A stretch of DNA of 64,000 bases from assembly GCA_024401435.1 (NCBI GenBank), contig JAKSLB010000005.1, forward strand, positions 1-64,000. The letters run 5' to 3'. The position numbers and the translations under genes were made by a program. The stretch's first letter is position 1. The number at the start of each line of letters is the position of its first letter. This document shows, one piece after another, positions 1 to 64,000 of the stretch. Below the pieces are notes generated by a model that made no database searches, had not been told where the DNA came from, and saw only the letters and a list, made by a program, of their open reading frames with translations. This DNA is from Paludibacteraceae bacterium (GTDB lineage Bacteria; Bacteroidota; Bacteroidia; Bacteroidales; Paludibacteraceae).

Positions 1-2
1 TC

Positions 3-2195
3 TTGGTTGACGAGGCGCAGTGTGCCGAAGAAGGTTCTGAAATCGATCCGTCGGCTGTTTGCGGAGACATGCCTCGCAACAGCAAGGTAGGTTTCCTTTT
101 CGCCAAGAACGCGGCAGACCAAGCCTCCTTCAACCGAACGGTAGCGCACGAGCTCGGACACGGCGCCTTCGCCTATGAGCACCCGTTCGACAACGCAGCG
201 TATAAGACAGGGCAGGGAACCACCCGCAACCTGATGGACTACGTCACAGACGATGACCTCGCCTACTTCCAGTGGCAATCCACCCTCGGACTGAACCTTA
301 CTTGGGGATTCTTGGAGGGGGATGAGAGTGGGATGATGTGGAAGAATATTTATTGGTTTGGAGATAATGAATACAAAAATGGTTGGGTCCCTGATTCTGA
401 GGAAAATTTAGTCGAAGACCAAAGCGGTTTTTATCTTGAATTATTAGATAAAATTGATTTCTTAGTTCGCACTAAAGAAAATAATAAGTCTATTACTTCA
501 ATAGAGAATAAAAAGAAAAATTTAGTCTTTAAAGCGACTGTTCCAGAAAAGAAAGCGGTCTGGGATTATTGGGGGGAAAATGGGATTGTTAATACTCTGT
601 TGGAAACAGATACTCCTAAGTTGCCGATGGGAGAGAATACTTTCTTGAAAAATAAAACAAAGGCTATCCCTGCATTAGGAGAAACAAATATTGTTCTTTT
701 ATCCTATAGTAAAACTCCAGATTTAAAGGTTCAAATTTCTAAATTATCGGATATGGCGCCTTCTGACAGTAAGGTGAAAGCAGGATTTTATTTTGACGAA
801 GACGCGGGAAAGTCTTTTGGCTTTATTTCCTTCTATAGTGATGACCATAAGGCAATGGATGCCTTGTTATTGGTTGATTTACATGAAAAGGAGAATATTT
901 CATCTATTAAATCAGAGATGTCACAATGGATTGATTTCTTCTTGTTGAAAAGACAAAAGGTGGAGATAATACCGAATCAGATATCAGGCCACTATATCGT
1001 TTATAAGTCAGATGCGAATGAACGTGATGAGTCTAAAAATTATGCAGTTAAGAACGGGGTATTTGTCCCACAAGGAACAGAGGTTACCAAAGAGTCAGAA
1101 GTTTCAGTGGGTAGTGCTGAGGTTTGGAAGATTAAATCAGTTGATGATGGAAAGGAATATTGGACAACGGGTACTAATTTGATGGAGATAAAAGTATTAA
1201 CCACTCCAGAAGAAGTGACGTTGGAGTGTGGGTATAGTGTGCAATTGCCGTATACTAGCAATGCCACTACAACAAAGCCTACGAATGGCTTGAAATGCAC
1301 GAAGATAGCGACTTGCGGAGAAGGCAATGATATCTATTTTAGAGTTTCTTCGTCTGAATTGCCTGAGTTTGGGACTTCCACTAATAGTAAAGGGTATTGG
1401 TGTTTCGATTGGAGGACCAAACCTCATCTGACTGCCTCGGAAATAGCAGCGGTGAGAACTGTAATCCAATCGGAAAGTGATGCTACTAAAAAAGGTGATG
1501 ATTTCTTGTTGTTACAAGAAAAAGTTCCTTACCATAATCAGAGGGATAATGTGTCTACTGCCACACAAGTAGATATTAACCTAAATAGTTGGATTACTTC
1601 TACCTCACAAACTATAGGTGATATAATGTGTAATTTGACATCTGAAGTGCTGGCTTTAGAGTATTTGGGGCTATCTAAGGATTCGTGTGTTGATGACCGT
1701 TGTTCTGCCAATTGTACACAAGCACAGTTTGAGGATTTTTTAGAATGTCAAATAAGAGAAAATGGTTTTGCACGTAGGAATGAACCTACATCTAGAGAAA
1801 GTCTCGCTAGCCTGTTTGGTGTCACACAAACAACTTATACAAAAGAAGGGTGGAACGAATCTTTTGAAAAGAAATTTAGTTGGAGTTATGACGCTTTTTC
1901 TGGTATTAGAGATGAAATTCGAAATGGTTTAGGAGTTATAATGTCTGTGTTTGGCCATATTGTCAGAATACAATCGATTTCAGAAGATGGCATTACTGTG
2001 GATGATCCATATGGTTCGGTCACATATTGGTCTGCTTCTGGTGCAACTCCTAAATACAAAAATTCAACCGAGGATCATAGAAATAGCAAAACGTCTACAT
2101 CTGAAGATCAGGAAGGTAATAATTGTTTGTGGTTATGGAGTGATTTGTCTAATAATTCAATAAGTTTTAACCGTATAGAGGCATATTCGAAATAA
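3..2195 (+). CDS. 3' part of a large exported protein: HELGH zincin-like segment plus C39-like cysteine-peptidase tip (5' end outside window)
   Basis: The frame is open at the left window edge, so the TTG at base 3 is not the real start and 730 residues are a minimum. Residues 49-53 read HELGH, a zinc-protease helix, within a VAHELGHGAF...EHPF context; a third zinc ligand cannot be assigned. A middle part near residues 325-400 looks SH3-like. The last ~200 residues resemble peptidase family C39/papain-like folds: Cys543 in MCNLTSE, His652 in FGHIVRI and Asp667/668 in VDDPYG fall in the right order. The gene is followed after one base by a small exported protein. GC content drops sharply near base 305, immediately after the HELGH segment. 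A conserved trunk with a replaceable tip, as in polymorphic toxins, is an inference; an ordinary secreted protease is the alternative. Confidence 0.7.
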   Translation: MVDEAQCAEEGSEIDPSAVCGDMPRNSKVGFLFAKNAADQASFNRTVAHELGHGAFAYEHPFDNAAYKTGQGTTRNLMDYVTDDDLAYFQWQSTLGLNLTWGFLEGDESGMMWKNIYWFGDNEYKNGWVPDSEENLVEDQSGFYLELLDKIDFLVRTKENNKSITSIENKKKNLVFKATVPEKKAVWDYWGENGIVNTLLETDTPKLPMGENTFLKNKTKAIPALGETNIVLLSYSKTPDLKVQISKLSDMAPSDSKVKAGFYFDEDAGKSFGFISFYSDDHKAMDALLLVDLHEKENISSIKSEMSQWIDFFLLKRQKVEIIPNQISGHYIVYKSDANERDESKNYAVKNGVFVPQGTEVTKESEVSVGSAEVWKIKSVDDGKEYWTTGTNLMEIKVLTTPEEVTLECGYSVQLPYTSNATTTKPTNGLKCTKIATCGEGNDIYFRVSSSELPEFGTSTNSKGYWCFDWRTKPHLTASEIAAVRTVIQSESDATKKGDDFLLLQEKVPYHNQRDNVSTATQVDINLNSWITSTSQTIGDIMCNLTSEVLALEYLGLSKDSCVDDRCSANCTQAQFEDFLECQIRENGFARRNEPTSRESLASLFGVTQTTYTKEGWNESFEKKFSWSYDAFSGIRDEIRNGLGVIMSVFGHIVRIQSISEDGITVDDPYGSVTYWSASGATPKYKNSTEDHRNSKTSTSEDQEGNNCLWLWSDLSNNSISFNRIEAYSK

Positions 2196-2196
2196 A

Positions 2197-3108
2197 ATGA
2201 AAAAAAACATTTTGACATTATTTTTTAGTATCAGCATCGTCTTTTCATACGCAGAGACACCATTAGAGAAGATTATTCAAAGGTGTTCAACATTTGAAAT
2301 TCCATTATCTTTTGATGGAACAAGTATAACCATTTCTTTTTCCGAAAAAGATTTGATTAAGGCTTCCGACGCAAATTCGTTATTCACCTCAAAATGGGAA
2401 GGCAGTATTCCTATTTTTGATGGTCCCGGACCTCGTTATATATTTTTCGACGGTTCTATGCAAAAATGTATGAATGTTGAATACATCAGTCCAAAAATTA
2501 AATATGTTCATGAGAGAGAGAGAACTGTATTCGCAAAATATAAGGAATATGAAAATTTTTATTTAATTTTGATTGCTGTTGAAATTCAAGCAAGTATATT
2601 GATAGACCTTTATTCATTTAGTAAATCCGGAGAGATTATTTCTTCAATTCCAATATTGCAGGCGGACAATATATATGATTTCCCGGAATATGGAATCTGT
2701 AAATTAACAGAAGCTTTTCCTGTAAAAGAAGAAGGATACCCAATCATCATTTCTTCAAAGGCCTATGATGATAAGTTTGTTACGACTGAAATTCGGGATG
2801 TTATGAAGATGAGAATGACATATCAGTTGTTGGATGATGGTTATTTTAAACTAATTAATCGAGAATTGGAATGCGATGATTTCAAGGATGGATACATAGA
2901 TGATTCGGATGGATATGTAAATGTGAGAAAAGAGCCCAATGCGAAATCTTCAGTCTTGTTTACGTTGAAGGATAAGATAAAGGTTGTCTATTATCCTGTA
3001 GAAGATTCAAATTGGGCGATAATAGTAAGCTATATAGATGAAAATGGAATTAAGATTAATTGCAACGGAGGTTATGTTCATAATAGTAGAATTAGAGAAA
3101 AGAAGTAG
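2197..3108 (+). CDS. Small exported protein with C-terminal SH3-like domain, function unknown
   Basis: 303 residues. The first ~20 form a clear signal peptide (MKKN, then a hydrophobic stretch, ending SYAE), so the product should enter the periplasm or be secreted. No enzyme motif is visible in the central ~210 residues. The last ~65 residues contain GYVNVRKEPNAKSS, which matches bacterial SH3 (SH3b) domains that bind peptides or cell-wall material. The ATG lies one base after the upstream stop, so the two genes are almost certainly cotranscribed. That pairing, a protease-tipped protein followed by a small exported partner, would suit an immunity or accessory role, but nothing in the sequence proves it. 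I do not recognise a named family for the N-terminal part. Confidence 0.75.
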   Translation: MKKNILTLFFSISIVFSYAETPLEKIIQRCSTFEIPLSFDGTSITISFSEKDLIKASDANSLFTSKWEGSIPIFDGPGPRYIFFDGSMQKCMNVEYISPKIKYVHERERTVFAKYKEYENFYLILIAVEIQASILIDLYSFSKSGEIISSIPILQADNIYDFPEYGICKLTEAFPVKEEGYPIIISSKAYDDKFVTTEIRDVMKMRMTYQLLDDGYFKLINRELECDDFKDGYIDDSDGYVNVRKEPNAKSSVLFTLKDKIKVVYYPVEDSNWAIIVSYIDENGIKINCNGGYVHNSRIREKK

Positions 3109-3357
3109 TCTATTTTAGGGACTGTCGTAAAAATATAATACTGCCGCCATTTCGAACCATTCGCTAAGTTAAGAGAATAAAACTGAAATTATCAGAAATG
3201 AAACGTCCATCCCTTAGCTGGGTTGACCCTGAACCCTGCGCCTTGTGATGGCGTATGCGGTGTCGGTGTCAACGAAGCAGTTGTGTCAATGACCATCCCC
3301 TCATACCGTCTCTCTGTTTTTGCCTCCCTAAATTTTCACCATCCGACAAATAAATCT

Positions 3358-3365
3358 TATTTTTG
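3358..3365 (+). promoter_or_regulatory. Candidate -7 box for the AAA-ATPase gene
   Basis: TATTTTTG fits the Bacteroidota -7 consensus TAnnTTTG and lies 23 bases before the ATG. No TTTG is found at the ideal upstream distance, so support is moderate. The rest of the 3109-3388 gap has no convincing gene. Confidence 0.35.
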
Positions 3366-3388
3366 TAACTAAATCAATTCGAAAATAT

Positions 3389-5131
3389 ATGGACGGAAAG
3401 AAAATGAAAAAGATACCCTACGGAATGGGGAACTTTGCGGATATCATCCTCGACAACTACTACTACGTTGACAAAACAAGGTATATCGCCGAGGTGGAGC
3501 AGGCTGCCCGCTTCTTTTTCTTCATCCGTCCGCGCCGTTTCGGCAAGAGCCTCTTCCTCTCCATGCTGGAGAACTATTACGATAGGAACCGCAAGGAGAA
3601 GTTCGACGCCCTCTTCGGTGACCTCTGGATCGGTCAGCACCCAACAGAACAACGAAACAGTTATGCGGTGATGCGGTTGGATTTCTCCAAGGTCTCATCT
3701 AACCTTGATGAGTGCGAGGATTCATTCAATGCCATTTGCTATTTGGCATATCAAGCGTTTTGTAAGAACTATCGGAACATTTTGCCGTCAAATACTTTGG
3801 AATCTCTACGCAAAGATGCAAGTGCGGTTCTTAATTTTGAGTCTGTTGTCAATGCATGCAACGAAGTCAATCTTAATCTTTACCTCCTTATCGACGAGTA
3901 TGACAACTTCACGAATAAGGTTTTAAGTGACGTCTCCGCACTCCGAAAATATGAGAGCATCACTCATCAGGATGGCTTCTATCGTACTTTCTTTGCAGTG
4001 TTGAAGTCGGCGACAAGTACGTGTTTGAAGAAAATCTTCATCACGGGAGTCAGTCCGGTGACGCTTGACGACCTCACTTCGGGCTTCAACATCAACTTCA
4101 ACTACACAAGCTATGCCGCCTTCAACGAGATGATGGGTTTCACCGAGGTGGAGGTGCGCGCCATACTCGACTACTACCGCCAGTTCCATCCGTTCAACCA
4201 CACGACGGACGAACTGATCGACATCATCAAACCTTGGTATGACAATTATTGCTTCTCAAAAAAATCTTTAGGAAGAGAGACCCTATATAATAGTGACATG
4301 GTTTTCTATTTCGTCAATGCCTATATAGGATATGAGTGTCAGATTCCAACCGATATGCTGGATGCCAACATCCGCATCGACTACAAGAAACTGATGATGC
4401 TGGTAAGGAAAGACCACGACTTGCAAACGTCTGTCATACAGGAGATCGTCAAGGAGGGCAGAATAACATCCGAACTGAACGATAATTTCCCCGCAAAGAA
4501 TATAAGTGACAGGAACAATTTCATCAGTCTGTTGTATTATTTTGGTCTGTTGACTGTAGAGGGGACGTTTCTCAACAAACTGATTTTCAAGATACCGAAC
4601 CAGGTGGTGAGGGAACAAATGTTTGACTATCTGGTAAGGACATACGACGAGGTGGATTTGCGCCTCGACTACTACAAGAAGGACGAGTTGGGTGTCGACA
4701 TGGCACTGAATGGCAACTGGCGTCCCTATTTTCAGGCTATCGCGGATGCGATCATGAGCTATTCATCGCAGCGAGACAAGATAAAGGGTGAATATTATGT
4801 CCATGGCTTCACCTTCGCGATGACATTGCAGAATCCGCTTTATCTGCCCGTTTCGGAGAACGATACAGCTACGGGTTATTCCGACGTCTACCTACAGCCC
4901 CGTCTTGTCAACTATCCGGAGTTGCAGCACTCCTACATCGTGGAGTTCAAATACGTGAAGAGCAGCGAGCCGGACAGTGAAGTGGAGGCGAAACGTGCGG
5001 CAGCAATAGAACAAATCAACAATTACGCCCAGACAGCGCAAGTGCGAGAGACCATCGGTCATACCACCCTGCATAAGATAGTCCAGGTTTACAAAGGGTT
5101 TGAACTGAAGGTGCTGGAGGAGATTGAATAA
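3389..5131 (+). CDS. AAA-ATPase-like / PD-(D/E)XK nuclease superfamily protein
   Basis: 580 residues, the usual length for the Bacteroidota family combining an AAA-ATPase-like domain (PF09820 type) with a C-terminal PDDEXK_9 domain (PF08011 type). The N-terminus has the family opening KIPYGMGNFADII and YYVDKT. Walker A is RPRRFGKS (Lys53, Ser54) and Walker B is LLIDEYDNF near residue 170. Near the C-terminus, Asp in GYSDVYL followed by EFKYVK supplies a PD-(D/E)XK-like active site. The family is very abundant in gut Bacteroidales, often in many paralogues; its biological role is unsettled, with defence or mobile-element links proposed. The gene stands alone with its own candidate promoter. 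GC-rich patches (about 3420-3660, 4020-4240, 4600-5130) alternate with AT-rich ones, which suggests recombination between paralogues. The frame is intact. Confidence 0.85.
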   Translation: MDGKKMKKIPYGMGNFADIILDNYYYVDKTRYIAEVEQAARFFFFIRPRRFGKSLFLSMLENYYDRNRKEKFDALFGDLWIGQHPTEQRNSYAVMRLDFSKVSSNLDECEDSFNAICYLAYQAFCKNYRNILPSNTLESLRKDASAVLNFESVVNACNEVNLNLYLLIDEYDNFTNKVLSDVSALRKYESITHQDGFYRTFFAVLKSATSTCLKKIFITGVSPVTLDDLTSGFNINFNYTSYAAFNEMMGFTEVEVRAILDYYRQFHPFNHTTDELIDIIKPWYDNYCFSKKSLGRETLYNSDMVFYFVNAYIGYECQIPTDMLDANIRIDYKKLMMLVRKDHDLQTSVIQEIVKEGRITSELNDNFPAKNISDRNNFISLLYYFGLLTVEGTFLNKLIFKIPNQVVREQMFDYLVRTYDEVDLRLDYYKKDELGVDMALNGNWRPYFQAIADAIMSYSSQRDKIKGEYYVHGFTFAMTLQNPLYLPVSENDTATGYSDVYLQPRLVNYPELQHSYIVEFKYVKSSEPDSEVEAKRAAAIEQINNYAQTAQVRETIGHTTLHKIVQVYKGFELKVLEEIE

Positions 5132-5206
5132 GGACGTGAAGTCCAGAAAGTTGCATGTGGAAAAACAGAAAAATCTTGTAATAAACATTCATGAAAAATT
5201 AAGTTG

Positions 5207-5323
5207 ATGAATGAGTCTGGTTTGATGAACAAATCTGATTTTAAAACCAAATATAAGGCTTATCAAGTATTTAAACCAAGTAAATCAGAACCTGCATTCC
5301 ATATTGAAGTTAAATTAAAATAA
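5207..5323 (+). other. Short ORF (38 aa), possibly the 3' remnant of a lost gene
   Basis: An open frame from an ATG (a second in-frame ATG at 5225) encodes a basic peptide ending HIEVKLK, terminating seven bases before the start of the next broken gene. No homologue is recognised. Position and tight spacing suggest the tail of a deleted gene that once preceded the 5330-6324 pseudogene. Chance is a real alternative. Confidence 0.2.
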
Positions 5324-5329
5324 TGTACT

Positions 5330-6324
5330 ATGATATAAAAAAAAACAATAATTGTATTTATACTTTTACTTAGTTCCTTTAGAATATTTGCAGATGAAGA
5401 AGTTACAAATGCACATAATAATTCGGAGATGTTAAGCTACGATTATACAATTATTGATTTTCCTTTTATGGCCAAAGAGATAATCGAATGTTCTAAGGTT
5501 GATACTACATTTCTCCAATCTAAAATCATTCAAGATAAGTTTAGAAAAGCGGAGAATATCAAACCTTATGATTTGTATATCAACGATTTTGCGTTAATGC
5601 ATTCGTTGATAGTTTGAAGACATACCGTAATGAGAACAATTAAACTACTGTTGATAGTTTAATTCGTAGTATTCCTATTCATACCCCAATTCTTGAAGGA
5701 TTCGAATGGAAAGAGATATATTTTACAGGATATGATTTTAATCATTATAATTTTGATGATTATGTGTTATTCGCATTGCTATATAAAGGAGAAAACGAAT
5801 TAATGCCTCTTTTTAAAATGGAAAATGGTTCTGTTTGGAAGAATATTCTCTTAGACTATGAGCATGGTGAAAAAATTATAACACCCATTAAATATTCAAA
5901 CAAAATACAATGTGAATATGAAAGGGAAAGAGTTCATTATTTAATCAATAAATGGTCATTCTCACAATTAAGTCAGATAAAAGAACTGGTTTCAACTTTG
6001 TATACCTCGCTTTCTTATTTGAAAGAAGATCCTATAGATTCGGAATCACTTCTAACTGGCGTTTGGAAAGGTACAATGAATAGAGAGGATATCGTTATAA
6101 AAATTAGAGTTGAACATGGATATGTGATTTTATCATACGATTGGAAATCTATAAAGGAGGAAAATATCCGATTACATTATATAGATTATGGATATAAAAT
6201 TGAATCAGACGAAGAAAGTTTAAAAAACAAAGGAATTAAATTGACTTTGAATAAGGATGGAAAAATGAAAATCAAAATAGGAAAATCTTATTCTAACAAT
6301 TTGTCTAAGATAAAACAAAAGTAA
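5330..6324 (+). pseudogene. Broken gene for an exported protein of unknown function
   Basis: Pieces of one reading path can be joined across three lesions. (1) An ATG at 5330 is followed by ATA and a stop (TAA 5336-5338), then in the same frame a good signal peptide (KKTIIVFILLLSSFRIFADE) and about 80 more residues. (2) Near 5590 the coding sense moves to another frame: INDF is continued by VNAFVDSLKTYRNENN. (3) That frame has a TAA at 5641-5643, then resumes TTVDSLIRSIPIHTP and runs uninterrupted to 6324. The downstream part (EWKEIYFTGYDFNHYNFDDY onward) is about 215 residues with no known motif. An unbroken ancestor would be roughly 325 residues with a signal peptide, similar in size to the gene at 2197-3108. 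The gene is probably dead. Confidence 0.7.
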
Positions 6325-6488
6325 TTAATTAACAAAACTGAAAAATCACATACAAAAAACTTTCAATTTTTCTCCTTCTACATTTCTCGTTGAAACAGGT
6401 GACAATGGCAGATGCAGTCTCATTTTTTGCAAAGCATCCGAAACAGTGAATATTCCTCCCATCCGCATCTTCGTTTTTGTGCCCTAAT

Positions 6489-6508
6489 TTTTGACCTATA
6501 GGTCAAAA
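6489..6508. repeat. Perfect 20-bp palindrome at the 5' edge of a truncated gene
   Basis: Arms TTTTGACC and GGTCAAAA flank a central TATA; the whole 20 bases are self-complementary. It lies exactly where the open frame of the truncated Fn3 gene begins. It could be a regulator-binding site or a recombination scar; there is no hairpin loop long enough for a normal terminator. Confidence 0.5.
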
Positions 6509-7571
6509 TATATCTAAATTAAATGGCGTAGATCCGTTTGATATAAAAGCTCCATTTACTACAGTTCATAAATCCAAGCTGTCCGCTAAAAACCGTTCTT
6601 ATAAAGATTCAAAAACGAATTTATCTAACTACTATCGTGTCATTGCTTGGGGTAAAGATGAAACAGAATTTGCAATATCAAACGTCTATTTTGCTCATCA
6701 GATAGATAGTGTTCCTCCTACACCTCCTACTGGATTAATGGGAAGTATTGATTCGGCTGGTATCGTAAGAATTGAGTGGACACCTAATCCAGAACCCGAT
6801 ATTTTTGCCTATAGAGTTTTCTTCGCAAACGATTCGAATGAAATTTTCATTGGATGTTCGGATACGTTCTTGAAATCACCATCTTTTGTTGATACCGTTT
6901 TCTTGGGATCCTTAACAAATGATATTTATTATAAAGTGATTGCGTTGGACAATAATTATAATCAATCAGAATTTTCTCGCGTTTTGAAATTGGAGAAACC
7001 TGATACGATTCCTCCTGCTAAGGCTGTTTTCGTTTATGTGGGACAAGATTCTCTTAAGAATATGCAGATCCGCTGGGAAAATAGTCCTAGTACAGACCTT
7101 CAAAAAGTCGAATTGTATAGAAAATTAGAAGGTGAGGGTGAATGGACAATGCTTAAAAAATGGAGCGCAGATTCTTTGGTGGAAGAGTTCTATGATGATT
7201 ACGCATTCAAGGGTGAATACGTTAGTTATCAATTGATTACATATGATCGTTCTAATGATTCAACGCCATCGGAAATGGTGCCTATCAAAGGTAAGGCTAA
7301 ACCGATTGATGCGATCGCTAATCTAAAATTGATTAAAGAAGAGAATGGCGTATTACAACTTTATTGGGATAAAAAGTATTCTAATATTGATAAATACTAC
7401 ATCTATAAATGTGTGGATGGAAATGCTCCTAAATTAATTAAAACCATTAGCGGGAAGGAACGTGTTTTCAAAGATAAGAGTATTCAAAAAGGTAAAACTT
7501 ATAAATATATTGTTTTCCCTGTAGCAGATATTCCTGCCAGATCTGTTTCAACAGATGAAATAATATATTAG
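6495..7571 (+). pseudogene. 5'-truncated remnant of a fibronectin type III repeat protein
   Basis: The first usable ATG is at 6738, but convincing coding sequence in the same frame reaches back to an in-frame TGA at 6492, giving about 80 more residues (NLSNYYRVIAWGKDETEFAI and DSVPPTPPTGL). There is no start codon or signal peptide in that extension, so the gene has lost its 5' end. The remainder holds about three Fn3-like beta-sandwich units: IEWTPNPEPDIFAYRVF, IRWENSPSTDLQKVELYRK and LYWDKKYSNIDKYYIYK, each followed by a Y-x-Y strand. No type IX signal is present at the C-terminus. Fn3 arrays often form the trunk of large surface proteins, so this may derive from a gene like the one cut off at the left window edge (inference). 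Confidence 0.7.
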
Positions 7572-7606
7572 TGTTTATTACGATCCACTAAGATTATTGT
7601 TAAATA

Positions 7607-7645
7607 TAGCAAAGGGCTGATCCCATCAAAGAATCAGCCCTTTGC
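7607..7645 (+). terminator. Strong hairpin after the Fn3 remnant
   Basis: A perfect 14-bp stem (AGCAAAGGGCTGAT with its complement) encloses an 11-base loop, 35 bases after the stop. There is no long T tract, so it may end transcription inefficiently or protect the 3' end. Confidence 0.6.
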
Positions 7646-7791
7646 TGTATCATAAACAAGACGATTAAACTAAGACAATAGTGCCTTTTAACGAACAGAT
7701 CTACTAAGAAGTTCAAACCTGACCTGGAGTCTCAAATCAAATTAATCAAATCCTTTTTTGAGAAAAAAATACTTTTATTTAACTTTTTTTA

Positions 7792-7799
7792 TATATTTG
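7792..7799 (+). promoter_or_regulatory. Candidate -7 box for the GH8 giant gene
   Basis: TATATTTG matches TAnnTTTG and lies 168 bases before the ATG, in the otherwise gene-free 7646-7967 stretch. No ideal -33 TTTG is present. The implied 5' leader of roughly 160 nt is AT-rich with no recognised riboswitch. Confidence 0.4.
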
Positions 7800-7967
7800 C
7801 AAATTGGATATAGTATTTTGTTTTACCATTATTACAACTTGTTGTGCTAGAAAGAGACCATAAAGTTGTATGAATAAAAAACAGGAAAGATTAACATATA
7901 TGGATTAATTATTTATTAATTAAAAGATTAATGTGAATATGTTATTTTTTAAAAAGTTTTAGACATC

Positions 7968-10900
7968 ATGAAAAAAACGAATAAACTTCTATGCATATTG
8001 TTGATGTTGTGTGCAACGGTGAAGGTGTTTTCTGCAACTGAGCAAGACGTTGTTCCGCCTCCTACTCATGTTGAGTATGACCCATCAAATTTTATTAAGA
8101 TTAACATTAATTCGGGAAACCCTGCATTCCCTTTCCCTCAGTTTTTGGAGTATGGCGTAGGGGACTCTAAATCTATGGCATTATACAATGCAGAGGGTGT
8201 GACTCATGCAGATATGGAGCTTACCATGCGAGAGGCGTATGAAATTATGACCCATCGTTGCCGTTATGAGAAAGACGTGTGTGGTGGAGTAAAGTATATT
8301 ACCTTTAATGGTGCGAATATTGTTCATGGAACGTACTCTCCTCATTGTTCTGAGGGTGATGGATATATGCTTCTTATGGCAGCGGTTTATGCGGATCAGC
8401 CAACTTTTAATGGTCTTTGGATGTGGGTTCATGATTATAAGATTCCTCATGCTGTTCGTTACATTGATGGTAAAGTGTTGTTTGAAGACTACCCATGGAG
8501 TCCAGGACTTCCGCTGTGTTTTACGACGGATCGTCATATGTGGACCTCAGAGAATGGACCTCATGGTCTGTGGCCGGATGAGGCGTCGGCTACGGATGGA
8601 GATGATGATATAGCATTAGCACTTCTTATCGCGTATAAACAGTGGGGTGAACCGATGATGAATGAAGGGAAACCAGTTCTTGATTTTAATGGGAAACCAA
8701 TCTCTTATAAGGAGATGTTAGATGATTTTCTGAAGGCGTATGCGGATACTTTTATGGTTAAATATTCAGATCCAGGAGACCCTACTATAAAATATGCAGG
8801 TCATTCCAGTGGTGATATAGGAATTGATGGTTATGTGACGGGTGGAAATAAGTCTGGTGATATTACACAATGGAGAGCAACTCAAACTGATTATTCTGGT
8901 ATAACTTCTAGTAATATAAAATGCTCTAGTCCGTTTGATCATGTTGATTACGTTGCACCAGCGTATTACAATGAGTTTGCCAAGTACTTAGAAGAAGAGG
9001 GGGAAGGAACGGGTCGAACTCGTCCGTGGTTGATTAATCAGTATAAAAGAGCTGAGGCATCTTCTGATTGGTTAGTTGGTCAAGCTTATGCGCAAGGAAA
9101 AATGGCTTTCTATGGAGGACCAACACAAATCGCTTTAGATGGAAGCAGTGTGCAATTTACTCCGTTTTCGGACGGCGAAGATTTTCGATTTGCCATGCGA
9201 ACTATTTTAAACTATTTATGGCATGGAAATCCAACCACAAGTTGGAATCCTAAAACTCATCAAGTGGATGAAAAAGGGAATACTTATGAATATGATATGG
9301 CTATACGTCATGCTCAATTTATGAAAAGACCAAGGTCGGGTTATGGTGCGAAAAAGGATGCTGAGGGTAGGTGTGCTCAAATGGGTATGTCACCAGATAA
9401 GGGTCAACCTTATTGGGAAGGACCTGTTTTGACAATGATTGGATATGATGCAGACGGAAATCCTGTGGGAAACGGATCGGATCCAACTCCGTACACTTTG
9501 GGAATAAGCGCGACGGCAGCAGTATCGTCAGGAGACATAGAGTTGGTGTGGGATATGTACCGCCAGTCTGAAGTGACTTGGGATGGTACGGAAAGAGGTA
9601 TTACATGGGATTCGGAGGAAAGATATATTGGTAGTACTCCTCATTATTTTCATGGCTTTTGTCGAAATTGGGGGCTGTTGATACATTCTGGTAATTTACA
9701 TGCTCCAAGTAAAATGAAGCCAGCTGCAAATATGAAGGTGTATATGTCTGTAGATAAGACCTATTGCTATCAATATGATGAGGTGAAATACGGCGTTCAA
9801 TATCGTAATTATGGTTCGTTGGATGCAACTGGCGTGACGATAGAAACGGAGATTGACCCCAACTATGATGTGGTGGAGATTTCGGATGGCGGTAAATTCG
9901 ATGGTACGAAGATTACGTGGAACATAGGAACTGTTCCAGGTTTTAAAACGAATCATTTGGAAGAGACAAAGGGAGAAGTGACATTTAAAGTGGTTGCTCG
10001 CGATACACTAAATCCACGAATATGTCTGACAAGTACAATCACAGGAGATAATTTTGAACCTTGGATAAGTAATGAATATCCAAATAATGCAACCTATACT
10101 ATGGAGCGTAATTGCGTGGATGTTGTACCAACCCGTACGCTTCAGTTGAAGAAAACAGCTTCTAGAAAAATGCTAAATCCAAATGATGCCGTGACGTTCA
10201 CTTTGGAATTTGAGAACAAATCTTTGGGTGAAGTTTCTTGGTTAAATGGAGGTCGTAATCATGTACGTATGTCGTATGCGAATTATCTATCTGGAACGGA
10301 GTTGTTCCAAGGATATCGTTTTTGGAATGATGCGTATGAGGCATATATCAATATGGGAAACTACCGTGTCTCTTATTTTATGTATGATGCTGCAGCTATA
10401 GGCTTGTATGACCCAGTTAAGAATAAAACGGGATGGGATTTCTCTTTGAACAATGCAGAAGATATTGCAAAATATGGTATGACAGATACTCCAGATACTA
10501 TATCATTTCATTATCAGCGAATACCTTCTGGTATGGATTCGGTGCGAGGAACACGATGGAATCAACGTCTGATGGTGCAATTCGCAAAATATGAAATGGG
10601 ACCTTCTTCATATATTTTTAATAAAATTTCAACAAGAGTCCCTAACGGTGCAGTGCAAGAATCTGATAATTTTAATTCGTTGCATAAGGGCGTGTTTGGT
10701 CCTGCGTTTGCTCGTACACAATTAAGAACACATCCGCCATTGCAAATGAGTACGAAGGTGGTTGATGATTGGTCTTATGAAAAACTGGAAGTAAAAGAGG
10801 GTAACCCAGGAGATATGCAGTCATCTCCGTTATATTTGATTACGCCATGTTATGCTGATGTGAACAATTTAGGATATGAAGTTGACAAGCATGCGAGAAG

Positions 10901-13900
10901 CGTTTGCGATTTGAATGGCATCGATCCGACCACTTATGATCGTATATTGGTGGAGGAGTTTGATGGCTATACATGGAGAAGAATTCTTGGTCGTGCTCCA
11001 CTCCCTGGCCGTGAGTGTATGAATGTGCAGATTGTGGATACCATTCCATATGAGTTGGAGTTCCATCATTGGGTGGATAGTACAGCCTTAAAGACTGATA
11101 AAGGAGAAAAAATTCAAGCTACCTATACGCCTGCTCCAACTGGGGAAATGTCATATAGCGGAATTATTCGTTGGTCCGTTCCTTCTATGTTAGTGGGTGA
11201 GAAAGATAAGTTAGTATATGTTTGTAAAGCACGTGATATAGGATGCCCTGATGCGGAAGATGCCTATTATAAGAATGTGGCATGGATTTCTTCTGAAACT
11301 GATTCTCCAGATTCTTCTCAGGTGGAATTGATGACAACTTGTGCTGAAATTCCGGTAGTGATTGATGAGCAAAAGTCTTTGTTTAAAGATGCTGATAAGG
11401 AGTCTGCTAATCTGGGTGAAACTGTTTCTTATACTATCAAATATATCAATAATACTGGAACTCATGTAGAGGCAGACTGCTCTTCCCAAGAAGGTTGGAT
11501 TGCTTTGAACGGAAGTTCCGTGGCAAAAGTGGATGGTGGTCATCTGTTGTTGAACACTGAGGGATCACATCTCTTTGCTCCTGAATATTCTTATGGAAAG
11601 GATGGTGATGTGTATCTTCAATTGGATCATTGTATTGATCCATTGACCAACACGTATGTGATTTTGAGATATGAGGGAGGTACTCCTGGACAATCAAATT
11701 TCAAGGGTGTGGCAGTGAAATTAATTCCTCACGCATCGCTAGATAATACGTTTATGTGTGAAGTGTATGATAATGGAAAATTGATCGCTAAGGAAGGTAC
11801 TTCGCAAGATCCGATTATCTATCCGGGTGAGGCGGATACTCCTGAATTTAAGTTTACACTACAGGGTGACCACTTGTATATGTATATTAATAACAGTGAG
11901 GATGAATGGGTGGATGTGATAAAAGATTGGAAAGGTATTACTGCAGCTGGCCCTGGTTATTCTGGTATCTATGTAAATGGAAAAACAAATTCAGCACCGC
12001 ATCTACTGAAATTTGTTACTGATTTGGACTACGCTTTCAATGTGACAATCTCTGATTTGCTTCCCGAAGAAATGGGTAATGTTTCCAATATGCAACTCGT
12101 TGGAACGGGTGTGAATGAAGAGGGTGTATATGATGCTTCAAAACACAACATCACTTGGCCTACTGTGGCTAAAACAATGGAAACAGCAATAGCTCCTAAT
12201 GATTTTATTACTGCTACTTTTGATGCCGAAGTGGTTGAGTGTAATGGTAAGTTTATTTCAAACTATGGCGTGGCAACAGTTTATGGTTTGGACTCGTTGG
12301 TTGTTGTTAAAAATATCGATTGTGGTTCCGCCTGCGAGTTGGAGTCCGTGTCGTTGACAATTCCTGATTGCGCTTGCGACTCGATGAAGGTTAAGGTGTT
12401 TGCTGAGAAAAAGGGTAGCTACAATTACACCCTTTACATGGACGATCAAGTGGTGAAGAAGAATTCGACGGGTTCTTTCGATGTGAAAGAGTCTGGTATT
12501 TATTATGCCGTGGTCACAAGCACAAATGATGACCAATGCACGATGAAGAGTGAACCTGAGGTATTGGATGTCGTGAAAAAACCAGAAGGGGAGGACTTCC
12601 TCATTGGTGCTATCTGCGTTGGCTCTAAGGCTGAAGACAATGCGAACTATGCTACTGCCCTTGCTACTATCAAGGCGTTCGAGAATCAGTCTGTTATTGT
12701 CTCATGGTCTGATGCGAATGGCGATCCGTTGAGCGAGATGCCAAACCCTGATGTGTTGACGGCTGGTACATATGAATTTACTTATAGTTTAAATTCTGGA
12801 TGTTGTTTCAGTGAGCCTTACAAGTTTACTTTCACGAAGGCGGACACGGCTGAAATTCAACTTTCTAATATTACTATCTGCGCTGGTCAGTCTGGCTCGT
12901 TGAGCGTTGATAAGGTCGATGGATATTCTTATCTCTGGAGCGACGGCTCTACCGAAAATGAATTGGTAACCGATCAAGCTGGTACGTATAAGGTGACAGT
13001 CACTACGATTGATGGTTGCGTCTCTACTGCACAAGCCTCTATCTCAGTTCAAGAGAATTTGGTGGTTGATTTAGGTAAAGACACTACGATTTGTGAGGCT
13101 AACCTTCCTTACGTGTTGGATGCTTCGTCTAATTATACAACTTATGAATGGAATGATGGTTCTAACAACCAGACTTTGGAAGTTAATGAAACTGGTACAT
13201 ATACAGTAAAGGTGACACAAGGTACGTGCGAGGGTGATGGCTCTGTAACGGTTACGGTTTCAAAGGTTGAGGCTCCTGTTGTAGATCATTCCATTGCTTA
13301 TATGGTGGCAGATACAAATGCAGCTGGTTTGTTTGACAAACCATTGACAACGCAAGACGCAACGGCAATTAGTAAGAATTCTGCTGATCAATATGTATGG
13401 TATGATGCAAACAAACAATTGCTAACTGCCGAGCCAATTCCTAATGTGGCAGTAGGTGGTGGCAATGCTACCGAGACTTACTATGTTAGTACGAAGAACA
13501 CTGACGGTTGTGAGAGTCCATTGATACCTGTAGAGGTAACGATAAGTGGTGCGCCAACTCCTGTTGTGACAAATGTGTCTTATTGCTTGAATGATCCTTT
13601 GGCTGCTCCATTGGAGGCTACTCCAAGTATAGGAGATGATGTAAATGAGACATGGTCAATACAATGGTATGATGCGAGCGGAACAAAAATAAGTACACCA
13701 ACTCCTGAAGTGAATAGTGTTGGAGAAACAACTTATTATGTGTCTCAGATCTCAAGTATAACTGGAGCAGAGAGCGGAAAAGTTCCTGTGAAGGTAACTG
13801 TTTATGGTGTGGCAAAACCAGATGTGAGTTCAAACCGTTTACAGTATTGTGAGGGAGAAGCTTACGAGAAAGTTGTTGCATTCAGTCAATCGAATGCAGA

Positions 13901-16631
13901 TGCATATTTGATGAGTGATGCAACTCCAAGTTTTGTGTGGTCGGTGGATAACGTCGAGGTTAGTGATCCTTCGGTAACAACGCAGAAGGAGTCGATAACC
14001 TATGGTGTAAAAGAAACCTATACTATTGATGCTGCAACCAACCACGTGTGCGAGAGTGAACTAGCAGAGTTTGTTGTGAAAACGACTTTTGTGCCAAGTG
14101 TAACAGGTGATTTAACTGTGAACTATGTGATGAAAGAGGGTGAGAATGGAACTTTCCCAGCATTAGATGATAAGAATCCAAATGTGGCAAAAGCTGCTAC
14201 AGGATTTAACTTGGTTTGGTATGATGAAAATAAACAGGAAAGTGCTACAGTACCAACGCCAAAGAAAAATTCGACATGGAAAGAGGGTGAAGATCAAAAG
14301 ATAACTTATTATGTTGCACAAAGTGATGGAACATGTTCGAGCGATACTCTTCCTGTATTGGTAACAATAAGTGATTCTCCAATGCCGAAGACCTCTCCTG
14401 TTGAGTATTGTCAAAATGCCATTGCGCAAATGTTGACAGCTCTTATCAATGAAGATGCTGAACCTGCTTCTAATTATGAATTGGTATGGTATGATGAAAC
14501 AGCCGAAAATGAGTTGTCGGAAGCTCCAACACCAAAGACAGATGTTGTTGGAGAAACAACTTATTATGTGGCTCAACGTCATCAAACAACCAAAGCATTG
14601 AGTGCAAAATCTCCATTAAAAGTGACGATTTATGCATTGCCAGAGTTGACAAACGATGTTGTCCCAGCACAATGTGGCGGTTCTGTGATATTGAGTAATT
14701 ACATGAGGGAAAAGAGTGGAATGACTATCACTCAAAATTTCTATAAAGAAGATCTTGTTTCTTCTACATCGAGCCCTTATACTCCAACTACTGAGATCGT
14801 ATCAGAAAGTGGAATCTACTATTCTGATGGATACTACACGTTGTCAAATGGAGAGAAATGTATGTCAGTGATAGTAAATGTGGAAGTTAATATTCATGAC
14901 TTGTCAGATTTACAGGTAGCGGGTGATGAAACAAGTTGTCCAAACGATACAAAAGAGTTGATAGCTGTCGCAAAAAGTATACAACCGGGTGTTGTAACTT
15001 ATACTTGGGAAGATGGTACATCGACTACAGATGGCAAATATACCACTCCAACCTTGACTGGCAATTACGGAAAGAAATACACCTTCACGGTGAAAGCAAG
15101 TGCTGGTGCTTGTGTTGAAACGCTGAAAGCTACTCATGAGGTGACTATAAATAAGGGCGCTTTGACTGGCGAGATGACAATGAACGGAGTAAGTCAGAAA
15201 GTGTATAAGACTTGCGGTGACGAGAATATCACCATCGCTACCACACACGAAGGTACTGACTACCAGTGGACAACGCTTGATGGAACAGCGGTGAGCGGAA
15301 CTACCAGCATAGAGGTGACGCCAACACAGACTACCACATACGTTCTCAACTTGACGAATGTCTGTGCAACAAGTGACACGGTGATTGTGGAAGTTCACCC
15401 GTTGGCTGTGACTGCCGACTGGTCGAAACTTAACACTACCATCTGTGAGGGAACACCATTCTCCGCAAGTTTGAACATAACGGGATATGATGCCAGCATG
15501 ACAGGCTCATACATCAAGTGGTATAAGAATGACGAGGAACAGACACAATACGCTAACAAGGAGACATTGTCCGTAGAGAGTGGAAAGGCTTCTGATAGCG
15601 GTGTCTACAGATATGAGGTTAGCAATGGCATCTGTGTGATTCCGGAGAGCGGAACGACCGACTCTGGAGAACTCACGGTTGTTGAGAAGGTTACCTACAC
15701 CAAGACTGAAAATGTGGTCTCTTGTTCTGCTGAGGAGGTCGAAATTGCTGTGAAGACAGATGACAGCGATGCTGTTGTGACTTGGGCGGACGATGCAACG
15801 GCAGATGCTACTCGTATGGTAAGTCCGACAGAAAATACAACCTACAAGTTTACTGTGACTCGTCAGACAGTCTGCGTGACCGAGGATGAGTTGGATGTTC
15901 AGGTGAAGGCCAAACCAGAGGTGACGATAGAAGATGTTAATTTGTGTGCTGGAGACAAGACCATACTAAAGGCAGAGGCAACGGGTGACGAACTGATTGG
16001 CTATGTATGGACGAATGGAGCAGGTGAGGAGTTCACCACGACGAACCTCACTGTGAATCCAGATTCCACAGAGTATTATACGATCACAGTGAAGTCCAAA
16101 TCTTGTGGTGACACGAGTGCCACAGTGAAGGTGACCGTTGTAGAGTTGCCAGAGTTGGAGGTGGATTCCATTGCATTGAGAAGCAGAGAGATAAGAGTGT
16201 TGTCTGGTGGTTCTTCGACCAACTTCGAGTATAGAATAGACAAAGGTAACTGGCAGACGGATGGTCTGTTCGAGAACATTGCCTATGCATTGCATACAGC
16301 TTATGCGAAGGATGAGTTGGGATGTGAGGGAAGTCTGATGTTCGAGGTGGTAGCACCTCCAGTTGTATTGCCAGAGTTCTTCACACCACAGGGAGACGGT
16401 GTCAATGACGAATGGGACTTGGCAAAGATTCTTGATGTCTATCCAGATGCTGTAGTTAAGGTGTTTGACCGATATGGAAAGGTGGTGGCAGAGTTGAAGG
16501 GCGATGTTGATTCATGGGATGGATCCTACAACGGAAAAATGTTGCCATCAACCGACTATTGGTACACGATAAACATTCCAGAAATAGACAGAATGTATAG
16601 TGGACACTTCACACTGATAAGATCAAAGTAG
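7968..16631 (+). CDS. Giant GH8 glycoside hydrolase with Ig-like stalk and type IX type B sorting domain
   Basis: 2,887 residues. A signal peptide covers residues 1 to ~22 (ends VFSA). Residues ~35-560 are a glycoside hydrolase family 8 domain: Glu129 in HCSEGDGY fits the proton donor, and residues 208-226 (ATDGDDDIALALL..., ending in Trp) match the GH8 signature exactly. GH8 enzymes act on beta-1,4 glucans, chitosan, mixed-linkage glucan or xylan; the substrate cannot be told here. Next come DUF11-like modules (VKYGVQYRNYGSLDATGVT; VTFTLEFENKS; VSYTIKYINNTGTHVE), then a long series of Ig/PKD-like modules, each starting near a Cys (TICAGQSG, TICEANLP, NLCAGDKT). Residues ~2802-2887 (PEFFTPQGDGVNDEWDL ... 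WDGSYNGKMLPSTDYWY) form the gliding-associated C-terminal domain used for type IX export. The enzyme should therefore be displayed on, or released from, the cell surface. Confidence 0.93.
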   Translation: MKKTNKLLCILLMLCATVKVFSATEQDVVPPPTHVEYDPSNFIKININSGNPAFPFPQFLEYGVGDSKSMALYNAEGVTHADMELTMREAYEIMTHRCRYEKDVCGGVKYITFNGANIVHGTYSPHCSEGDGYMLLMAAVYADQPTFNGLWMWVHDYKIPHAVRYIDGKVLFEDYPWSPGLPLCFTTDRHMWTSENGPHGLWPDEASATDGDDDIALALLIAYKQWGEPMMNEGKPVLDFNGKPISYKEMLDDFLKAYADTFMVKYSDPGDPTIKYAGHSSGDIGIDGYVTGGNKSGDITQWRATQTDYSGITSSNIKCSSPFDHVDYVAPAYYNEFAKYLEEEGEGTGRTRPWLINQYKRAEASSDWLVGQAYAQGKMAFYGGPTQIALDGSSVQFTPFSDGEDFRFAMRTILNYLWHGNPTTSWNPKTHQVDEKGNTYEYDMAIRHAQFMKRPRSGYGAKKDAEGRCAQMGMSPDKGQPYWEGPVLTMIGYDADGNPVGNGSDPTPYTLGISATAAVSSGDIELVWDMYRQSEVTWDGTERGITWDSEERYIGSTPHYFHGFCRNWGLLIHSGNLHAPSKMKPAANMKVYMSVDKTYCYQYDEVKYGVQYRNYGSLDATGVTIETEIDPNYDVVEISDGGKFDGTKITWNIGTVPGFKTNHLEETKGEVTFKVVARDTLNPRICLTSTITGDNFEPWISNEYPNNATYTMERNCVDVVPTRTLQLKKTASRKMLNPNDAVTFTLEFENKSLGEVSWLNGGRNHVRMSYANYLSGTELFQGYRFWNDAYEAYINMGNYRVSYFMYDAAAIGLYDPVKNKTGWDFSLNNAEDIAKYGMTDTPDTISFHYQRIPSGMDSVRGTRWNQRLMVQFAKYEMGPSSYIFNKISTRVPNGAVQESDNFNSLHKGVFGPAFARTQLRTHPPLQMSTKVVDDWSYEKLEVKEGNPGDMQSSPLYLITPCYADVNNLGYEVDKHARSVCDLNGIDPTTYDRILVEEFDGYTWRRILGRAPLPGRECMNVQIVDTIPYELEFHHWVDSTALKTDKGEKIQATYTPAPTGEMSYSGIIRWSVPSMLVGEKDKLVYVCKARDIGCPDAEDAYYKNVAWISSETDSPDSSQVELMTTCAEIPVVIDEQKSLFKDADKESANLGETVSYTIKYINNTGTHVEADCSSQEGWIALNGSSVAKVDGGHLLLNTEGSHLFAPEYSYGKDGDVYLQLDHCIDPLTNTYVILRYEGGTPGQSNFKGVAVKLIPHASLDNTFMCEVYDNGKLIAKEGTSQDPIIYPGEADTPEFKFTLQGDHLYMYINNSEDEWVDVIKDWKGITAAGPGYSGIYVNGKTNSAPHLLKFVTDLDYAFNVTISDLLPEEMGNVSNMQLVGTGVNEEGVYDASKHNITWPTVAKTMETAIAPNDFITATFDAEVVECNGKFISNYGVATVYGLDSLVVVKNIDCGSACELESVSLTIPDCACDSMKVKVFAEKKGSYNYTLYMDDQVVKKNSTGSFDVKESGIYYAVVTSTNDDQCTMKSEPEVLDVVKKPEGEDFLIGAICVGSKAEDNANYATALATIKAFENQSVIVSWSDANGDPLSEMPNPDVLTAGTYEFTYSLNSGCCFSEPYKFTFTKADTAEIQLSNITICAGQSGSLSVDKVDGYSYLWSDGSTENELVTDQAGTYKVTVTTIDGCVSTAQASISVQENLVVDLGKDTTICEANLPYVLDASSNYTTYEWNDGSNNQTLEVNETGTYTVKVTQGTCEGDGSVTVTVSKVEAPVVDHSIAYMVADTNAAGLFDKPLTTQDATAISKNSADQYVWYDANKQLLTAEPIPNVAVGGGNATETYYVSTKNTDGCESPLIPVEVTISGAPTPVVTNVSYCLNDPLAAPLEATPSIGDDVNETWSIQWYDASGTKISTPTPEVNSVGETTYYVSQISSITGAESGKVPVKVTVYGVAKPDVSSNRLQYCEGEAYEKVVAFSQSNADAYLMSDATPSFVWSVDNVEVSDPSVTTQKESITYGVKETYTIDAATNHVCESELAEFVVKTTFVPSVTGDLTVNYVMKEGENGTFPALDDKNPNVAKAATGFNLVWYDENKQESATVPTPKKNSTWKEGEDQKITYYVAQSDGTCSSDTLPVLVTISDSPMPKTSPVEYCQNAIAQMLTALINEDAEPASNYELVWYDETAENELSEAPTPKTDVVGETTYYVAQRHQTTKALSAKSPLKVTIYALPELTNDVVPAQCGGSVILSNYMREKSGMTITQNFYKEDLVSSTSSPYTPTTEIVSESGIYYSDGYYTLSNGEKCMSVIVNVEVNIHDLSDLQVAGDETSCPNDTKELIAVAKSIQPGVVTYTWEDGTSTTDGKYTTPTLTGNYGKKYTFTVKASAGACVETLKATHEVTINKGALTGEMTMNGVSQKVYKTCGDENITIATTHEGTDYQWTTLDGTAVSGTTSIEVTPTQTTTYVLNLTNVCATSDTVIVEVHPLAVTADWSKLNTTICEGTPFSASLNITGYDASMTGSYIKWYKNDEEQTQYANKETLSVESGKASDSGVYRYEVSNGICVIPESGTTDSGELTVVEKVTYTKTENVVSCSAEEVEIAVKTDDSDAVVTWADDATADATRMVSPTENTTYKFTVTRQTVCVTEDELDVQVKAKPEVTIEDVNLCAGDKTILKAEATGDELIGYVWTNGAGEEFTTTNLTVNPDSTEYYTITVKSKSCGDTSATVKVTVVELPELEVDSIALRSREIRVLSGGSSTNFEYRIDKGNWQTDGLFENIAYALHTAYAKDELGCEGSLMFEVVAPPVVLPEFFTPQGDGVNDEWDLAKILDVYPDAVVKVFDRYGKVVAELKGDVDSWDGSYNGKMLPSTDYWYTINIPEIDRMYSGHFTLIRSK

Positions 16632-16799
16632 GGGCGAATTGCATTCGCCCCCTTTTGCGAATTGCATTCGTCCCTTTTGCGAGCTGCATTCGCCCCTTTC
16701 GCGAATTGCATTCGTCGCTTTTGCATGTTGCATTTATCGCATTTACATGTTGTATTCGCTCCTTTTTTTATATAGCATTCGTCTCTTTTATGTTTATGT
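16631..16799. repeat. Tandem array of a ~22-bp palindromic unit, progressively degenerate
   Basis: About seven units follow the GH8 stop codon. The first, GGGGCGAAT-TGC-ATTCGCCCC, is a perfect inverted repeat; later units (GCGAATTGCATTCGTCCC, GCGAGCTGCATTCGCCCC, and so on) repeat every 22 bases and lose the palindrome towards the right. A related single element lies at 56045-56066. The rest of the gap to 16969 is AT-rich with no gene seen; short open frames here only translate the repeat. Confidence 0.8.
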
Positions 16800-16969
16800 T
16801 GAAGAATTTAGAGGATATAAAATTGCACGTTTTGTTAGAATGAAGTATAGACCATTAAAAAGATGCAATTTGTTTGCGCGAAAAATTTCATATAAATAAA
16901 TTTCGGAATGTGCGTTTTTTTTGTTTCTTTTGCACAAAATTTGGATAATTGTGTCCAGTAAGGTTTTAT

Positions 16970-17839
16970 ATGGCAAAAAAAAGAAAATACAAGTTCTTTA
17001 ATTCAAAATTGACATCAGCAGTTAGTATATCGATGGTGTTGTTCCTTTTAGGATGCACATTATCGATTGCGATGATTGCGCCACGTTTCTCCAATACTAT
17101 TTTAGAGAAGATAGCAATCAATATCTTTATGGAGGATGGTGCGACAGAGGCTGATATTCAAAAGATGGATAAATTTTTGCAGGAACAACCTTTTACCAAA
17201 ACAGTTACATTTAAAAGCAAGGAGCAGGCTATCATTAGCATGTGTGAAGAGATAGGAGAGGATCCTGAAGAGTTTAAAGATCATAATCCTTTGCCCAATA
17301 TGTTTGAAGTATATCTTCAAGCCCAATATGCCAATAATGATAGTATTATGTTTGTGGAGCAACGCTTGACAAATATGGATTATGTGAAGAAGGTAGATTA
17401 TCAAAAAAGTTTTATTCAATCTATTGGTAGCAAGATAAATAGAATCACCTTGTTATTGTTGGGTGCGACGCTCATTTTATTGGTGATTTCGTATGTGTTG
17501 ATAAGAAACACGATTCAATTGTTGATTTATTCAGATCGTTTTATGATTCATACCATGAAATTGGTTGGAGCCACAAAACATTTCATTCGTAAGCCCTATA
17601 TGAAGCAAGGACTCTGTATTGCTTTGGTTGCATTTGTTCTTGTATTAATTTACATTTTTGCCTTGAATTATTTCTTCAGGGATGTGTTACCATTCGATAT
17701 AGTAAATATGAATGATCCTTCTGTATGGATGTTGTTTGGTGTTTTACTGTTATGCAGTATTATTATTACCAGTGTTGCAACATTCTTTGCTGTTAATAAA
17801 TATTTGAGACAGAAAGCAGATGATTTATATTATTTGTAA
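16970..17839 (+). CDS. ftsX: Cell-division ABC transporter permease FtsX
   Basis: 289 residues from the ATG at 16970, preceded by an AAGG-containing stretch; a TTG 21 bases upstream is less likely. The layout is the FtsX pattern: a short basic N-terminus, one membrane helix (VSISMVLFLLGCTLSIAMIA), a periplasmic domain of ~130 residues with IFMEDGATEADI, then three membrane helices at about residues 158-180, 210-235 and 255-280. FtsX with the ATPase FtsE transmits division signals to cell-wall hydrolases; no ftsE is in this window. It opens the five-gene block ending in queA, whose order is typical of Bacteroidota. Confidence 0.9.
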   Translation: MAKKRKYKFFNSKLTSAVSISMVLFLLGCTLSIAMIAPRFSNTILEKIAINIFMEDGATEADIQKMDKFLQEQPFTKTVTFKSKEQAIISMCEEIGEDPEEFKDHNPLPNMFEVYLQAQYANNDSIMFVEQRLTNMDYVKKVDYQKSFIQSIGSKINRITLLLLGATLILLVISYVLIRNTIQLLIYSDRFMIHTMKLVGATKHFIRKPYMKQGLCIALVAFVLVLIYIFALNYFFRDVLPFDIVNMNDPSVWMLFGVLLLCSIIITSVATFFAVNKYLRQKADDLYYL

Positions 17840-17865
17840 GAATTAAAAGATTAAAAAAATAAGAT

Positions 17866-18192
17866 ATGAATTACGCATTATCAAAAAAGAATTTGACGCT
17901 AGTAGGTGTCGGTTTTGTTATCATCCTAGTTGGATTTTGTTGTATGATTGGAGGAGGAAGTGAAGATGGTGTTACTTTTAATCCAGAGGTGTTTAGTACA
18001 AGAAGAATTGTTATTGGTCCGATGATAGTTTTGTTTGGATTCTTTTTTGAAATATATGCCATTTTAAGATCACCTAAAGATGGCGGAAACAACCTTTTTG
18101 ATTTTATCAAAAAGAATGATACACCAAAGATTGCTGTAGATAATGATGAAAAAGCAATTGAAAATAATCAAATAAAATCAATAGCGGAGTAA
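17866..18192 (+). CDS. DUF3098 small membrane protein
   Basis: 108 residues with two predicted membrane helices ([19 protein letters not shown] and [20 protein letters not shown]) joined by a short loop containing [11 protein letters not shown]. This matches the DUF3098 family found between ftsX and uppP in Bacteroidota. The last ~35 residues are charged and probably cytoplasmic. Its stop codon shares one base with the uppP start, so translation is coupled. The function is unknown; the position suggests envelope or division-related work. Confidence 0.85.
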
Positions 18193-18995
18193 TGGATACT
18201 TTACAAGCATTTATTCTTGGTGTTATTCAAGGTTTGACAGAATATCTTCCTGTAAGTAGTAGTGGACATTTAACCATTGGATCTTATTTGTTCGGATTGG
18301 AAGACGGAGAATCCAATTTGATGTTTACGATTGCTTTGCATGTGGCTACAGTATTAAGCACATTAGTCATTTTATGGAAAGAGATCGTGTGGTTGATTAA
18401 GGGTTGCCTTAAATTTCAATGGAATGATGAGATGAAATATATGGTAAATATCATCATTACGATGATTCCGATTGGAATTGTAGGATTTTGTTTTAAGGAT
18501 GCTGTTGAAGAGGTTTTCGGATCGGGCTTGATGATTGTTGGCTTGATGTTATTATTGACAGCTGCTTTATTGGCATTTGCTTATTTCGCAAAGCCACGTC
18601 AGAAAGAACAAATATCAAAATTGGATGCACTTATCATAGGAATATCCCAAGCATGTGCTGTGATGCCAGGTTTGTCTCGCTCTGGAACTACTATTGCAAC
18701 AGGTTTGTTGTTAGGTAATAAGAAGGAGAAGATGGCTCAGTTTTCTTTTTTAATTGTCATTCCGCCAATTTTGGGAGAAGCTCTTTTGGATTGTATCAAA
18801 ATGGCAAAAAATGGATATGCGTCAGTTGCAGGTGATATATCTCCGATTGCTTTGATTGTAGGTTTTGTGACAGCATTTGTATTTGGATGTCTTGCTTGCA
18901 AATGGATGATTAATATAGTAAAGAAGGGGAAATTAATTTATTTTGCCATCTATTGTGCAATTGTTGGAGCAGTATGTGTGGCATGTTCCATCTAA
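18192..18995 (+). CDS. uppP: Undecaprenyl-diphosphatase UppP (BacA family)
   Basis: 267 residues, normal for the family. It removes one phosphate from undecaprenyl diphosphate so the lipid carrier can be reused for peptidoglycan and surface-glycan assembly. The two signatures are present: [15 protein letters not shown] near the N-terminus (Glu17 and the serine cluster) and [10 protein letters not shown] near residue 158, with hydrophobic helices between. It overlaps the DUF3098 stop by one base and is 11 bases from truB. The gene also serves the glycan locus at 41-47 kb in a general sense. Confidence 0.95.
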
Positions 18996-19006
18996 ATGAT
19001 TAGTAA

Positions 19007-19735
19007 ATGGATTTTACAGAAGGCGAGATTCTCTATTTTGATAAACCACTTCGTTGGACTTCCTTTGATTTGGTGAATAAAGCACGAAATATTATTCGTC
19101 ACCAGTTAGGGATGAAGAAAATAAAAATTGGTCATGCTGGCACATTAGATCCTTTGGCAACAGGGGTGATGATTGTCTGTACGGGAAGAGCGACAAAGAA
19201 GATAGAGTCATTTCAGTATCAAACGAAAGAGTATATCGCGACATTAAAATTGGGTGCAACAACTCCTTCTTTTGATTTAGAGACGGAGGTAGATGCTACA
19301 TTCCCGACAGAACATATCACGGAATCTTTGTTGAGAGAGACGCTTTCTCACTTTATTGGAGAGATAAAACAAATACCGCCAACCTATTCGGCTGTGAAGA
19401 TTAATGGCAAGAGAGCCTACGAGTATGCACGTAAGGGTGAGGAGGTGGATATAAAACCCAAAACACTCGTTATTGATGAGATAGAATTATTATCCTTTGA
19501 TGATAACGAAGCAAAAATACGAGTCGTATGTAGCAAGGGAACGTATATTAGAGCGTTGGCACGAGATATAGGAGAAGCCTTGAATAGTGGAGCTCATCTG
19601 ATAGGCTTACAACGTACGAGAATTGGTGATGTGACATTGTCTGATTGTATGACAATAGAACAGTTTGAAGAGAAGATTGAACAAATTTCAGAAGAATATA
19701 AAATTAGTAACGACAATAATAACAAAGAGTTATGA
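19007..19735 (+). CDS. truB: tRNA pseudouridine-55 synthase TruB
   Basis: 242 residues. TruB converts U55 of the tRNA T-loop to pseudouridine. The catalytic aspartate is Asp48 in [13 protein letters not shown]; further family motifs are [19 protein letters not shown] and [17 protein letters not shown]. The C-terminus lacks a PUA domain, as is common for short bacterial TruB proteins. The gene overlaps queA by four bases (ATGA), giving tight coupling of two tRNA-modification genes. Confidence 0.95.
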
Positions 19736-20787
19736 AACTATCCAAATTTAAATTCAATTTGCCAGAGGAGCAAATAGCGCTTTATCCTGCTCATAATAGG
19801 GATGAGTCTAGATTGTTGGTACTTAATCGTAAAACAGGAGAAATTGAACACAAAGAATTCAAACAAGTGTTGGATTATTTTGATGAACAAGATGTCTTTA
19901 TTTTTAATGACACAAAAGTATTTCCTGCTTGCTTATACGGAAATAAGGAAAAAACCAATGCAAAAATTCAAGTTTTCCTATTAAGAGAATTGAATGCAGA
20001 GATGCGTTTTTGGGATGTATTAGTGGATCCTGCTCGTAAGATTAGAATTGGTAATAAATTATATTTTGGAGAGGATGATTCTTTGGTTGCAGAGGTGATT
20101 GATAATACAACTTCTCGAGGAAGAACATTGCGTTTTTTGTATGAAGGTTCTTATGAGGAATTCAGAGAGACATTGTATAAATTAGGAGAAACTCCATTGC
20201 CTGATCACATTAAGGATCGTCGTGCAGTAGAACCAGAAGATGAAGAACGATATCAAACTATATTTGCAAAGAATGAAGGTGCTGTTGTTGCACCAGCTGC
20301 AGGACTTCATTTCAGCAAACAATTGATGAAACGTCTTGAAATAAAAGGATGTGAATTTTCGTTTATTACATTGCACGCAGGTTTGGGTAATTTCCGCGAT
20401 ATCGATGTGGAGGATTTGACAAAACATAAGATGGACTCTGAAGAGTTGGAAATATTGGCAGATCAAGCTGAAATTATCAATCGTGCACATTTGGCTAAGA
20501 AACATGTTTGTGCAGTAGGAACAACTGTTATGCGTGCAGTGGAAAGTAGTGTGGGTACAGATGCTATGGTGAAACCATTCAAAGGATGGACTAATAAATT
20601 TATCTTCCCTCCATACGATTTCACTGTGGCAGATCGAATGATTACCAATTTCCACACACCATTATCAACATTATTGATGTTGGTTTGCGCATTCGGTGAT
20701 TATGATAAGGTGATGAATGCTTATGATGTGGCAGTAAAAGAGGGATATCGATTTGGTTCTTATGGAGATGCCATGTTAATAATTTAA
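19732..20787 (+). CDS. queA: S-adenosylmethionine:tRNA ribosyltransferase-isomerase QueA
   Basis: 351 residues, full length. QueA transfers and isomerises the ribosyl part of S-adenosylmethionine onto preQ1 in tRNA to form epoxyqueuosine. Clear family motifs are [15 protein letters not shown] at the start, [25 protein letters not shown] and the C-terminal [16 protein letters not shown]. It is the last gene of the ftsX operon; a strong terminator follows 62 bases later. Confidence 0.95.
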
Positions 20788-20848
20788 ATTTACGAAGAAT
20801 GATTTTTCATTATTGAAAATTTATTTATTGAAAAATATCAGTAAAAAG

Positions 20849-20879
20849 AACGTGCGTTGAGAACGCACGTTTTTTTTTT
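20849..20879 (+). terminator. Rho-independent terminator of the ftsX-queA operon
   Basis: A perfect 10-bp stem AACGTGCGTT/AACGCACGTT with a three-base loop is followed by an uninterrupted T tract. Confidence 0.92.
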
Positions 20880-20907
20880 GTTATTGTTGTACTTTTTTAT
20901 ATTTTTG
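20877..20907 (+). promoter_or_regulatory. Promoter of the 4,013-residue protein gene
   Basis: TTTG at 20877-20880, 19 bases, then TATTTTTG at 20900-20907: an ideal -33/-7 pair. The -33 element is formed by the end of the upstream terminator's T tract. The implied 5' leader is about 165 nt; nothing else is recognised in it. Confidence 0.65.
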
Positions 20908-21079
20908 TGAATTATTTGGACTGATAGTGCTCTATTTTTCTGAAAAATTTAGAGAGGGAAAAATGGAAATAATCACATATTTTCTACTTGTATTAGTCTG
21001 ATTTGATAATAGAAATTAATTTATAATATTCTCATTTTGAGTGTTATATAAAAGGAAATAAATAACATACGATTTTAAG

Positions 21080-24000
21080 ATGAAATCTTTTTCTGCTTTC
21101 ATTGGACGCTTAGGAGCGTTCGTTTTAATGAGTTTGATGACAGTGTCGGCTTATGCGCAGGCATTGAGAACAAACTCTAATGAGGTGTGTTTTGGCGAAC
21201 CTGTAGTGTTAAGTATATCAAATTTCGGAAGTGGTGCTGTTTTTGTTTACAAATCGGAGGATGGAGGCAATTCTTTTAAAAAGGTTGCATCTTCAGGAGC
21301 GGACAAGACTGGCACGATTACTTATGTTGAGAATATGCAACGTGAGGTTGTATATTATTTTGAAGATCAGAAGAATTCGTCGTTGAAAACGAGTCCGGTA
21401 AAGATTACTTTAAAAAGTAATTGTAAGGAGGTTTGTCATACAACGACTACTGGTGAATATTATTTGGGAACAGACTTTAATCCAACAAATGGATGTAATG
21501 AAAATCAGATTGATTTTAATAGTTTGAACTGTTTGGAAAACCATTTTAGAACAAATGGTATAACATTCCGTGGATGTGTAGGAAGTAAAGTTGTAAGAGG
21601 ATGGAAACCTAATGGAAGAGGTTCGACAGATAGGGATGTCCAAGAAGGTGTTGAGGGGTTAAACTATTATAATGTTTTTAATGGAGGTTCTTGTAATAAT
21701 ACACCTTTTACTTTGATCTTTGATGAAAAACAGTATTATGGAAAGTCATTCCGATTTACCATGAGATTGTATGTTGATATGTCGAATTGTTATGGGGATT
21801 TTGATAGTGAGGCAAAAATGAATTTCCGTACATCTTTCGGAAATGATGCTGCTTTGTATGTAGATATGGATATGTATGATGTCTACAATCAAAGTCGATT
21901 GTTAAAATCATATCACGTAGGACCTAAGTACACTCATGTGGACAATGATTTGAAAGTGGGTGGCGATTTGAATAGTTTCTATAGACAAGGTGTCCGTGTG
22001 GTTAGAATGGAATTTACTTTCTATGGAACATTTAGAACAAATAACCCAGGAACGCAATTGATGATATATCCAGAGTTCCAACAATGGAAGTCATGTGCAC
22101 AGGTGGCTGTCGACTATATTTCAGGTGAAGCTGCCAATGTATGTTTGGAACATGGCGCTGTGTGTACGGGTGAGATGGCTCATGTAAATGCAGCAGGTTT
22201 CCCTAAAGGTGCTTATTATAAGTGGGAAAAATTAGATCCTCGTACTAATATATGGTCTCCAATGGATGCAAACGGATTCAATGGTCAATATGATGGTAAA
22301 CAATCGATTGACGTGTTGGTAGACTATGTGGGAACTAGAAAATATAGGGTTTCGGATAGCAATAGCAATATGCAACCCTTAGAGTTTACTATTACAGGTG
22401 AAAATTGTGAACCCTTACAACCTTCTGATATAGAAGGACCAGAAGGACTTTGTGTGCCGAATAGCGCAGAACAAGGAAAATTTTCAGTATACCCTTTGGA
22501 CGCAAATGAATTAGTTCGATATACATGGAAATTTATCACTCCAAGTGGAGCAGAGTTTGGTAGTGATAGGATATCTTTCTCTGGTGGTAAATTGGATACA
22601 GTACGAAGAGGTGGTTCTATTTACTTAGTGTTGGATGGAACAGCTGAAGAAGGTGTATATACGGCTATTGTTCAACCTGTAAAAACTGCTTATGGACAAG
22701 ATGGACAACCGTATGAACAATTAGCTGGAGACCCTATCAAAAAGACATTTACAGTATATAGAACTCCGCAAATACAAGTTATCAAAGAGGGTACAGACCC
22801 ATTAAAACAAGATGAAGTTTTACTTTGTGCAACAGATAGAAGTCAGAAAATAGTTGCTATTGCCGATGTGAAAAGTGGATTTAGCTCTATTCATGAAGGT
22901 AAATATGTGTATACATGGAAGTATGGAGCAAAAGGTAAAACGTTTGAGTCTGTGGTAGATTTTCCAGATATGGGATCTTGTGACGGCTCTTACAAGGAAC
23001 ATTCTGCACGTGTAGATGTTGAAATTAGTGGTGTGGGTTGTAAAGCATCTGCTGAAACCTCATGGAAATTAGCACCCATTGAAAAACCAACCATAAAATG
23101 TCCTGTTAATAATAGTTTAACTTATACATTAGGTACTACTCAGAAGGAGTATAGTATCAGATGGGATTTCCCTGAATATACAGCAGGATGTGAAACAAAT
23201 CCGACATTGAAAGTGGATTTGAATTTTACACCTAAGGTTGGCTCTAAAATCACGAATAACGTTATTACTTCTCGTAATGAGATTAATTCATTAACTAAAA
23301 TATTCTCGTTACCAGCAGGTGAAGGTACTATTACATATAGTGTCGTTGATGGCTGTGGTAATGAAGCGAAATGTCAGATGTTGATAACGGTAAAGGATGT
23401 CACACCTCCTTCATTACCATGTGATGAAATACCACATTATACAACAAAACTTACGTTACAGGAAGGTTGTGATGCGGCTCCCGAATACGATCATTCAACA
23501 TTGCCTACAATTGTGCCACCAGTATTAAGAGATTTGAATGGTGTGGATGGTGAAGTTGTTGGTCAATATCGTGGACGTGTGGCTAATCCAGCAACAATCC
23601 CAACCCCACAAAGTTTTGATGAAAGTATGTTTGACGTAAAGGTCGACATGAATGAAAACTATGTGGTAGGTGATACTTATATTTTGTGGGCATTCTCTGA
23701 TGCATCTGGTAATACTGCTTATTGTATTCAAATCGTAAGTGTAGAAGATGATAGAAAGCCAAATGTTAATTGTATTGATCCTAACATCGGTTATGTAAAG
23801 AGTTTGGAAGGTGAGTGCGGTTTGTCTGTTACAGGACTTTTCTCACAAATGAAAGAGATTCCAACTGGTAAGGATGTATGCTCAGGAGAGGGTCAGGATC
23901 TAACCGCAGAAATCTATTATCGAAATGCGTTAGATGATGACTTCATTCATGTCCCTTTGTCTGATTTTGAAAAAATCATATTTTATGTGGGAGAGTCTTA

Positions 24001-27000
24001 TGATGTTATATGGAGATTCTTTAAGATCAAAAATGCAGCTATTTATGAAGATTGTATTGGACAAATATCTGTTCAAGATTCAGAGCCTCCTCATTTTGAT
24101 TGCTCAACCTTACCATCGATTCGTGTAACAGCTAATAGTTTCAAACCAGAGAACAAAGGTTATGTTTATTTGGACTATGCAACGAAAGCAGACGTTAAGC
24201 AAGGTAAGGATACATATAGGGGTACATTAGCAGAAATATTTGAAAATAATGATATTCGTCTTATCGACCCTTCTGAATTGATTGATAACTGTCATGGTGA
24301 TGTGACAATCATTACAACATTAACAGGTCCATCTGATCCTACGGGTAAGGAAAAAACAGAAACGATAACTTCGTTGAAGCAGTTAGAAGATCACAAATAC
24401 TATGTTGGTTTAACGACTATCAATTATCAGTTTATTGATGAACATGGTAATTCGTCGTCTTGTGCTCAAACTATTATTGTAACTGCAGGAACGACACCTA
24501 TACCAGATTGTCCATCGACAGCTGATACAACGGTTTATGTCGATGAACAATGTAAAACTGAGTTTGTGTTGACAAAAGCACAGGTTCCAACGGCTAAGAT
24601 TCCAGTAAACCAAGAAGGTGCTTGGTTCCAAATGAGTCATAATTCTGTATCATCATTGCATTTGAAAAGTGGTGATTGTACGGAATTGGCAAATTATTAT
24701 CCGGATAATATAAACAATTTGTCTGGTGTTCATCCTTTACAAAATCAACCAGGTCCTGCATTGCCTGGTGGTCCAACTCCAGGTGGTTCACAAGAATTTA
24801 CGATAGAATATCTTTGTGACCAATATATGAACAATTGGGATAAATTCAATGGTAATAATGGCAATAACTTTTGGAGGGTTTGGTCATCTAATTTTGATGC
24901 CAATAATCAAGATAAGATTTTGATTAAATCTAATAGCTTGACTACTGTAGTTGAATACACAGGTTATCCGTATGAAGTTGAATTGTTGGATCCCGATGGT
25001 GTTTCTATTGTGAAAGTTGAAAATCCATACGAAGAAGATGATAAAGCTGCAACTCGAGTTTTAGCACCACGTTTCTATGATCAAGGAGGTCGAGGAACAG
25101 AGTGTAAAGAACTTTCTCATGTTTGTGAATATGCAGATGTGAAGTTGCAAAATCATTTTAATGATCAGATTATCAAAGAAAGTTTATCCAAGGGTGATTA
25201 TCGTTTAGTTTATCGTTTCCAAAACGAGAAAGGTGGTATCCAAATTGATAGTTGTGTGATATTTGTTCATGTCAGTGATTCGATTCCTCCAGTTTTGGAA
25301 TGTGGTGATTGGAATAAGTCTGGTGAGTTTGTCGCTGGACCAGATTGTCGTGTTCCTGTTGATTCTGTACCATGGTTCAAGAAACCAACTGCAGTGGATT
25401 TGAATGCAAAAGACAATTGTACGACTGATATTGATAAATTTAAAATTTCATGGAAACGTTCGTGGGAAAGTTATAAGGATATTGCTATTGATGCTGCATT
25501 AACGGATGCTTTCTTGATTGGCGTCACGACCATGAAATGGATTGTAACGGATGAGTCAGGTAATTCATCTTATTGTGAACAAACCATAACTGTTGTTGAT
25601 AAGACAGGTCCGTATGTTGATTGCTCGAAGTTGACAACGATTTATGCAGAAACAGAGGAGAATTGTGAAGCCTCTGCTGAGTCTGTTATCAAGGCAGGTC
25701 TTTCTACTCCATATGCGGATGATGATGTATGTTCTCCTACAGGTGGAAGAATTCCTGGTGAAGGCGTTCGTGATGATGGAAAAGATGTGTTTACAGATCC
25801 TTATCCAAGAGGAACAACAACTATAACATGGACATTTAAAGATTCTTTGGATAATATCTCTACTTGTACTCAAAAAGTTGTTATTACAGACCATACCAAC
25901 CCAGTCTTTGATAAGTGTGATGAGATGGAAGATGTTACCATTGTACTTGAACCTGATGAGTGTACAGCATCTAAAGATGTTGTTGAGGCTGCTTTAGGTT
26001 CGTTTACAGCTATTGATGATTGTGATGGTGATGTTCCTGGTATTCCTCATGTGTTACTTCCTGATAGTACATTGGCTGATTTATATGATTCCTTTATAAA
26101 GGATACAACATATATTATAGTATGGACGTTCACTGATTTATCTGGTAATAGCATCAGTTGCTCTCATCGCTTGACAATTAAGGATGTGACAACTCCTCAT
26201 GTTGATGAAGTATGTAAAGATCCTGAAACTGATGTTGATGCTACTGTAACATGTTCGGTTGACTATGATGAGTTGCATTTGCCTGATATTTCAGAAATGA
26301 TCTTGAATGATAAGTGTGACGGTCCTCTTACGCCTCAAATGGTTGCAAAAATTGCACAACCAGATCATTCTTATATGACTTATGAAAACGAGGAGTTGAA
26401 AACAATCACCTATCCAGTTACGGCTACTGGTTATCCTCATAAAATATGGTGGATATATACTGATAAGGCAGGTAATAAAGACACTTGTCAGATGTTGATC
26501 AATATCAATGATAAGACTTTACCTGTATTGGAAGACTGTGATGTGGATCCTGTGATTCATTTGACAGTGGATGGTGATATTTGTGCTATGAATCCTGCCA
26601 ATGTAAAGGCTTATGTTGTTGAACCTAAAGCTCATGACGAATGTGATGATTACTTGTCTCAACAAGGATTGACATGGATGACTCCTGTTGTTCAACGATT
26701 CTATATTGATTCTACTTTAGTATTAGGTACATTAGGTGACACATTGGGTTACAACTATGATACGACAATGGTCGCTGATGGTATTACCAAAATGTGGGAT
26801 GAAGATGTTTTCCCTAAAGGTACAACCATGATGCGTTGGATTTTCACGGATCATTCAGGAAATAGTGTATCGTGTGAGAAAAGTATAATTATTCATGATT
26901 ATACACCTCCATATTTTGATTGTGATGAGATTCAACCAGATACTTTGCGACCAGAGGCTCATAAGGGTGAATGTCAGGTGGAGTTTGGAAATTTGAAACG

Positions 27001-30000
27001 TGAGGTTCTTGATAAGCTTGGATACACTGCCTGGGATGCTTGTGCGGGTGATTCTGTTCCTGGCTTATTAACGATTGATGGTATGCTTGAACTTCCAGAG
27101 GAATATACCATGTCTGTTGGTGTTACCTATAAATTGTTATGGTTGTTCCAAGATGCAGATAAAAACAGAACTACTTGTCCGCAATATATTTTACCATCAC
27201 ATGTAAATGATATTAATTTTGATTGTAATACAATAAAAGACACATCAGTATTTGCAGCTGCGGGAGAATGTTCTATCTCGGCAGATTCTTTGAAGCTACC
27301 TACTCCGGTTGCGATAGATTCATGTGCTGAATTGTCTGGTTTGGGAGGAGAATTCCCTGCTGTCGGTTATCGATCAGATTCTCTTCCTATGACCGCTCCT
27401 TTCCCTACGGGAAATACGTTGGTTAAATGGATGTTTGTTAGTCCATGGAATCTTCATGATACATTATGGTGTGAACAAAATGTATTTGTCAAGGGAAATA
27501 AACATTTTGATTTGGATTGTGAGACACTTACACCGAACAAGTTAGAAATCTTGTCTGATTGTGGTCCGACCGATCCTGAAAAATTCGCAATTGATACTCC
27601 GAGAGTCGCTGATCCATGTATTGTTGACGAGAACAATCCTGAATATTGGAGATATGGTAAGGGAACTCGTTCTGATGCAAAAGATTTAACCGAACCATTC
27701 TCATTAGGTTTGACTAATATTCAATGGATATTCACTGACTTTACGGATGCTATTCATGATACATGTTCGCAAGATATTTATATCAGAACATCTTTGGATA
27801 TGATCTTTGATTGTGATTCGTTAACGGCTGATACAATTAAGATTGATGCTGTTGAAGGTGAGTGTACAGTAGATGCTTCTTTGGTGAAAGATAAGATAAA
27901 AACTCCATTTGCTCTTCATCCATGTCCAACAGAGAGTGGTGTGGATACAATATGGGGTACACCAGAACGTCGTTTTGGTACGCCGATGGATTCTTCTTAT
28001 TACGTAGGATTGACAGAAATCATTTGGACATTTATTGATACATCAGCAACTTTAGTTCATGATACGATGACTTGCTCTCAATGGATTCAGGTAGGTGATG
28101 TAAACCAAATGCCAGTTAAATGTGAAAATTACCCAGATATGGTTTATCGATTGAATCCTAATGACTGTGAAATTTCATGGAAGGATTTGAATCTGAATAT
28201 TCCTCCTGTAGTAGATCTTTGCTCTCATAAGATTATTGATCCTGTTGTGACAAGATCATCTGGTAAGAACTTAACATTAGTAACAACTATAACTGGCACA
28301 GATACAACTGTTGTTATTGATGCAGACGCATTCTCAGTTGGCGTTGATACTTTAGTATGGACCTATTCATTCCAAGGTCAACTTTTCGTCTGTGACCAAA
28401 TTATTACGGTGAAAGATAGTATGCAACCTATCTTTGATTGTTCTTCTTTAACTGCATTAGAAGTATTTGTTTCTGGTACATGTGAAGCACCTGCATCAAC
28501 TATAGTTGATTCTTTGCCAAATCCATGGCCAGCTGCTGAGGAGCAATGTACGAAGCAACTTATTCCAGGTCGTGTTTATTTAGAGGATGGTCGTGAATTG
28601 GATCCGACTTCTAAGTTTACTGTGGCTGTTGGAAGTCATCGATTAACTTGGGTCTTTATTGATACGGTAATCAATGAAATAGGAGATACATGTTATCAAG
28701 ACCTTGTTATTAAGAGTGATTTTAAACCTATTATTAATTGTGATACGTTACCATTAGATACGTTTATAACTTATAATTGTGATACTATTCTATCACAAAG
28801 TAGTATTCGTATCCCAGTTGCTTTGGATTCTTGTACGAAAGATACTATATATGGTACAGGTACACGTTCTGATGGAAAGAGACTTTATGATGACCCATAT
28901 TCAGTCGGAACTACGATCATTTCATGGATGTTTGTAAGTCCTTATTCAACTGAGGTCTCTATTTGTACACAACCAATTGTAGTTCTTACTCAGAAAGAAC
29001 CTGAGTTCAATTGCGATGATTTGGATACAATTCGTGTTGCATCTGAACCAGGTGAGTGTTTCGCTGCGCTTACTGCAATCATAGATAAGTTACCTGATCC
29101 TATTGCTACTGAAGCATGTACGGGTAATAAGATCCATGGAAAATATTCTGCAGAGGATGGAGGTCCATTACCTGACAAGTTTATTGTCGGTGATACTACC
29201 TATATAAAATGGACTTTCATGGATTCTGCTTATAATGCAGTTCCTAAGATTTGTTATCAACCAGTATTGGTTACAGGCGATCAAAAACCTTTGTTTGATT
29301 GTGATACGTTTAGTCATGATACAATTATTATAGAAGGTTGTGATACTACCTTAGACGCTCAGACTATTCATACGCCAATTGCTTTGGATGCTTGTACAGG
29401 TGACACCGTATATGGCATTGGAGAAAGATTAAATGGAGAACCATTGTATGGGGTATATCCAGTAGGTACGACAACTATTCGTTGGAAATTTATCAGTCCG
29501 TTCTCTTCTGTATCCGATTCATGTGATCAACAAATAACTTTGTTGACTACCAAAGAAATTGATTTCAATTGTGAGGATTTGAAACCAGATAGTATCAATG
29601 TGGAAAAAGGCGAGTGCTCAGTTTTGGTTGAGTTGCCTACTCAATGGGCTAAACATCCATGTCCTGAACAATCTGGTGTGTCAAAAATAATTGGTGTTCC
29701 TTCTCTTGGAACAGATACATTTACATTAAACGAGGATTCAACAAAATGGTCTAAGATTGTTCCAACTGGAGTGTGGACAATTCAGTGGACATTTACTGAT
29801 ACTTCTAACACATTGGAAAATCCTGTAAAGAAGTGTGACCAAACCTTGTTTATTGGTGATGTTAATGATATGCCAGTTAAATGTGACAATTATCCTGATA
29901 CGATCATTGTTTTGCCACCTACAGATTGTGAAATATCTTGGTCGATGATAGGATTTGTTGATTCTGTTGTTGTCGATTTATGTTCTGGTGATACGGTTAA

Positions 30001-33000
30001 TCCAGTATATACAAGATGGAGCGGAAAAACAATGAGTGATCCATTCACTGTTGGTATTGATACCATCTACAGATCTTATTCTTATGAAGGACAAAACGTA
30101 GTTTGTAAACAGAGAATAGATGTTTTAGATTCTGTGGCTCCTTATTTCAATTGTGATACCTTGAAACCAATTGAGATTGTTGCTCCAAAGGGTAAATGTG
30201 AAATAACATCCGATTTGTTAGAAGATTCACTTGGCGTTTGGTATGCGGTAGATTCTTGTACTAGTGCTCAAGTTTTAGGCGTAGCATATGTTGACGGAAT
30301 TGAGGTGAAGAACGTGTCCGCACATGTGGGTGACACGTTGAATGTACATTGGATTTTTAAAGATTCCACTTTGAATGCGGTTGCTAAGGAGTGTGATCAG
30401 TTGGTTACTGTTGTGGGTCAAAGCGAACCATTGTTTGACTGTAATTCATTGGAAGATTTGACATACAAAATACATGTTGGAGATTGCGCATTCCCTGGAG
30501 ATTCTTTGAACTTAACCATCCCAATAGCATTAGATTCATGTACTAATACAGAAGTGGAAGGTGTAGCCTCTCGTCAAGACGGCTTGTCAATGAGTGATTC
30601 TTTTGCAGTGGGCGAGACAATGATTGATTGGACATTCAAGAGTCCATATAGTATCAATCCAAAGATCTGCTCTCAGAAGATAGTAGTTGAAGACAAAAAT
30701 GCACCTACACCAGATTGTGATGCTTTGCCAGATACAATCAGAGTTAGAATCACAGATGAGTCTAAGTTTGAAACTGAGATTACGTATGAGGAGTTGTTAA
30801 AGGCGAAAGATTTTGTGATTCCTACCGTCGACGATCCTTGTGATGGTTTGATAACTGCTGTGGGTGTTCGTGAAGATGGTAAACAAATGGAAGATAATTA
30901 TCCATTAGGAATAATTGATATCAATTGGATTTACACAGATAAATCAGGTAACTCTGACACTTGTCATCAGGTTATCAAGGTTGAAGATTATTTGATAGAT
31001 ACATTGTATTGCCCAAGTGGATGGAATCATAAGACAATTTCTTGTGCTGATGAACTTCCAAAAGTTTATGAAACATATCAAGAATTTATTAACGCAGGAG
31101 GTAGTTTCTCTAATCCAGCAAAGGTTAATGAAAGTACTTTCCGTATGACTGAATCATTCACAGGAACACAATATTGTGATGAGACATATTACAGGACATA
31201 TCATGTGACGGATGTGCGCAGCAATGATATTTCATGTACAGACACGGTATATGTAAAAGATACACAAGCACCTGTCTTTACAAATCTCTTAAGAGACATA
31301 ACGATTGCATGTACAGATTCTATTCCAGATCCAGCAAAAGTTGAGGTGACAGATTGTGATCCAAATCCTGTTGTGACAATGAAGGAAGTTAGTCATCAAG
31401 GTACGAATCCTTCTCAATGTGACTATTACACCTACGATATAGATCGTACTTGGGTGGCAGTCGACCGATGTGGTAACAGGGATACGATGGTTCAAATAAT
31501 ACATGTGGTGGATACAATCGGTCCTTCTTTCGATTTCCCAGAAGATTGGAAAGAGGAAGTGCTTTCTATTTATCGTAAAGGTTGTTTGTTTGAAGTACCA
31601 GACTTCTCGGTGACAGCTCGAGCAATTGCTACTGATAATTGCTCTGACGTGAATAACTTGTTTATTGAACAAACGCCTAAGGCAGGAGAGTATATTACAA
31701 AAACATCCGATGTGATTGTAAAAGTATCCGATATGTGCGGTAATTCAGATTCCTTTACGGTTAGTGTGTATGTTCCATTACGCGAAAGTATAACATCTAT
31801 CTATGCATATGATACAACTACTTGTGTCTCTGATAACCATGCGTTGAATTTGAATACACAAAAAACCAGATATGCAAAGGGTCGTTATTTGATAGAAGAT
31901 CCTTTCGATAACTCATATTATTATGTGGAAAGTACATTCTACTATGATATATTTAGAGGACACATATCTGATTCTACGGTTGTATATAGTTCTAATCCAT
32001 ATACTTATCTGATAGATGAAAATCAAAAGACGGAATTAGCACCTCTTACTCGTCATGCAAGTAGTGACAGATATTATTTTGTTGCATACGATACGTTGAC
32101 ATTATGTTCTGATACATCTTCAGCGATGATTCGATTGAAAGAACGCCCAAGAATTTCATTAGAATCTACATCTTATGATGTTTGTGAATTGGTTCATATC
32201 GATTCTACTATGTTATATGATTATCTACAGTGTACAGATAATATGGGTGGTGATACAGTATTGTCTGAAGGCTGGTTGTATGCTGGAGAAAAGTTTGATT
32301 TGGAGAAAGATACTATTCCATATAGTTCGAAAAATTATTCATTTGTTTACTATATGGAAAATGAGTGTGGAATGTCTACTTCTTTAGACTCTTATGCAGA
32401 GTTCTGCGGAACAGAATTAGAAACACGACAAGATAGTATCGATTATGTGGGAGGAAAAGAAAACTTGCAATTATTAAAAGACGATAAATTTGTCAAGTCA
32501 GATTCTATTACAATGTATGTTCATCAAAGATTCTTACCAAAGAATATTATTATAACGACAGAACCACATGATCCAAGTCGTATTTGGTTGGGTGAAATTG
32601 TTGAGTTACAATTACATACTGATTATGATTATACAACATTAACATGGCATAAAGTCGTTGGAGAATATGACAGAAAAGATGTGATTGTTGGAAAAGATGA
32701 AAAAGAATTTGAATTTATTCCAGAAAATGATGATGAAGTTGACGAAATTTTGTATATTGCAGGTCGAAATTCAAATCAAATTATTCAGGATTCGCCTAAG
32801 GACACGACAATTTATTATGTAACATTATCCGATGGTGTATGTCCTTCTGTAGCAAGTGATTTGGCTCAGGTTAATGTAATAACAAAATTACCAACAGCGT
32901 TCACTCCTTATGATAAAGATGGTTTGAATGATACATTTATGGAGAGACATTATGTTGTAATTTATGATAGATACGGACAAAAGGTATTTGAGGGATCGAA

Positions 33001-33121
33001 TGGATGGGATGGAACTCATCAAGGTCAAATGGCTGATCCGGGTGTTTATTATTATTTGGTAACAATGACAGATGGCTCTTTGCAAAAAGGAACAATAGAA
33101 ATTATATATTTGAATAAATGA
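21080..33121 (+). CDS. Giant (4,013 aa) HYR/Ig-repeat surface protein with type IX type B sorting domain
   Basis: A signal peptide (residues 1-26, ending SAYAQ) leads into an N-terminal region with Cys-rich Ig-like and lectin-like segments (to ~residue 720). About 24 modules of roughly 90-150 residues follow, each ending in a strand like W-x-F-x-D...C and a join such as VTVVDKTGPYVDC, the signature of HYR (Ig-like) domains. The modules have a conserved Cys pattern consistent with disulphides. The last ~80 residues (from 3936: LPTAFTPYDKDGLNDTF ... YDRYGQKVFEGSNGWDG) are the gliding-associated C-terminal domain. No enzyme motif is seen, so an adhesin, sheath or gliding role is likely (inference; compare SprB-type adhesins). 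It heads a two-gene unit with the 909-residue protein 28 bases downstream. The frame is intact over 12 kb. Confidence 0.92.
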   Translation: MKSFSAFIGRLGAFVLMSLMTVSAYAQALRTNSNEVCFGEPVVLSISNFGSGAVFVYKSEDGGNSFKKVASSGADKTGTITYVENMQREVVYYFEDQKNSSLKTSPVKITLKSNCKEVCHTTTTGEYYLGTDFNPTNGCNENQIDFNSLNCLENHFRTNGITFRGCVGSKVVRGWKPNGRGSTDRDVQEGVEGLNYYNVFNGGSCNNTPFTLIFDEKQYYGKSFRFTMRLYVDMSNCYGDFDSEAKMNFRTSFGNDAALYVDMDMYDVYNQSRLLKSYHVGPKYTHVDNDLKVGGDLNSFYRQGVRVVRMEFTFYGTFRTNNPGTQLMIYPEFQQWKSCAQVAVDYISGEAANVCLEHGAVCTGEMAHVNAAGFPKGAYYKWEKLDPRTNIWSPMDANGFNGQYDGKQSIDVLVDYVGTRKYRVSDSNSNMQPLEFTITGENCEPLQPSDIEGPEGLCVPNSAEQGKFSVYPLDANELVRYTWKFITPSGAEFGSDRISFSGGKLDTVRRGGSIYLVLDGTAEEGVYTAIVQPVKTAYGQDGQPYEQLAGDPIKKTFTVYRTPQIQVIKEGTDPLKQDEVLLCATDRSQKIVAIADVKSGFSSIHEGKYVYTWKYGAKGKTFESVVDFPDMGSCDGSYKEHSARVDVEISGVGCKASAETSWKLAPIEKPTIKCPVNNSLTYTLGTTQKEYSIRWDFPEYTAGCETNPTLKVDLNFTPKVGSKITNNVITSRNEINSLTKIFSLPAGEGTITYSVVDGCGNEAKCQMLITVKDVTPPSLPCDEIPHYTTKLTLQEGCDAAPEYDHSTLPTIVPPVLRDLNGVDGEVVGQYRGRVANPATIPTPQSFDESMFDVKVDMNENYVVGDTYILWAFSDASGNTAYCIQIVSVEDDRKPNVNCIDPNIGYVKSLEGECGLSVTGLFSQMKEIPTGKDVCSGEGQDLTAEIYYRNALDDDFIHVPLSDFEKIIFYVGESYDVIWRFFKIKNAAIYEDCIGQISVQDSEPPHFDCSTLPSIRVTANSFKPENKGYVYLDYATKADVKQGKDTYRGTLAEIFENNDIRLIDPSELIDNCHGDVTIITTLTGPSDPTGKEKTETITSLKQLEDHKYYVGLTTINYQFIDEHGNSSSCAQTIIVTAGTTPIPDCPSTADTTVYVDEQCKTEFVLTKAQVPTAKIPVNQEGAWFQMSHNSVSSLHLKSGDCTELANYYPDNINNLSGVHPLQNQPGPALPGGPTPGGSQEFTIEYLCDQYMNNWDKFNGNNGNNFWRVWSSNFDANNQDKILIKSNSLTTVVEYTGYPYEVELLDPDGVSIVKVENPYEEDDKAATRVLAPRFYDQGGRGTECKELSHVCEYADVKLQNHFNDQIIKESLSKGDYRLVYRFQNEKGGIQIDSCVIFVHVSDSIPPVLECGDWNKSGEFVAGPDCRVPVDSVPWFKKPTAVDLNAKDNCTTDIDKFKISWKRSWESYKDIAIDAALTDAFLIGVTTMKWIVTDESGNSSYCEQTITVVDKTGPYVDCSKLTTIYAETEENCEASAESVIKAGLSTPYADDDVCSPTGGRIPGEGVRDDGKDVFTDPYPRGTTTITWTFKDSLDNISTCTQKVVITDHTNPVFDKCDEMEDVTIVLEPDECTASKDVVEAALGSFTAIDDCDGDVPGIPHVLLPDSTLADLYDSFIKDTTYIIVWTFTDLSGNSISCSHRLTIKDVTTPHVDEVCKDPETDVDATVTCSVDYDELHLPDISEMILNDKCDGPLTPQMVAKIAQPDHSYMTYENEELKTITYPVTATGYPHKIWWIYTDKAGNKDTCQMLININDKTLPVLEDCDVDPVIHLTVDGDICAMNPANVKAYVVEPKAHDECDDYLSQQGLTWMTPVVQRFYIDSTLVLGTLGDTLGYNYDTTMVADGITKMWDEDVFPKGTTMMRWIFTDHSGNSVSCEKSIIIHDYTPPYFDCDEIQPDTLRPEAHKGECQVEFGNLKREVLDKLGYTAWDACAGDSVPGLLTIDGMLELPEEYTMSVGVTYKLLWLFQDADKNRTTCPQYILPSHVNDINFDCNTIKDTSVFAAAGECSISADSLKLPTPVAIDSCAELSGLGGEFPAVGYRSDSLPMTAPFPTGNTLVKWMFVSPWNLHDTLWCEQNVFVKGNKHFDLDCETLTPNKLEILSDCGPTDPEKFAIDTPRVADPCIVDENNPEYWRYGKGTRSDAKDLTEPFSLGLTNIQWIFTDFTDAIHDTCSQDIYIRTSLDMIFDCDSLTADTIKIDAVEGECTVDASLVKDKIKTPFALHPCPTESGVDTIWGTPERRFGTPMDSSYYVGLTEIIWTFIDTSATLVHDTMTCSQWIQVGDVNQMPVKCENYPDMVYRLNPNDCEISWKDLNLNIPPVVDLCSHKIIDPVVTRSSGKNLTLVTTITGTDTTVVIDADAFSVGVDTLVWTYSFQGQLFVCDQIITVKDSMQPIFDCSSLTALEVFVSGTCEAPASTIVDSLPNPWPAAEEQCTKQLIPGRVYLEDGRELDPTSKFTVAVGSHRLTWVFIDTVINEIGDTCYQDLVIKSDFKPIINCDTLPLDTFITYNCDTILSQSSIRIPVALDSCTKDTIYGTGTRSDGKRLYDDPYSVGTTIISWMFVSPYSTEVSICTQPIVVLTQKEPEFNCDDLDTIRVASEPGECFAALTAIIDKLPDPIATEACTGNKIHGKYSAEDGGPLPDKFIVGDTTYIKWTFMDSAYNAVPKICYQPVLVTGDQKPLFDCDTFSHDTIIIEGCDTTLDAQTIHTPIALDACTGDTVYGIGERLNGEPLYGVYPVGTTTIRWKFISPFSSVSDSCDQQITLLTTKEIDFNCEDLKPDSINVEKGECSVLVELPTQWAKHPCPEQSGVSKIIGVPSLGTDTFTLNEDSTKWSKIVPTGVWTIQWTFTDTSNTLENPVKKCDQTLFIGDVNDMPVKCDNYPDTIIVLPPTDCEISWSMIGFVDSVVVDLCSGDTVNPVYTRWSGKTMSDPFTVGIDTIYRSYSYEGQNVVCKQRIDVLDSVAPYFNCDTLKPIEIVAPKGKCEITSDLLEDSLGVWYAVDSCTSAQVLGVAYVDGIEVKNVSAHVGDTLNVHWIFKDSTLNAVAKECDQLVTVVGQSEPLFDCNSLEDLTYKIHVGDCAFPGDSLNLTIPIALDSCTNTEVEGVASRQDGLSMSDSFAVGETMIDWTFKSPYSINPKICSQKIVVEDKNAPTPDCDALPDTIRVRITDESKFETEITYEELLKAKDFVIPTVDDPCDGLITAVGVREDGKQMEDNYPLGIIDINWIYTDKSGNSDTCHQVIKVEDYLIDTLYCPSGWNHKTISCADELPKVYETYQEFINAGGSFSNPAKVNESTFRMTESFTGTQYCDETYYRTYHVTDVRSNDISCTDTVYVKDTQAPVFTNLLRDITIACTDSIPDPAKVEVTDCDPNPVVTMKEVSHQGTNPSQCDYYTYDIDRTWVAVDRCGNRDTMVQIIHVVDTIGPSFDFPEDWKEEVLSIYRKGCLFEVPDFSVTARAIATDNCSDVNNLFIEQTPKAGEYITKTSDVIVKVSDMCGNSDSFTVSVYVPLRESITSIYAYDTTTCVSDNHALNLNTQKTRYAKGRYLIEDPFDNSYYYVESTFYYDIFRGHISDSTVVYSSNPYTYLIDENQKTELAPLTRHASSDRYYFVAYDTLTLCSDTSSAMIRLKERPRISLESTSYDVCELVHIDSTMLYDYLQCTDNMGGDTVLSEGWLYAGEKFDLEKDTIPYSSKNYSFVYYMENECGMSTSLDSYAEFCGTELETRQDSIDYVGGKENLQLLKDDKFVKSDSITMYVHQRFLPKNIIITTEPHDPSRIWLGEIVELQLHTDYDYTTLTWHKVVGEYDRKDVIVGKDEKEFEFIPENDDEVDEILYIAGRNSNQIIQDSPKDTTIYYVTLSDGVCPSVASDLAQVNVITKLPTAFTPYDKDGLNDTFMERHYVVIYDRYGQKVFEGSNGWDGTHQGQMADPGVYYYLVTMTDGSLQKGTIEIIYLNK

Positions 33122-33149
33122 TAGTTGTATATTTTAATAGGTTGATATT

Positions 33150-35879
33150 ATGATAAGGGAAACATTACATAAAATCGAATTTTTGATATTGGCGTGTATG
33201 ACATTTTCTTCTATATCTGCTCAAGATGATGATATGGTGTGGTTTAGAATTTGTACGCAGGATTTTGGAGGAAATGAGGTTGATGACCCTGCAAATCCAT
33301 CCAAAAATCAGAACACATTACTTCCTGAACAAGTGGGAGAAGATCTTAGATTTACGAATACACAGGGAGCAGGATGCTATTATTTGACAAAACAATCAAC
33401 GACAAATCCGAAATGGCATACGGGTGGTGATCACACACATCTTGGTGATGTTACAAGAGGTTATTACATGCGTGTCGATCCTAATTCTATTGATAAAACA
33501 GAGCATCCAGATGTCGATCAGATGATTATTTATGTTCAAAAAATAGAAGGTCTGTGTAAAGGTGTTACGTTTAAATTTACGGCATATCTTGCCAATTTGT
33601 CAATTGCGGCTAATTCACATGATCCTCATTTGGCATTAGGTATTTATAAGGATAAAGAAACCTGTAAAAAAAGTGCAGCTCTTTCTTATAAGGATATTAC
33701 TCTTGATATGGCTAGTGAATCTGAAATGAGTTCTGCTTCATTACCATGGAGAGAGATTACAATGATCTTTAAGTTGGAAGAGGATGTTGACTATGCTTAT
33801 TTCGTTGTTTCTGCAGTTGATCCTGAAACAGAAGGATTCGATCACGCTATAGATGATATCTCTGTAGATGTACAACACCCTGCTGTTCACATTACTAATG
33901 ATAGAGATTTTGAATACCATTATCCAGTAAAATTAACTTGTGATTTTCAAAACAATGGATTTTTCCCTTCTATGTCATCATTGAAATATCAATGGTATTA
34001 TAGCAAAGATAGCATTGAAGCTTTTCAACCGATAGATGGTGCAACAGGTACTTATATTTCGAATACAACTTTCTCGTATACTATTCCTAGTTTCGATAAA
34101 GATGTCGATAATGGATATTATCGTGTAGTTATTGGAGAAGAAGGTAATTTTGGTTCCCCTGTATGTTCTATTCAAGGTGATATAAAAATTGCTGAAACAA
34201 AGAATAAAAAACATGTTCATTTGTGTCACAATTCAGTCGTTACAGAAGCTGATGGCGTTGAATTGAATGCAGCAACTTTAAGCGATGGTCAAGAAGTTTC
34301 GGGTAGTAATGGTATGGTGTATATCATATCAAAAACGACTCCTACGACAAAGCAAGGTGAAGACAAGTACATTTGTATAGGAGGCGTATACAATGGTGTT
34401 CAATACAACGAAGAGACTTCTTTCCCAATTAATGATACGATCAAATCTAAGGTTTATCCAGATTGTGATAGTTTGTATGTCTTGAAAACTTTATATGTTA
34501 CAACTCCAAAGGAAATCCCGTTAGAAGATCAACATATTTGTCAAGGAGAAACTTATAAAGATAAAGTTTATAGTACTCCAACAACCGAGGTTTTGAAATT
34601 TGATGATGAAAATGGTTGTATGACTTATATTCAAAATGTAATTGTACATGAAACATACAATTATAGTAAAGAATATACGATTTGTGCTGGTTCGGACTTT
34701 AGAGGTGAAACATTTACTTATGGAGGTGATTTCACACGAACATATAACTATAATTCCGTATTTGGATGTGATAGTATTGAAAATGCTACTATTCATGTGA
34801 CGGATAAGGTTATAGAAGAATTGGAACCTGTCTATTTATGTGAAGGTGAGTCTTATGTTCATGAAGGTACTGTGTATAAAAATCCGGGCGTGTATGAATT
34901 GAGTTCATTGTCAACAAGTAAGGTTTCTGGATGTGACAGTATCACTAAGTTTAAATTAGTGATTAATGCTAAGTATGATAATAGATTACATCCGATAGAT
35001 ACTGTAATTTGTTTCGGTTCTCCTTTGTTTGATAGTATTTATGAAGTTCCAACAGTAAGACCTGATACGGTAAGAGATCCTAGAACGTTTAAGACAGTAA
35101 ACGGTTGTGATAGTATCGTTTATTATAGTTTGACGGTTCTTCGCGTTGAGTTACGCTTGAAAGTTAAATCAAATCGTAATACGATTTGTGGAGGTGAACA
35201 AGTTGAAATTGATGTTGCTAACTTAAAACCTGCCGATGCATTGTTGAGTTGGTCTCATACTTTCCACGGAACAGAAAGAAAAGCATTGTTTACACCAACT
35301 GAAGATATGACTTACGTTGTGTTAGCTCGAAATGAAAAGGCTGGATGTGAAGCTACTGATACGGTTCGTATTTATGTGAAGGATACGCCATATCTAACAA
35401 TAGATTCGGTTGATCAACGTGATAATATTGTCCAATATCATACGGAAGGTGGAACTGCTCCATATTCTGTAATATTGGATAAAAAAGAGATTGATGCACC
35501 AGAAACAGGTGAATTGGAAAACTCATTTATTGGTATGCATACTCTTTCGATTAAAGATTCTACAGGATGTGTTTCTTCTCAACAGTTTGAAATTATTCCT
35601 ATCCCAATTACTCCTGCTGAATTCTTCTCACCTAATGGTGATGGTGTCTTTGATGTGTGGACTATTGAGAATATTGATTTGTATGCAAAGGCACGTGTGA
35701 GAATTTTCTCTAGAGATGGTCGATTACTTAGGGAGTTTAATGGATCGGATGAAGATGCCTTCTGGGATGGTACTTATATGGGTCATTTAATGCCTGCCAC
35801 AGATTATTGGTATGAAATTAACTTACCAGAAATCGATCGCCAATATTTGGGACATTTCACTTTAATCCATGAACAGTAA
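33150..35879 (+). CDS. Type IX-exported cell-surface protein (909 aa)
   Basis: A signal peptide covers residues 1-24 (ends ISAQ). Residues ~30-245 look like a jelly-roll/carbohydrate-binding-type beta domain (MVWFRICTQDFGGNEV near its start; VTFKFTAYLANLSI; AYFVVSAVDP), followed by an Ig-like unit (LKYQWYYSKD) and several short repeats beginning at a Cys (HICQGETYKDKVY, TICAGSDFRGETF, YLCEGESYVHEGTVY), each ending GCDSI. Residues ~822-909 (PAEFFSPNGDGVFDVW ... WDGTYMGHLMPATDYWY) are a type B sorting domain nearly identical in plan to that of the GH8 protein. Cotranscription with the 4,013-residue gene suggests a joint surface structure (inference). A strong terminator follows. Confidence 0.9.
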   Translation: MIRETLHKIEFLILACMTFSSISAQDDDMVWFRICTQDFGGNEVDDPANPSKNQNTLLPEQVGEDLRFTNTQGAGCYYLTKQSTTNPKWHTGGDHTHLGDVTRGYYMRVDPNSIDKTEHPDVDQMIIYVQKIEGLCKGVTFKFTAYLANLSIAANSHDPHLALGIYKDKETCKKSAALSYKDITLDMASESEMSSASLPWREITMIFKLEEDVDYAYFVVSAVDPETEGFDHAIDDISVDVQHPAVHITNDRDFEYHYPVKLTCDFQNNGFFPSMSSLKYQWYYSKDSIEAFQPIDGATGTYISNTTFSYTIPSFDKDVDNGYYRVVIGEEGNFGSPVCSIQGDIKIAETKNKKHVHLCHNSVVTEADGVELNAATLSDGQEVSGSNGMVYIISKTTPTTKQGEDKYICIGGVYNGVQYNEETSFPINDTIKSKVYPDCDSLYVLKTLYVTTPKEIPLEDQHICQGETYKDKVYSTPTTEVLKFDDENGCMTYIQNVIVHETYNYSKEYTICAGSDFRGETFTYGGDFTRTYNYNSVFGCDSIENATIHVTDKVIEELEPVYLCEGESYVHEGTVYKNPGVYELSSLSTSKVSGCDSITKFKLVINAKYDNRLHPIDTVICFGSPLFDSIYEVPTVRPDTVRDPRTFKTVNGCDSIVYYSLTVLRVELRLKVKSNRNTICGGEQVEIDVANLKPADALLSWSHTFHGTERKALFTPTEDMTYVVLARNEKAGCEATDTVRIYVKDTPYLTIDSVDQRDNIVQYHTEGGTAPYSVILDKKEIDAPETGELENSFIGMHTLSIKDSTGCVSSQQFEIIPIPITPAEFFSPNGDGVFDVWTIENIDLYAKARVRIFSRDGRLLREFNGSDEDAFWDGTYMGHLMPATDYWYEINLPEIDRQYLGHFTLIHEQ

Positions 35880-35929
35880 TATTCTACACGGAGGATTTTT
35901 ATTGAATATTCTGATATAAATTTATTGAA

Positions 35930-35958
35930 GGGTAAGTCATAATGACTTACCCTTTTTC
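35930..35958 (+). terminator. Terminator of the two-gene surface-protein unit
   Basis: The stem GGGTAAGTCA/TGACTTACCC (10 bp, perfect) with a three-base loop is followed by TTTTTCTTT, 51 bases after the stop. Confidence 0.9.
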
Positions 35959-36023
35959 TTTAATTTTCATAAACAGTCTGTCTCTTTAAATCTTAAAAAA
36001 TGTTGTATGTGAAAATTCTGTTT

Positions 36024-36051
36024 TTTGTTTGACAACTTTTTTGTACCTTTG
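36024..36051 (+). promoter_or_regulatory. Promoter of typA
   Basis: TACCTTTG at 36044-36051 fits the -7 consensus exactly and lies 23 bases before the ATG. The nearest TTTG (36024-36027) is 16 bases upstream, a little closer than ideal. Confidence 0.55.
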
Positions 36052-36074
36052 CACCTCGAAAATTTTGAAATACG

Positions 36075-37883
36075 ATGGAGAATCAAAAAATTAGAAATGT
36101 GGCGATTATCGCTCACGTTGACCACGGTAAAACAACTTTAGTGGACAAAATGCTTTTGGCTGGTAAACTGATTAAAGATCATCAGACACCTGGCGAGTTA
36201 ATGTTGGATAATAATGATTTGGAACGTGAACGAGGTATAACAATCGTTTCTAAAAATGTCTCTATCCGATATAAAGATTACAAGATTAATATAATAGATA
36301 CTCCAGGACACTCTGACTTCGGAGGTGAGGTTGAACGTGTTTTGAATATGGCTGATGGTGTTCTCTTGTTGGTGGATGCTTTTGAGGGTCCAATGCCACA
36401 AACTCGTTTTGTGCTTCAAAAAGCGTTACAAATTGGTTTGAAACCTATTGTGGTAATAAACAAGGTAGATAAACCTAATTGTCGTCCGGAGGAGGTTCAA
36501 GAAGAAGTGTTCGATTTAATGTTTAACTTGGATGCAACTGAAGATCAATTGGATTTCCCTACGATATATGGTTCTGCAAAGAACAATTGGATGTCAGATG
36601 ATTGGAAAAAACCACGTGAGAATGATATCACTCCAGTTTTGGATGCTATTATAAAATATATCCCTGAACCTCGTGTTTTAACGGGTACTCCTCAAATGTT
36701 AATTACATCTTTGGATTTCTCTTCTTATGTAGGTCGTATTGCCATAGGTCGTATTCATAGAGGTAGTTTGAAAGAGGGTCAAGATGTGTCGTTGGTAAAA
36801 CGAGATGGTTCGGTAAAGAGAGTTCATATTAAGGAACTTCGTGTTTTCGAAGGATTTAGCCAGGCGTGTGTGCGTGAGGCTCAATGTGGGGAACTTTGCG
36901 CTTTGGTTGGTATTGAAGGCTTTGATATCGGTGACACTATTTGTGATTTGGAAAATCCTGAACCATTACCGCCTATCGCTATTGACGAACCTACGATGAG
37001 TATGGTTTTTGCGGTTAATGATTCTCCATTCTTTGGTAGAGAAGGTAAGTATGTAACTTCACGTCATATCAATGACCGTTTGGTGAAAGAATTGGATCGT
37101 AACTTGGCATTGCGTGTCGAAAAAGATCCTACTACTGATAAATGGACTGTGTTTGGCCGTGGTGTGCTTCACTTGTCTGTCTTGATTGAAACGATGAGAC
37201 GTGAGGGTTATGAATTACAAGTTGGTCAGCCTCAGGTTATCATTAAGGAGATAGATGGTGTAAAATGTGAACCGGTTGAACAATTAACGATTGATTTACC
37301 TGATGAGGTATCTGGTAAGGTAATTGAAATGGTGGCTGTTCGTAAAGGTGATATGGTTTCTATGGAACGTAAGGGTGATCGTGTTCACTTGGAGTTTGTA
37401 ATTCCATCTAGAGGTATCATAGGACTTCGTACTAACGTTTTGACTGCTACGGCAGGTGAAGCTGTTATGGCACATAGATTCTTAGAATATCAACCATATA
37501 AGGGTGAAATAGAGCGTCGTACCAATGGTGCTTTGATTGCTATGGAATCAGGTAATGCATTCGCTTATGCTTTGGATAAGTTGCAAGATAGAGGTAAGTT
37601 CTTTATTAACCCACAAGATGAAGTGTACGCTGGTCAGGTGGTTGGTGAACATTGCAAGGATAATGATATCGTTGTTAATGTGACAAAATCTAAGCAGTTG
37701 ACGAATATGCGTTCTAAAAGTTCAGATGAAAAAGCTAGAATCATTCCTCCTGTCATTTTCTCTTTGGAAGAGGCTTTGGAGTATATCCGCGAAGATGAGT
37801 ATGTGGAGGTTACACCTAATAGCATGCGTTTGAGAAAGATCATTTTGGATGAAATTGAAAGAAAAAAAGCTAACAGAGAATAA
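36075..37883 (+). CDS. typA: Ribosome-associated GTPase TypA/BipA
   Basis: 602 residues, full length. TypA/BipA is a translational GTPase that binds the 70S ribosome and supports 50S assembly and growth under stress. GTPase motifs are in order: AHVDHGKTT (G1), RGITI (G2), [15 protein letters not shown] (G3) and NKVD (G4). The EF-G-like domains and the BipA-specific C-terminal domain ([16 protein letters not shown] onward) follow, ending in [14 protein letters not shown]. It is a single-gene unit with its own promoter and terminator. Confidence 0.96.
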
Positions 37884-37930
37884 GTGAATTCCTATTTCTC
37901 TGAATAAGTTTTACTGATACAATAGAGAAA

Positions 37931-37966
37931 AAAGAGAATCAAGTGTGTTACTTGGTTCTCTTTTTG
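37931..37966 (+). terminator. Terminator of typA
   Basis: The stem AAGAGAATCAAGT/ACTTGGTTCTCTT (13 bp with one G-U pair), loop of five bases, is followed by a T run. The rest of the gap to 38151 is AT-rich with one candidate -7 box. Confidence 0.85.
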
Positions 37967-38091
37967 TTTTGGACTCGATTAATTCTGTTATAAAATAAAA
38001 AGAAACTGTCAGATTCCTCTATAAAACATTATATGAAACAAAAATACTACCGAATGATATATTATTCCATCTCTTAAATCCATTTTGTCGA

Positions 38092-38099
38092 TAAGTTTG
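38092..38099 (+). promoter_or_regulatory. Candidate -7 box for the GH5-CBM6-CE1 gene
   Basis: TAAGTTTG fits TAnnTTTG and sits 53 bases before the ATG; no ideal -33 element is seen. Confidence 0.35.
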
Positions 38100-38151
38100 T
38101 AGCGTCAGAAAGACATAGAAAACCATAAAAGTCGAATTAAAACTGTAAAAT

Positions 38152-41100
38152 ATGAAACGTATAATTTTTGCTATTAGCTTAACTATTTTTTCTTATTTTT
38201 TGTTAGGGGCAGCATCTCAGGTCGGATGTACACCTGATTTGCATGTTGATGGAAATCAATTAAAAGATCCTGCAGGAAATATAGTTGTATTACATGGAGT
38301 AATGGATACTCCAAGTATGTGGTTTAATAATGATCGTTGGACGAGTTGGGATTTGGGAGGGTATGTTCCTGAAGCAGCTCCGAGAGCGATTGAGTATTTT
38401 AACAAAATATTTGATGCCATTACTGACCGTTCGCAAGGTGCCTATTGTAATGTGTTTCGTTTACACATGGAACCGTCTTGGTTGAGACGAGATGGCGTAC
38501 AGTCAACAGGTGAAAGTGATATGGCAACAACATATGATAGGGATAAGGTAAAATTATACTTAGAAAAACTCTTCATTCCTATTGCTGAAAATGCCAAAGC
38601 TCATGGCTTGTACATTATAATGCGTCCTCCTGGTGTTTGCCCAGAAGATATACAAGTAGGTGATGCCTATCAAAACTATTTAATGGACGTATGGGATATT
38701 GTTTCTCAGAACGAAAAAATCAAGGAGTATTCTGGATGGTTATCTATTGAGTTGGCAAATGAACCCGTTCGTGTAAAGGATGCCAATGGAAATCGTCCTA
38801 CGGATGGAACGTGGGGACCAGCCAATGGTCCAGCCAAGACTGATTTTTTCCAACCTATCATCGATAAGATTCGTAAAAATGGTTTTAAAGGTGTCATATG
38901 GGTACCAGGAGAGGGATATCAGTCATCGTATGAGAGTTATGAAAAGTATCCTATCAGTGATAGTAATTATGGATTTGCTGTTCATGTGTATCCAGGATGG
39001 TATGGTAATGAAGATAGTAATGCGAATGCACAAACATTTATTTCCAATTTTAAAAGCCAAGTCCCTGGTGTAACATCAAAACCAGTAGCGGTGACTGAAA
39101 TTGATTGGTCACCAGGTAATATCGTGTATAATGCAGATGGAACCCCCAAATTGAAATATGATGGTAACTATGAAACAGATGGTAATTATGGGACATGGGG
39201 AACAGCATCAACATCAAAATGGGGAAGTGCCTTTAAAGCGATGAAGGATTATTATGGGAATATATCCATGACGTTGACAGGTACGGATGATTATGTGGAT
39301 ATGAAGGAATTCTTGAAATCAGGGAAAGTTCAAGCTGCATTTTTAGACAAACAATTCCCTGAAGAAGGTTGTGGAGTTGCATGTTTCAAGTGGTATAAGG
39401 AGTATGCACAAAAGAATGCACCCATATGTGATGAAAATTATGTTTCGGTTTCAATAAAATGTTCATCTAATGATGTGTCATCTGATGATGAAAATGTACT
39501 TTTTGAAGTAGATGCAAAAGGAGGAAATGACATATCTAAGGTGGAAGTTTACGATAACGGAAAATTGATAGAAAGCTTAACTCAATCTCCGTATCAACTT
39601 TCCATATCGAACTTAAGTAAAGGAAGTCACACAATTAAGGCCGTCGCAACTGATGTAAAAGGAAATGAAGACGAATCTTCGCTTGAAATGAAGGTGAGAG
39701 GTCCACAAGAAGCATATAATGGAATTCTATCACAAATACCCGGCAAAATAGAAGCAGAGAATTTTGATGAAGGAGGAGAAGGATATGCCTATCATGATGA
39801 AGAGGAGGAGAATAAAGAGATGGGAGCAAGAACAGATGAGGGAGTGGATGTGAAATCCAATTCAGAACGTACCTGCATCGGATGGACAGTAAAAGGAGAA
39901 TGGTTGGAATATACGGTAGAAGTTAAAGAGACAATGCAATACAAGTATACTGTATATGCAGCCACTGACAATAATGATGCAGCTTTCCATTTTGAAATCG
40001 ATGGGGAAGAGATAACGGATACGAAAATAGTTGGAAGTACAGGAGACTGGGATAGTTATAAAGGCGTATCGGGAGTTACGAAAGAGATAACAGCAGGAAC
40101 GCATGTTCTTCGCTTAGTGATTGATGAATCCTTCTTTGATGTGGATTGGTTCTCGTTCCAACCATGGTATGATTTAAAGAAGATAAATTTATTCCAAAAA
40201 GGGAAATTGGTCTATGCTTCAGACGAATTATTAGATAGTATTGTGTTTAAGGATCCTGCATCGTATGGATATAAGGATAAACAAATATTGTTCTCGACGC
40301 ATGAGTTATTGGATAGCATTACCTTCCAATTGGAGGATGAGACAATAGGAGAAGGAGGATTGATAACTGATGATTTTGTATACGATAAGAATTTGAGCTA
40401 TCGTGACATGGATGCCTATTTAGGAACGTGCTATGGAGCGCAAGGAACGATAGTCAAGGAGACATACAATGGAATCAATGGGAACAACACGTTGTATGTA
40501 TATTTACCAGTAGGATATGATAAGAACAAGAAATACAATATATTCTATTTGATGCATGGAGGAGGAGAAAACGAAACAACCATATTTGGAAGTGATGTGA
40601 TGATGCAGAATATTTTAGACAATTTGATTAAGGCAGGAAAGATAGAGCCGATGATTGTTGTAACTCCAACATTTAATAAATGTGAAGCAGCAACGTTTTG
40701 GAAAGAGTTTCGACAGAGTGTGGTGCCGTTTGTGGAAGGTAAATATTCGACCTATGCTAACAGTACATCGTTAGACGATTTGAAAGCATCGAGAATGCAT
40801 CGAGCCTACGGAGGATTTTCAATGGGTGGATTGTCGGCATGGAATGTGTTTGCAAATTGTTTGGACATAGTAGGATATCACATGCCATTAAGTGGGAATT
40901 ACTGGTATGGAGATACAGGAGAGGATGCCGCAAGGGAGTTGAACAATGTAGTTGAGCGTTCTGGATTGGCAGATAATCAGTTTGCAATATTTTGTGCAAC
41001 AGGATCAGAAGATATAGCTTATAATAATATAAATCCGCAAATGGATGCGATGAAGAAGTTGTCACATTTCCATTATACGTCAGACTTTAATGAAGGAAAT

Positions 41101-41208
41101 TTATATTATTTGGTAGCACCAGGGAAAACCCATTGGTGGGGATATGTAAAACACTATGTAGCACAAGGATTACCCTATTTCTTCCACAAAGATTTTATTG
41201 TCAAATAG
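38152..41208 (+). CDS. Bifunctional GH5 hydrolase - CBM6 - CE1 esterase
   Basis: 1,018 residues with a signal peptide (1 to ~22). Residues ~27-415 are a GH5 (cellulase superfamily) barrel: acid/base Glu204 in ELANEPV and nucleophile Glu316 in VAVTEIDWS. Residues ~430-517 are an Ig-like module (VEVYDNGKLIESL). Residues ~525-680 are a CBM6-type binding domain (GKIEAENFDEGG, GEWLEYTVEV, DVDWFSFQP). Two short hairpins ending LLDSIVF and LLDSITF link to a CE1 esterase (~745-1018) with nucleophile Ser890 in GGFSMGGLS and a late His in GKTHWWGY. CE1 enzymes remove acetyl or feruloyl groups from xylan, so the protein likely cuts a decorated hemicellulose backbone and its ester links together (inference on substrate). 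It lacks a type IX sorting domain, so it is probably periplasmic or secreted by another route. Confidence 0.92.
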   Translation: MKRIIFAISLTIFSYFLLGAASQVGCTPDLHVDGNQLKDPAGNIVVLHGVMDTPSMWFNNDRWTSWDLGGYVPEAAPRAIEYFNKIFDAITDRSQGAYCNVFRLHMEPSWLRRDGVQSTGESDMATTYDRDKVKLYLEKLFIPIAENAKAHGLYIIMRPPGVCPEDIQVGDAYQNYLMDVWDIVSQNEKIKEYSGWLSIELANEPVRVKDANGNRPTDGTWGPANGPAKTDFFQPIIDKIRKNGFKGVIWVPGEGYQSSYESYEKYPISDSNYGFAVHVYPGWYGNEDSNANAQTFISNFKSQVPGVTSKPVAVTEIDWSPGNIVYNADGTPKLKYDGNYETDGNYGTWGTASTSKWGSAFKAMKDYYGNISMTLTGTDDYVDMKEFLKSGKVQAAFLDKQFPEEGCGVACFKWYKEYAQKNAPICDENYVSVSIKCSSNDVSSDDENVLFEVDAKGGNDISKVEVYDNGKLIESLTQSPYQLSISNLSKGSHTIKAVATDVKGNEDESSLEMKVRGPQEAYNGILSQIPGKIEAENFDEGGEGYAYHDEEEENKEMGARTDEGVDVKSNSERTCIGWTVKGEWLEYTVEVKETMQYKYTVYAATDNNDAAFHFEIDGEEITDTKIVGSTGDWDSYKGVSGVTKEITAGTHVLRLVIDESFFDVDWFSFQPWYDLKKINLFQKGKLVYASDELLDSIVFKDPASYGYKDKQILFSTHELLDSITFQLEDETIGEGGLITDDFVYDKNLSYRDMDAYLGTCYGAQGTIVKETYNGINGNNTLYVYLPVGYDKNKKYNIFYLMHGGGENETTIFGSDVMMQNILDNLIKAGKIEPMIVVTPTFNKCEAATFWKEFRQSVVPFVEGKYSTYANSTSLDDLKASRMHRAYGGFSMGGLSAWNVFANCLDIVGYHMPLSGNYWYGDTGEDAARELNNVVERSGLADNQFAIFCATGSEDIAYNNINPQMDAMKKLSHFHYTSDFNEGNLYYLVAPGKTHWWGYVKHYVAQGLPYFFHKDFIVK

Positions 41209-41247
41209 AGGAAGAAGATTGTGTTGTAAGTTAATAATAATGAGGGA

Positions 41248-41289
41248 GAAGAGGATATGCAGAATAAGAAGCATATCCTCTTTTTTTTT
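41248..41289 (+). terminator. Terminator of the GH5-CE1 gene
   Basis: The stem GAGGATATGC/GCATATCCTC (10 bp, extended by A-T pairs) with a ten-base loop is followed by nine Ts. Confidence 0.9.
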
Positions 41290-41418
41290 GATTTTCATGT
41301 GATGAAAATACAGACTTGGGAATATATAATATTATTGTTCGCTAAATGTATAAGTGAAGTTTGTATAATAAGAGAAACTGTGTTCTAATTTTTAGGGAAT
41401 ACAATTAGAGAAAAATCC

Positions 41419-41449
41419 TTTGATAAAAAATCTGATTTGTGTATATTTG
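41419..41449 (+). promoter_or_regulatory. Promoter of the aminotransferase-LicD locus
   Basis: TTTG at 41419-41422, 19 bases, TATATTTG at 41442-41449: an ideal Bacteroidota promoter. Transcription would start near 41457, giving a ~130-nt leader that contains a short ORF. Confidence 0.65.
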
Positions 41450-41522
41450 TGCATATTAAGGTTTTTATTGCGTGTATTATGCAGTTGAAGTCCTTAATAT
41501 AAAACTTGATTTAGTTTAGTGA

Positions 41523-41594
41523 ATGAAACAAGAGAGTGACTCAATAGATTTTGATCGGTTGATAAGTTCCATGATAAAGCGTGAGTATGTCTGA
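41523..41594 (+). other. Leader-type short ORF overlapping the aminotransferase start
   Basis: ATG to TGA, 23 codons, ending SSMIKREYV; its stop overlaps the first codons of the aminotransferase in another frame. It may couple translation. Alternatively it is the true N-terminus separated by a single-base frameshift, since ...REYV followed by SDDLNLTVDQQF reads naturally. Confidence 0.3.
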
Positions 41595-42693
41595 TGATTT
41601 GAATTTAACAGTAGACCAACAATTTTTGCGGCAATATTACAGTCGTTACGGTGGTTTCTGGCGTTTCCCTAATATGCTTGATTATTGCTATTTAGTGAAT
41701 CCTTGCTTTAAAGACTGCGGCATCATTCGTGAAATGCAAGAGTTTTTCCCGACTTTAGTAACAGAGTATCCGTCAGGTATGGTTGTCAATAGTTCTCTGG
41801 CTGGTGAGTGTTGGGGCGTGAAGCCTGAGTATATTATTCCTGGTAATGGTGCGGCAGAGTTAATTAAGGTCTTGATGGAAAGCACTGAGGGAAAAGTAGG
41901 TGTGATTCGTCCTACTTTTGAAGAGTATCCAAATAGACTCTCGGAAGAGCAATTAGTGCCTTTTGTCTCAGAAAAGACTGATTTTCGTTATGACGAGGAT
42001 GATTTAATTGAATTCTTTAGTTGCCATCCAATTGATACGCTTTTGCTAATTAATCCTGATAATCCTTCTGGTAATTTTATAGACAAGAAGGGATTATTAA
42101 AACTCATAGCTTGGACAAAAAAAAGAAAAATCAAGTTGGTTTTAGATGAGAGCTTTGTAGATTTTAGTGTAGGCTATACAGAAAATTCTTGTGTCGAAAA
42201 TATATTGTTAGAGGAGAATCCTCATATGATGGTAGTGAAATCCATCTCCAAAAGTTATGGCGTGCCAGGTCTTCGTTTAGGCATTCTATGTAGTGGAGAC
42301 AAAGCACTTCTTGCTGCGATGAAGAAACGTGTGAGCATTTGGAATATCAACTCTTTCGCTGAGTTTTTTATGCAGATTTTCCCGAAGTACCGCATGGAGT
42401 ACAAGGAAGCTTGTGATACCTTTATTCGTATTCGTGATAAGTTTCAACAAGAGTTGGAGAAGATTCCATATATTCATGTGATGCCTTCTCAAGCCAATTA
42501 TTTCTTTTTGGAAGTGTTTCCTCCTTATGAAGTGGAGGAACTTTGTGCCATTCTTTTAAAAGATTATAATATATTGGTCAGTGCATGCTTGGCGAAGAAG
42601 GGCATTGAACCGAATCGATTTATGCGCATTGCAGTGCGTGACGAGAAAGATAACAACCGGTTTATTCAAGTACTTAAAGATTTGACCAAATGA
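41587..42693 (+). CDS. PLP-dependent class I/II aminotransferase (HisC/CobD-like) of a glycan-modification locus
   Basis: 368 residues from the ATG at 41587; a GTG six bases earlier is possible. Fold-type I aminotransferase landmarks are complete: NPDNPSG, Asp in LVLDESFVDFS for the pyridine nitrogen, the Schiff-base Lys in KSISKSYGVPGLRLG, and Arg in FMRIAVRD for the substrate carboxylate. It resembles histidinol-phosphate aminotransferase and threonine-phosphate decarboxylase, but the setting is not histidine or cobalamin synthesis. In related loci the domain can be fused to a nucleotidyltransferase; here it stands alone. It overlaps the next gene by four bases. A role in making an amino-containing small molecule for CDP activation is inferred. 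Confidence 0.85.
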   Translation: MSDDLNLTVDQQFLRQYYSRYGGFWRFPNMLDYCYLVNPCFKDCGIIREMQEFFPTLVTEYPSGMVVNSSLAGECWGVKPEYIIPGNGAAELIKVLMESTEGKVGVIRPTFEEYPNRLSEEQLVPFVSEKTDFRYDEDDLIEFFSCHPIDTLLLINPDNPSGNFIDKKGLLKLIAWTKKRKIKLVLDESFVDFSVGYTENSCVENILLEENPHMMVVKSISKSYGVPGLRLGILCSGDKALLAAMKKRVSIWNINSFAEFFMQIFPKYRMEYKEACDTFIRIRDKFQQELEKIPYIHVMPSQANYFFLEVFPPYEVEELCAILLKDYNILVSACLAKKGIEPNRFMRIAVRDEKDNNRFIQVLKDLTK

Positions 42694-43703
42694 AAAGAAT
42701 ATGTATTTGCGGAGGTGGTTCGTTAGGTCATGTGTGTGCTGGTGTCTTAAGTTCGCAAAGTGATGTAAACGTGAATGTGTTCACGCGCTCTCCTGAAAAA
42801 TGGACTCGTCAATTGATTGTCAAAGACCTTAATGGCAAGGTATATGAGGGCAATATAAAGGTTATAAGTGATAATCCTCAAGAAGTTTTAGAAGCTTGTG
42901 ATATCATATTGCTTTGTCTTCCTGGATATGCGATAGAGAACACATTAGAAATTATTAAGCCTTATATTGGAGAATCTGTTGTGGGTTCCATTGTATGTAG
43001 TACAGGTTTCTTTTTCTTCGCTCATAGAATTCTTGGTGAGAGAACAAGATTATTTGGATTTCAACGTGTGCCATTTATCGCTCGTTTGGAAGAGTATGGA
43101 CATTCTGCCAATCTGCTTGGATACAAACAACAGTTGTTTATCGCACATGAAAATATAAGTGATGTGGAATCTTTTCGCTCTTTTGTCGAACGATTGTGGC
43201 TAACACCAGTGAAACTTTTATCATCATATTATGAAGCCTCTTTGACTAATAGTAATCCGATTCTTCATACAGGTAGATTGTATGATATGTGGAAGGATTG
43301 GAATGGCGAATTATATGATCACAATATTTTATTTTATAAAGAGTGGACGATTGAATCTAGTCAGATTCTTATTGATATGGATGCTGAATTCATGCGTTTA
43401 CTTGATGTGCTTCCGGTCGCAAAAAACGCAATCCCTTCTTTGTTGGAATACTACGAAAGTCATGATGCGGAAAGTCTGTGTAGGAAGATTCGCAATATTC
43501 CTGCTTTTGAGAATATAACATCTCCGATGAAACAGGTTAAAGGTGGGTGGATTCCTGATTTTGAATCTAGGTATTTTGTTGAAGATTTCCCTTATGGACT
43601 CTATTTTATCAAAACATTGGCCGAAGAGAAAGGAATAGATACTCCTGTAATTAATAGAGTTTATGAATGGGGTATGAGTGTATGTAATAAAAAAAGATCA
43701 TAA
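42690..43703 (+). CDS. NAD(P)-dependent opine/octopine dehydrogenase-like oxidoreductase
   Basis: 337 residues. The N-terminus is a Rossmann fold (ICICGGGSLGHVCAGVL, then DIILLCLPGYAIE). The C-terminal half has the helical domain of the octopine/nopaline dehydrogenase family, including the substrate-site motif SNPILHTGRLYDMW. Family members reductively join an amino acid to a keto acid or reduce related substrates. Placed between an aminotransferase and a cytidylyltransferase, it probably helps build the small molecule that is later CDP-activated (inference). It overlaps the aminotransferase by four bases and ends one base before the next ATG. Confidence 0.8.
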   Translation: MKRICICGGGSLGHVCAGVLSSQSDVNVNVFTRSPEKWTRQLIVKDLNGKVYEGNIKVISDNPQEVLEACDIILLCLPGYAIENTLEIIKPYIGESVVGSIVCSTGFFFFAHRILGERTRLFGFQRVPFIARLEEYGHSANLLGYKQQLFIAHENISDVESFRSFVERLWLTPVKLLSSYYEASLTNSNPILHTGRLYDMWKDWNGELYDHNILFYKEWTIESSQILIDMDAEFMRLLDVLPVAKNAIPSLLEYYESHDAESLCRKIRNIPAFENITSPMKQVKGGWIPDFESRYFVEDFPYGLYFIKTLAEEKGIDTPVINRVYEWGMSVCNKKRS

Positions 43704-43704
43704 T

Positions 43705-44871
43705 ATGGCACACATCAAAACCTCCAAAGGATTTTTAGAATACAATAGTCACTTATTGTTCTTCGGAAATAAGGTCATCAACAAAGAGGTAATGTCAGAC
43801 AATTTACATGTGTTATCCCTTTGTTTGGACAAGATAGATATCAATTGGGGTCCAGCCTTTGGTACGTTGATCGGTATTGTTCGCAATAACGATTTTCAAC
43901 CATGGAAACCTGTCTTTGATATCTATATTCTTAAGGAAGATGAAGAACGATTTAAGGATGTTTTGTGGTTGATGGTGGAGGTGGGGTTCGAATTGGTGCG
44001 TTATGAGCGTAGGGGATTGTATTACCTAAAACGCAATAATGAGTACATCAAGGTGTTTGTGCTTCGTAAAATCAGTGCAGATGTGCGTCATACGGGTGGT
44101 TCTGACTTTATCCACGAGAAGTATTTACAGAATACTGTGACGTGGAATTTCAAGGGAGTTGAACTCAATGTGCCAGAGAAGGTGGATGAGTATTTGGAGT
44201 TTCAATACGGTTCGGATTGGGTGACACCGAAACAGACGGTTATCTATTCCAATACTTTCTTTGCTAAGCTTTGGCATTGGATGACAATAACGATACAGGA
44301 CCATTTACCTGATAATATTTACTATTGGTGGTTGTATCAACATCGTCAAAAGGATTTCCAAAAGTTTGAACATCGTTGTGAAAAGTATGGAATTGATTTG
44401 CCGAAGATTTTTCAATTGTCTAATATAAAGCCAAGAAAGTACAAAAAGGTGCTGACGGTGGGTGTTTATGATTTGATTCACAAAGGGCATGTTGAGTTAT
44501 ATCGTAGAGCAAAGGGATTGGGAGACTATTTGATTGTTGCAGTACAGGATAGTGACTTCATCCTAAAATATAAACCTACGGCGAAGATTCTAAATTCAAC
44601 AGAAGATCGCAAATATATGATTAAGGCAATTCGCTATGTCGATGAGGTGATAACTTACAAGGATGTGGATGAGATTGTCAAGGAAATCGATTTCGATGTT
44701 TTTGTGACGGGTCCTGATCAATGCCATGAGGGATTCCAAAAAGCGATTCAATGGTGTGAGGATCATGGAAAGGAGCATATTGTTCTATCTCGTACAAGTG
44801 GTGTAAGTTCCAGCGAACTGAAATCAAAGATAGCATCGAAGATGGAAGTTGGACATCCTCTTGAAAAATAA
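43705..44871 (+). CDS. LicD-like domain fused to a TagD-type cytidylyltransferase
   Basis: 388 residues from the ATG at 43705; a GTG 27 bases upstream is in frame but overlaps the previous gene. Residues ~35-190 have the LicD/fukutin plan (GPAFGTLIGIVRNNDFQPW), yet the usual DDD-x-D metal site is replaced by KPVFD (68-72), leaving one Asp. Residues ~248-380 are a cytidylyltransferase of the glycerol-3-phosphate/ethanolamine-phosphate type: VGVYDLIHKGHVELYRRAK with the HxGH site, and RTSGVSSSELKS near the end. The enzyme should make a CDP-linked alcohol or amine from CTP and a phosphorylated substrate. The LicD half may be a binding or scaffold domain. Substrate is not determinable. Confidence 0.85.
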   Translation: MAHIKTSKGFLEYNSHLLFFGNKVINKEVMSDNLHVLSLCLDKIDINWGPAFGTLIGIVRNNDFQPWKPVFDIYILKEDEERFKDVLWLMVEVGFELVRYERRGLYYLKRNNEYIKVFVLRKISADVRHTGGSDFIHEKYLQNTVTWNFKGVELNVPEKVDEYLEFQYGSDWVTPKQTVIYSNTFFAKLWHWMTITIQDHLPDNIYYWWLYQHRQKDFQKFEHRCEKYGIDLPKIFQLSNIKPRKYKKVLTVGVYDLIHKGHVELYRRAKGLGDYLIVAVQDSDFILKYKPTAKILNSTEDRKYMIKAIRYVDEVITYKDVDEIVKEIDFDVFVTGPDQCHEGFQKAIQWCEDHGKEHIVLSRTSGVSSSELKSKIASKMEVGHPLEK

Positions 44872-44995
44872 TAGAAAATGAAGATTGTCTGATTCGAAAA
44901 TCAAATTTGAAAAGGTAATAAAAATGAGATAATTAAATTTGATTTTTCATTTTCCATAATTGTATATTCATAAATGTGTTTTCGAATTATTCGTT

Positions 44996-45003
44996 TAAAT
45001 TTG
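44996..45003 (+). promoter_or_regulatory. Candidate -7 box for the second LicD gene
   Basis: TAAATTTG fits TAnnTTTG and lies 93 bases before the chosen ATG. The 44872-45095 gap is very AT-rich and otherwise empty, so the locus may have two transcription units. Confidence 0.4.
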
Positions 45004-45095
45004 CAATGCGGTTGAATGTATTAATAAAAGAGTTTTGATTGGGTGTAAAAATAAACGTTCATCGTTGGGGGTTAATTAAAAAAAAATATTTTGAA

Positions 45096-45800
45096 ATGAG
45101 AGATATTATAGTTAGGTTGTTGGTTATAATTGGATTGTATAAGCCGGTAGTTGATCTTATCAATCGATGTAAATTTGAGATACAGTCTCGTCGTATGAAA
45201 AAGAATGGACTTAAAATGCTAAAAGAGGCGGACCAAGCACTTGATCAGATTGGTGTGCGTGCATTTCTAACGTATGGAGTTTTGTTAGGAGCTTATAGAG
45301 AAAAAACTTTTATATCATACGATCCTGATATAGACTTAGGTATTTTGAATTCTGAAATTCCAGAAAATATGCATGAAGTGATGAAAAATGCAGGTTTCCA
45401 ATTATATAAACAATCCTTTTTTAAAGATTCTGGACAGGTTTTTGAAGAAACATATATATATGAAGGAATTCATTTGGATATGTTTTATTATTTTGAAGAG
45501 GGTGATGATTTATATAGTGTTATAGCTCGTAACCATGAGTTTAAAGATTGGAAAGAAGCTAACGTGACGGATGGATTTCCTTGTGATCGAAGTTATGTTC
45601 CTAAAACGGATTTTGAACGCAGAGAATTCCTTGGATTGAAAATTTTCATGCCTGTGAAAACGCATGAATGGTTGACAGATATCTATTCTGATTCATATAT
45701 GACTCCAGTAAAGAATTGGAATGCAAAAGATTATAAAACCCGTATTGTAAAGACTGGTGATCGATGTTATCGTAAATATTGTGATGTTATAGTAGATTAA
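45096..45800 (+). CDS. LicD/fukutin-family phosphotransferase
   Basis: 234 residues from the ATG at 45096; the frame is open back to a TTG at 45039 but that would give a weak start. LicD proteins transfer a phosphorylated group (phosphocholine, phosphoethanolamine or ribitol phosphate in known cases) from a CDP donor to a sugar. The motif is complete here: YGVLLGAYREKTFISY followed by DPDID (Asp76, Asp78, Asp80), with KTHEWLTDIY later as the usual second conserved segment. It is probably the active transferase that works with the CDP donor made by the preceding fusion protein. Confidence 0.82.
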   Translation: MRDIIVRLLVIIGLYKPVVDLINRCKFEIQSRRMKKNGLKMLKEADQALDQIGVRAFLTYGVLLGAYREKTFISYDPDIDLGILNSEIPENMHEVMKNAGFQLYKQSFFKDSGQVFEETYIYEGIHLDMFYYFEEGDDLYSVIARNHEFKDWKEANVTDGFPCDRSYVPKTDFERREFLGLKIFMPVKTHEWLTDIYSDSYMTPVKNWNAKDYKTRIVKTGDRCYRKYCDVIVD

Positions 45801-45812
45801 AGTGATTAGTTT

Positions 45813-46724
45813 ATGAGAACAATTTCTGAATATAAAACCATTTTACAAAAAAAAGGATGGTATGTTTGTTGTAAAGAACTGAAAAAATCTTTATGCCCAA
45901 TTTGGTTTACTCATAATAGAGGTGCAATAGAACAAATAGAAACAGAACGTGTATATAAGTATTTAAAACGAAAATATTCAAGTATCTATTTGAGTGATGT
46001 CGAGGATGATTATGACAAAAATCCTTCACGCATTATATGGATCTGTTGGCTTCAAGGACGAAATGTGGCACCTGAAATAGTTCAAAAGTGCATTAATTCT
46101 GTAGAAAAATATGCTTATGAATATGAAGTTAAAATTTTAACAGAAGAAAATATGTTAGAGTATGTTTCTATGCCAAAAAAGGTTATTGAAAAATACAAAA
46201 AAGGAAAGATTTCGTTTACACAATTTTCTGACGTGTTAAGATGTTGTTTACTATATGAACATGGAGGTATTTGGATGGATTCAACCGTTCTTTTAACAGA
46301 TAATTTACCATCGTATGTAACAGACAATCATTTTTTTGTTTTTAGAACTTCTATGTTGTCAAAAACATATTGCGCGTCTTCAAGTTGGTTTATTTTAGCG
46401 CAAAAGGGACATCCTATTATGAAGTTATGTAGAGATTTGTTATTTTCATATTGGGAAAAGGAATCTTATTTGAAAAATTATTACATTTTTCATATATTTT
46501 TCTATTTGCTTGTTACTGAAAATCCTATTTGTAGAAAGTTGTTTAATCAAATGCCATACATTCCCAATGTTGATTCACATACTTTACAATTTATTTTGAG
46601 TGAACCATATTCGGAAAAAAAATGGAAAGAAGTGATTGATCGAAGTTCAATACATAAATTGACATATAAATACTCTAAAAACAAAGATTATTCAAATACT
46701 TTTTTATCTCATATTTTGTCATGA
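45813..46724 (+). CDS. Capsular-polysaccharide-type glycosyltransferase (Caps_synth/GT32-like)
   Basis: 303 residues. It carries the GT-A features of the Caps_synth/GT32-like family: IIWICWLQGRNVAPEIVQKC near residue 75, then FSDVLRCCLLYEHGGIWMDST at ~138-158, where the D-x-x-R and the acidic WMD site bind the sugar nucleotide. The family adds sugars to capsule or O-antigen-like chains in the cytoplasm. No signal peptide or membrane helix is seen apart from a hydrophobic stretch near residue 225. It overlaps the next glycosyltransferase by four bases. Confidence 0.85.
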   Translation: MRTISEYKTILQKKGWYVCCKELKKSLCPIWFTHNRGAIEQIETERVYKYLKRKYSSIYLSDVEDDYDKNPSRIIWICWLQGRNVAPEIVQKCINSVEKYAYEYEVKILTEENMLEYVSMPKKVIEKYKKGKISFTQFSDVLRCCLLYEHGGIWMDSTVLLTDNLPSYVTDNHFFVFRTSMLSKTYCASSSWFILAQKGHPIMKLCRDLLFSYWEKESYLKNYYIFHIFFYLLVTENPICRKLFNQMPYIPNVDSHTLQFILSEPYSEKKWKEVIDRSSIHKLTYKYSKNKDYSNTFLSHILS

Positions 46725-47632
46725 AATTAAGCGTTGTAATATGTACATATAATAGAGAACGATATATATATGAATGTTTGTCTCGTTTAATAAAAAACAA
46801 GTTTCACGAAGATTGGGAATTAATTTTAGTTGATAATAATTCAACAGATAATACTAAATTAGAATGTGCTCGTTTTGAAACAGATTATCAACCTTCTAAT
46901 TATAAATATGTATTAGAAATAAATCAAGGATTGTCGTTTGCTCGTAATCGTGGAATAAGAGAGTCGACGGGTGATTGGATTATTTTTTTAGATGATGATG
47001 CATATGTGACAGAATCGTATTTGCTTAATATACATCAATGTCTGTGTTCTTATCCTGACGCAGGGGCTTTCGGTGGCGCAATAATACCTGTCTTTGAAGG
47101 GGAAGAACCTGATTGGTTAAATCCGTGGTCAAGATCGTATGTTTCTGCATTAAATTTGGGAGAAAATGTTTCTGTTTTTAAAAAAGGCAAGTATCCTATT
47201 GGTGCTAATATGGGTATTTCAAAAAATGTATTTGAACAAGTCGGGTGTTTTAATACAAGGTTAGGAAGAACATCCACTTTATTGTTGGGAGGAGAAGAAA
47301 AGGATATTTTTTATAAAATACGACAAGCGGGTTTTCCTATTTATTATTTCCCCAAAATTGGCGTTTATCATAATATTCCACAAAAGCGAACAACGCTTGC
47401 TTTTGTGGAACGATTAGGATTAGGAGTTGGTATTAGTGAACGTCATAGAACGTTATCGATTTCTGAAATTAACTACGTTTTTCGTTTATTATCAGAATGT
47501 GGAAAGTGGGGAGGTACGTTCATTTTATTTATGTATTATTTATTTAAAAGGCAATCTTCTAAAGGTCGGGTTTTGTTAATTTTTCGTAAAAATGTAACCC
47601 TAGGGCTCCTGCACTTAAAAGTAATGCAATAA
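46721..47632 (+). CDS. Family 2 glycosyltransferase
   Basis: 303 residues. The GT2 fold is clear: SVVICTYNRERYIYECL, VDNNSTDNT, NQGLSFARNRGI and the metal-binding LDDDAYV (Asp91-93), then GANMGISKNVF and LLGGEEKDIFYKI as the acceptor-side motif. A hydrophobic segment near residues 265-280 may attach it to the membrane. It ends the surface-glycan locus. Its last 74 bases overlap the end of the convergent YfhO-like gene on the other strand. Confidence 0.88.
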   Translation: MKLSVVICTYNRERYIYECLSRLIKNKFHEDWELILVDNNSTDNTKLECARFETDYQPSNYKYVLEINQGLSFARNRGIRESTGDWIIFLDDDAYVTESYLLNIHQCLCSYPDAGAFGGAIIPVFEGEEPDWLNPWSRSYVSALNLGENVSVFKKGKYPIGANMGISKNVFEQVGCFNTRLGRTSTLLLGGEEKDIFYKIRQAGFPIYYFPKIGVYHNIPQKRTTLAFVERLGLGVGISERHRTLSISEINYVFRLLSECGKWGGTFILFMYYLFKRQSSKGRVLLIFRKNVTLGLLHLKVMQ

Positions 47633-49988
47633 TTAGAATTCCCATTGACCATTTGTCTGTAGTGAGCCCCTTAGGAACAAACTCCATTCTTATATTGTGT
47701 GTGCCTGCTGGAATTAAGCAAGCTCTTAATGTATAATTGACACGACCTAAATTTTGTTCTTTGTCATCAATATATAGATGCCATCCATGAGGATAATAAA
47801 TTTCTGAGAAAACACAAACTCGGTTATTCTCAGTAGTCGCAAAATATTCCAATTTGTTTGGAGCATATTTGGTTAAATGAATATCTCCATTACCTTCTGT
47901 TGAAGTGGATAAAATATCTTTAAATTGTTTGTCTGCAACAGCTGTTGTCCTTAAGTTTATATTCCATAAAGCTTCGCTTTCTTCGTTTGGCGTATTTACA
48001 TATTTTACTTCGTTGACAAACCAAGCATTGCCCATGGCTTCTGGATTTTTCATGATACCGTTCTTCGTGATTATGTATTTGGTATTTAACATATTAAGAA
48101 CGTTTATGTTGTTTTGACTTATATGAGCGTCAATTAAATCTTGATATCTTCTTAATTTGGCAGCATGATAACCTCCAATAGATTTTAAACGGTAACTTGT
48201 TCTTGAATCATTAAATGTATTGCTAGTTAAATTCAGCACTCTAAAGTCAGGATCTTTGTCTGTGAGTATTTGCTTTTCCCAATCTCTTTCAGCAAAATAT
48301 GAGGCGTTGCTTTTCTTCGATACGAAATTTTCCGAATTGAAGAAACGTCTGTTTACAGGTATCATATCGATTAAAAATAGTGCGAATAATGCTATTGTAA
48401 AATATTTGTTGCTTAATTTGTTCTTTAAATACAAATAAATAAAAAAACAAGCAAATGCTATTAAAAAAAAAGATCTCCAAGCATCTGTTGATAGCATTAT
48501 TGCTCGTTGGTTTTGTATCATTTCATATATTTGTTCACCTACTTGTGACTTCCAACTTTCGTCATATGATGATGTGAAGGAGAGTAGAGAACTTCCAAAT
48601 AGAGCAAAAAACAAACACAATCCAGCTGTTATTCCACAAGAGATGAATACAGGTTTCAAATAACATTTCGCATTTTTTTTGTCTATGTTGAGTTGTCGAA
48701 TAGCTAATAAAGCAAGTAGAGGAATTGTTATTTCTGCGACTACTAAGATGCTCTCAACAGCTCTGAATTTGTTGTACATTGGAAAATAATCGAAAAAAAG
48801 ATGAGATAAAGAAGGACAATTTCTTCCCCATGCTAATGTGATGGAAAAAATAGTGGATATGAGTAAAGCCCATTTGTATGGACTTTTGATAATAAGTAAT
48901 CCTAGTACAAATAAAAAACAAATGATTGCTCCTACATATACAGGTCCGCTTGTAAAGGCTTTTTCTCCCCAATATGTTGGTGCATTTGAACAAATTTGTT
49001 TGGCTGAATTTTTGGAAATGCCAGCATTTGTCAACTCTTTATATAGATTTGATTTTGTTCCTAAATTATATCCGCTTGCTCCTCCCATATAATTGGGAAT
49101 TAAAAGTGTGAAAGTTTCGTTTATACCATAGCTCCATGCTGTTGCATAATCAAAATCTAAGCCCGATGTTTCAGCTTTGTTTTCGTTATCGCTTGTTTTT
49201 ATTAAATCAGAATGTCCACCTCTCATTGTTTCATTTAAGTATTCTGAATTCATTTGAAACCAACTTAGTTTTGTTCCGCCAATTAGTAGTCCTATGAATA
49301 AAAAAACAGCTATGCTTGTAAGAAGATTTTTCCAATCCTTCCCTTTAATATGAATTAGTATTTCTGTTATAATAAATATGCCTGTTAGCATACATAAATA
49401 AAAGGTCATTTGAGGATGTAATGTTATGGAAATAACTCCAGTTATGACACTAATGGCAAATCCTAATTTTTGCTTGTGGTTGAAAATCGCGTGGATTCCT
49501 CCGAAAAATGCAGGTAAATATCCTAATGCGCAAGCTTTTGTGTAATGACCTGCAGGAATAATTAAAAAGAAATAGGAAGATAGACTTATTACAAATGAAC
49601 CTATAAACGCTAACCAAGGTGAAAAACCAAAGCATAATAACATAATAAAAAATCCGATTAAATAACCAATGATAATTCCTATAGCGCTATCGAATCCTAA
49701 ATGATATATGTCTTGTAAAATATGATTTGTAATATGATTGGATGGAGTGCTTCCTGTTATTTGAAATGTTGGCATTCCTGAAAACAATGAATTTGTCCAC
49801 CATGATGTTTCTCCTGTCTCAGATTTGTATTTTATTACTTCTTCTGCTACACCCTTCCAATTGTTTTCATCTCCAGCTTGTAATGTTTTCCCTTCAAGTA
49901 CTGGTAAGCAATATAATAATGCAAAAATACAGAACAATATAATTGCTGCAATATACGGAACAAATCCTTTATAATTAATTTTTTTCAT
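47559..49988 (-). CDS. YfhO-like polytopic membrane protein
   Basis: 809 residues. The N-terminal ~500 residues are a multi-pass membrane region with a large first extracytoplasmic loop (LEGKTLQAGDENNWKG; TSWWTNSLFSGMPTFQITG), and the C-terminal part is a soluble domain flanked by a final helix (WSMGILIIALLLSAGALGL). This matches the YfhO family; Gram-positive relatives help add glycosyl groups to lipoteichoic acid, and the enzymes are GT-C-like. In Bacteroidota the role is unknown but likely glycan-related. It lies four bases after trpS on the same strand and is probably cotranscribed with it. Its 3' end overlaps the GT2 gene. Confidence 0.82.
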   Translation of the reverse strand: MKKINYKGFVPYIAAIILFCIFALLYCLPVLEGKTLQAGDENNWKGVAEEVIKYKSETGETSWWTNSLFSGMPTFQITGSTPSNHITNHILQDIYHLGFDSAIGIIIGYLIGFFIMLLCFGFSPWLAFIGSFVISLSSYFFLIIPAGHYTKACALGYLPAFFGGIHAIFNHKQKLGFAISVITGVISITLHPQMTFYLCMLTGIFIITEILIHIKGKDWKNLLTSIAVFLFIGLLIGGTKLSWFQMNSEYLNETMRGGHSDLIKTSDNENKAETSGLDFDYATAWSYGINETFTLLIPNYMGGASGYNLGTKSNLYKELTNAGISKNSAKQICSNAPTYWGEKAFTSGPVYVGAIICFLFVLGLLIIKSPYKWALLISTIFSITLAWGRNCPSLSHLFFDYFPMYNKFRAVESILVVAEITIPLLALLAIRQLNIDKKNAKCYLKPVFISCGITAGLCLFFALFGSSLLSFTSSYDESWKSQVGEQIYEMIQNQRAIMLSTDAWRSFFLIAFACFFIYLYLKNKLSNKYFTIALFALFLIDMIPVNRRFFNSENFVSKKSNASYFAERDWEKQILTDKDPDFRVLNLTSNTFNDSRTSYRLKSIGGYHAAKLRRYQDLIDAHISQNNINVLNMLNTKYIITKNGIMKNPEAMGNAWFVNEVKYVNTPNEESEALWNINLRTTAVADKQFKDILSTSTEGNGDIHLTKYAPNKLEYFATTENNRVCVFSEIYYPHGWHLYIDDKEQNLGRVNYTLRACLIPAGTHNIRMEFVPKGLTTDKWSMGILIIALLLSAGALGLHFYEKLTKPDL

Positions 49989-49992
49989 AATT

Positions 49993-50982
49993 TTAAAAGT
50001 TTCTAAATCCCATGATTTCTCTTACTTCTTTGATCGTTTTGGATGCACTTTCTCTTGCAAGCTCTTTTCCTCGAGTTACTGCTTTATGCAAAATCTCAGG
50101 ATGTGCATCAATATAGGCAATTTGTTCACGGATAGGTTCCGTGGCGGCGATAATATCTGCTGCCAATTGTTTCTTCAAATCACCATAACGTATTTCGCAA
50201 GTGTTCCATTTTTCATCAAAATATTGAACTGTGTCTGGTGTGGATACAACTTTCATGATGGTGAACAAATTTTCTATACAATCGGGTTTTGGTGAATTCA
50301 TTTCTGTAGGTCCTTGGTCGGTTAACGCTTTTTTTACCTTTTTTTCTATTGTTTTAGCATCGTCTGCCAGGTAAATACAATTCCCTTCAGATTTCCCCAT
50401 TTTACCACTACCGTCTAATCCAGGAATTTTGATAGGCTCTGTACCATCATTGTATGCCATTGGCTCCTTGAAATATTCAACTTTGTAAAAGTTGTTGAAA
50501 CGTTTTGCAAAGTTTCGTGTCATTTCCAAATGTTGTAATTGGTCTTTACCTACAGGTACTTGGTCTGCATTGTGTATTAAAATATCTGCTGCCATTAATG
50601 TAGGGTAGGTAAGTAGTCCAGCATTGACATTCTCTGGTTGTTTGCGTGCCTTGTCTTTGAAAGAAACTGTTTTTGTCAATTCTCCTAAATAGGCGTGCAT
50701 ATTTAACATTAAATAAAGTTCAACTACTTCTGGTACATCACTTTGAATGTATATGGCTGATTTCTCAGGATCTAATCCGCATGCGAGATATTCTGTAAGA
50801 ACACTTTTTACATTCGGATATAAAATGGTTGGATCGGGATGCGTGGTTAAGGAGTGATAGTCTGCAATGAAGAAAAAACAACGATTGTTTTCTTGCATGC
50901 GTATGAAGTTTTTTAATGCACCGTAATAATTACCAAGGTGAAGATTTCCTGTTGAACGGATGCCGCTAACAACTGTATTCAT
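49993..50982 (-). CDS. trpS: Tryptophanyl-tRNA synthetase
   Basis: 329 residues, typical bacterial length. It charges tRNA-Trp. The class I signatures are HIGH-like STGNLHLGNYYGAL near the N-terminus and KMSKS-like KMGKS at ~196 within GLDGSGKMGKSEGN. The dimer-type TrpRS features MLNMHAYLGELTKTVSFKDK and DILIHNADQVPVGKDQ are present. The start ATG is at 50982, with a -7 box about 50 bases upstream that faces the divergent VanZ promoter. Confidence 0.96.
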   Translation of the reverse strand: MNTVVSGIRSTGNLHLGNYYGALKNFIRMQENNRCFFFIADYHSLTTHPDPTILYPNVKSVLTEYLACGLDPEKSAIYIQSDVPEVVELYLMLNMHAYLGELTKTVSFKDKARKQPENVNAGLLTYPTLMAADILIHNADQVPVGKDQLQHLEMTRNFAKRFNNFYKVEYFKEPMAYNDGTEPIKIPGLDGSGKMGKSEGNCIYLADDAKTIEKKVKKALTDQGPTEMNSPKPDCIENLFTIMKVVSTPDTVQYFDEKWNTCEIRYGDLKKQLAADIIAATEPIREQIAYIDAHPEILHKAVTRGKELARESASKTIKEVREIMGFRNF

Positions 50983-51027
50983 TTTTATTTTTTTTTATAT
51001 ATTAAATTTATTTCTGTTTATTAAAGC

Positions 51028-51058
51028 TTTGCAAAGGTAATTAAAAACTATAACTTTG
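51028..51058 (+). promoter_or_regulatory. Promoter of the VanZ-like gene pair
   Basis: TTTG at 51028-51031, 19 bases, TAACTTTG at 51051-51058: an ideal pair. Because the -7 box overlaps an in-frame TTG at 51056, the true start must be an ATG downstream. Confidence 0.68.
51032..51039 (-). promoter_or_regulatory. Candidate -7 box for trpS
   Basis: On the minus strand the sequence reads TACCTTTG, 50 bases before the trpS start. No ideal -33 is seen. It lies inside the spacer of the opposing VanZ promoter, so the two may compete. Confidence 0.5.
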
Positions 51059-51073
51059 ACATGTTTTTTCTGT

Positions 51074-51535
51074 ATGATTATGAATGTTCTGAAAAATTAT
51101 AAATTTTCAATCTTTATTGTATTCGCAATATTTTATTTGTGCGTCAGACCTACTGTCCCTGATGTCTTTTATTTGTCAGAAAACAATAAAATTATTTATG
51201 AAACAGAGAGTAGTGCGCCATTTACTTTATTGTCACTAAGAGATTTTTTAGGACATGTGTTTGCGTATGTCTTTTTGACGTTTACTTTGTGTATGGAAAC
51301 GACTAAATATGCAAAAGAAAAAACTCTTTCTCGTTTGCAATGTATTTGCGTATGCATACTTTTACCAATACTTTATGGCGGTATAATGGAGTTCGTTCAA
51401 GAATTTTTCTTTCCTCCTCGTTCTGCGGAGTGGTCTGATTGGATTGCAGATGTGATGGGAGTTGTGATAGGAATGTGTTTATTTATGTTTGTTAATAAAA
51501 AATTCAAATTAAATACGAATGTTACGTTTTTTTAG
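51074..51535 (+). CDS. VanZ-like membrane protein (first copy)
   Basis: 153 residues from the ATG at 51074 (a second ATG is at 51080); the promoter position excludes the TTG at 51056. Several membrane helices are seen: FSIFIVFAIFYLCV, a second at ~70-90, LQCICVCILLPILYGG, and a last one near WIADVMGVVIGMCLFMF. The VanZ-like family signature IMEFVQEFFFPPRSAEWSDW is conserved. VanZ proteins reduce teicoplanin binding in some bacteria, but most members in Bacteroidota have no known job. It overlaps the next VanZ gene by 17 bases. Confidence 0.82.
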   Translation: MIMNVLKNYKFSIFIVFAIFYLCVRPTVPDVFYLSENNKIIYETESSAPFTLLSLRDFLGHVFAYVFLTFTLCMETTKYAKEKTLSRLQCICVCILLPILYGGIMEFVQEFFFPPRSAEWSDWIADVMGVVIGMCLFMFVNKKFKLNTNVTFF

Positions 51536-51926
51536 AATCTATGGAATGTCAGTGGTATATTCACTGTTCGTCCTTTATATGAGTATTGTACCGAAGTTGC
51601 CAGATTTAAATCTTCCAGATTTTGATTTGAAAGATAAAATTATGCATGGTGGCGCTTATGTGGTGTTGTCAATGATTTTATGTTATGAGTTATATAGACA
51701 ACGTTATTCTTTCTCTGACAAATGGATGTTATTATGGGGAATCGTTTATCCGATTCTATTTGGTGGTCTGATTGAATTGCTTCAGGAAAATTTCTTTCCG
51801 CCTAGATCGGGAGAGTGGTCTGATTGGTTAGCTGATATTATTGGTACTTTGATTGGATTTTTCCTTGCTAAATGGTTGTGCCAAAAGTTCTTTAAGCCTG
51901 AGGATAAAGGGTTGTCTTGTCGTTAA
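51519..51926 (+). CDS. VanZ-like membrane protein (second copy)
   Basis: 135 residues, a paralogue of the preceding gene with the same plan and core motif LIELLQENFFPPRSGEWSDW followed by LADIIGTLIGFFL. The Gly-Gly before IEL and the PPRS...EWSDW block are shared. Tight 17-base overlap and similar length indicate tandem duplication; the copies have diverged outside the core. It is 15 bases before a glycosyltransferase gene, suggesting an envelope operon. Confidence 0.83.
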   Translation: MLRFFRIYGMSVVYSLFVLYMSIVPKLPDLNLPDFDLKDKIMHGGAYVVLSMILCYELYRQRYSFSDKWMLLWGIVYPILFGGLIELLQENFFPPRSGEWSDWLADIIGTLIGFFLAKWLCQKFFKPEDKGLSCR

Positions 51927-51941
51927 ATTGTGTAAGTTGGT

Positions 51942-53072
51942 ATGAAAATAACAATTGTCGGTACCGCATTCCCGTATAGAGGTGGATTGGCTGCATTTAA
52001 TGAACGATTGGCCAAAGAATTTGTTGAGGAAGGTGAAAATGTAAAAGTTGAAACTTTCACTTTGCAATATCCTAATTTTTTGTTCCCTGGAAAAACTCAA
52101 TATTCGTCAGAATCGTCTGCTCCAAATTTGCATATATCCAGATCTGTTAATTCTATCAATCCGTTTAATTGGATTCGTGTTGGGAAAGATGTTTCTAAAG
52201 GAAATCCTGACGTGGTTGTCTTTGCTTACTGGATGTCATTTTTTGCTCCATGTTTTGGCACGATCGCTAAAGTGATCAAAAAGAAATGTAATGCGAAATT
52301 GATTGGCTTGATTCATAATATGACTCCTCACGAATCTTCCATTATCGACAAATATTTACCGCCCTATTTCCTTAAATGTATGGATGGTTTTGTCGCATTG
52401 TCTGATTTCGTGATGAATGATGTGGAAAAGTGTATCGGATCAATCAAGTCAAAAGTCATTTCTCCTCATCCTATTTATGATATTTATGGGTCTCAAATAA
52501 GTCGAGAAGAAGCTTTGGAAAAATTATCCTTGTCCAAGGATTGTACTTATCTATTGTTCTTTGGTTTTATTAGAGATTACAAGGGTCTTGATTTGTTGTT
52601 GCAAGCTATGGCAGATTCTCGAATCTCGTCTAAACCCATAAAACTTTTAGTGGTTGGAGAATTTTATGGAAATGAGGAGAAGTATAAAAATTTGGAGACA
52701 ACATTGAAGTTGAACAATATTATATGGATATCTGATTATGTGCCAGATAGCAGTATTGCTACTTATTTTTGTGCATCAGATTTAATCGTTCAACCCTATA
52801 AGTCGGCTACTCAGAGTGGAGTGGCTCAAATTGCATATCATTTTGAGAAGCCTTTAGTGGTGACTAATGTCGGTGGATTGCCCGAAATTGTCCCAGATGG
52901 TAAAGTCGGTTATGTTGTTAATCCAAATCCAGGTGAAATTGCAGATGCTATAATCCGATTCCTCGAAAATACGGATAGAAATGCTTTTTTGACAAATATT
53001 AAAGAAGAAAAGAAAAAATATCAGTGGAAAATTCTTGTTGAAAAAATGAAGGAGATGATTGCTAACATGTAA
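51942..53072 (+). CDS. Family 4 (GT-B) glycosyltransferase
   Basis: 376 residues. The N-terminal Rossmann domain starts KITIVGTAFPYRGGLAAFNERL, with the glycine-rich acceptor-side loop of GT4 enzymes; the C-terminal domain has VGEFYGNEEKY and the nucleotide-sugar motif VVTNVGGLPEIVPDGKVGY. GT4 enzymes transfer sugars from NDP-sugars with retention. It has no signal peptide. It ends the VanZ operon, and a terminator follows. Substrate cannot be told. Confidence 0.88.
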   Translation: MKITIVGTAFPYRGGLAAFNERLAKEFVEEGENVKVETFTLQYPNFLFPGKTQYSSESSAPNLHISRSVNSINPFNWIRVGKDVSKGNPDVVVFAYWMSFFAPCFGTIAKVIKKKCNAKLIGLIHNMTPHESSIIDKYLPPYFLKCMDGFVALSDFVMNDVEKCIGSIKSKVISPHPIYDIYGSQISREEALEKLSLSKDCTYLLFFGFIRDYKGLDLLLQAMADSRISSKPIKLLVVGEFYGNEEKYKNLETTLKLNNIIWISDYVPDSSIATYFCASDLIVQPYKSATQSGVAQIAYHFEKPLVVTNVGGLPEIVPDGKVGYVVNPNPGEIADAIIRFLENTDRNAFLTNIKEEKKKYQWKILVEKMKEMIANM

Positions 53073-53115
53073 TCATCTCCTTATAAGGTAGGTCTCGTCG
53101 TGTTTTATGTTAATT

Positions 53116-53144
53116 GGGTGCATCTTAATAAATGCACCTTTTTT
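53116..53144 (+). terminator. Terminator of the VanZ-GT4 operon
   Basis: The stem GGTGCAT/ATGCACC (7 bp plus a G) with an eight-base loop is followed by seven Ts. Confidence 0.82.
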
Positions 53145-53162
53145 ATATGATAACGATACGAC

Positions 53163-55925
53163 TTAAAACAAATTCAGTTTTTTCTCTTTCGCTTTTTCAA
53201 AATTGATTGTCTTTTCTTCTTTTTTAAGATGCTCTTTGCGAAGCTTTTCCTGCTCTGCTTGCAATTTTTCAATGTATTCTTTTTGAGTCTCCTTGTTGAG
53301 TAATCGTGCTATGGCATACGTGTTTTGCGAGGCATCTCTCATACGCATGACAACTCCTTTGTAACAAGGTGCTATTTTCACTGCTGTGTGAATGTCAGAA
53401 GTGGTCGCACCTCCGATTAATAGAGGCGTCTTTAGATTCGCTTTTTCCATTGCTTCTGCTACACGACACATTTCTTCTAAGGATGGAGTAATGAGTCCGC
53501 TAAGGCAAATTATGTCGACATTCTCTGAAATGGCTTTTTCTATAATCTGTTCTGTTGGAACCATAACGCCTAAATCAATAACTTCATAGTTATTGCAAGC
53601 TAAAATGACGGATACGATATTTTTGCCGATGTCGTGAACGTCACCTTTGACAGTGGCAATTAATATTTTCCCTGCTTTTTGAGTTGAACCTTCCTTTTGT
53701 GCTTCGATATAAGGTTGAAGTATGGCAACAGCTTTTTTCATAGTTCTTGCTGTTTTTACGACTTGAGGAAGGAACATTTTCCCTTCTCCAAAAAGATTAC
53801 CCACTTCATTCATTCCGTTCATAAGTGGCTTCTCTATAATTTCTACTGCAGATGAATAAGTTGACAAAGCTTCTTTTAAATCTTCTTCCAAATAATCTCC
53901 AATACCTTTTATTAAGCTATATGACAACCTTTCTTTTAATTCGAAATTTCTCCATTCAAGATGTTCGCTTGCTTGTGTGCTTTCTTGACTGTTTTTTATT
54001 TCATCTGCCTTTGCTATTAGTCGCTCGGTTGCGTCCTTCTTCCTGTTTAAAACTACATCTTCTACTAGTTCAAGTAAATCACTTGGAATGTCTTCGTATA
54101 CTTGTAACATTCCTGCATTGACGATTCCCATATCCATCCCTTTTTGTATGGCATGGTAGAGGAAAACTGAATGAATAGCCTCTCTTATCGGATTATTGCC
54201 TCTAAAAGAAAAAGATAGGTTACTAACACCACCACTGATTTTTGCGTATGGAAGATTTTTTCGAATCCATTCTGTGGCTCGAATGAAATCAACGCCATAA
54301 TTATTATGCTCTTCTATTCCTGTTGCAATGGATAGAATGTTGGGATCAAAGATGATATCTTCTGCGGAAAATCCAATACCCGTTAATAGTTTATATGCTC
54401 TTTCACAGATGGCTATCTTCCTTTCATATGTTGAGGCTTGGCCTTCTTCGTCAAATGCCATGACAACGGTAGCTGCTCCATACGACTGAATGACTTTCGC
54501 TTTTTCTATGAATTTTTCTTCTCCTTCTTTCAAAGATATGGAATTAACGATGCATTTTCCTTGTACACATTGTAAACCGGCTTCAATGACATCCCATTTG
54601 GAAGAGTCAATCATAATAGGTACTTTAGCTACATCTGGATCTGATGCTATTAGATTTAAGAAATTGACCATTTCTGTTTTGGCATCCAACATGGCATCAT
54701 CCATGTTCACATCTACTATTTGAGCTCCATCTTCAACTTGCTTTCTGGCAATGGAAAGTGCTTCTTCATAATTCTTCTCATTGATGAGACGTAAGAATTT
54801 CTTGGAGCCTGCTACATTGCATCGTTCTCCAATGTTGACAAATAGAGAACGTTCTTGTGGTGTGTCAAGACTTGCATTTATAGATTTGATTTCGAGCGGT
54901 TCTAATCCTGCCAATTTTAGATGATGACTGGTGGAAGGAATCTCTCTTGGAACGGAATTGATTAATAAATCTTGATAAGCTGCAATATGGGCAGGTGTTG
55001 TGCCGCAACAGCCTCCAATAATGTTGACCAATCGCTCGCTTATGTACTCTTTGACTTGGTTAGCCATTGATTCTGGTGTCTCATCGTATTGCCCAAATTG
55101 ATTAGGAAGACCGGCATTCGGATATGCACTAACAAAGCAAGGTGCATTTTCACTGACTTCTTTTAAATATTTTTTTAAGTCTTTTGCACCAAAGGAGCAA
55201 TTTAATCCGATGGATAATGCATTGGCGTGAGAAACTGAGTTGATGAATGCTTGAATCGTTTGCCCAGAAAGTGTTCTTCCACTTATGTCAGCCACAGTAG
55301 CTGATAGCATAATATAGACATTTCTGTTACTTTGTTTAATACATTCGTTTGCTGCAGAAATGGCTGCTTTTGCATTTAATGTGTCAAATATTGTTTCTAT
55401 AAGAATAGCGTCCACACCGCCTTTGATAAGTGCACCTATTTGCTCTTTATAGGCGGCTTTCATTTCTGTAAAAGAAATATTGCGGAAAGCTGGGTTGTTT
55501 ACGTCAGGCGAAATGGAACAAGTCTTATTGGTAGGTCCTACGGAACCAGCAACAAATCTTGGCTTGCTTGGATTTTTTATAGTGTATTCGTCTGCAATCT
55601 TTCGAGCAATTTGTGCGGCTGCTACGTTCAGTTCTTGTATGTGACTTTCCATTTTATAATCAGCCATAGAAATGCGTTGAGAATTGAAAGAACACGTTTC
55701 TATAATGTCGGCACCAGCATCTAAATATTGCTTATGTATTTCTTGAATGATGTGAGGCTGTGTGATGCAGAGTAGGTCGTTGTTACCTTTTTGTTGTACA
55801 GTGCTTCTATTGGCAAAGTTGCCTCGGTAATCTTCCTCTTTTAGACCATAACGTTGAATCATGGTACCCATACCTCCATCGAGAATGAGTATTCTTTTGC
55901 TTAATTCTTCCTTTAAATCGAACAT
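53163..55925 (-). CDS. metH: Cobalamin-dependent methionine synthase, lacking the reactivation domain
   Basis: 920 residues against ~1,230 in E. coli MetH. The order is homocysteine-binding domain (1-~315; zinc ligands Cys243 in LNCSFGA and Cys306/307 in GGCCGTT), methyltetrahydrofolate-binding domain (~340-620; [20 protein letters not shown]), helical cap (~650-745) and cobalamin domain (~750-890; GDVHDIGKN with His764 as axial ligand). The protein then ends in a charged tail ([20 protein letters not shown]). The S-adenosylmethionine reactivation domain is absent, so repair of oxidised cobalamin would need a separate protein. It makes methionine from homocysteine. The gene is alone on its strand with its own -7 box. 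Confidence 0.94.
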
Positions 55926-55949
55926 TTTTACTCTTGTTGAATTTTTTTA

Positions 55950-55957
55950 CAAAGATA
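55950..55957 (-). promoter_or_regulatory. Candidate -7 box for metH
   Basis: On the minus strand TATCTTTG lies 25 bases before the metH start. A -33 element at the ideal distance is not evident. Confidence 0.5.
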
Positions 55958-56044
55958 GATATCTGAAATTAGAATTAAGAATTAAGCGTGGAGATTTAAG
56001 TCTTTCTGTATAAAATAGAAGTGAATGTGATTGGTTATGAAATA

Positions 56045-56066
56045 GGGGCGAATGCAATTCGTCCCC
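56045..56066. repeat. Dispersed palindromic element related to the 16.6-kb array
   Basis: GGGGCGAATGCAATTCGTCCCC is an imperfect inverted repeat in the same family as the first unit at 16631. It sits just 5 bases past the 3' end of tRNA-Gly, where it could also form a weak stop hairpin. Confidence 0.7.
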
Positions 56067-56071
56067 ACGGG

Positions 56072-56144
56072 AGCGGTAAACGGGACTCGAACCCGCGACC
56101 CCCAGCTTGGGAAGCTAGTGCTCTACCAACTGAGCTATTGCCGC
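56072..56144 (-). tRNA. tRNA-Gly (anticodon CCC)
   Basis: 73 bases on the minus strand. The D stem GCTC/GAGC, anticodon stem CTAGC/GCTGG with loop TTCCCAA (anticodon CCC), T arm with TTCGAGT and acceptor GCGGCAA/TTACCGC all form. There is a C-A mismatch at acceptor pair 5-68. CCA is not encoded. Confidence 0.9.
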
Positions 56145-56311
56145 ATTTTTTACGGGTACAAAATTACAAATTAAATTGATATTAGAATAAAATCAACCGA
56201 TATAATTTAAAATTTCTTTGTGATGTTAAGTGTCTCCTTAAAATTATAATGTGTGTTAATTTTCTTTTAATATATTTGTATGATATTGTAATTATTAAAA
56301 TGATTTTGAAT

Positions 56312-56814
56312 ATGAAAAAAATGTATGTTCGGTTTCGTTGTTTCTTTTCTTCGTCTCAAATATGTTTGCACAGCAAATGACGGTGTGGGGAGGAGGAGAG
56401 AGCCTTTATTCTCGTTCCACCATGCAGATAGATAGCATTACGTTCAAAAATGCTGAATTCAATTCTGTGATCAAACAGAATGGCATGTTTTTTTAAAATT
56501 GTGTGGCAGGAAGGACATTTGTGAGCAATTACAAGCCCAAAACAGGGAACACGTCTGTGGCAGAACCTTTATATCCCCTTTATTATTTGTATTTTTTCGA
56601 TGATAATAGAGGTTGTTTGGTGCATTATGGAACAAGTTGTGGTACGACGGAACAGTTTGTGTATGAATTCACTTACGTTATGGAGTATCCCGATGTGGTC
56701 ATGACGTCGGTTTCGGGAAAGTCATACATAGGTGTTGCGGCAGGTGAATCGGGTTTGCTGTTACAGATTGACGGTGCATATTATCCGTTTGTGCTTGCTG
56801 CTGTTTGTCATTGA
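56312..56814 (+). pseudogene. Broken gene for a small exported protein
   Basis: An ATG at 56312 opens a frame that stops after 22 codons, while the continuation of a signal peptide (FLFFVSNMFAQQMTVWGGG) is in another frame, so there is a frameshift at about 56340-56360. The second frame then hits TAA at 56494-56496, next to a run of eight Ts, and resumes (NCVAGRTFVSNYKPKTG) to the stop at 56814. A joined product would be about 165 residues. Near its start is MQIDSITF, like the hairpins in the GH5-CE1 enzyme. A TATATTTG box lies at 56271-56278. Function unknown; the gene looks inactive. Confidence 0.65.
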
Positions 56815-56875
56815 TTATGTATTCATTTCGGATTTGACGGATTTCATGGAGAATAGTAAGACTCCTAAAAACAAT

Positions 56876-56900
56876 AAAGCCCTGAATAAATCAGGGCTTT
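56876..56900 (-). terminator. Terminator of tRNA-Gln
   Basis: A perfect 10-bp stem AAAGCCCTGA/TCAGGGCTTT, five-base loop, lies just past the tRNA 3' end; on the minus strand it is followed by TATTGTTTTT. Confidence 0.85.
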
Positions 56901-56904
56901 GAAA

Positions 56905-56977
56905 GTTGTCTCACGCGGATTCGAACCACGACAGACAGTACCAAAAACTGTAGTGCTACCATTACACCATGAGACAA
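56905..56977 (-). tRNA. tRNA-Gln (anticodon TTG)
   Basis: 73 bases on the minus strand. The acceptor TTGTCTC/GAGACAA is fully paired; the anticodon stem ACAGT/ACTGT holds a loop with TTG; the T arm contains GGTTCGAATCC. CCA is not encoded. Confidence 0.93.
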
Positions 56978-57006
56978 TCCTCGGTGCTTTCTTTTCGAAA
57001 GCGATG

Positions 57007-57037
57007 CAAAGGTATAACCTTTTTTCTTATCTCCAAA
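57007..57037 (-). promoter_or_regulatory. Promoter of tRNA-Gln
   Basis: On the minus strand TTTG (57034-57037), 19 bases, TACCTTTG (57007-57014), about 30 bases before the tRNA: an ideal pair. Confidence 0.68.
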
Positions 57038-57108
57038 ATTTAAAGTCTCTTTTTTGCGATTTTTTTTGACAAGAAAGGAGACTTGCTTTTCTCCGCTTTG
57101 AGTGTCAG

Positions 57109-58404
57109 TTATTTAGCAATGATTAAATAGTAATTTTTTTTGCCTCTTTGAACAAGAATATACTTGTTGTTAAGTAAAAAACTACTATTAATGATGCCGT
57201 CAGCTTCTGTAAGTTTCTCTTTGTTAATGGAAACACCACCGCCTTGAACGAGTTTTCTCATTTCTCCTTTAGAAGCAAATATGTTTGCTTTTTCTGTGAA
57301 TAAATCAGATGCTTTCAAACCGTTGTTCAAGTCTGATAGGGAAATTTCGAATTGAGGGACACCTTCGAATACAGATAAAAGTGTTTCTTCATCAAGTTTC
57401 TTCAAAGAATCAGATGTTGCATTACCGAAAAGAATGTTGGAAGCTTCTACAGCTGCGTCATAATCTTCTTGAGAATGAACCATGATGGTGATTTCTTTTG
57501 CTAATCTTTTTTGAAGAGGACGTAAATGTGGAGCCTCTTTTTGCTCTTGAATTAGAGCGTTGATTTCATCATGAGGAAGACTTGTGAAAATTTTAATGTA
57601 TTTTTCTGCGTCCTCATCAGATACATTTAACCAGAATTGGTAGAATTTGTAAGGAGAAGTATATCTCTTGTCCAACCAAACATTGCCAGATTCTGTTTTG
57701 CCGAATTTCTTTCCGTCTGCTTTTGTGATAAGAGGACAGGTGAGAGCAAATGCTTCGTTTCCAGTTACTTTGCGAATCATTTCTGTACCAGTTGTGATGT
57801 TACCCCATTGATCTGCACCACCTAATTGAAGCTTGCAGTTTTTATGACTGTTAAGGTAAACAAAATCGTATCCTTGAAGTAATTGGTAAGAAAATTCAGT
57901 GAAAGACATACCGTCAGCGCCATTCTCTCCTGTGAAGCGACGTTTTACGGAATCTTTGGACATCATATAGTTGACAGTGATGAGTTTTCCGATATTTCTG
58001 ATGAAATCAAGAAATGTGAAATCTTTCATCCAATCGTAATTGTTGACTAATTCAGCTGCATTTTCAGCATTGCTATTGAAATCGAGGAATTTTTCAAGTT
58101 GTTTTTTTATACACTCTTGGTTGTGACGTAATCTGGGTTCGTCAATTAATACACGTTCTTGAGATTTTCCGGAAGGATCCCCAATCATACCTGTTGCACC
58201 ACCAATAAGGGCAATAGGTTTGTGTCCGCTACGTTGGAAATGACGAAGCATCATTACACCAACTAGGTGACCGATATGCAAAGAGTCTGCTGTAGGGTCG
58301 ATTCCTAAGTAAGCTGTTGTCATTTCCTTTTTTAATTGCTCTTCTGTTCCTGGCGTCATATCTTGAATCATGCCACGCCATTTGAGTTCTTCAACAAAAT
58401 TCAT
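57109..58404 (-). CDS. tyrS: Tyrosyl-tRNA synthetase
   Basis: 431 residues, normal for bacterial TyrRS. It charges tRNA-Tyr. Class I signatures are HIGH (His43-His46 in [12 protein letters not shown]) and a KMSKS-like KFGKT (~232) in [13 protein letters not shown]. The tyrosine-pocket segment [12 protein letters not shown] and the [10 protein letters not shown] block are present. An S4-type RNA-binding domain closes the protein ([15 protein letters not shown]). The start ATG at 58404 faces the efp promoter region. Confidence 0.96.
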
Positions 58405-58486
58405 CGTTTCTATTGCTATTTTTTTATTATAATTTTCAATTTGTATATTTACAATGACTTGTAAATAAACGCTTATTTTTGCGGTG

Positions 58487-58494
58487 CAAAGATA
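58487..58494 (-). promoter_or_regulatory. Candidate -7 box for tyrS
   Basis: On the minus strand TATCTTTG lies 83 bases before the tyrS start. No ideal -33 element is seen. Confidence 0.45.
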
Positions 58495-58546
58495 ATGAAT
58501 CTTTCTGTTATTCTTTTTATTCTGTAACTTTTTATGACGTTAGTAT

Positions 58547-58576
58547 TTTGAAATTTACAGAATTGCACTAACTTTG
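58547..58576 (+). promoter_or_regulatory. Promoter of efp
   Basis: TTTG at 58547-58550, 18 bases, TAACTTTG at 58569-58576, 43 bases before the chosen ATG. It rules out the open-frame start at 58574. Confidence 0.65.
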
Positions 58577-58618
58577 CAAGTCGAAAATAAAGATAATTTA
58601 TTAATAAAGCGATTTAAT

Positions 58619-59185
58619 ATGATTAATGCACAAGACATTAAGAATGGTACTTGCGTTCGTATCGACGGCAAGCTCTATTTCTGTATCGAATTCCTGCATG
58701 TAAAGCCAGGAAAAGGTAATACTTTTATGCGTACAAAGTTGAAAGATGTTGTTGATGGTCGTGTTTTGGAACGTCGTTTCAACATTGGTGAAAAATTGGA
58801 AGATGTTCGCGTAGAACGTCGTGAACATCAATTTTTGTATAAAGAGGGAGAAGATTATATCTTTATGAATAATGAGACATACGAACAAGTTCCTATCGCT
58901 CATGATTTGATAACTGGTGTTGATTATATGAAAGAAAGTGACATTGTTGAAGTTGTATTTGATGCATCAACAGAATCAGTTCTTTTCGCTGAAATGCCAG
59001 TTAAAACTCCATTGAAGATTACATATACAGAGCCAGGTTTGAAGGGTGATACAGCTACTAACACTTTGAAGCCAGCTACTGTGGAAACTGGTGCAACTGT
59101 ACGTGTTCCTTTGTTTATTAATGAAGGAGAAACTATTTTAGTTGATACACGTGATGGTTCGTATATAGAGCGTGTAAAAGAATAA
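58619..59185 (+). CDS. efp: Elongation factor P
   Basis: 188 residues from the ATG at 58619; the frame extends 15 codons upstream but overlaps the promoter. EF-P helps ribosomes form peptide bonds at proline runs. Three beta-barrel domains are present; Lys32 in [10 protein letters not shown] is at the tip of the loop that enters the peptidyl site and is the position modified in other bacteria. The last segment [14 protein letters not shown]...[11 protein letters not shown] is standard. No epmA/B-type modification gene is in the window. Confidence 0.96.
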
Positions 59186-59209
59186 TTTATACCTATATAT
59201 TATTATGGT

Positions 59210-59243
59210 AGAGGGGGCTTTGATGTTGTCCCCTCTCTTTTTT
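59210..59243 (+). terminator. Terminator of efp
   Basis: The stem AGAGGGG/CCCCTCT (7 bp, 13-base loop) is followed by CTTTTTT. It ends eight bases before the next gene's ATG. Confidence 0.8.
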
Positions 59244-59250
59244 GAGAAAA

Positions 59251-60033
59251 ATGCATTCTATTTGGCAATACATAAAATATTTCTTTAAATCCAAACATTG
59301 GAGAGGATATGGCGTTCATTCTCCGTATATGTTTTATCTGGTGACAATGATTATTGAGGATCGAAATTCTTTCTATCGGTTTAGTCAGATTGAAAATATG
59401 CGGAAAATTTTAAAAAAAACGACCAAAACCTTGATGGTTGGAAATGAGGGCGAAAAAAAAGAAGTGAAGATATCTTCACTTTTGAAACAAGGTAGCATAT
59501 CACCTTCGTATGATCAATTGCTGTTCCGATTGTCCCGCTATTTTCATCCGAAGAATATATTAGAAATAGGAACTTCTGTTGGATTGTCAACGATGTATAT
59601 GGCAGCACCAGATTCAAAGTGTAGCGTATATGCGGTAGAGAAGGATGCTGGTTTATCATCATTAGCTAGATTAAATTTTAAAAGAGCAGAATTCTCTAAT
59701 ATTAAGGTACTAAATGAAGATGTTTCTTCTCCTGCAATTACGGAATTAATAAAGTCAAATCTGATTGATTTATATTATTTTGGACGAAAGGCATCTGACG
59801 AAGATGTAAGATGTGTATTGGAATATGCATCCGATCGTTATTCGAGTTCGACAGTGATTATGATATCAGACATATATAAGACTAAAGAACGAGAGATGTT
59901 GTGGAACGAAATGAAACAAATCAAGGGCGTAAGGGTCTGCTTGGAACTTTTCTTTTATGGAATTTTAATTTTCAATGAAGATTTACAACCACAATCATAC
60001 AATTTATTTTATATTCCTACGTTATTTCGGTAA
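59251..60033 (+). CDS. Class I SAM-dependent methyltransferase (O-methyltransferase-like)
   Basis: 260 residues from the ATG at 59251; a TTG nine bases upstream falls in the terminator tail. The N-terminus has HWRGYGVHSPYMFYLVTMII, typical of a Bacteroidota subfamily. Motif I for SAM binding is ILEIGTSVGLSTMYMA, followed by VYAVEKD as motif II and DLYYFGRK in place of the usual metal-binding D-x-x-K segment. The substrate is unknown. The start lies directly after the efp terminator, so it may rely on readthrough or an internal start signal. It is likely intact. Confidence 0.8.
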   Translation: MHSIWQYIKYFFKSKHWRGYGVHSPYMFYLVTMIIEDRNSFYRFSQIENMRKILKKTTKTLMVGNEGEKKEVKISSLLKQGSISPSYDQLLFRLSRYFHPKNILEIGTSVGLSTMYMAAPDSKCSVYAVEKDAGLSSLARLNFKRAEFSNIKVLNEDVSSPAITELIKSNLIDLYYFGRKASDEDVRCVLEYASDRYSSSTVIMISDIYKTKEREMLWNEMKQIKGVRVCLELFFYGILIFNEDLQPQSYNLFYIPTLFR

Positions 60034-60080
60034 TGGAAAATAAAAAATAACATTTGTTTACTATTTTTTTTGAAAAATAG

Positions 60081-60110
60081 TTGTTGGCAAAAAAAAAAAT
60101 TATATTTTTG
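60081..60110 (+). promoter_or_regulatory. Promoter of the DUF2795 gene
   Basis: TTG at 60081-60083, 19 bases, TATTTTTG at 60103-60110, 60 bases before the ATG. Confidence 0.55.
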
Positions 60111-60170
60111 CAAACCTCTACGGAAAAATAGTAGAGAAAAGAAATAAAGTAAAAATAAAAACTGATTGCG

Positions 60171-60392
60171 ATGTATTGGACATTAGAATTGGCTTCGAAA
60201 TTGGAAGATGCACCATGGCCAGCAACCAAAGATGAGCTGGTTGATTTTGCAGTAAGATCAGGTGCTCCTTTAGAGGTAATTGAAAATCTCCAAGAAATGG
60301 AAGATGAAGGTGATGTATACGAGAGCATAGAGGATATATGGCCTGATTATCCAAGCAAAGAGGATTTTTTCTTTAATGAAGAAGAATATTAA
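60171..60392 (+). CDS. DUF2795 small acidic protein
   Basis: 73 residues, very acidic towards the C-terminus. It matches the DUF2795 family: MYWTLELASKLEDAPWPATKDELVDFAVRSGAP is the helical core with the conserved ELxDFA-x-x-x-GAP pattern, then VIENLQEMEDEGDVYESIEDIW. The family is widespread in Bacteroidota as a stand-alone small protein; function is unknown, possibly nucleic-acid or protein binding. It has its own promoter and precedes the type IX genes by 129 bases. Confidence 0.85.
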   Translation: MYWTLELASKLEDAPWPATKDELVDFAVRSGAPLEVIENLQEMEDEGDVYESIEDIWPDYPSKEDFFFNEEEY

Positions 60393-60521
60393 TGAATTGA
60401 AAATGAGAGATGTTGAAAAAAAATAAATATAAAATTATTTAATTTTTGGCTCTCCATTTGTAAATTATTGTAAAAAATACTAATATTGTAGTTGTTTTTA
60501 ATTGTGACTAAATTGCGAAGT

Positions 60522-61502
60522 ATGAAGAGGATTATATTAGTCCTGACAATGTTGAGTATTTCGTTTGTTGATGTTCTGGCGCAAAAAAGCCCGCAGTTTA
60601 GTCAATATATGGAATATCAATCAGCAATAAACCCAGCGGCGGTTGGAATAGATGAGTTGATGAGTGTTGGAGGAGTTTATAGGTTGCAGTGGGTTGGATT
60701 TGATGATGCACCAAAGAATTTGTTTTTTTCTCTGAATTATCCTTTTAGAATAGGAGATACAAAACATGGTGTTGGATTGATTTTTTCAAGTGATGATATA
60801 GGTTTATTCAAAAACCAAAGCGTTCTTTTACAATATTCATATAAATTTAGTCTTCCTAAAACGAAGGGAGAATTAAGTTTAGGATTGAATGTGGGATTCA
60901 TCAATCAAAAGTTTGATAAAGATGGTGTTGATTTAACGGGTGGTGATGGTGAGTTGATGGAGGGAGATGAGTATCATCAGTCAACAGATCCTTTTATTGA
61001 AGGATTTACTGCTGAAGAATATAGTGATGTTACTTTTGATGCTTCTTTTGGTTGTATGTATCGTTCGGAAAATTATTATATTGGTTTATCGGCATTGCAT
61101 TTAAATGCACCGAAAATTGATATGGGATCTGAAAAATATATGATGTATGTTCCTCGAACTTATCATTTGTTAGGTGGATATACATTTAAGACACACAATC
61201 CAGAATGGACAGTTACACCGAGTGCACAGTTTAAAACTGATTTTTCTACGTGGCAAGCTGATGTTACTGGACTTCTTGAATATTCTAAAAGAATAAGAGG
61301 TGGAATTTCTTATAGATTCGGAGACTCTTTTATATTCCTTTTTGGAATAGATATAATACAGGGCCTTCGGTTAGGTTATTCTTATGATTTGCCAACTTCG
61401 AAAATGATTAGGTCGGGGGGAAGTCATGAAGTCTCTTTGCGTTATTGTTTCAAACCACAATTTGCTAAAAAAAATAAATATAAAAGTGAGAGAATTTTAT
61501 AG
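60522..61502 (+). CDS. porP: Type IX secretion outer-membrane protein, PorP/SprF family
   Basis: 326 residues from the ATG at 60522; the frame extends 10 codons upstream but the signal peptide (MKRIILVLTMLSISFVDVLAQ) begins here. The family opening QKSPQFSQYMEYQSAINPAAVG is exact, followed by beta strands typical of a barrel (VGLIFSSDDIGLFKNQSVLLQYSY, LSLGLNVGFINQKFD) and a C-terminal RLGYSYDLPTSKM. PorP/SprF proteins help type IX export and attachment of substrates, with type B substrates often paired to SprF-like partners. Position directly before gldK is the standard Bacteroidales order. Confidence 0.92.
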   Translation: MKRIILVLTMLSISFVDVLAQKSPQFSQYMEYQSAINPAAVGIDELMSVGGVYRLQWVGFDDAPKNLFFSLNYPFRIGDTKHGVGLIFSSDDIGLFKNQSVLLQYSYKFSLPKTKGELSLGLNVGFINQKFDKDGVDLTGGDGELMEGDEYHQSTDPFIEGFTAEEYSDVTFDASFGCMYRSENYYIGLSALHLNAPKIDMGSEKYMMYVPRTYHLLGGYTFKTHNPEWTVTPSAQFKTDFSTWQADVTGLLEYSKRIRGGISYRFGDSFIFLFGIDIIQGLRLGYSYDLPTSKMIRSGGSHEVSLRYCFKPQFAKKNKYKSERIL

Positions 61503-61547
61503 TGTAAATAACAAAAAAAAATGATAAAGATAAAAGTAGTGTATATC

Positions 61548-62951
61548 ATGAAAAAGCTGTTAATTATTTCATTAGTCGCCGTCCTTCTCGCTGGATGTAG
61601 TGGAGAAAATGGAGAATTGGTGGGAGTTTACAACAAGTCTTGGAAGGAGCCCGTTCCATACGGAATGCTTTACATTAAGAGAGGTTCCTTTACCATGGGT
61701 CAGAATGACCAAGATGCAAACTGGGCGATGACATCGCAATCGCGTACGGTATCTGTTGATGCATTCTGGATGGATGAGACAGAGATCACCAATGGTGAGT
61801 ACAAACAATTCGTTGAATGGGTGAAGGATTCTATCGCTCGTGAAAAATTGTCTGAAGTAGACGAAACGTACAAGATTTTCCAAGACAAGAATGGAAACGA
61901 GTTAGAAAAACCTTATTTGAATTATAAGAAAAAAATTCCTTGGGATAAACCAACGGAAGACCAAAAGATGGCTTTGGATAGTTTGTATTATCAAGGTGAA
62001 GACAAAATTGATTTTGCTCCTGAATTTAACGCAACTATTTTGATGTATAAATATTCTTGGGTTGACTATATTCAAGCTGCAAAGAAAGAAAACAAATTTG
62101 ATCCATTGTTAGGTAGATATAATCGTAGTATCGCAGGTTTAGGTAAAACTAAAGATAGTGCAGATGTAATGGTTAAGAAAGATACGACGATTTATAATGA
62201 AAAAGGTGAAATCGAAAATATTACTGTTTATCGTGAATTGAAACACAGATCTGATTTCGTTTCTCAAAAGCGTGTTAATATTTATCCTGATACATTGTGC
62301 TGGATTAGAGATTATACTTATGCATATAACGAACCTTATATGAAGTTATATTTCTCACATCCTGGTTATGGTGAATATCCTGTTGTTGGTGTGTCTTGGG
62401 AACAAGCTCAGGCATTCTGCCATTGGAGATCATATTTGTTTAATTCATACCAAGTAGCTCACAAGGGTGTTCGTGTACAAGATTATCGTCTACCAACCGA
62501 AGCTGAATGGGAATATGCTGCTCGTGGTGGTAAGGATTTGTCTTTGTATCCTTGGGGTGGTAACTATATCCGTACTGCAAAAGGTTGTTTCTTGGCAAAC
62601 TTTAAGCCACAGAGAGGTAACTATACAGATGATGGTTATTTGATTTCTGCTAAGGTCGCTTCTTATCCACCTAATGATTTCGGTTTGTACGATATGGCTG
62701 GTAATGTTGCTGAATGGACTTCTTCTGCTTATCACGAATCTAACTATTCTTTCGTACATGACTTGAATCCAAGTTATGAATATAACGCAAAGAGTTCAGA
62801 TAAGGACGTAATGAGAAGAAAAGTTATTCGTGGTGGTTCTTGGAAAGATGTTGGTATTTTCTTACAATGTGGTGTTCGTACATATGAATATCAAAATGAA
62901 AATAGATCTTTCTTAGGTTTCAGATGTGTTCGTACTTATATCGGCGAATAA
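61548..62951 (+). CDS. gldK: Type IX secretion/gliding lipoprotein GldK/PorK
   Basis: 467 residues from the ATG at 61548 (nine codons after an earlier in-frame ATG). The signal ends at a lipobox LLAGC with Cys17, so it is a lipoprotein. The rest is a formylglycine-generating-enzyme-like fold: MLYIKRGSFTMGQND, DAFWMDETEITNGEYKQFV, VVGVSWEQAQAFCHWRS, RLPTEAEWEYAARGG and GFRCVRTYIGE. GldK/PorK forms the periplasmic ring with GldN/PorN. A central insertion (~110-250) is typical of GldK. Confidence 0.94.
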   Translation: MKKLLIISLVAVLLAGCSGENGELVGVYNKSWKEPVPYGMLYIKRGSFTMGQNDQDANWAMTSQSRTVSVDAFWMDETEITNGEYKQFVEWVKDSIAREKLSEVDETYKIFQDKNGNELEKPYLNYKKKIPWDKPTEDQKMALDSLYYQGEDKIDFAPEFNATILMYKYSWVDYIQAAKKENKFDPLLGRYNRSIAGLGKTKDSADVMVKKDTTIYNEKGEIENITVYRELKHRSDFVSQKRVNIYPDTLCWIRDYTYAYNEPYMKLYFSHPGYGEYPVVGVSWEQAQAFCHWRSYLFNSYQVAHKGVRVQDYRLPTEAEWEYAARGGKDLSLYPWGGNYIRTAKGCFLANFKPQRGNYTDDGYLISAKVASYPPNDFGLYDMAGNVAEWTSSAYHESNYSFVHDLNPSYEYNAKSSDKDVMRRKVIRGGSWKDVGIFLQCGVRTYEYQNENRSFLGFRCVRTYIGE

Positions 62952-63007
62952 TAAATTTAAAGAAAAACGAATTAACAATATTATTAACTTTTAATACAGT
63001 ATTAAAA

Positions 63008-63853
63008 ATGGAAGAAAAAAAAGCATTTCAAGACTCTCCAGCCTATCAGAAGTTTACTGGATTGGCTTATGGTTTGGGAGCATCAGTCGTTATTATTGGT
63101 GCGTTGTTTAAGATTATGCACTGGCCAGGTGCAGGTCCTGTGTTGACAGCTGGTATGTGTACTGAGGCATTCCTTTTTGCTTTGTCTGCATTCGATAAAC
63201 CTCATAAAGAGTGGAATTGGTCTTTAGTTTATCCAGAATTAGCTTCTGGTGAAGAAGAGGCTACAGGTAGCAAGAAAAAAGATGGAATTAAGAAAGCTGA
63301 AGAAGATAATTCATTGCCTGAAATTCAACAAGTTCGTAAATTAGTTAATGATGAAATGTCTAAGTTGACTAGCGGTATTCAAAGTTTGAATGAAACAGCT
63401 GGACAATTGAATTCATTGTCATCTGCTGCTGCTGCTGCTGAATCATATACTCAAAATTTGACTGCTGCTTCTTCTGCAGCTGGTGCTTTCGCAGCTTCTC
63501 AAAAGAACTTGAAAGATTCTTCTGATTCTTTGGTTTCTTCTTATCAAAATATCGCTGCTAGCATCGGTTCTGCTTCTCAAGGTTCTAAGAACTTCGCAGA
63601 TCAAATCGATGGTATCAACAAGAATATTTCAACTATTAATTCAGTATTCGAACTTCAAGTTAAGTCTGTTAACGAACAAAATGAGGCTATGAAGACTTTG
63701 GCTTCTGCTGTTAAGACTATTGAGGCTTCTTTGAATGGTTCTGCTGCTGAGGCTGAAGAATACAAGAAACAAGTTGGTATTTTAGCTTCTCAATTGAAGA
63801 GCTTGAACTCTGTTTATGGAAATATGCTTAATGCAATGACCCTTAGAAACTAA
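63008..63853 (+). CDS. gldL: Type IX secretion motor protein GldL/PorL
   Basis: 281 residues from the ATG at 63008; the longer frame lacks a sensible start. Two inner-membrane helices are seen at ~16-38 (LAYGLGASVVIIGALFKIMHW) and ~45-62 (VLTAGMCTEAFLFALSAF). Glu53 in the second helix fits the proton-path glutamate known in GldL. The cytoplasmic part is Ala/Ser-rich coiled coil. With GldM it forms the proton-driven rotary motor powering type IX secretion and gliding. Confidence 0.94.
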   Translation: MEEKKAFQDSPAYQKFTGLAYGLGASVVIIGALFKIMHWPGAGPVLTAGMCTEAFLFALSAFDKPHKEWNWSLVYPELASGEEEATGSKKKDGIKKAEEDNSLPEIQQVRKLVNDEMSKLTSGIQSLNETAGQLNSLSSAAAAAESYTQNLTAASSAAGAFAASQKNLKDSSDSLVSSYQNIAASIGSASQGSKNFADQIDGINKNISTINSVFELQVKSVNEQNEAMKTLASAVKTIEASLNGSAAEAEEYKKQVGILASQLKSLNSVYGNMLNAMTLRN

Positions 63854-63902
63854 TTTTAGAGAGTTAATTGTTTAGTGTTTAATTAATTTAAAATAGTTTA
63901 CT

Positions 63903-64000
63903 ATGGGTGGTGCAAAAAATTGTCCGGAGACCCCGAGACAGAAGATGATATCCATGATGTACTTGGTGTTGACTGCGATGCTTGCATTGAACGTGTCTGC
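63903..64000 (+). CDS. gldM: Type IX secretion motor protein GldM/PorM, N-terminal fragment (runs off window)
   Basis: Only the first 32 codons are present. They start MGGAKNCPETPRQKMISMM and lead into a membrane helix (YLVLTAMLALNVS), the standard GldM/PorM N-terminus, 50 bases after gldL. GldM spans the periplasm and connects the motor to the GldK/GldN ring. Confidence 0.9.
   Translation, partial: MGGAKNCPETPRQKMISMMYLVLTAMLALNVS

Follow-up and report, generated by a model that had tools for sequence, protein, structure and literature searches.

What does a gene cassette make in which a PLP enzyme and an opine-dehydrogenase homologue precede a cytidylyltransferase, a LicD protein and two glycosyltransferases? 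The window, i.e. the whole 64,000-nucleotide stretch of Paludibacteraceae DNA analysed here, carries six such genes on the plus strand, and their Pfam matches all exceed the curated cut-offs, the two LicD matches doing so narrowly (cut-off 22.6). From the enzyme families, the operon structure, the gene fusions and the co-occurrence in relatives we infer the substrates, the product, the order of steps and the acceptor, and we consider it rather likely that a CDP-activated amino alcohol of the opine type is the product of the cassette and is then linked to a surface glycan through a phosphodiester. The PLP enzyme would decarboxylate O-phospho-L-serine to phosphoethanolamine, and the opine dehydrogenase would couple this amine with an alpha-keto acid (most probably pyruvate) and reduce the imine to N-(1-carboxyethyl)ethanolamine phosphate. 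The cytidylyltransferase half of a fusion protein would then make the CDP derivative, from which the intact LicD would transfer the phosphorylated group to a sugar from the two glycosyltransferases. The second and third steps may be swapped, in which case CDP-ethanolamine would be the substrate of the dehydrogenase.

A sequence-only reading of the window had placed the start of the cassette at 41419, where no gene starts; a match to the Bacteroidales-type promoter pattern TTTG-N19-TATATTTG lies there instead, 5' of the operon (41419..41449, plus strand). The window contains six matches to this pattern versus 2.75 +/- 1.65 expected by chance, and a scan for sigma-70 promoters and terminators gave matches no better than the chance level. 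The PLP enzyme gene (41581..42693, plus strand) has a GTG start, with an in-frame ATG at 41587, and shares a 4-base overlap (ATGA) with the opine dehydrogenase gene (42690..43703, plus strand). The fusion gene (43705..44871, plus strand) follows after a 1-base gap, provided that it starts at ATG 43705; the frame is open from GTG 43678, and the ATG start agrees with that of the orthologue in L025, one of the loci of relatives examined. The tight coupling of these three genes described earlier is thus borne out, as is the presence of an intact LicD and two glycosyltransferases behind them. The frame of this second LicD (45096..45800, plus strand) is open from TTG 45039, but it probably starts at ATG 45096 since its orthologues in L055 and L057 start there; this leaves a gap of 224 bases behind the fusion gene, and the second LicD may therefore belong to a separate transcript. 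The Caps_synth (45813..46724, plus strand; PF05704, 275 bits) and GT2 glycosyltransferases (46721..47632, plus strand; PF00535, Glycos_transf_2, 105 bits) are possible makers of the acceptor glycan.

The first enzyme had previously been labelled an aminotransferase. It has a fold type I domain (Aminotran_1_2, 112 bits), the PLP lysine and a pair of arginines close to the C-terminus, and its best matches by HMM, PDB sequence and model are CobD decarboxylases. Although its score of 159.1 bits against the CobD model TIGR01140 is below the cut-off of 290.55, this was the top NCBIfam model matched. Among solved structures the closest in sequence is SMUL_1544 (6oux, 7e-45, versus 3e-30 for Salmonella CobD), an enzyme that makes ethanolamine phosphate and prefers serine phosphate. 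K224 (the PLP lysine in this family), R349 and R353 are kept in 69/69 PLP enzymes and also in 6oux and 1lc5, these residues being common to decarboxylases and related aminotransferases alike. Judged by these sequence and model comparisons, it seems to be a decarboxylase of the CobD/SMUL_1544 type and not an aminotransferase. The CobD profile has six matches in the genome, all under the cut-off, of which the top three (147-191 bits) are on three contigs and the window gene is the second strongest. Since the strongest, on contig C161, adjoins genes whose sequences read as resembling hisD and hisG, a HisC or vitamin-B12 role was rejected for the gene in the window, which is more probably a specialist in its own right. 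A tree of the PLP family unites the window sequence with those of L025 and L029 in a single clade (100/100); very long branches prevented rooting with CobD/SMUL_1544.

The second enzyme has the two-domain opine dehydrogenase fold (Octopine_DH, PF02317, 111.5 bits). The active-site His212 and the NADH-sensor Arg324 of octopine dehydrogenase (OcDH) correspond to H193 and R294, both conserved in 81/81 sequences. Passages of PMC2924402 describe OcDH Glu142 as binding the guanidinium of arginine. At this position the family has Gln in 78/81 (Arg in two, His in one), followed by Arg in all 81, and where OcDH has Trp278 the five most frequent residues (T, S, P, R and G) together account for 80/81, so the arginine site of octopine dehydrogenase proper is absent from this family. 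The Gln-Arg pair at the site of Glu142 fits what a phosphate-bearing amine would need. Structure models were built from 32 and 38 rows with an 80% identity filter, and the second left out 8 of the 45 relatives picked.

Activation by CTP is predicted for the fusion protein, which matches CTP_transf_like (59.4 bits, cut-off 21) and LicD (28.7 bits) in Pfam and 1coz (5.6e-21) and 3elb (6.7e-16) in the PDB. Its TagD/PCYT2-type cytidylyltransferase domain (44452..44823, plus strand; by Pfam, residues 259-382 of the frame from 43678) contains HKGH and RTSGVSSS, motifs of the HxGH and RTxGxSSS types, and the protein scores below the equivalog cut-off for glycerol-3-phosphate cytidylyltransferase (TIGR01518, 77.2 vs 165.4 bits). 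The fused LicD domain lacks the acidic motif: the window and L025 have KPVFDIY, whereas the LicDs used for comparison carry DDDxD or DPDID-like sequences and standalone relatives in L131 and L150 retain HDEDIDLG. This half looks catalytically dead, and because of the lost motif the term "intact LicD" applies only to the second LicD (PF04991, 26.3 bits), in which the DPDID motif, presumably catalytic, is intact. Orthologues of the second LicD with 53-68% identity lie directly 3' of the opine dehydrogenase in L055, L057 and L059. A LicD and a cytidylyltransferase are equally the parts that speak for a conventional phosphocholine (Lic) decoration, a reading to which we give hardly any credence: the six genes include no methyltransferase and have an opine dehydrogenase instead, and, in line with the earlier remark that choline kinase is lacking, the genome has no match to PF01633, a result limited by 93% completeness and, within the wider APH kinase family, to PF01633 itself.

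The cassette is not a local accident. The opine dehydrogenase has 409 relatives in a species-level genome collection, of which the best 80 were counted. Among these best 80, the PLP enzyme (BLASTP, >45% identity) is in the same locus in 66; L082, which is cut by a contig end and has a 34% partial PLP match, was scored as without it. In 65 of the 66 the PLP gene is upstream and at most 133 bases from the dehydrogenase gene, with the 4-base overlap in 29. In 62 of the best 80 a single frame encodes both the PLP enzyme and a LicC-type nucleotidyltransferase, L030 being a 63rd with an interrupted frame, and the dehydrogenase is fused to a canonical LicD in 12. By an HMM built from these loci and counting either strand, LicD is adjacent to the dehydrogenase in 20 of the best 80 loci (same strand in 18); with the curated Pfam model, 17 of 50 complete downstream neighbours (same strand, <=400 bases; 50 of the best 80 loci) are LicD. 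A strict, self-written form of the acidic motif is present in 52/74 LicD-like ORFs. Of 295 genomes of the order, six have the close opine-dehydrogenase clade and all six fall within the 12 that have the PLP enzyme (hypergeometric 1.1e-9, relatedness ignored), the genes being on different contigs in two of the six. A search with the nucleotidyltransferase-PLP protein through 395 genomes sampled across the phylum gave matches in two of them at E 1e-80, namely the genome of the window and one other at 32%. Recurrence in other genomes had been put forward as a check on the sequence-only reading: the PLP enzyme, the dehydrogenase and LicD do recur, but a fusion protein of exactly this make-up was found only in the window and L025. 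Among remote opine dehydrogenases, those of Bacteroidales in L022-L024 (25-28% identity) lack a PLP fusion in their vicinity, and a plasmid collection gave 26 records, rhizobial ones included. The surroundings of the gene were inspected in two records from the Burkholderia group, one from Serratia and one from P. mirabilis; in the unannotated P. mirabilis stretch, a scripted search of the 6 kb around its 26% dehydrogenase gave no match to a PLP enzyme, a nucleotidyltransferase or LicD.

The joining of nucleotidyltransferase and PLP enzyme raises the question of phosphonate tailoring, with 2-aminoethylphosphonate or its N-carboxyethyl derivative as the activated compound. PntC likewise consists of a LicC-type cytidylyltransferase and a PLP enzyme (6pd1; passages of PMC6697681), and a PEP mutase adjoins related genes in Bradyrhizobium. 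This reading is nevertheless highly improbable: no PEP mutase exceeds the cut-off in the genome (93% complete), the only weak match (30.4 bits, cut-off 31.5) reading as ketopantoate hydroxymethyltransferase and, by its motif, not as a mutase, and the PLP domain is of class I/II and CobD-like, while 6pd1 is titled class V. The PEP mutase motif EDK(X)5NS occurs in no ORF of at least 100 residues in L017-L104.

Several parts of the cassette are exchanged at the same place in relatives. In L147 and L148 (two genomes) an OCD/mu-crystallin reductase, unrelated to the dehydrogenase that it replaces, lies 3' of the PLP fusion, and the LicC-type nucleotidyltransferase of relatives and the TagD-type domain of the window and L025 are two unrelated folds. 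That an unrelated imine reductase and two cytidylyltransferase folds serve at the same step supports the logic of the pathway. In L131 and L150 a LicD follows the nucleotidyltransferase-PLP fusion directly, with no opine-dehydrogenase match in the stretch fetched, and a plain phosphoethanolamine version therefore probably exists. It is improbable that the window itself encodes this version, in which the first and third enzymes would give CDP-ethanolamine and the dehydrogenase would serve something else, given the placing of the dehydrogenase directly 3' of the PLP enzyme here and in nearly all relatives with both, and its fusions to LicD. Nine of the best 80 loci lack the PLP enzyme and have choline/ethanolamine-kinase-like enzymes (eight seen whole or in part; a contig end truncates the ninth), and in one cyanobacterial (Gloeothece) locus a methyltransferase follows the PLP fusion. 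Since these kinase-like genes replace the PLP enzyme and a methyltransferase follows one PLP fusion, ethanolamine is indicated.

A different amine handled by the same logic is unlikely, though far from negligible: threonine phosphate would give (R)-1-aminopropan-2-ol phosphate, or dihydroxyacetone phosphate would be transaminated to serinol phosphate, before N-carboxyethylation by the opine dehydrogenase. Threonine phosphate serves CobD itself as a substrate (PDB titles), passages of PMC12409886 report for the C. jejuni capsule both the serine-phosphate decarboxylase Cj1436 and the serinol-phosphate-forming Cj1437, and a phosphate-carrying amine and the Gln-Arg pair fit equally; the closer match to SMUL_1544, with its preference for serine phosphate, and the exchanged enzymes point to ethanolamine instead. 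We see about an even chance that the cassette belongs to a general CDP-ethanolamine tailoring platform for surface glycans, in which a CobD-like decarboxylase joined to a cytidylyltransferase would provide activated ethanolamine, and interchangeable N-tailoring enzymes (an opine dehydrogenase, an imine reductase of the OCD family, a methyltransferase or no enzyme at all) would vary it ahead of transfer by LicD. Its opine-dehydrogenase branch would yield a nucleotide-activated opine, and metabolites of this class are not known to have been reported. Opine-dehydrogenase clusters would be expected to give the R form, and OCD-type clusters possibly the S form. The earlier proposal of an unusual amino compound, produced and CDP-activated by the first three enzymes for attachment to a glycan by LicD, gains support from the co-occurrence, fusions and exchanged enzymes, while three points change: the type of the PLP enzyme, the activity of the fused LicD half and the novelty of the product.

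One changed part is the novelty of the compound. N-[(R)-1-carboxyethyl]ethanolamine phosphate (R-Cet-EtnP) is a component of the O-polysaccharide of Proteus mirabilis (passages of PMC9630907), and since the likely product is known from there, the novelty would lie in the route and its spread, not necessarily in the chemistry. The serotype is O14. The passages of PMC9630907 assign no genes to R-Cet-EtnP, the main text of a Proteus O-antigen gene survey (PMC5560731) contains neither "ethanolamine" nor "carboxyethyl", and searches of open-access literature gave no gene assignment. If the proposal is right, genes would be in hand for a zwitterionic glycan substituent known to us only as chemistry, the substituent would be predicted in many Bacteroidales and Fibrobacter of gut and rumen (409 relatives of the dehydrogenase, best 80 examined; named carriers include Alloprevotella rava DSM 22548, L080, and Xylanibacter rarus 109, L104), opine dehydrogenases would gain a role in surface glycans, and a system of four activities on two polypeptides (e.g. 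L091) would be open to in vitro study. Charged phospho-substituents shape host and phage recognition of bacterial glycans, so their prediction from genomes would be useful.

Compared with known systems, the predicted product is the same substituent as that of Proteus, in a different phylum. CDP activation and LicD transfer are shared with the Lic pathway (LicA-LicC-LicD), as is the LicC-type nucleotidyltransferase, which accompanies the PLP enzyme in 63 of the 80 best relatives (of 409); however, the window cytidylyltransferase is of the TagD/PCYT2 kind, and in place of choline kinase the amine would come from a PLP enzyme and be tailored by an opine dehydrogenase. According to passages of PMC6697681, the Pnt system also has a cytidylyltransferase joined to a PLP enzyme and LicD-like genes nearby, whereas the cassette has no PEP mutase, a CobD-like rather than class V PLP domain and an extra imine-reducing enzyme. 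Passages of PMC12409886 describe how Cj1436 converts serine phosphate to ethanolamine phosphate for a surface glycan, a likeness in described function, but there the amine ends as an amide on glucuronate without CDP activation. The SMUL_1544/CobD decarboxylases are nearest to the PLP enzyme in solved fold and sequence, yet the latter lies in a glycan cassette and falls below the CobD family cut-off, and most of the 80 best relatives (of 409) have it joined to a nucleotidyltransferase. The cassette dehydrogenase shares its fold and its active-site His and Arg with octopine and other opine dehydrogenases, and differs from octopine dehydrogenase in having Gln for Glu142, an invariant Arg next to it and, in 12 of the best 80 of 409 relatives, a fused LicD.

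The genes described in the sequence-only reading were confirmed at their positions by ORF and domain searches, in a genome of 3.83 Mb (204 contigs, 93% complete). The 4-base overlap between the genes for the PLP enzyme (41581-42693) and the opine dehydrogenase (42690-43703) is real (ATGA), and the 1-base gap reported before the fusion gene (43705-44871) holds with ATG 43705, one base past the dehydrogenase stop. Position 41419, which had been given as the start, instead coincides with a pattern match to a candidate Bacteroidales-type promoter. Since the orthologues at two related loci, L055 and L057, open with nearly identical residues, the second LicD (45096-45800) probably starts at ATG 45096. 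At the far end of the cassette the GT2 gene and a convergent 809-residue ORF overlap by 74 bases (47559-47632), and just upstream of the cassette (38152-41208) lies a multidomain enzyme with GH5-like, Ig, CBM6 and esterase domains. Elsewhere in the window, two giant proteins carry C-terminal CHU_C type IX sorting domains, one with a GH8 match (7968-16631; 2887 residues) and the other with HYR domains (21080-33121; 4013 residues).

When the GTDB species collection was scanned once with the dehydrogenase alignment, 409 relatives were found. The analysis covered the best 80, which by record title belonged to Bacteroidales and further Bacteroidota and to Fibrobacter, with a single "uncultured bacterium". 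Of the gene set expected to co-occur in other genomes, the PLP enzyme, dehydrogenase and LicD do so, the PLP enzyme being present in the neighbourhood of 66 of these best 80. It shares one frame with a LicC-type nucleotidyltransferase in 62 of the 80, is standalone in L025 and L029 and is cut by the contig end in L055; in L030 the pair is present with the frame interrupted. The same broken gene (L030:6036-7986) appears as L018:9503-11453, split between its domains in this assembly, with intact copies elsewhere. In 65 of the 66 the PLP gene is upstream of the dehydrogenase by no more than 133 bases, with a 4-base overlap in 29. Nine of the best 80 have a kinase variant, and five have neither this nor the PLP enzyme by the cut-offs used.

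Among the best 80, LicD is fused to the dehydrogenase in 12. In 20 its start is no more than 150 bases from the dehydrogenase end (same strand in 18), in another 27 it lies elsewhere inside the fetched flank, and in 21 it was not seen in the fetched stretch; of the 40 loci with more than 7.5 kb on both sides, 10 had no LicD. Of 50 downstream neighbours scanned with curated Pfam models, 17 were recognised as LicD and 2 as CDP-glycerol-type transferases.

In 295 genomes of the order Bacteroidales, the dehydrogenase matched 12 (E 1e-10), six of them forming a close clade (at least 37% identity), and the PLP enzyme matched 12 (E 1e-60). All six close-clade genomes fall within the PLP-enzyme set (hypergeometric 1.1e-9, ignoring relatedness), the two genes being on different contigs in G293 and G194. 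Outside these six, the PLP gene adjoins an OCD-family reductase in G139 and G034 and a LicD, with no dehydrogenase match, in G101 and G286; the fetched stretch of G151 contains neither, and the match in G202 is remote (34%), the nucleotidyltransferase there being separate.

In its C-terminal half the fusion protein is a cytidylyltransferase of the TagD/PCYT2 type (1coz, 5.6e-21; 3elb, 6.7e-16). The acidic motif is gone from its LicD half in both the window and L025, and is kept in standalone relatives in L131 and L150. The second LicD is canonical, and close orthologues directly follow the opine dehydrogenase in L055 (63% identity), L057 (53%) and L059 (68%). The full-length fusion was found in no other genome among the 295, and L025 has the same complete order of PLP enzyme, dehydrogenase, fusion and LicD. 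As a yardstick for the LicD counts around the dehydrogenase, the entire 3.83 Mb genome of the window gives three LicD matches. Another LicD of this genome (L002:1195-3378) makes up the C-terminal region of a far larger protein (open frame of 808 residues).

Different enzymes occupy the same places in these loci. Activation in most of the best 80 relatives would fall to the LicC-type nucleotidyltransferase that shares a frame with the PLP enzyme (in L028 it matches 1jyk at 9e-11 and PntC, 6pd1, at 2e-10), and in the window and L025 to a TagD-type cytidylyltransferase with a standalone PLP enzyme instead. For imine reduction, the gene that follows the fused enzyme at L147:4702-5613 and L148:7790-8734, where other loci have the opine dehydrogenase, is an OCD/mu-crystallin member (95 and 116 bits, cut-off 24). 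These reductases, for which PDB relatives were also found, match models of ornithine cyclodeaminase, alanine dehydrogenase, SbnB and pyrroline-2-carboxylate reductase, all below cut-offs; those enzymes act at C-N bonds beside a carboxylate. Tailoring is absent from L131 and L150, where LicD follows the fused PLP enzyme, and on a Gloeothece verrucosa plasmid (L159:5977-9439) the fused enzyme is succeeded by a SAM methyltransferase and then LicD, an arrangement that might convert serine into a methylated phosphoethanolamine decoration. All four arrangements would fit phosphoethanolamine or CDP-ethanolamine as a shared intermediate. In a Fusobacterium vincentii record (L155:4023-8833) a nucleotidyltransferase-PLP fusion sharing 49% identity with its L028 counterpart lies near LicD and polysaccharide-type genes, with no match to either reductase in the stretch.

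The kinase-variant clusters (L056, L058, L062, L066, L069, L070, L072, L074, L084) have no CobD-like enzyme and combine the opine dehydrogenase with a separate LicC-type nucleotidyltransferase. All nine contain an amidohydrolase (split over two frames in L062) and eight a nucleotidyltransferase-choline/ethanolamine-kinase fusion, the ninth being cut by the contig end. L072 also has, adjoining LicD, a protein (13481-14821) that combines a cytidylyltransferase-like domain with a GFO/IDH/MocA oxidoreductase.

Plasmid-borne relatives in Rahnella and Bradyrhizobium place the fused or paired enzyme beside CDP-alcohol phosphatidyltransferases, not LicD, so in these hosts lipids or small molecules may be built from the product as well. 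In Rahnella sikkimica (L156:6980-15791) the fused enzyme and phosphatidyltransferase accompany two HAD, MaoC, SDR, ATP-grasp and MFS genes, in what looks like an undescribed small-molecule cluster. In Bradyrhizobium sp. 187 (L158:5753-9737) a PEP mutase, a phosphocholine-cytidylyltransferase-like gene, a CDP-alcohol phosphatidyltransferase and a CobD/HisC-like PLP enzyme lie side by side, possibly a phosphonolipid route. The setting is unrelated on Burkholderia-group plasmids (L111, L112), where pairs of octopine-dehydrogenase homologues lie with genes for a phytanoyl-CoA dioxygenase, a methyltransferase and a tyrosinase.

As to the order of steps, since the fusions join nucleotidyltransferase to PLP enzyme and dehydrogenase to LicD, activation before N-alkylation would fit; N-alkylation before activation would fit the window's own gene order. 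N-[(R)-1-carboxyethyl]ethanolamine phosphate is a listed component of P. mirabilis O-polysaccharide (PMC9630907), and the main text of a Proteus O-antigen gene survey contains neither "ethanolamine" nor "carboxyethyl" (PMC5560731). Given this listing, and with no gene assignment for N-(1-carboxyethyl)ethanolamine phosphate turned up by searches of an open-access library, the substituent is probably already known, and its biosynthetic route and the spread of that route are probably not yet described.

We consider it very likely that a phospho-amine undergoes reductive N-alkylation and CDP activation and is then moved by LicD, and we lean towards N-(1-carboxyethyl)ethanolamine phosphate as the specific product. 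The cassette represents a genuine pathway of glycan decoration that is both conserved and modular. In general kind it is a known one, that of CDP activation and LicD transfer, with an N-tailoring step that to our knowledge is in no described member.
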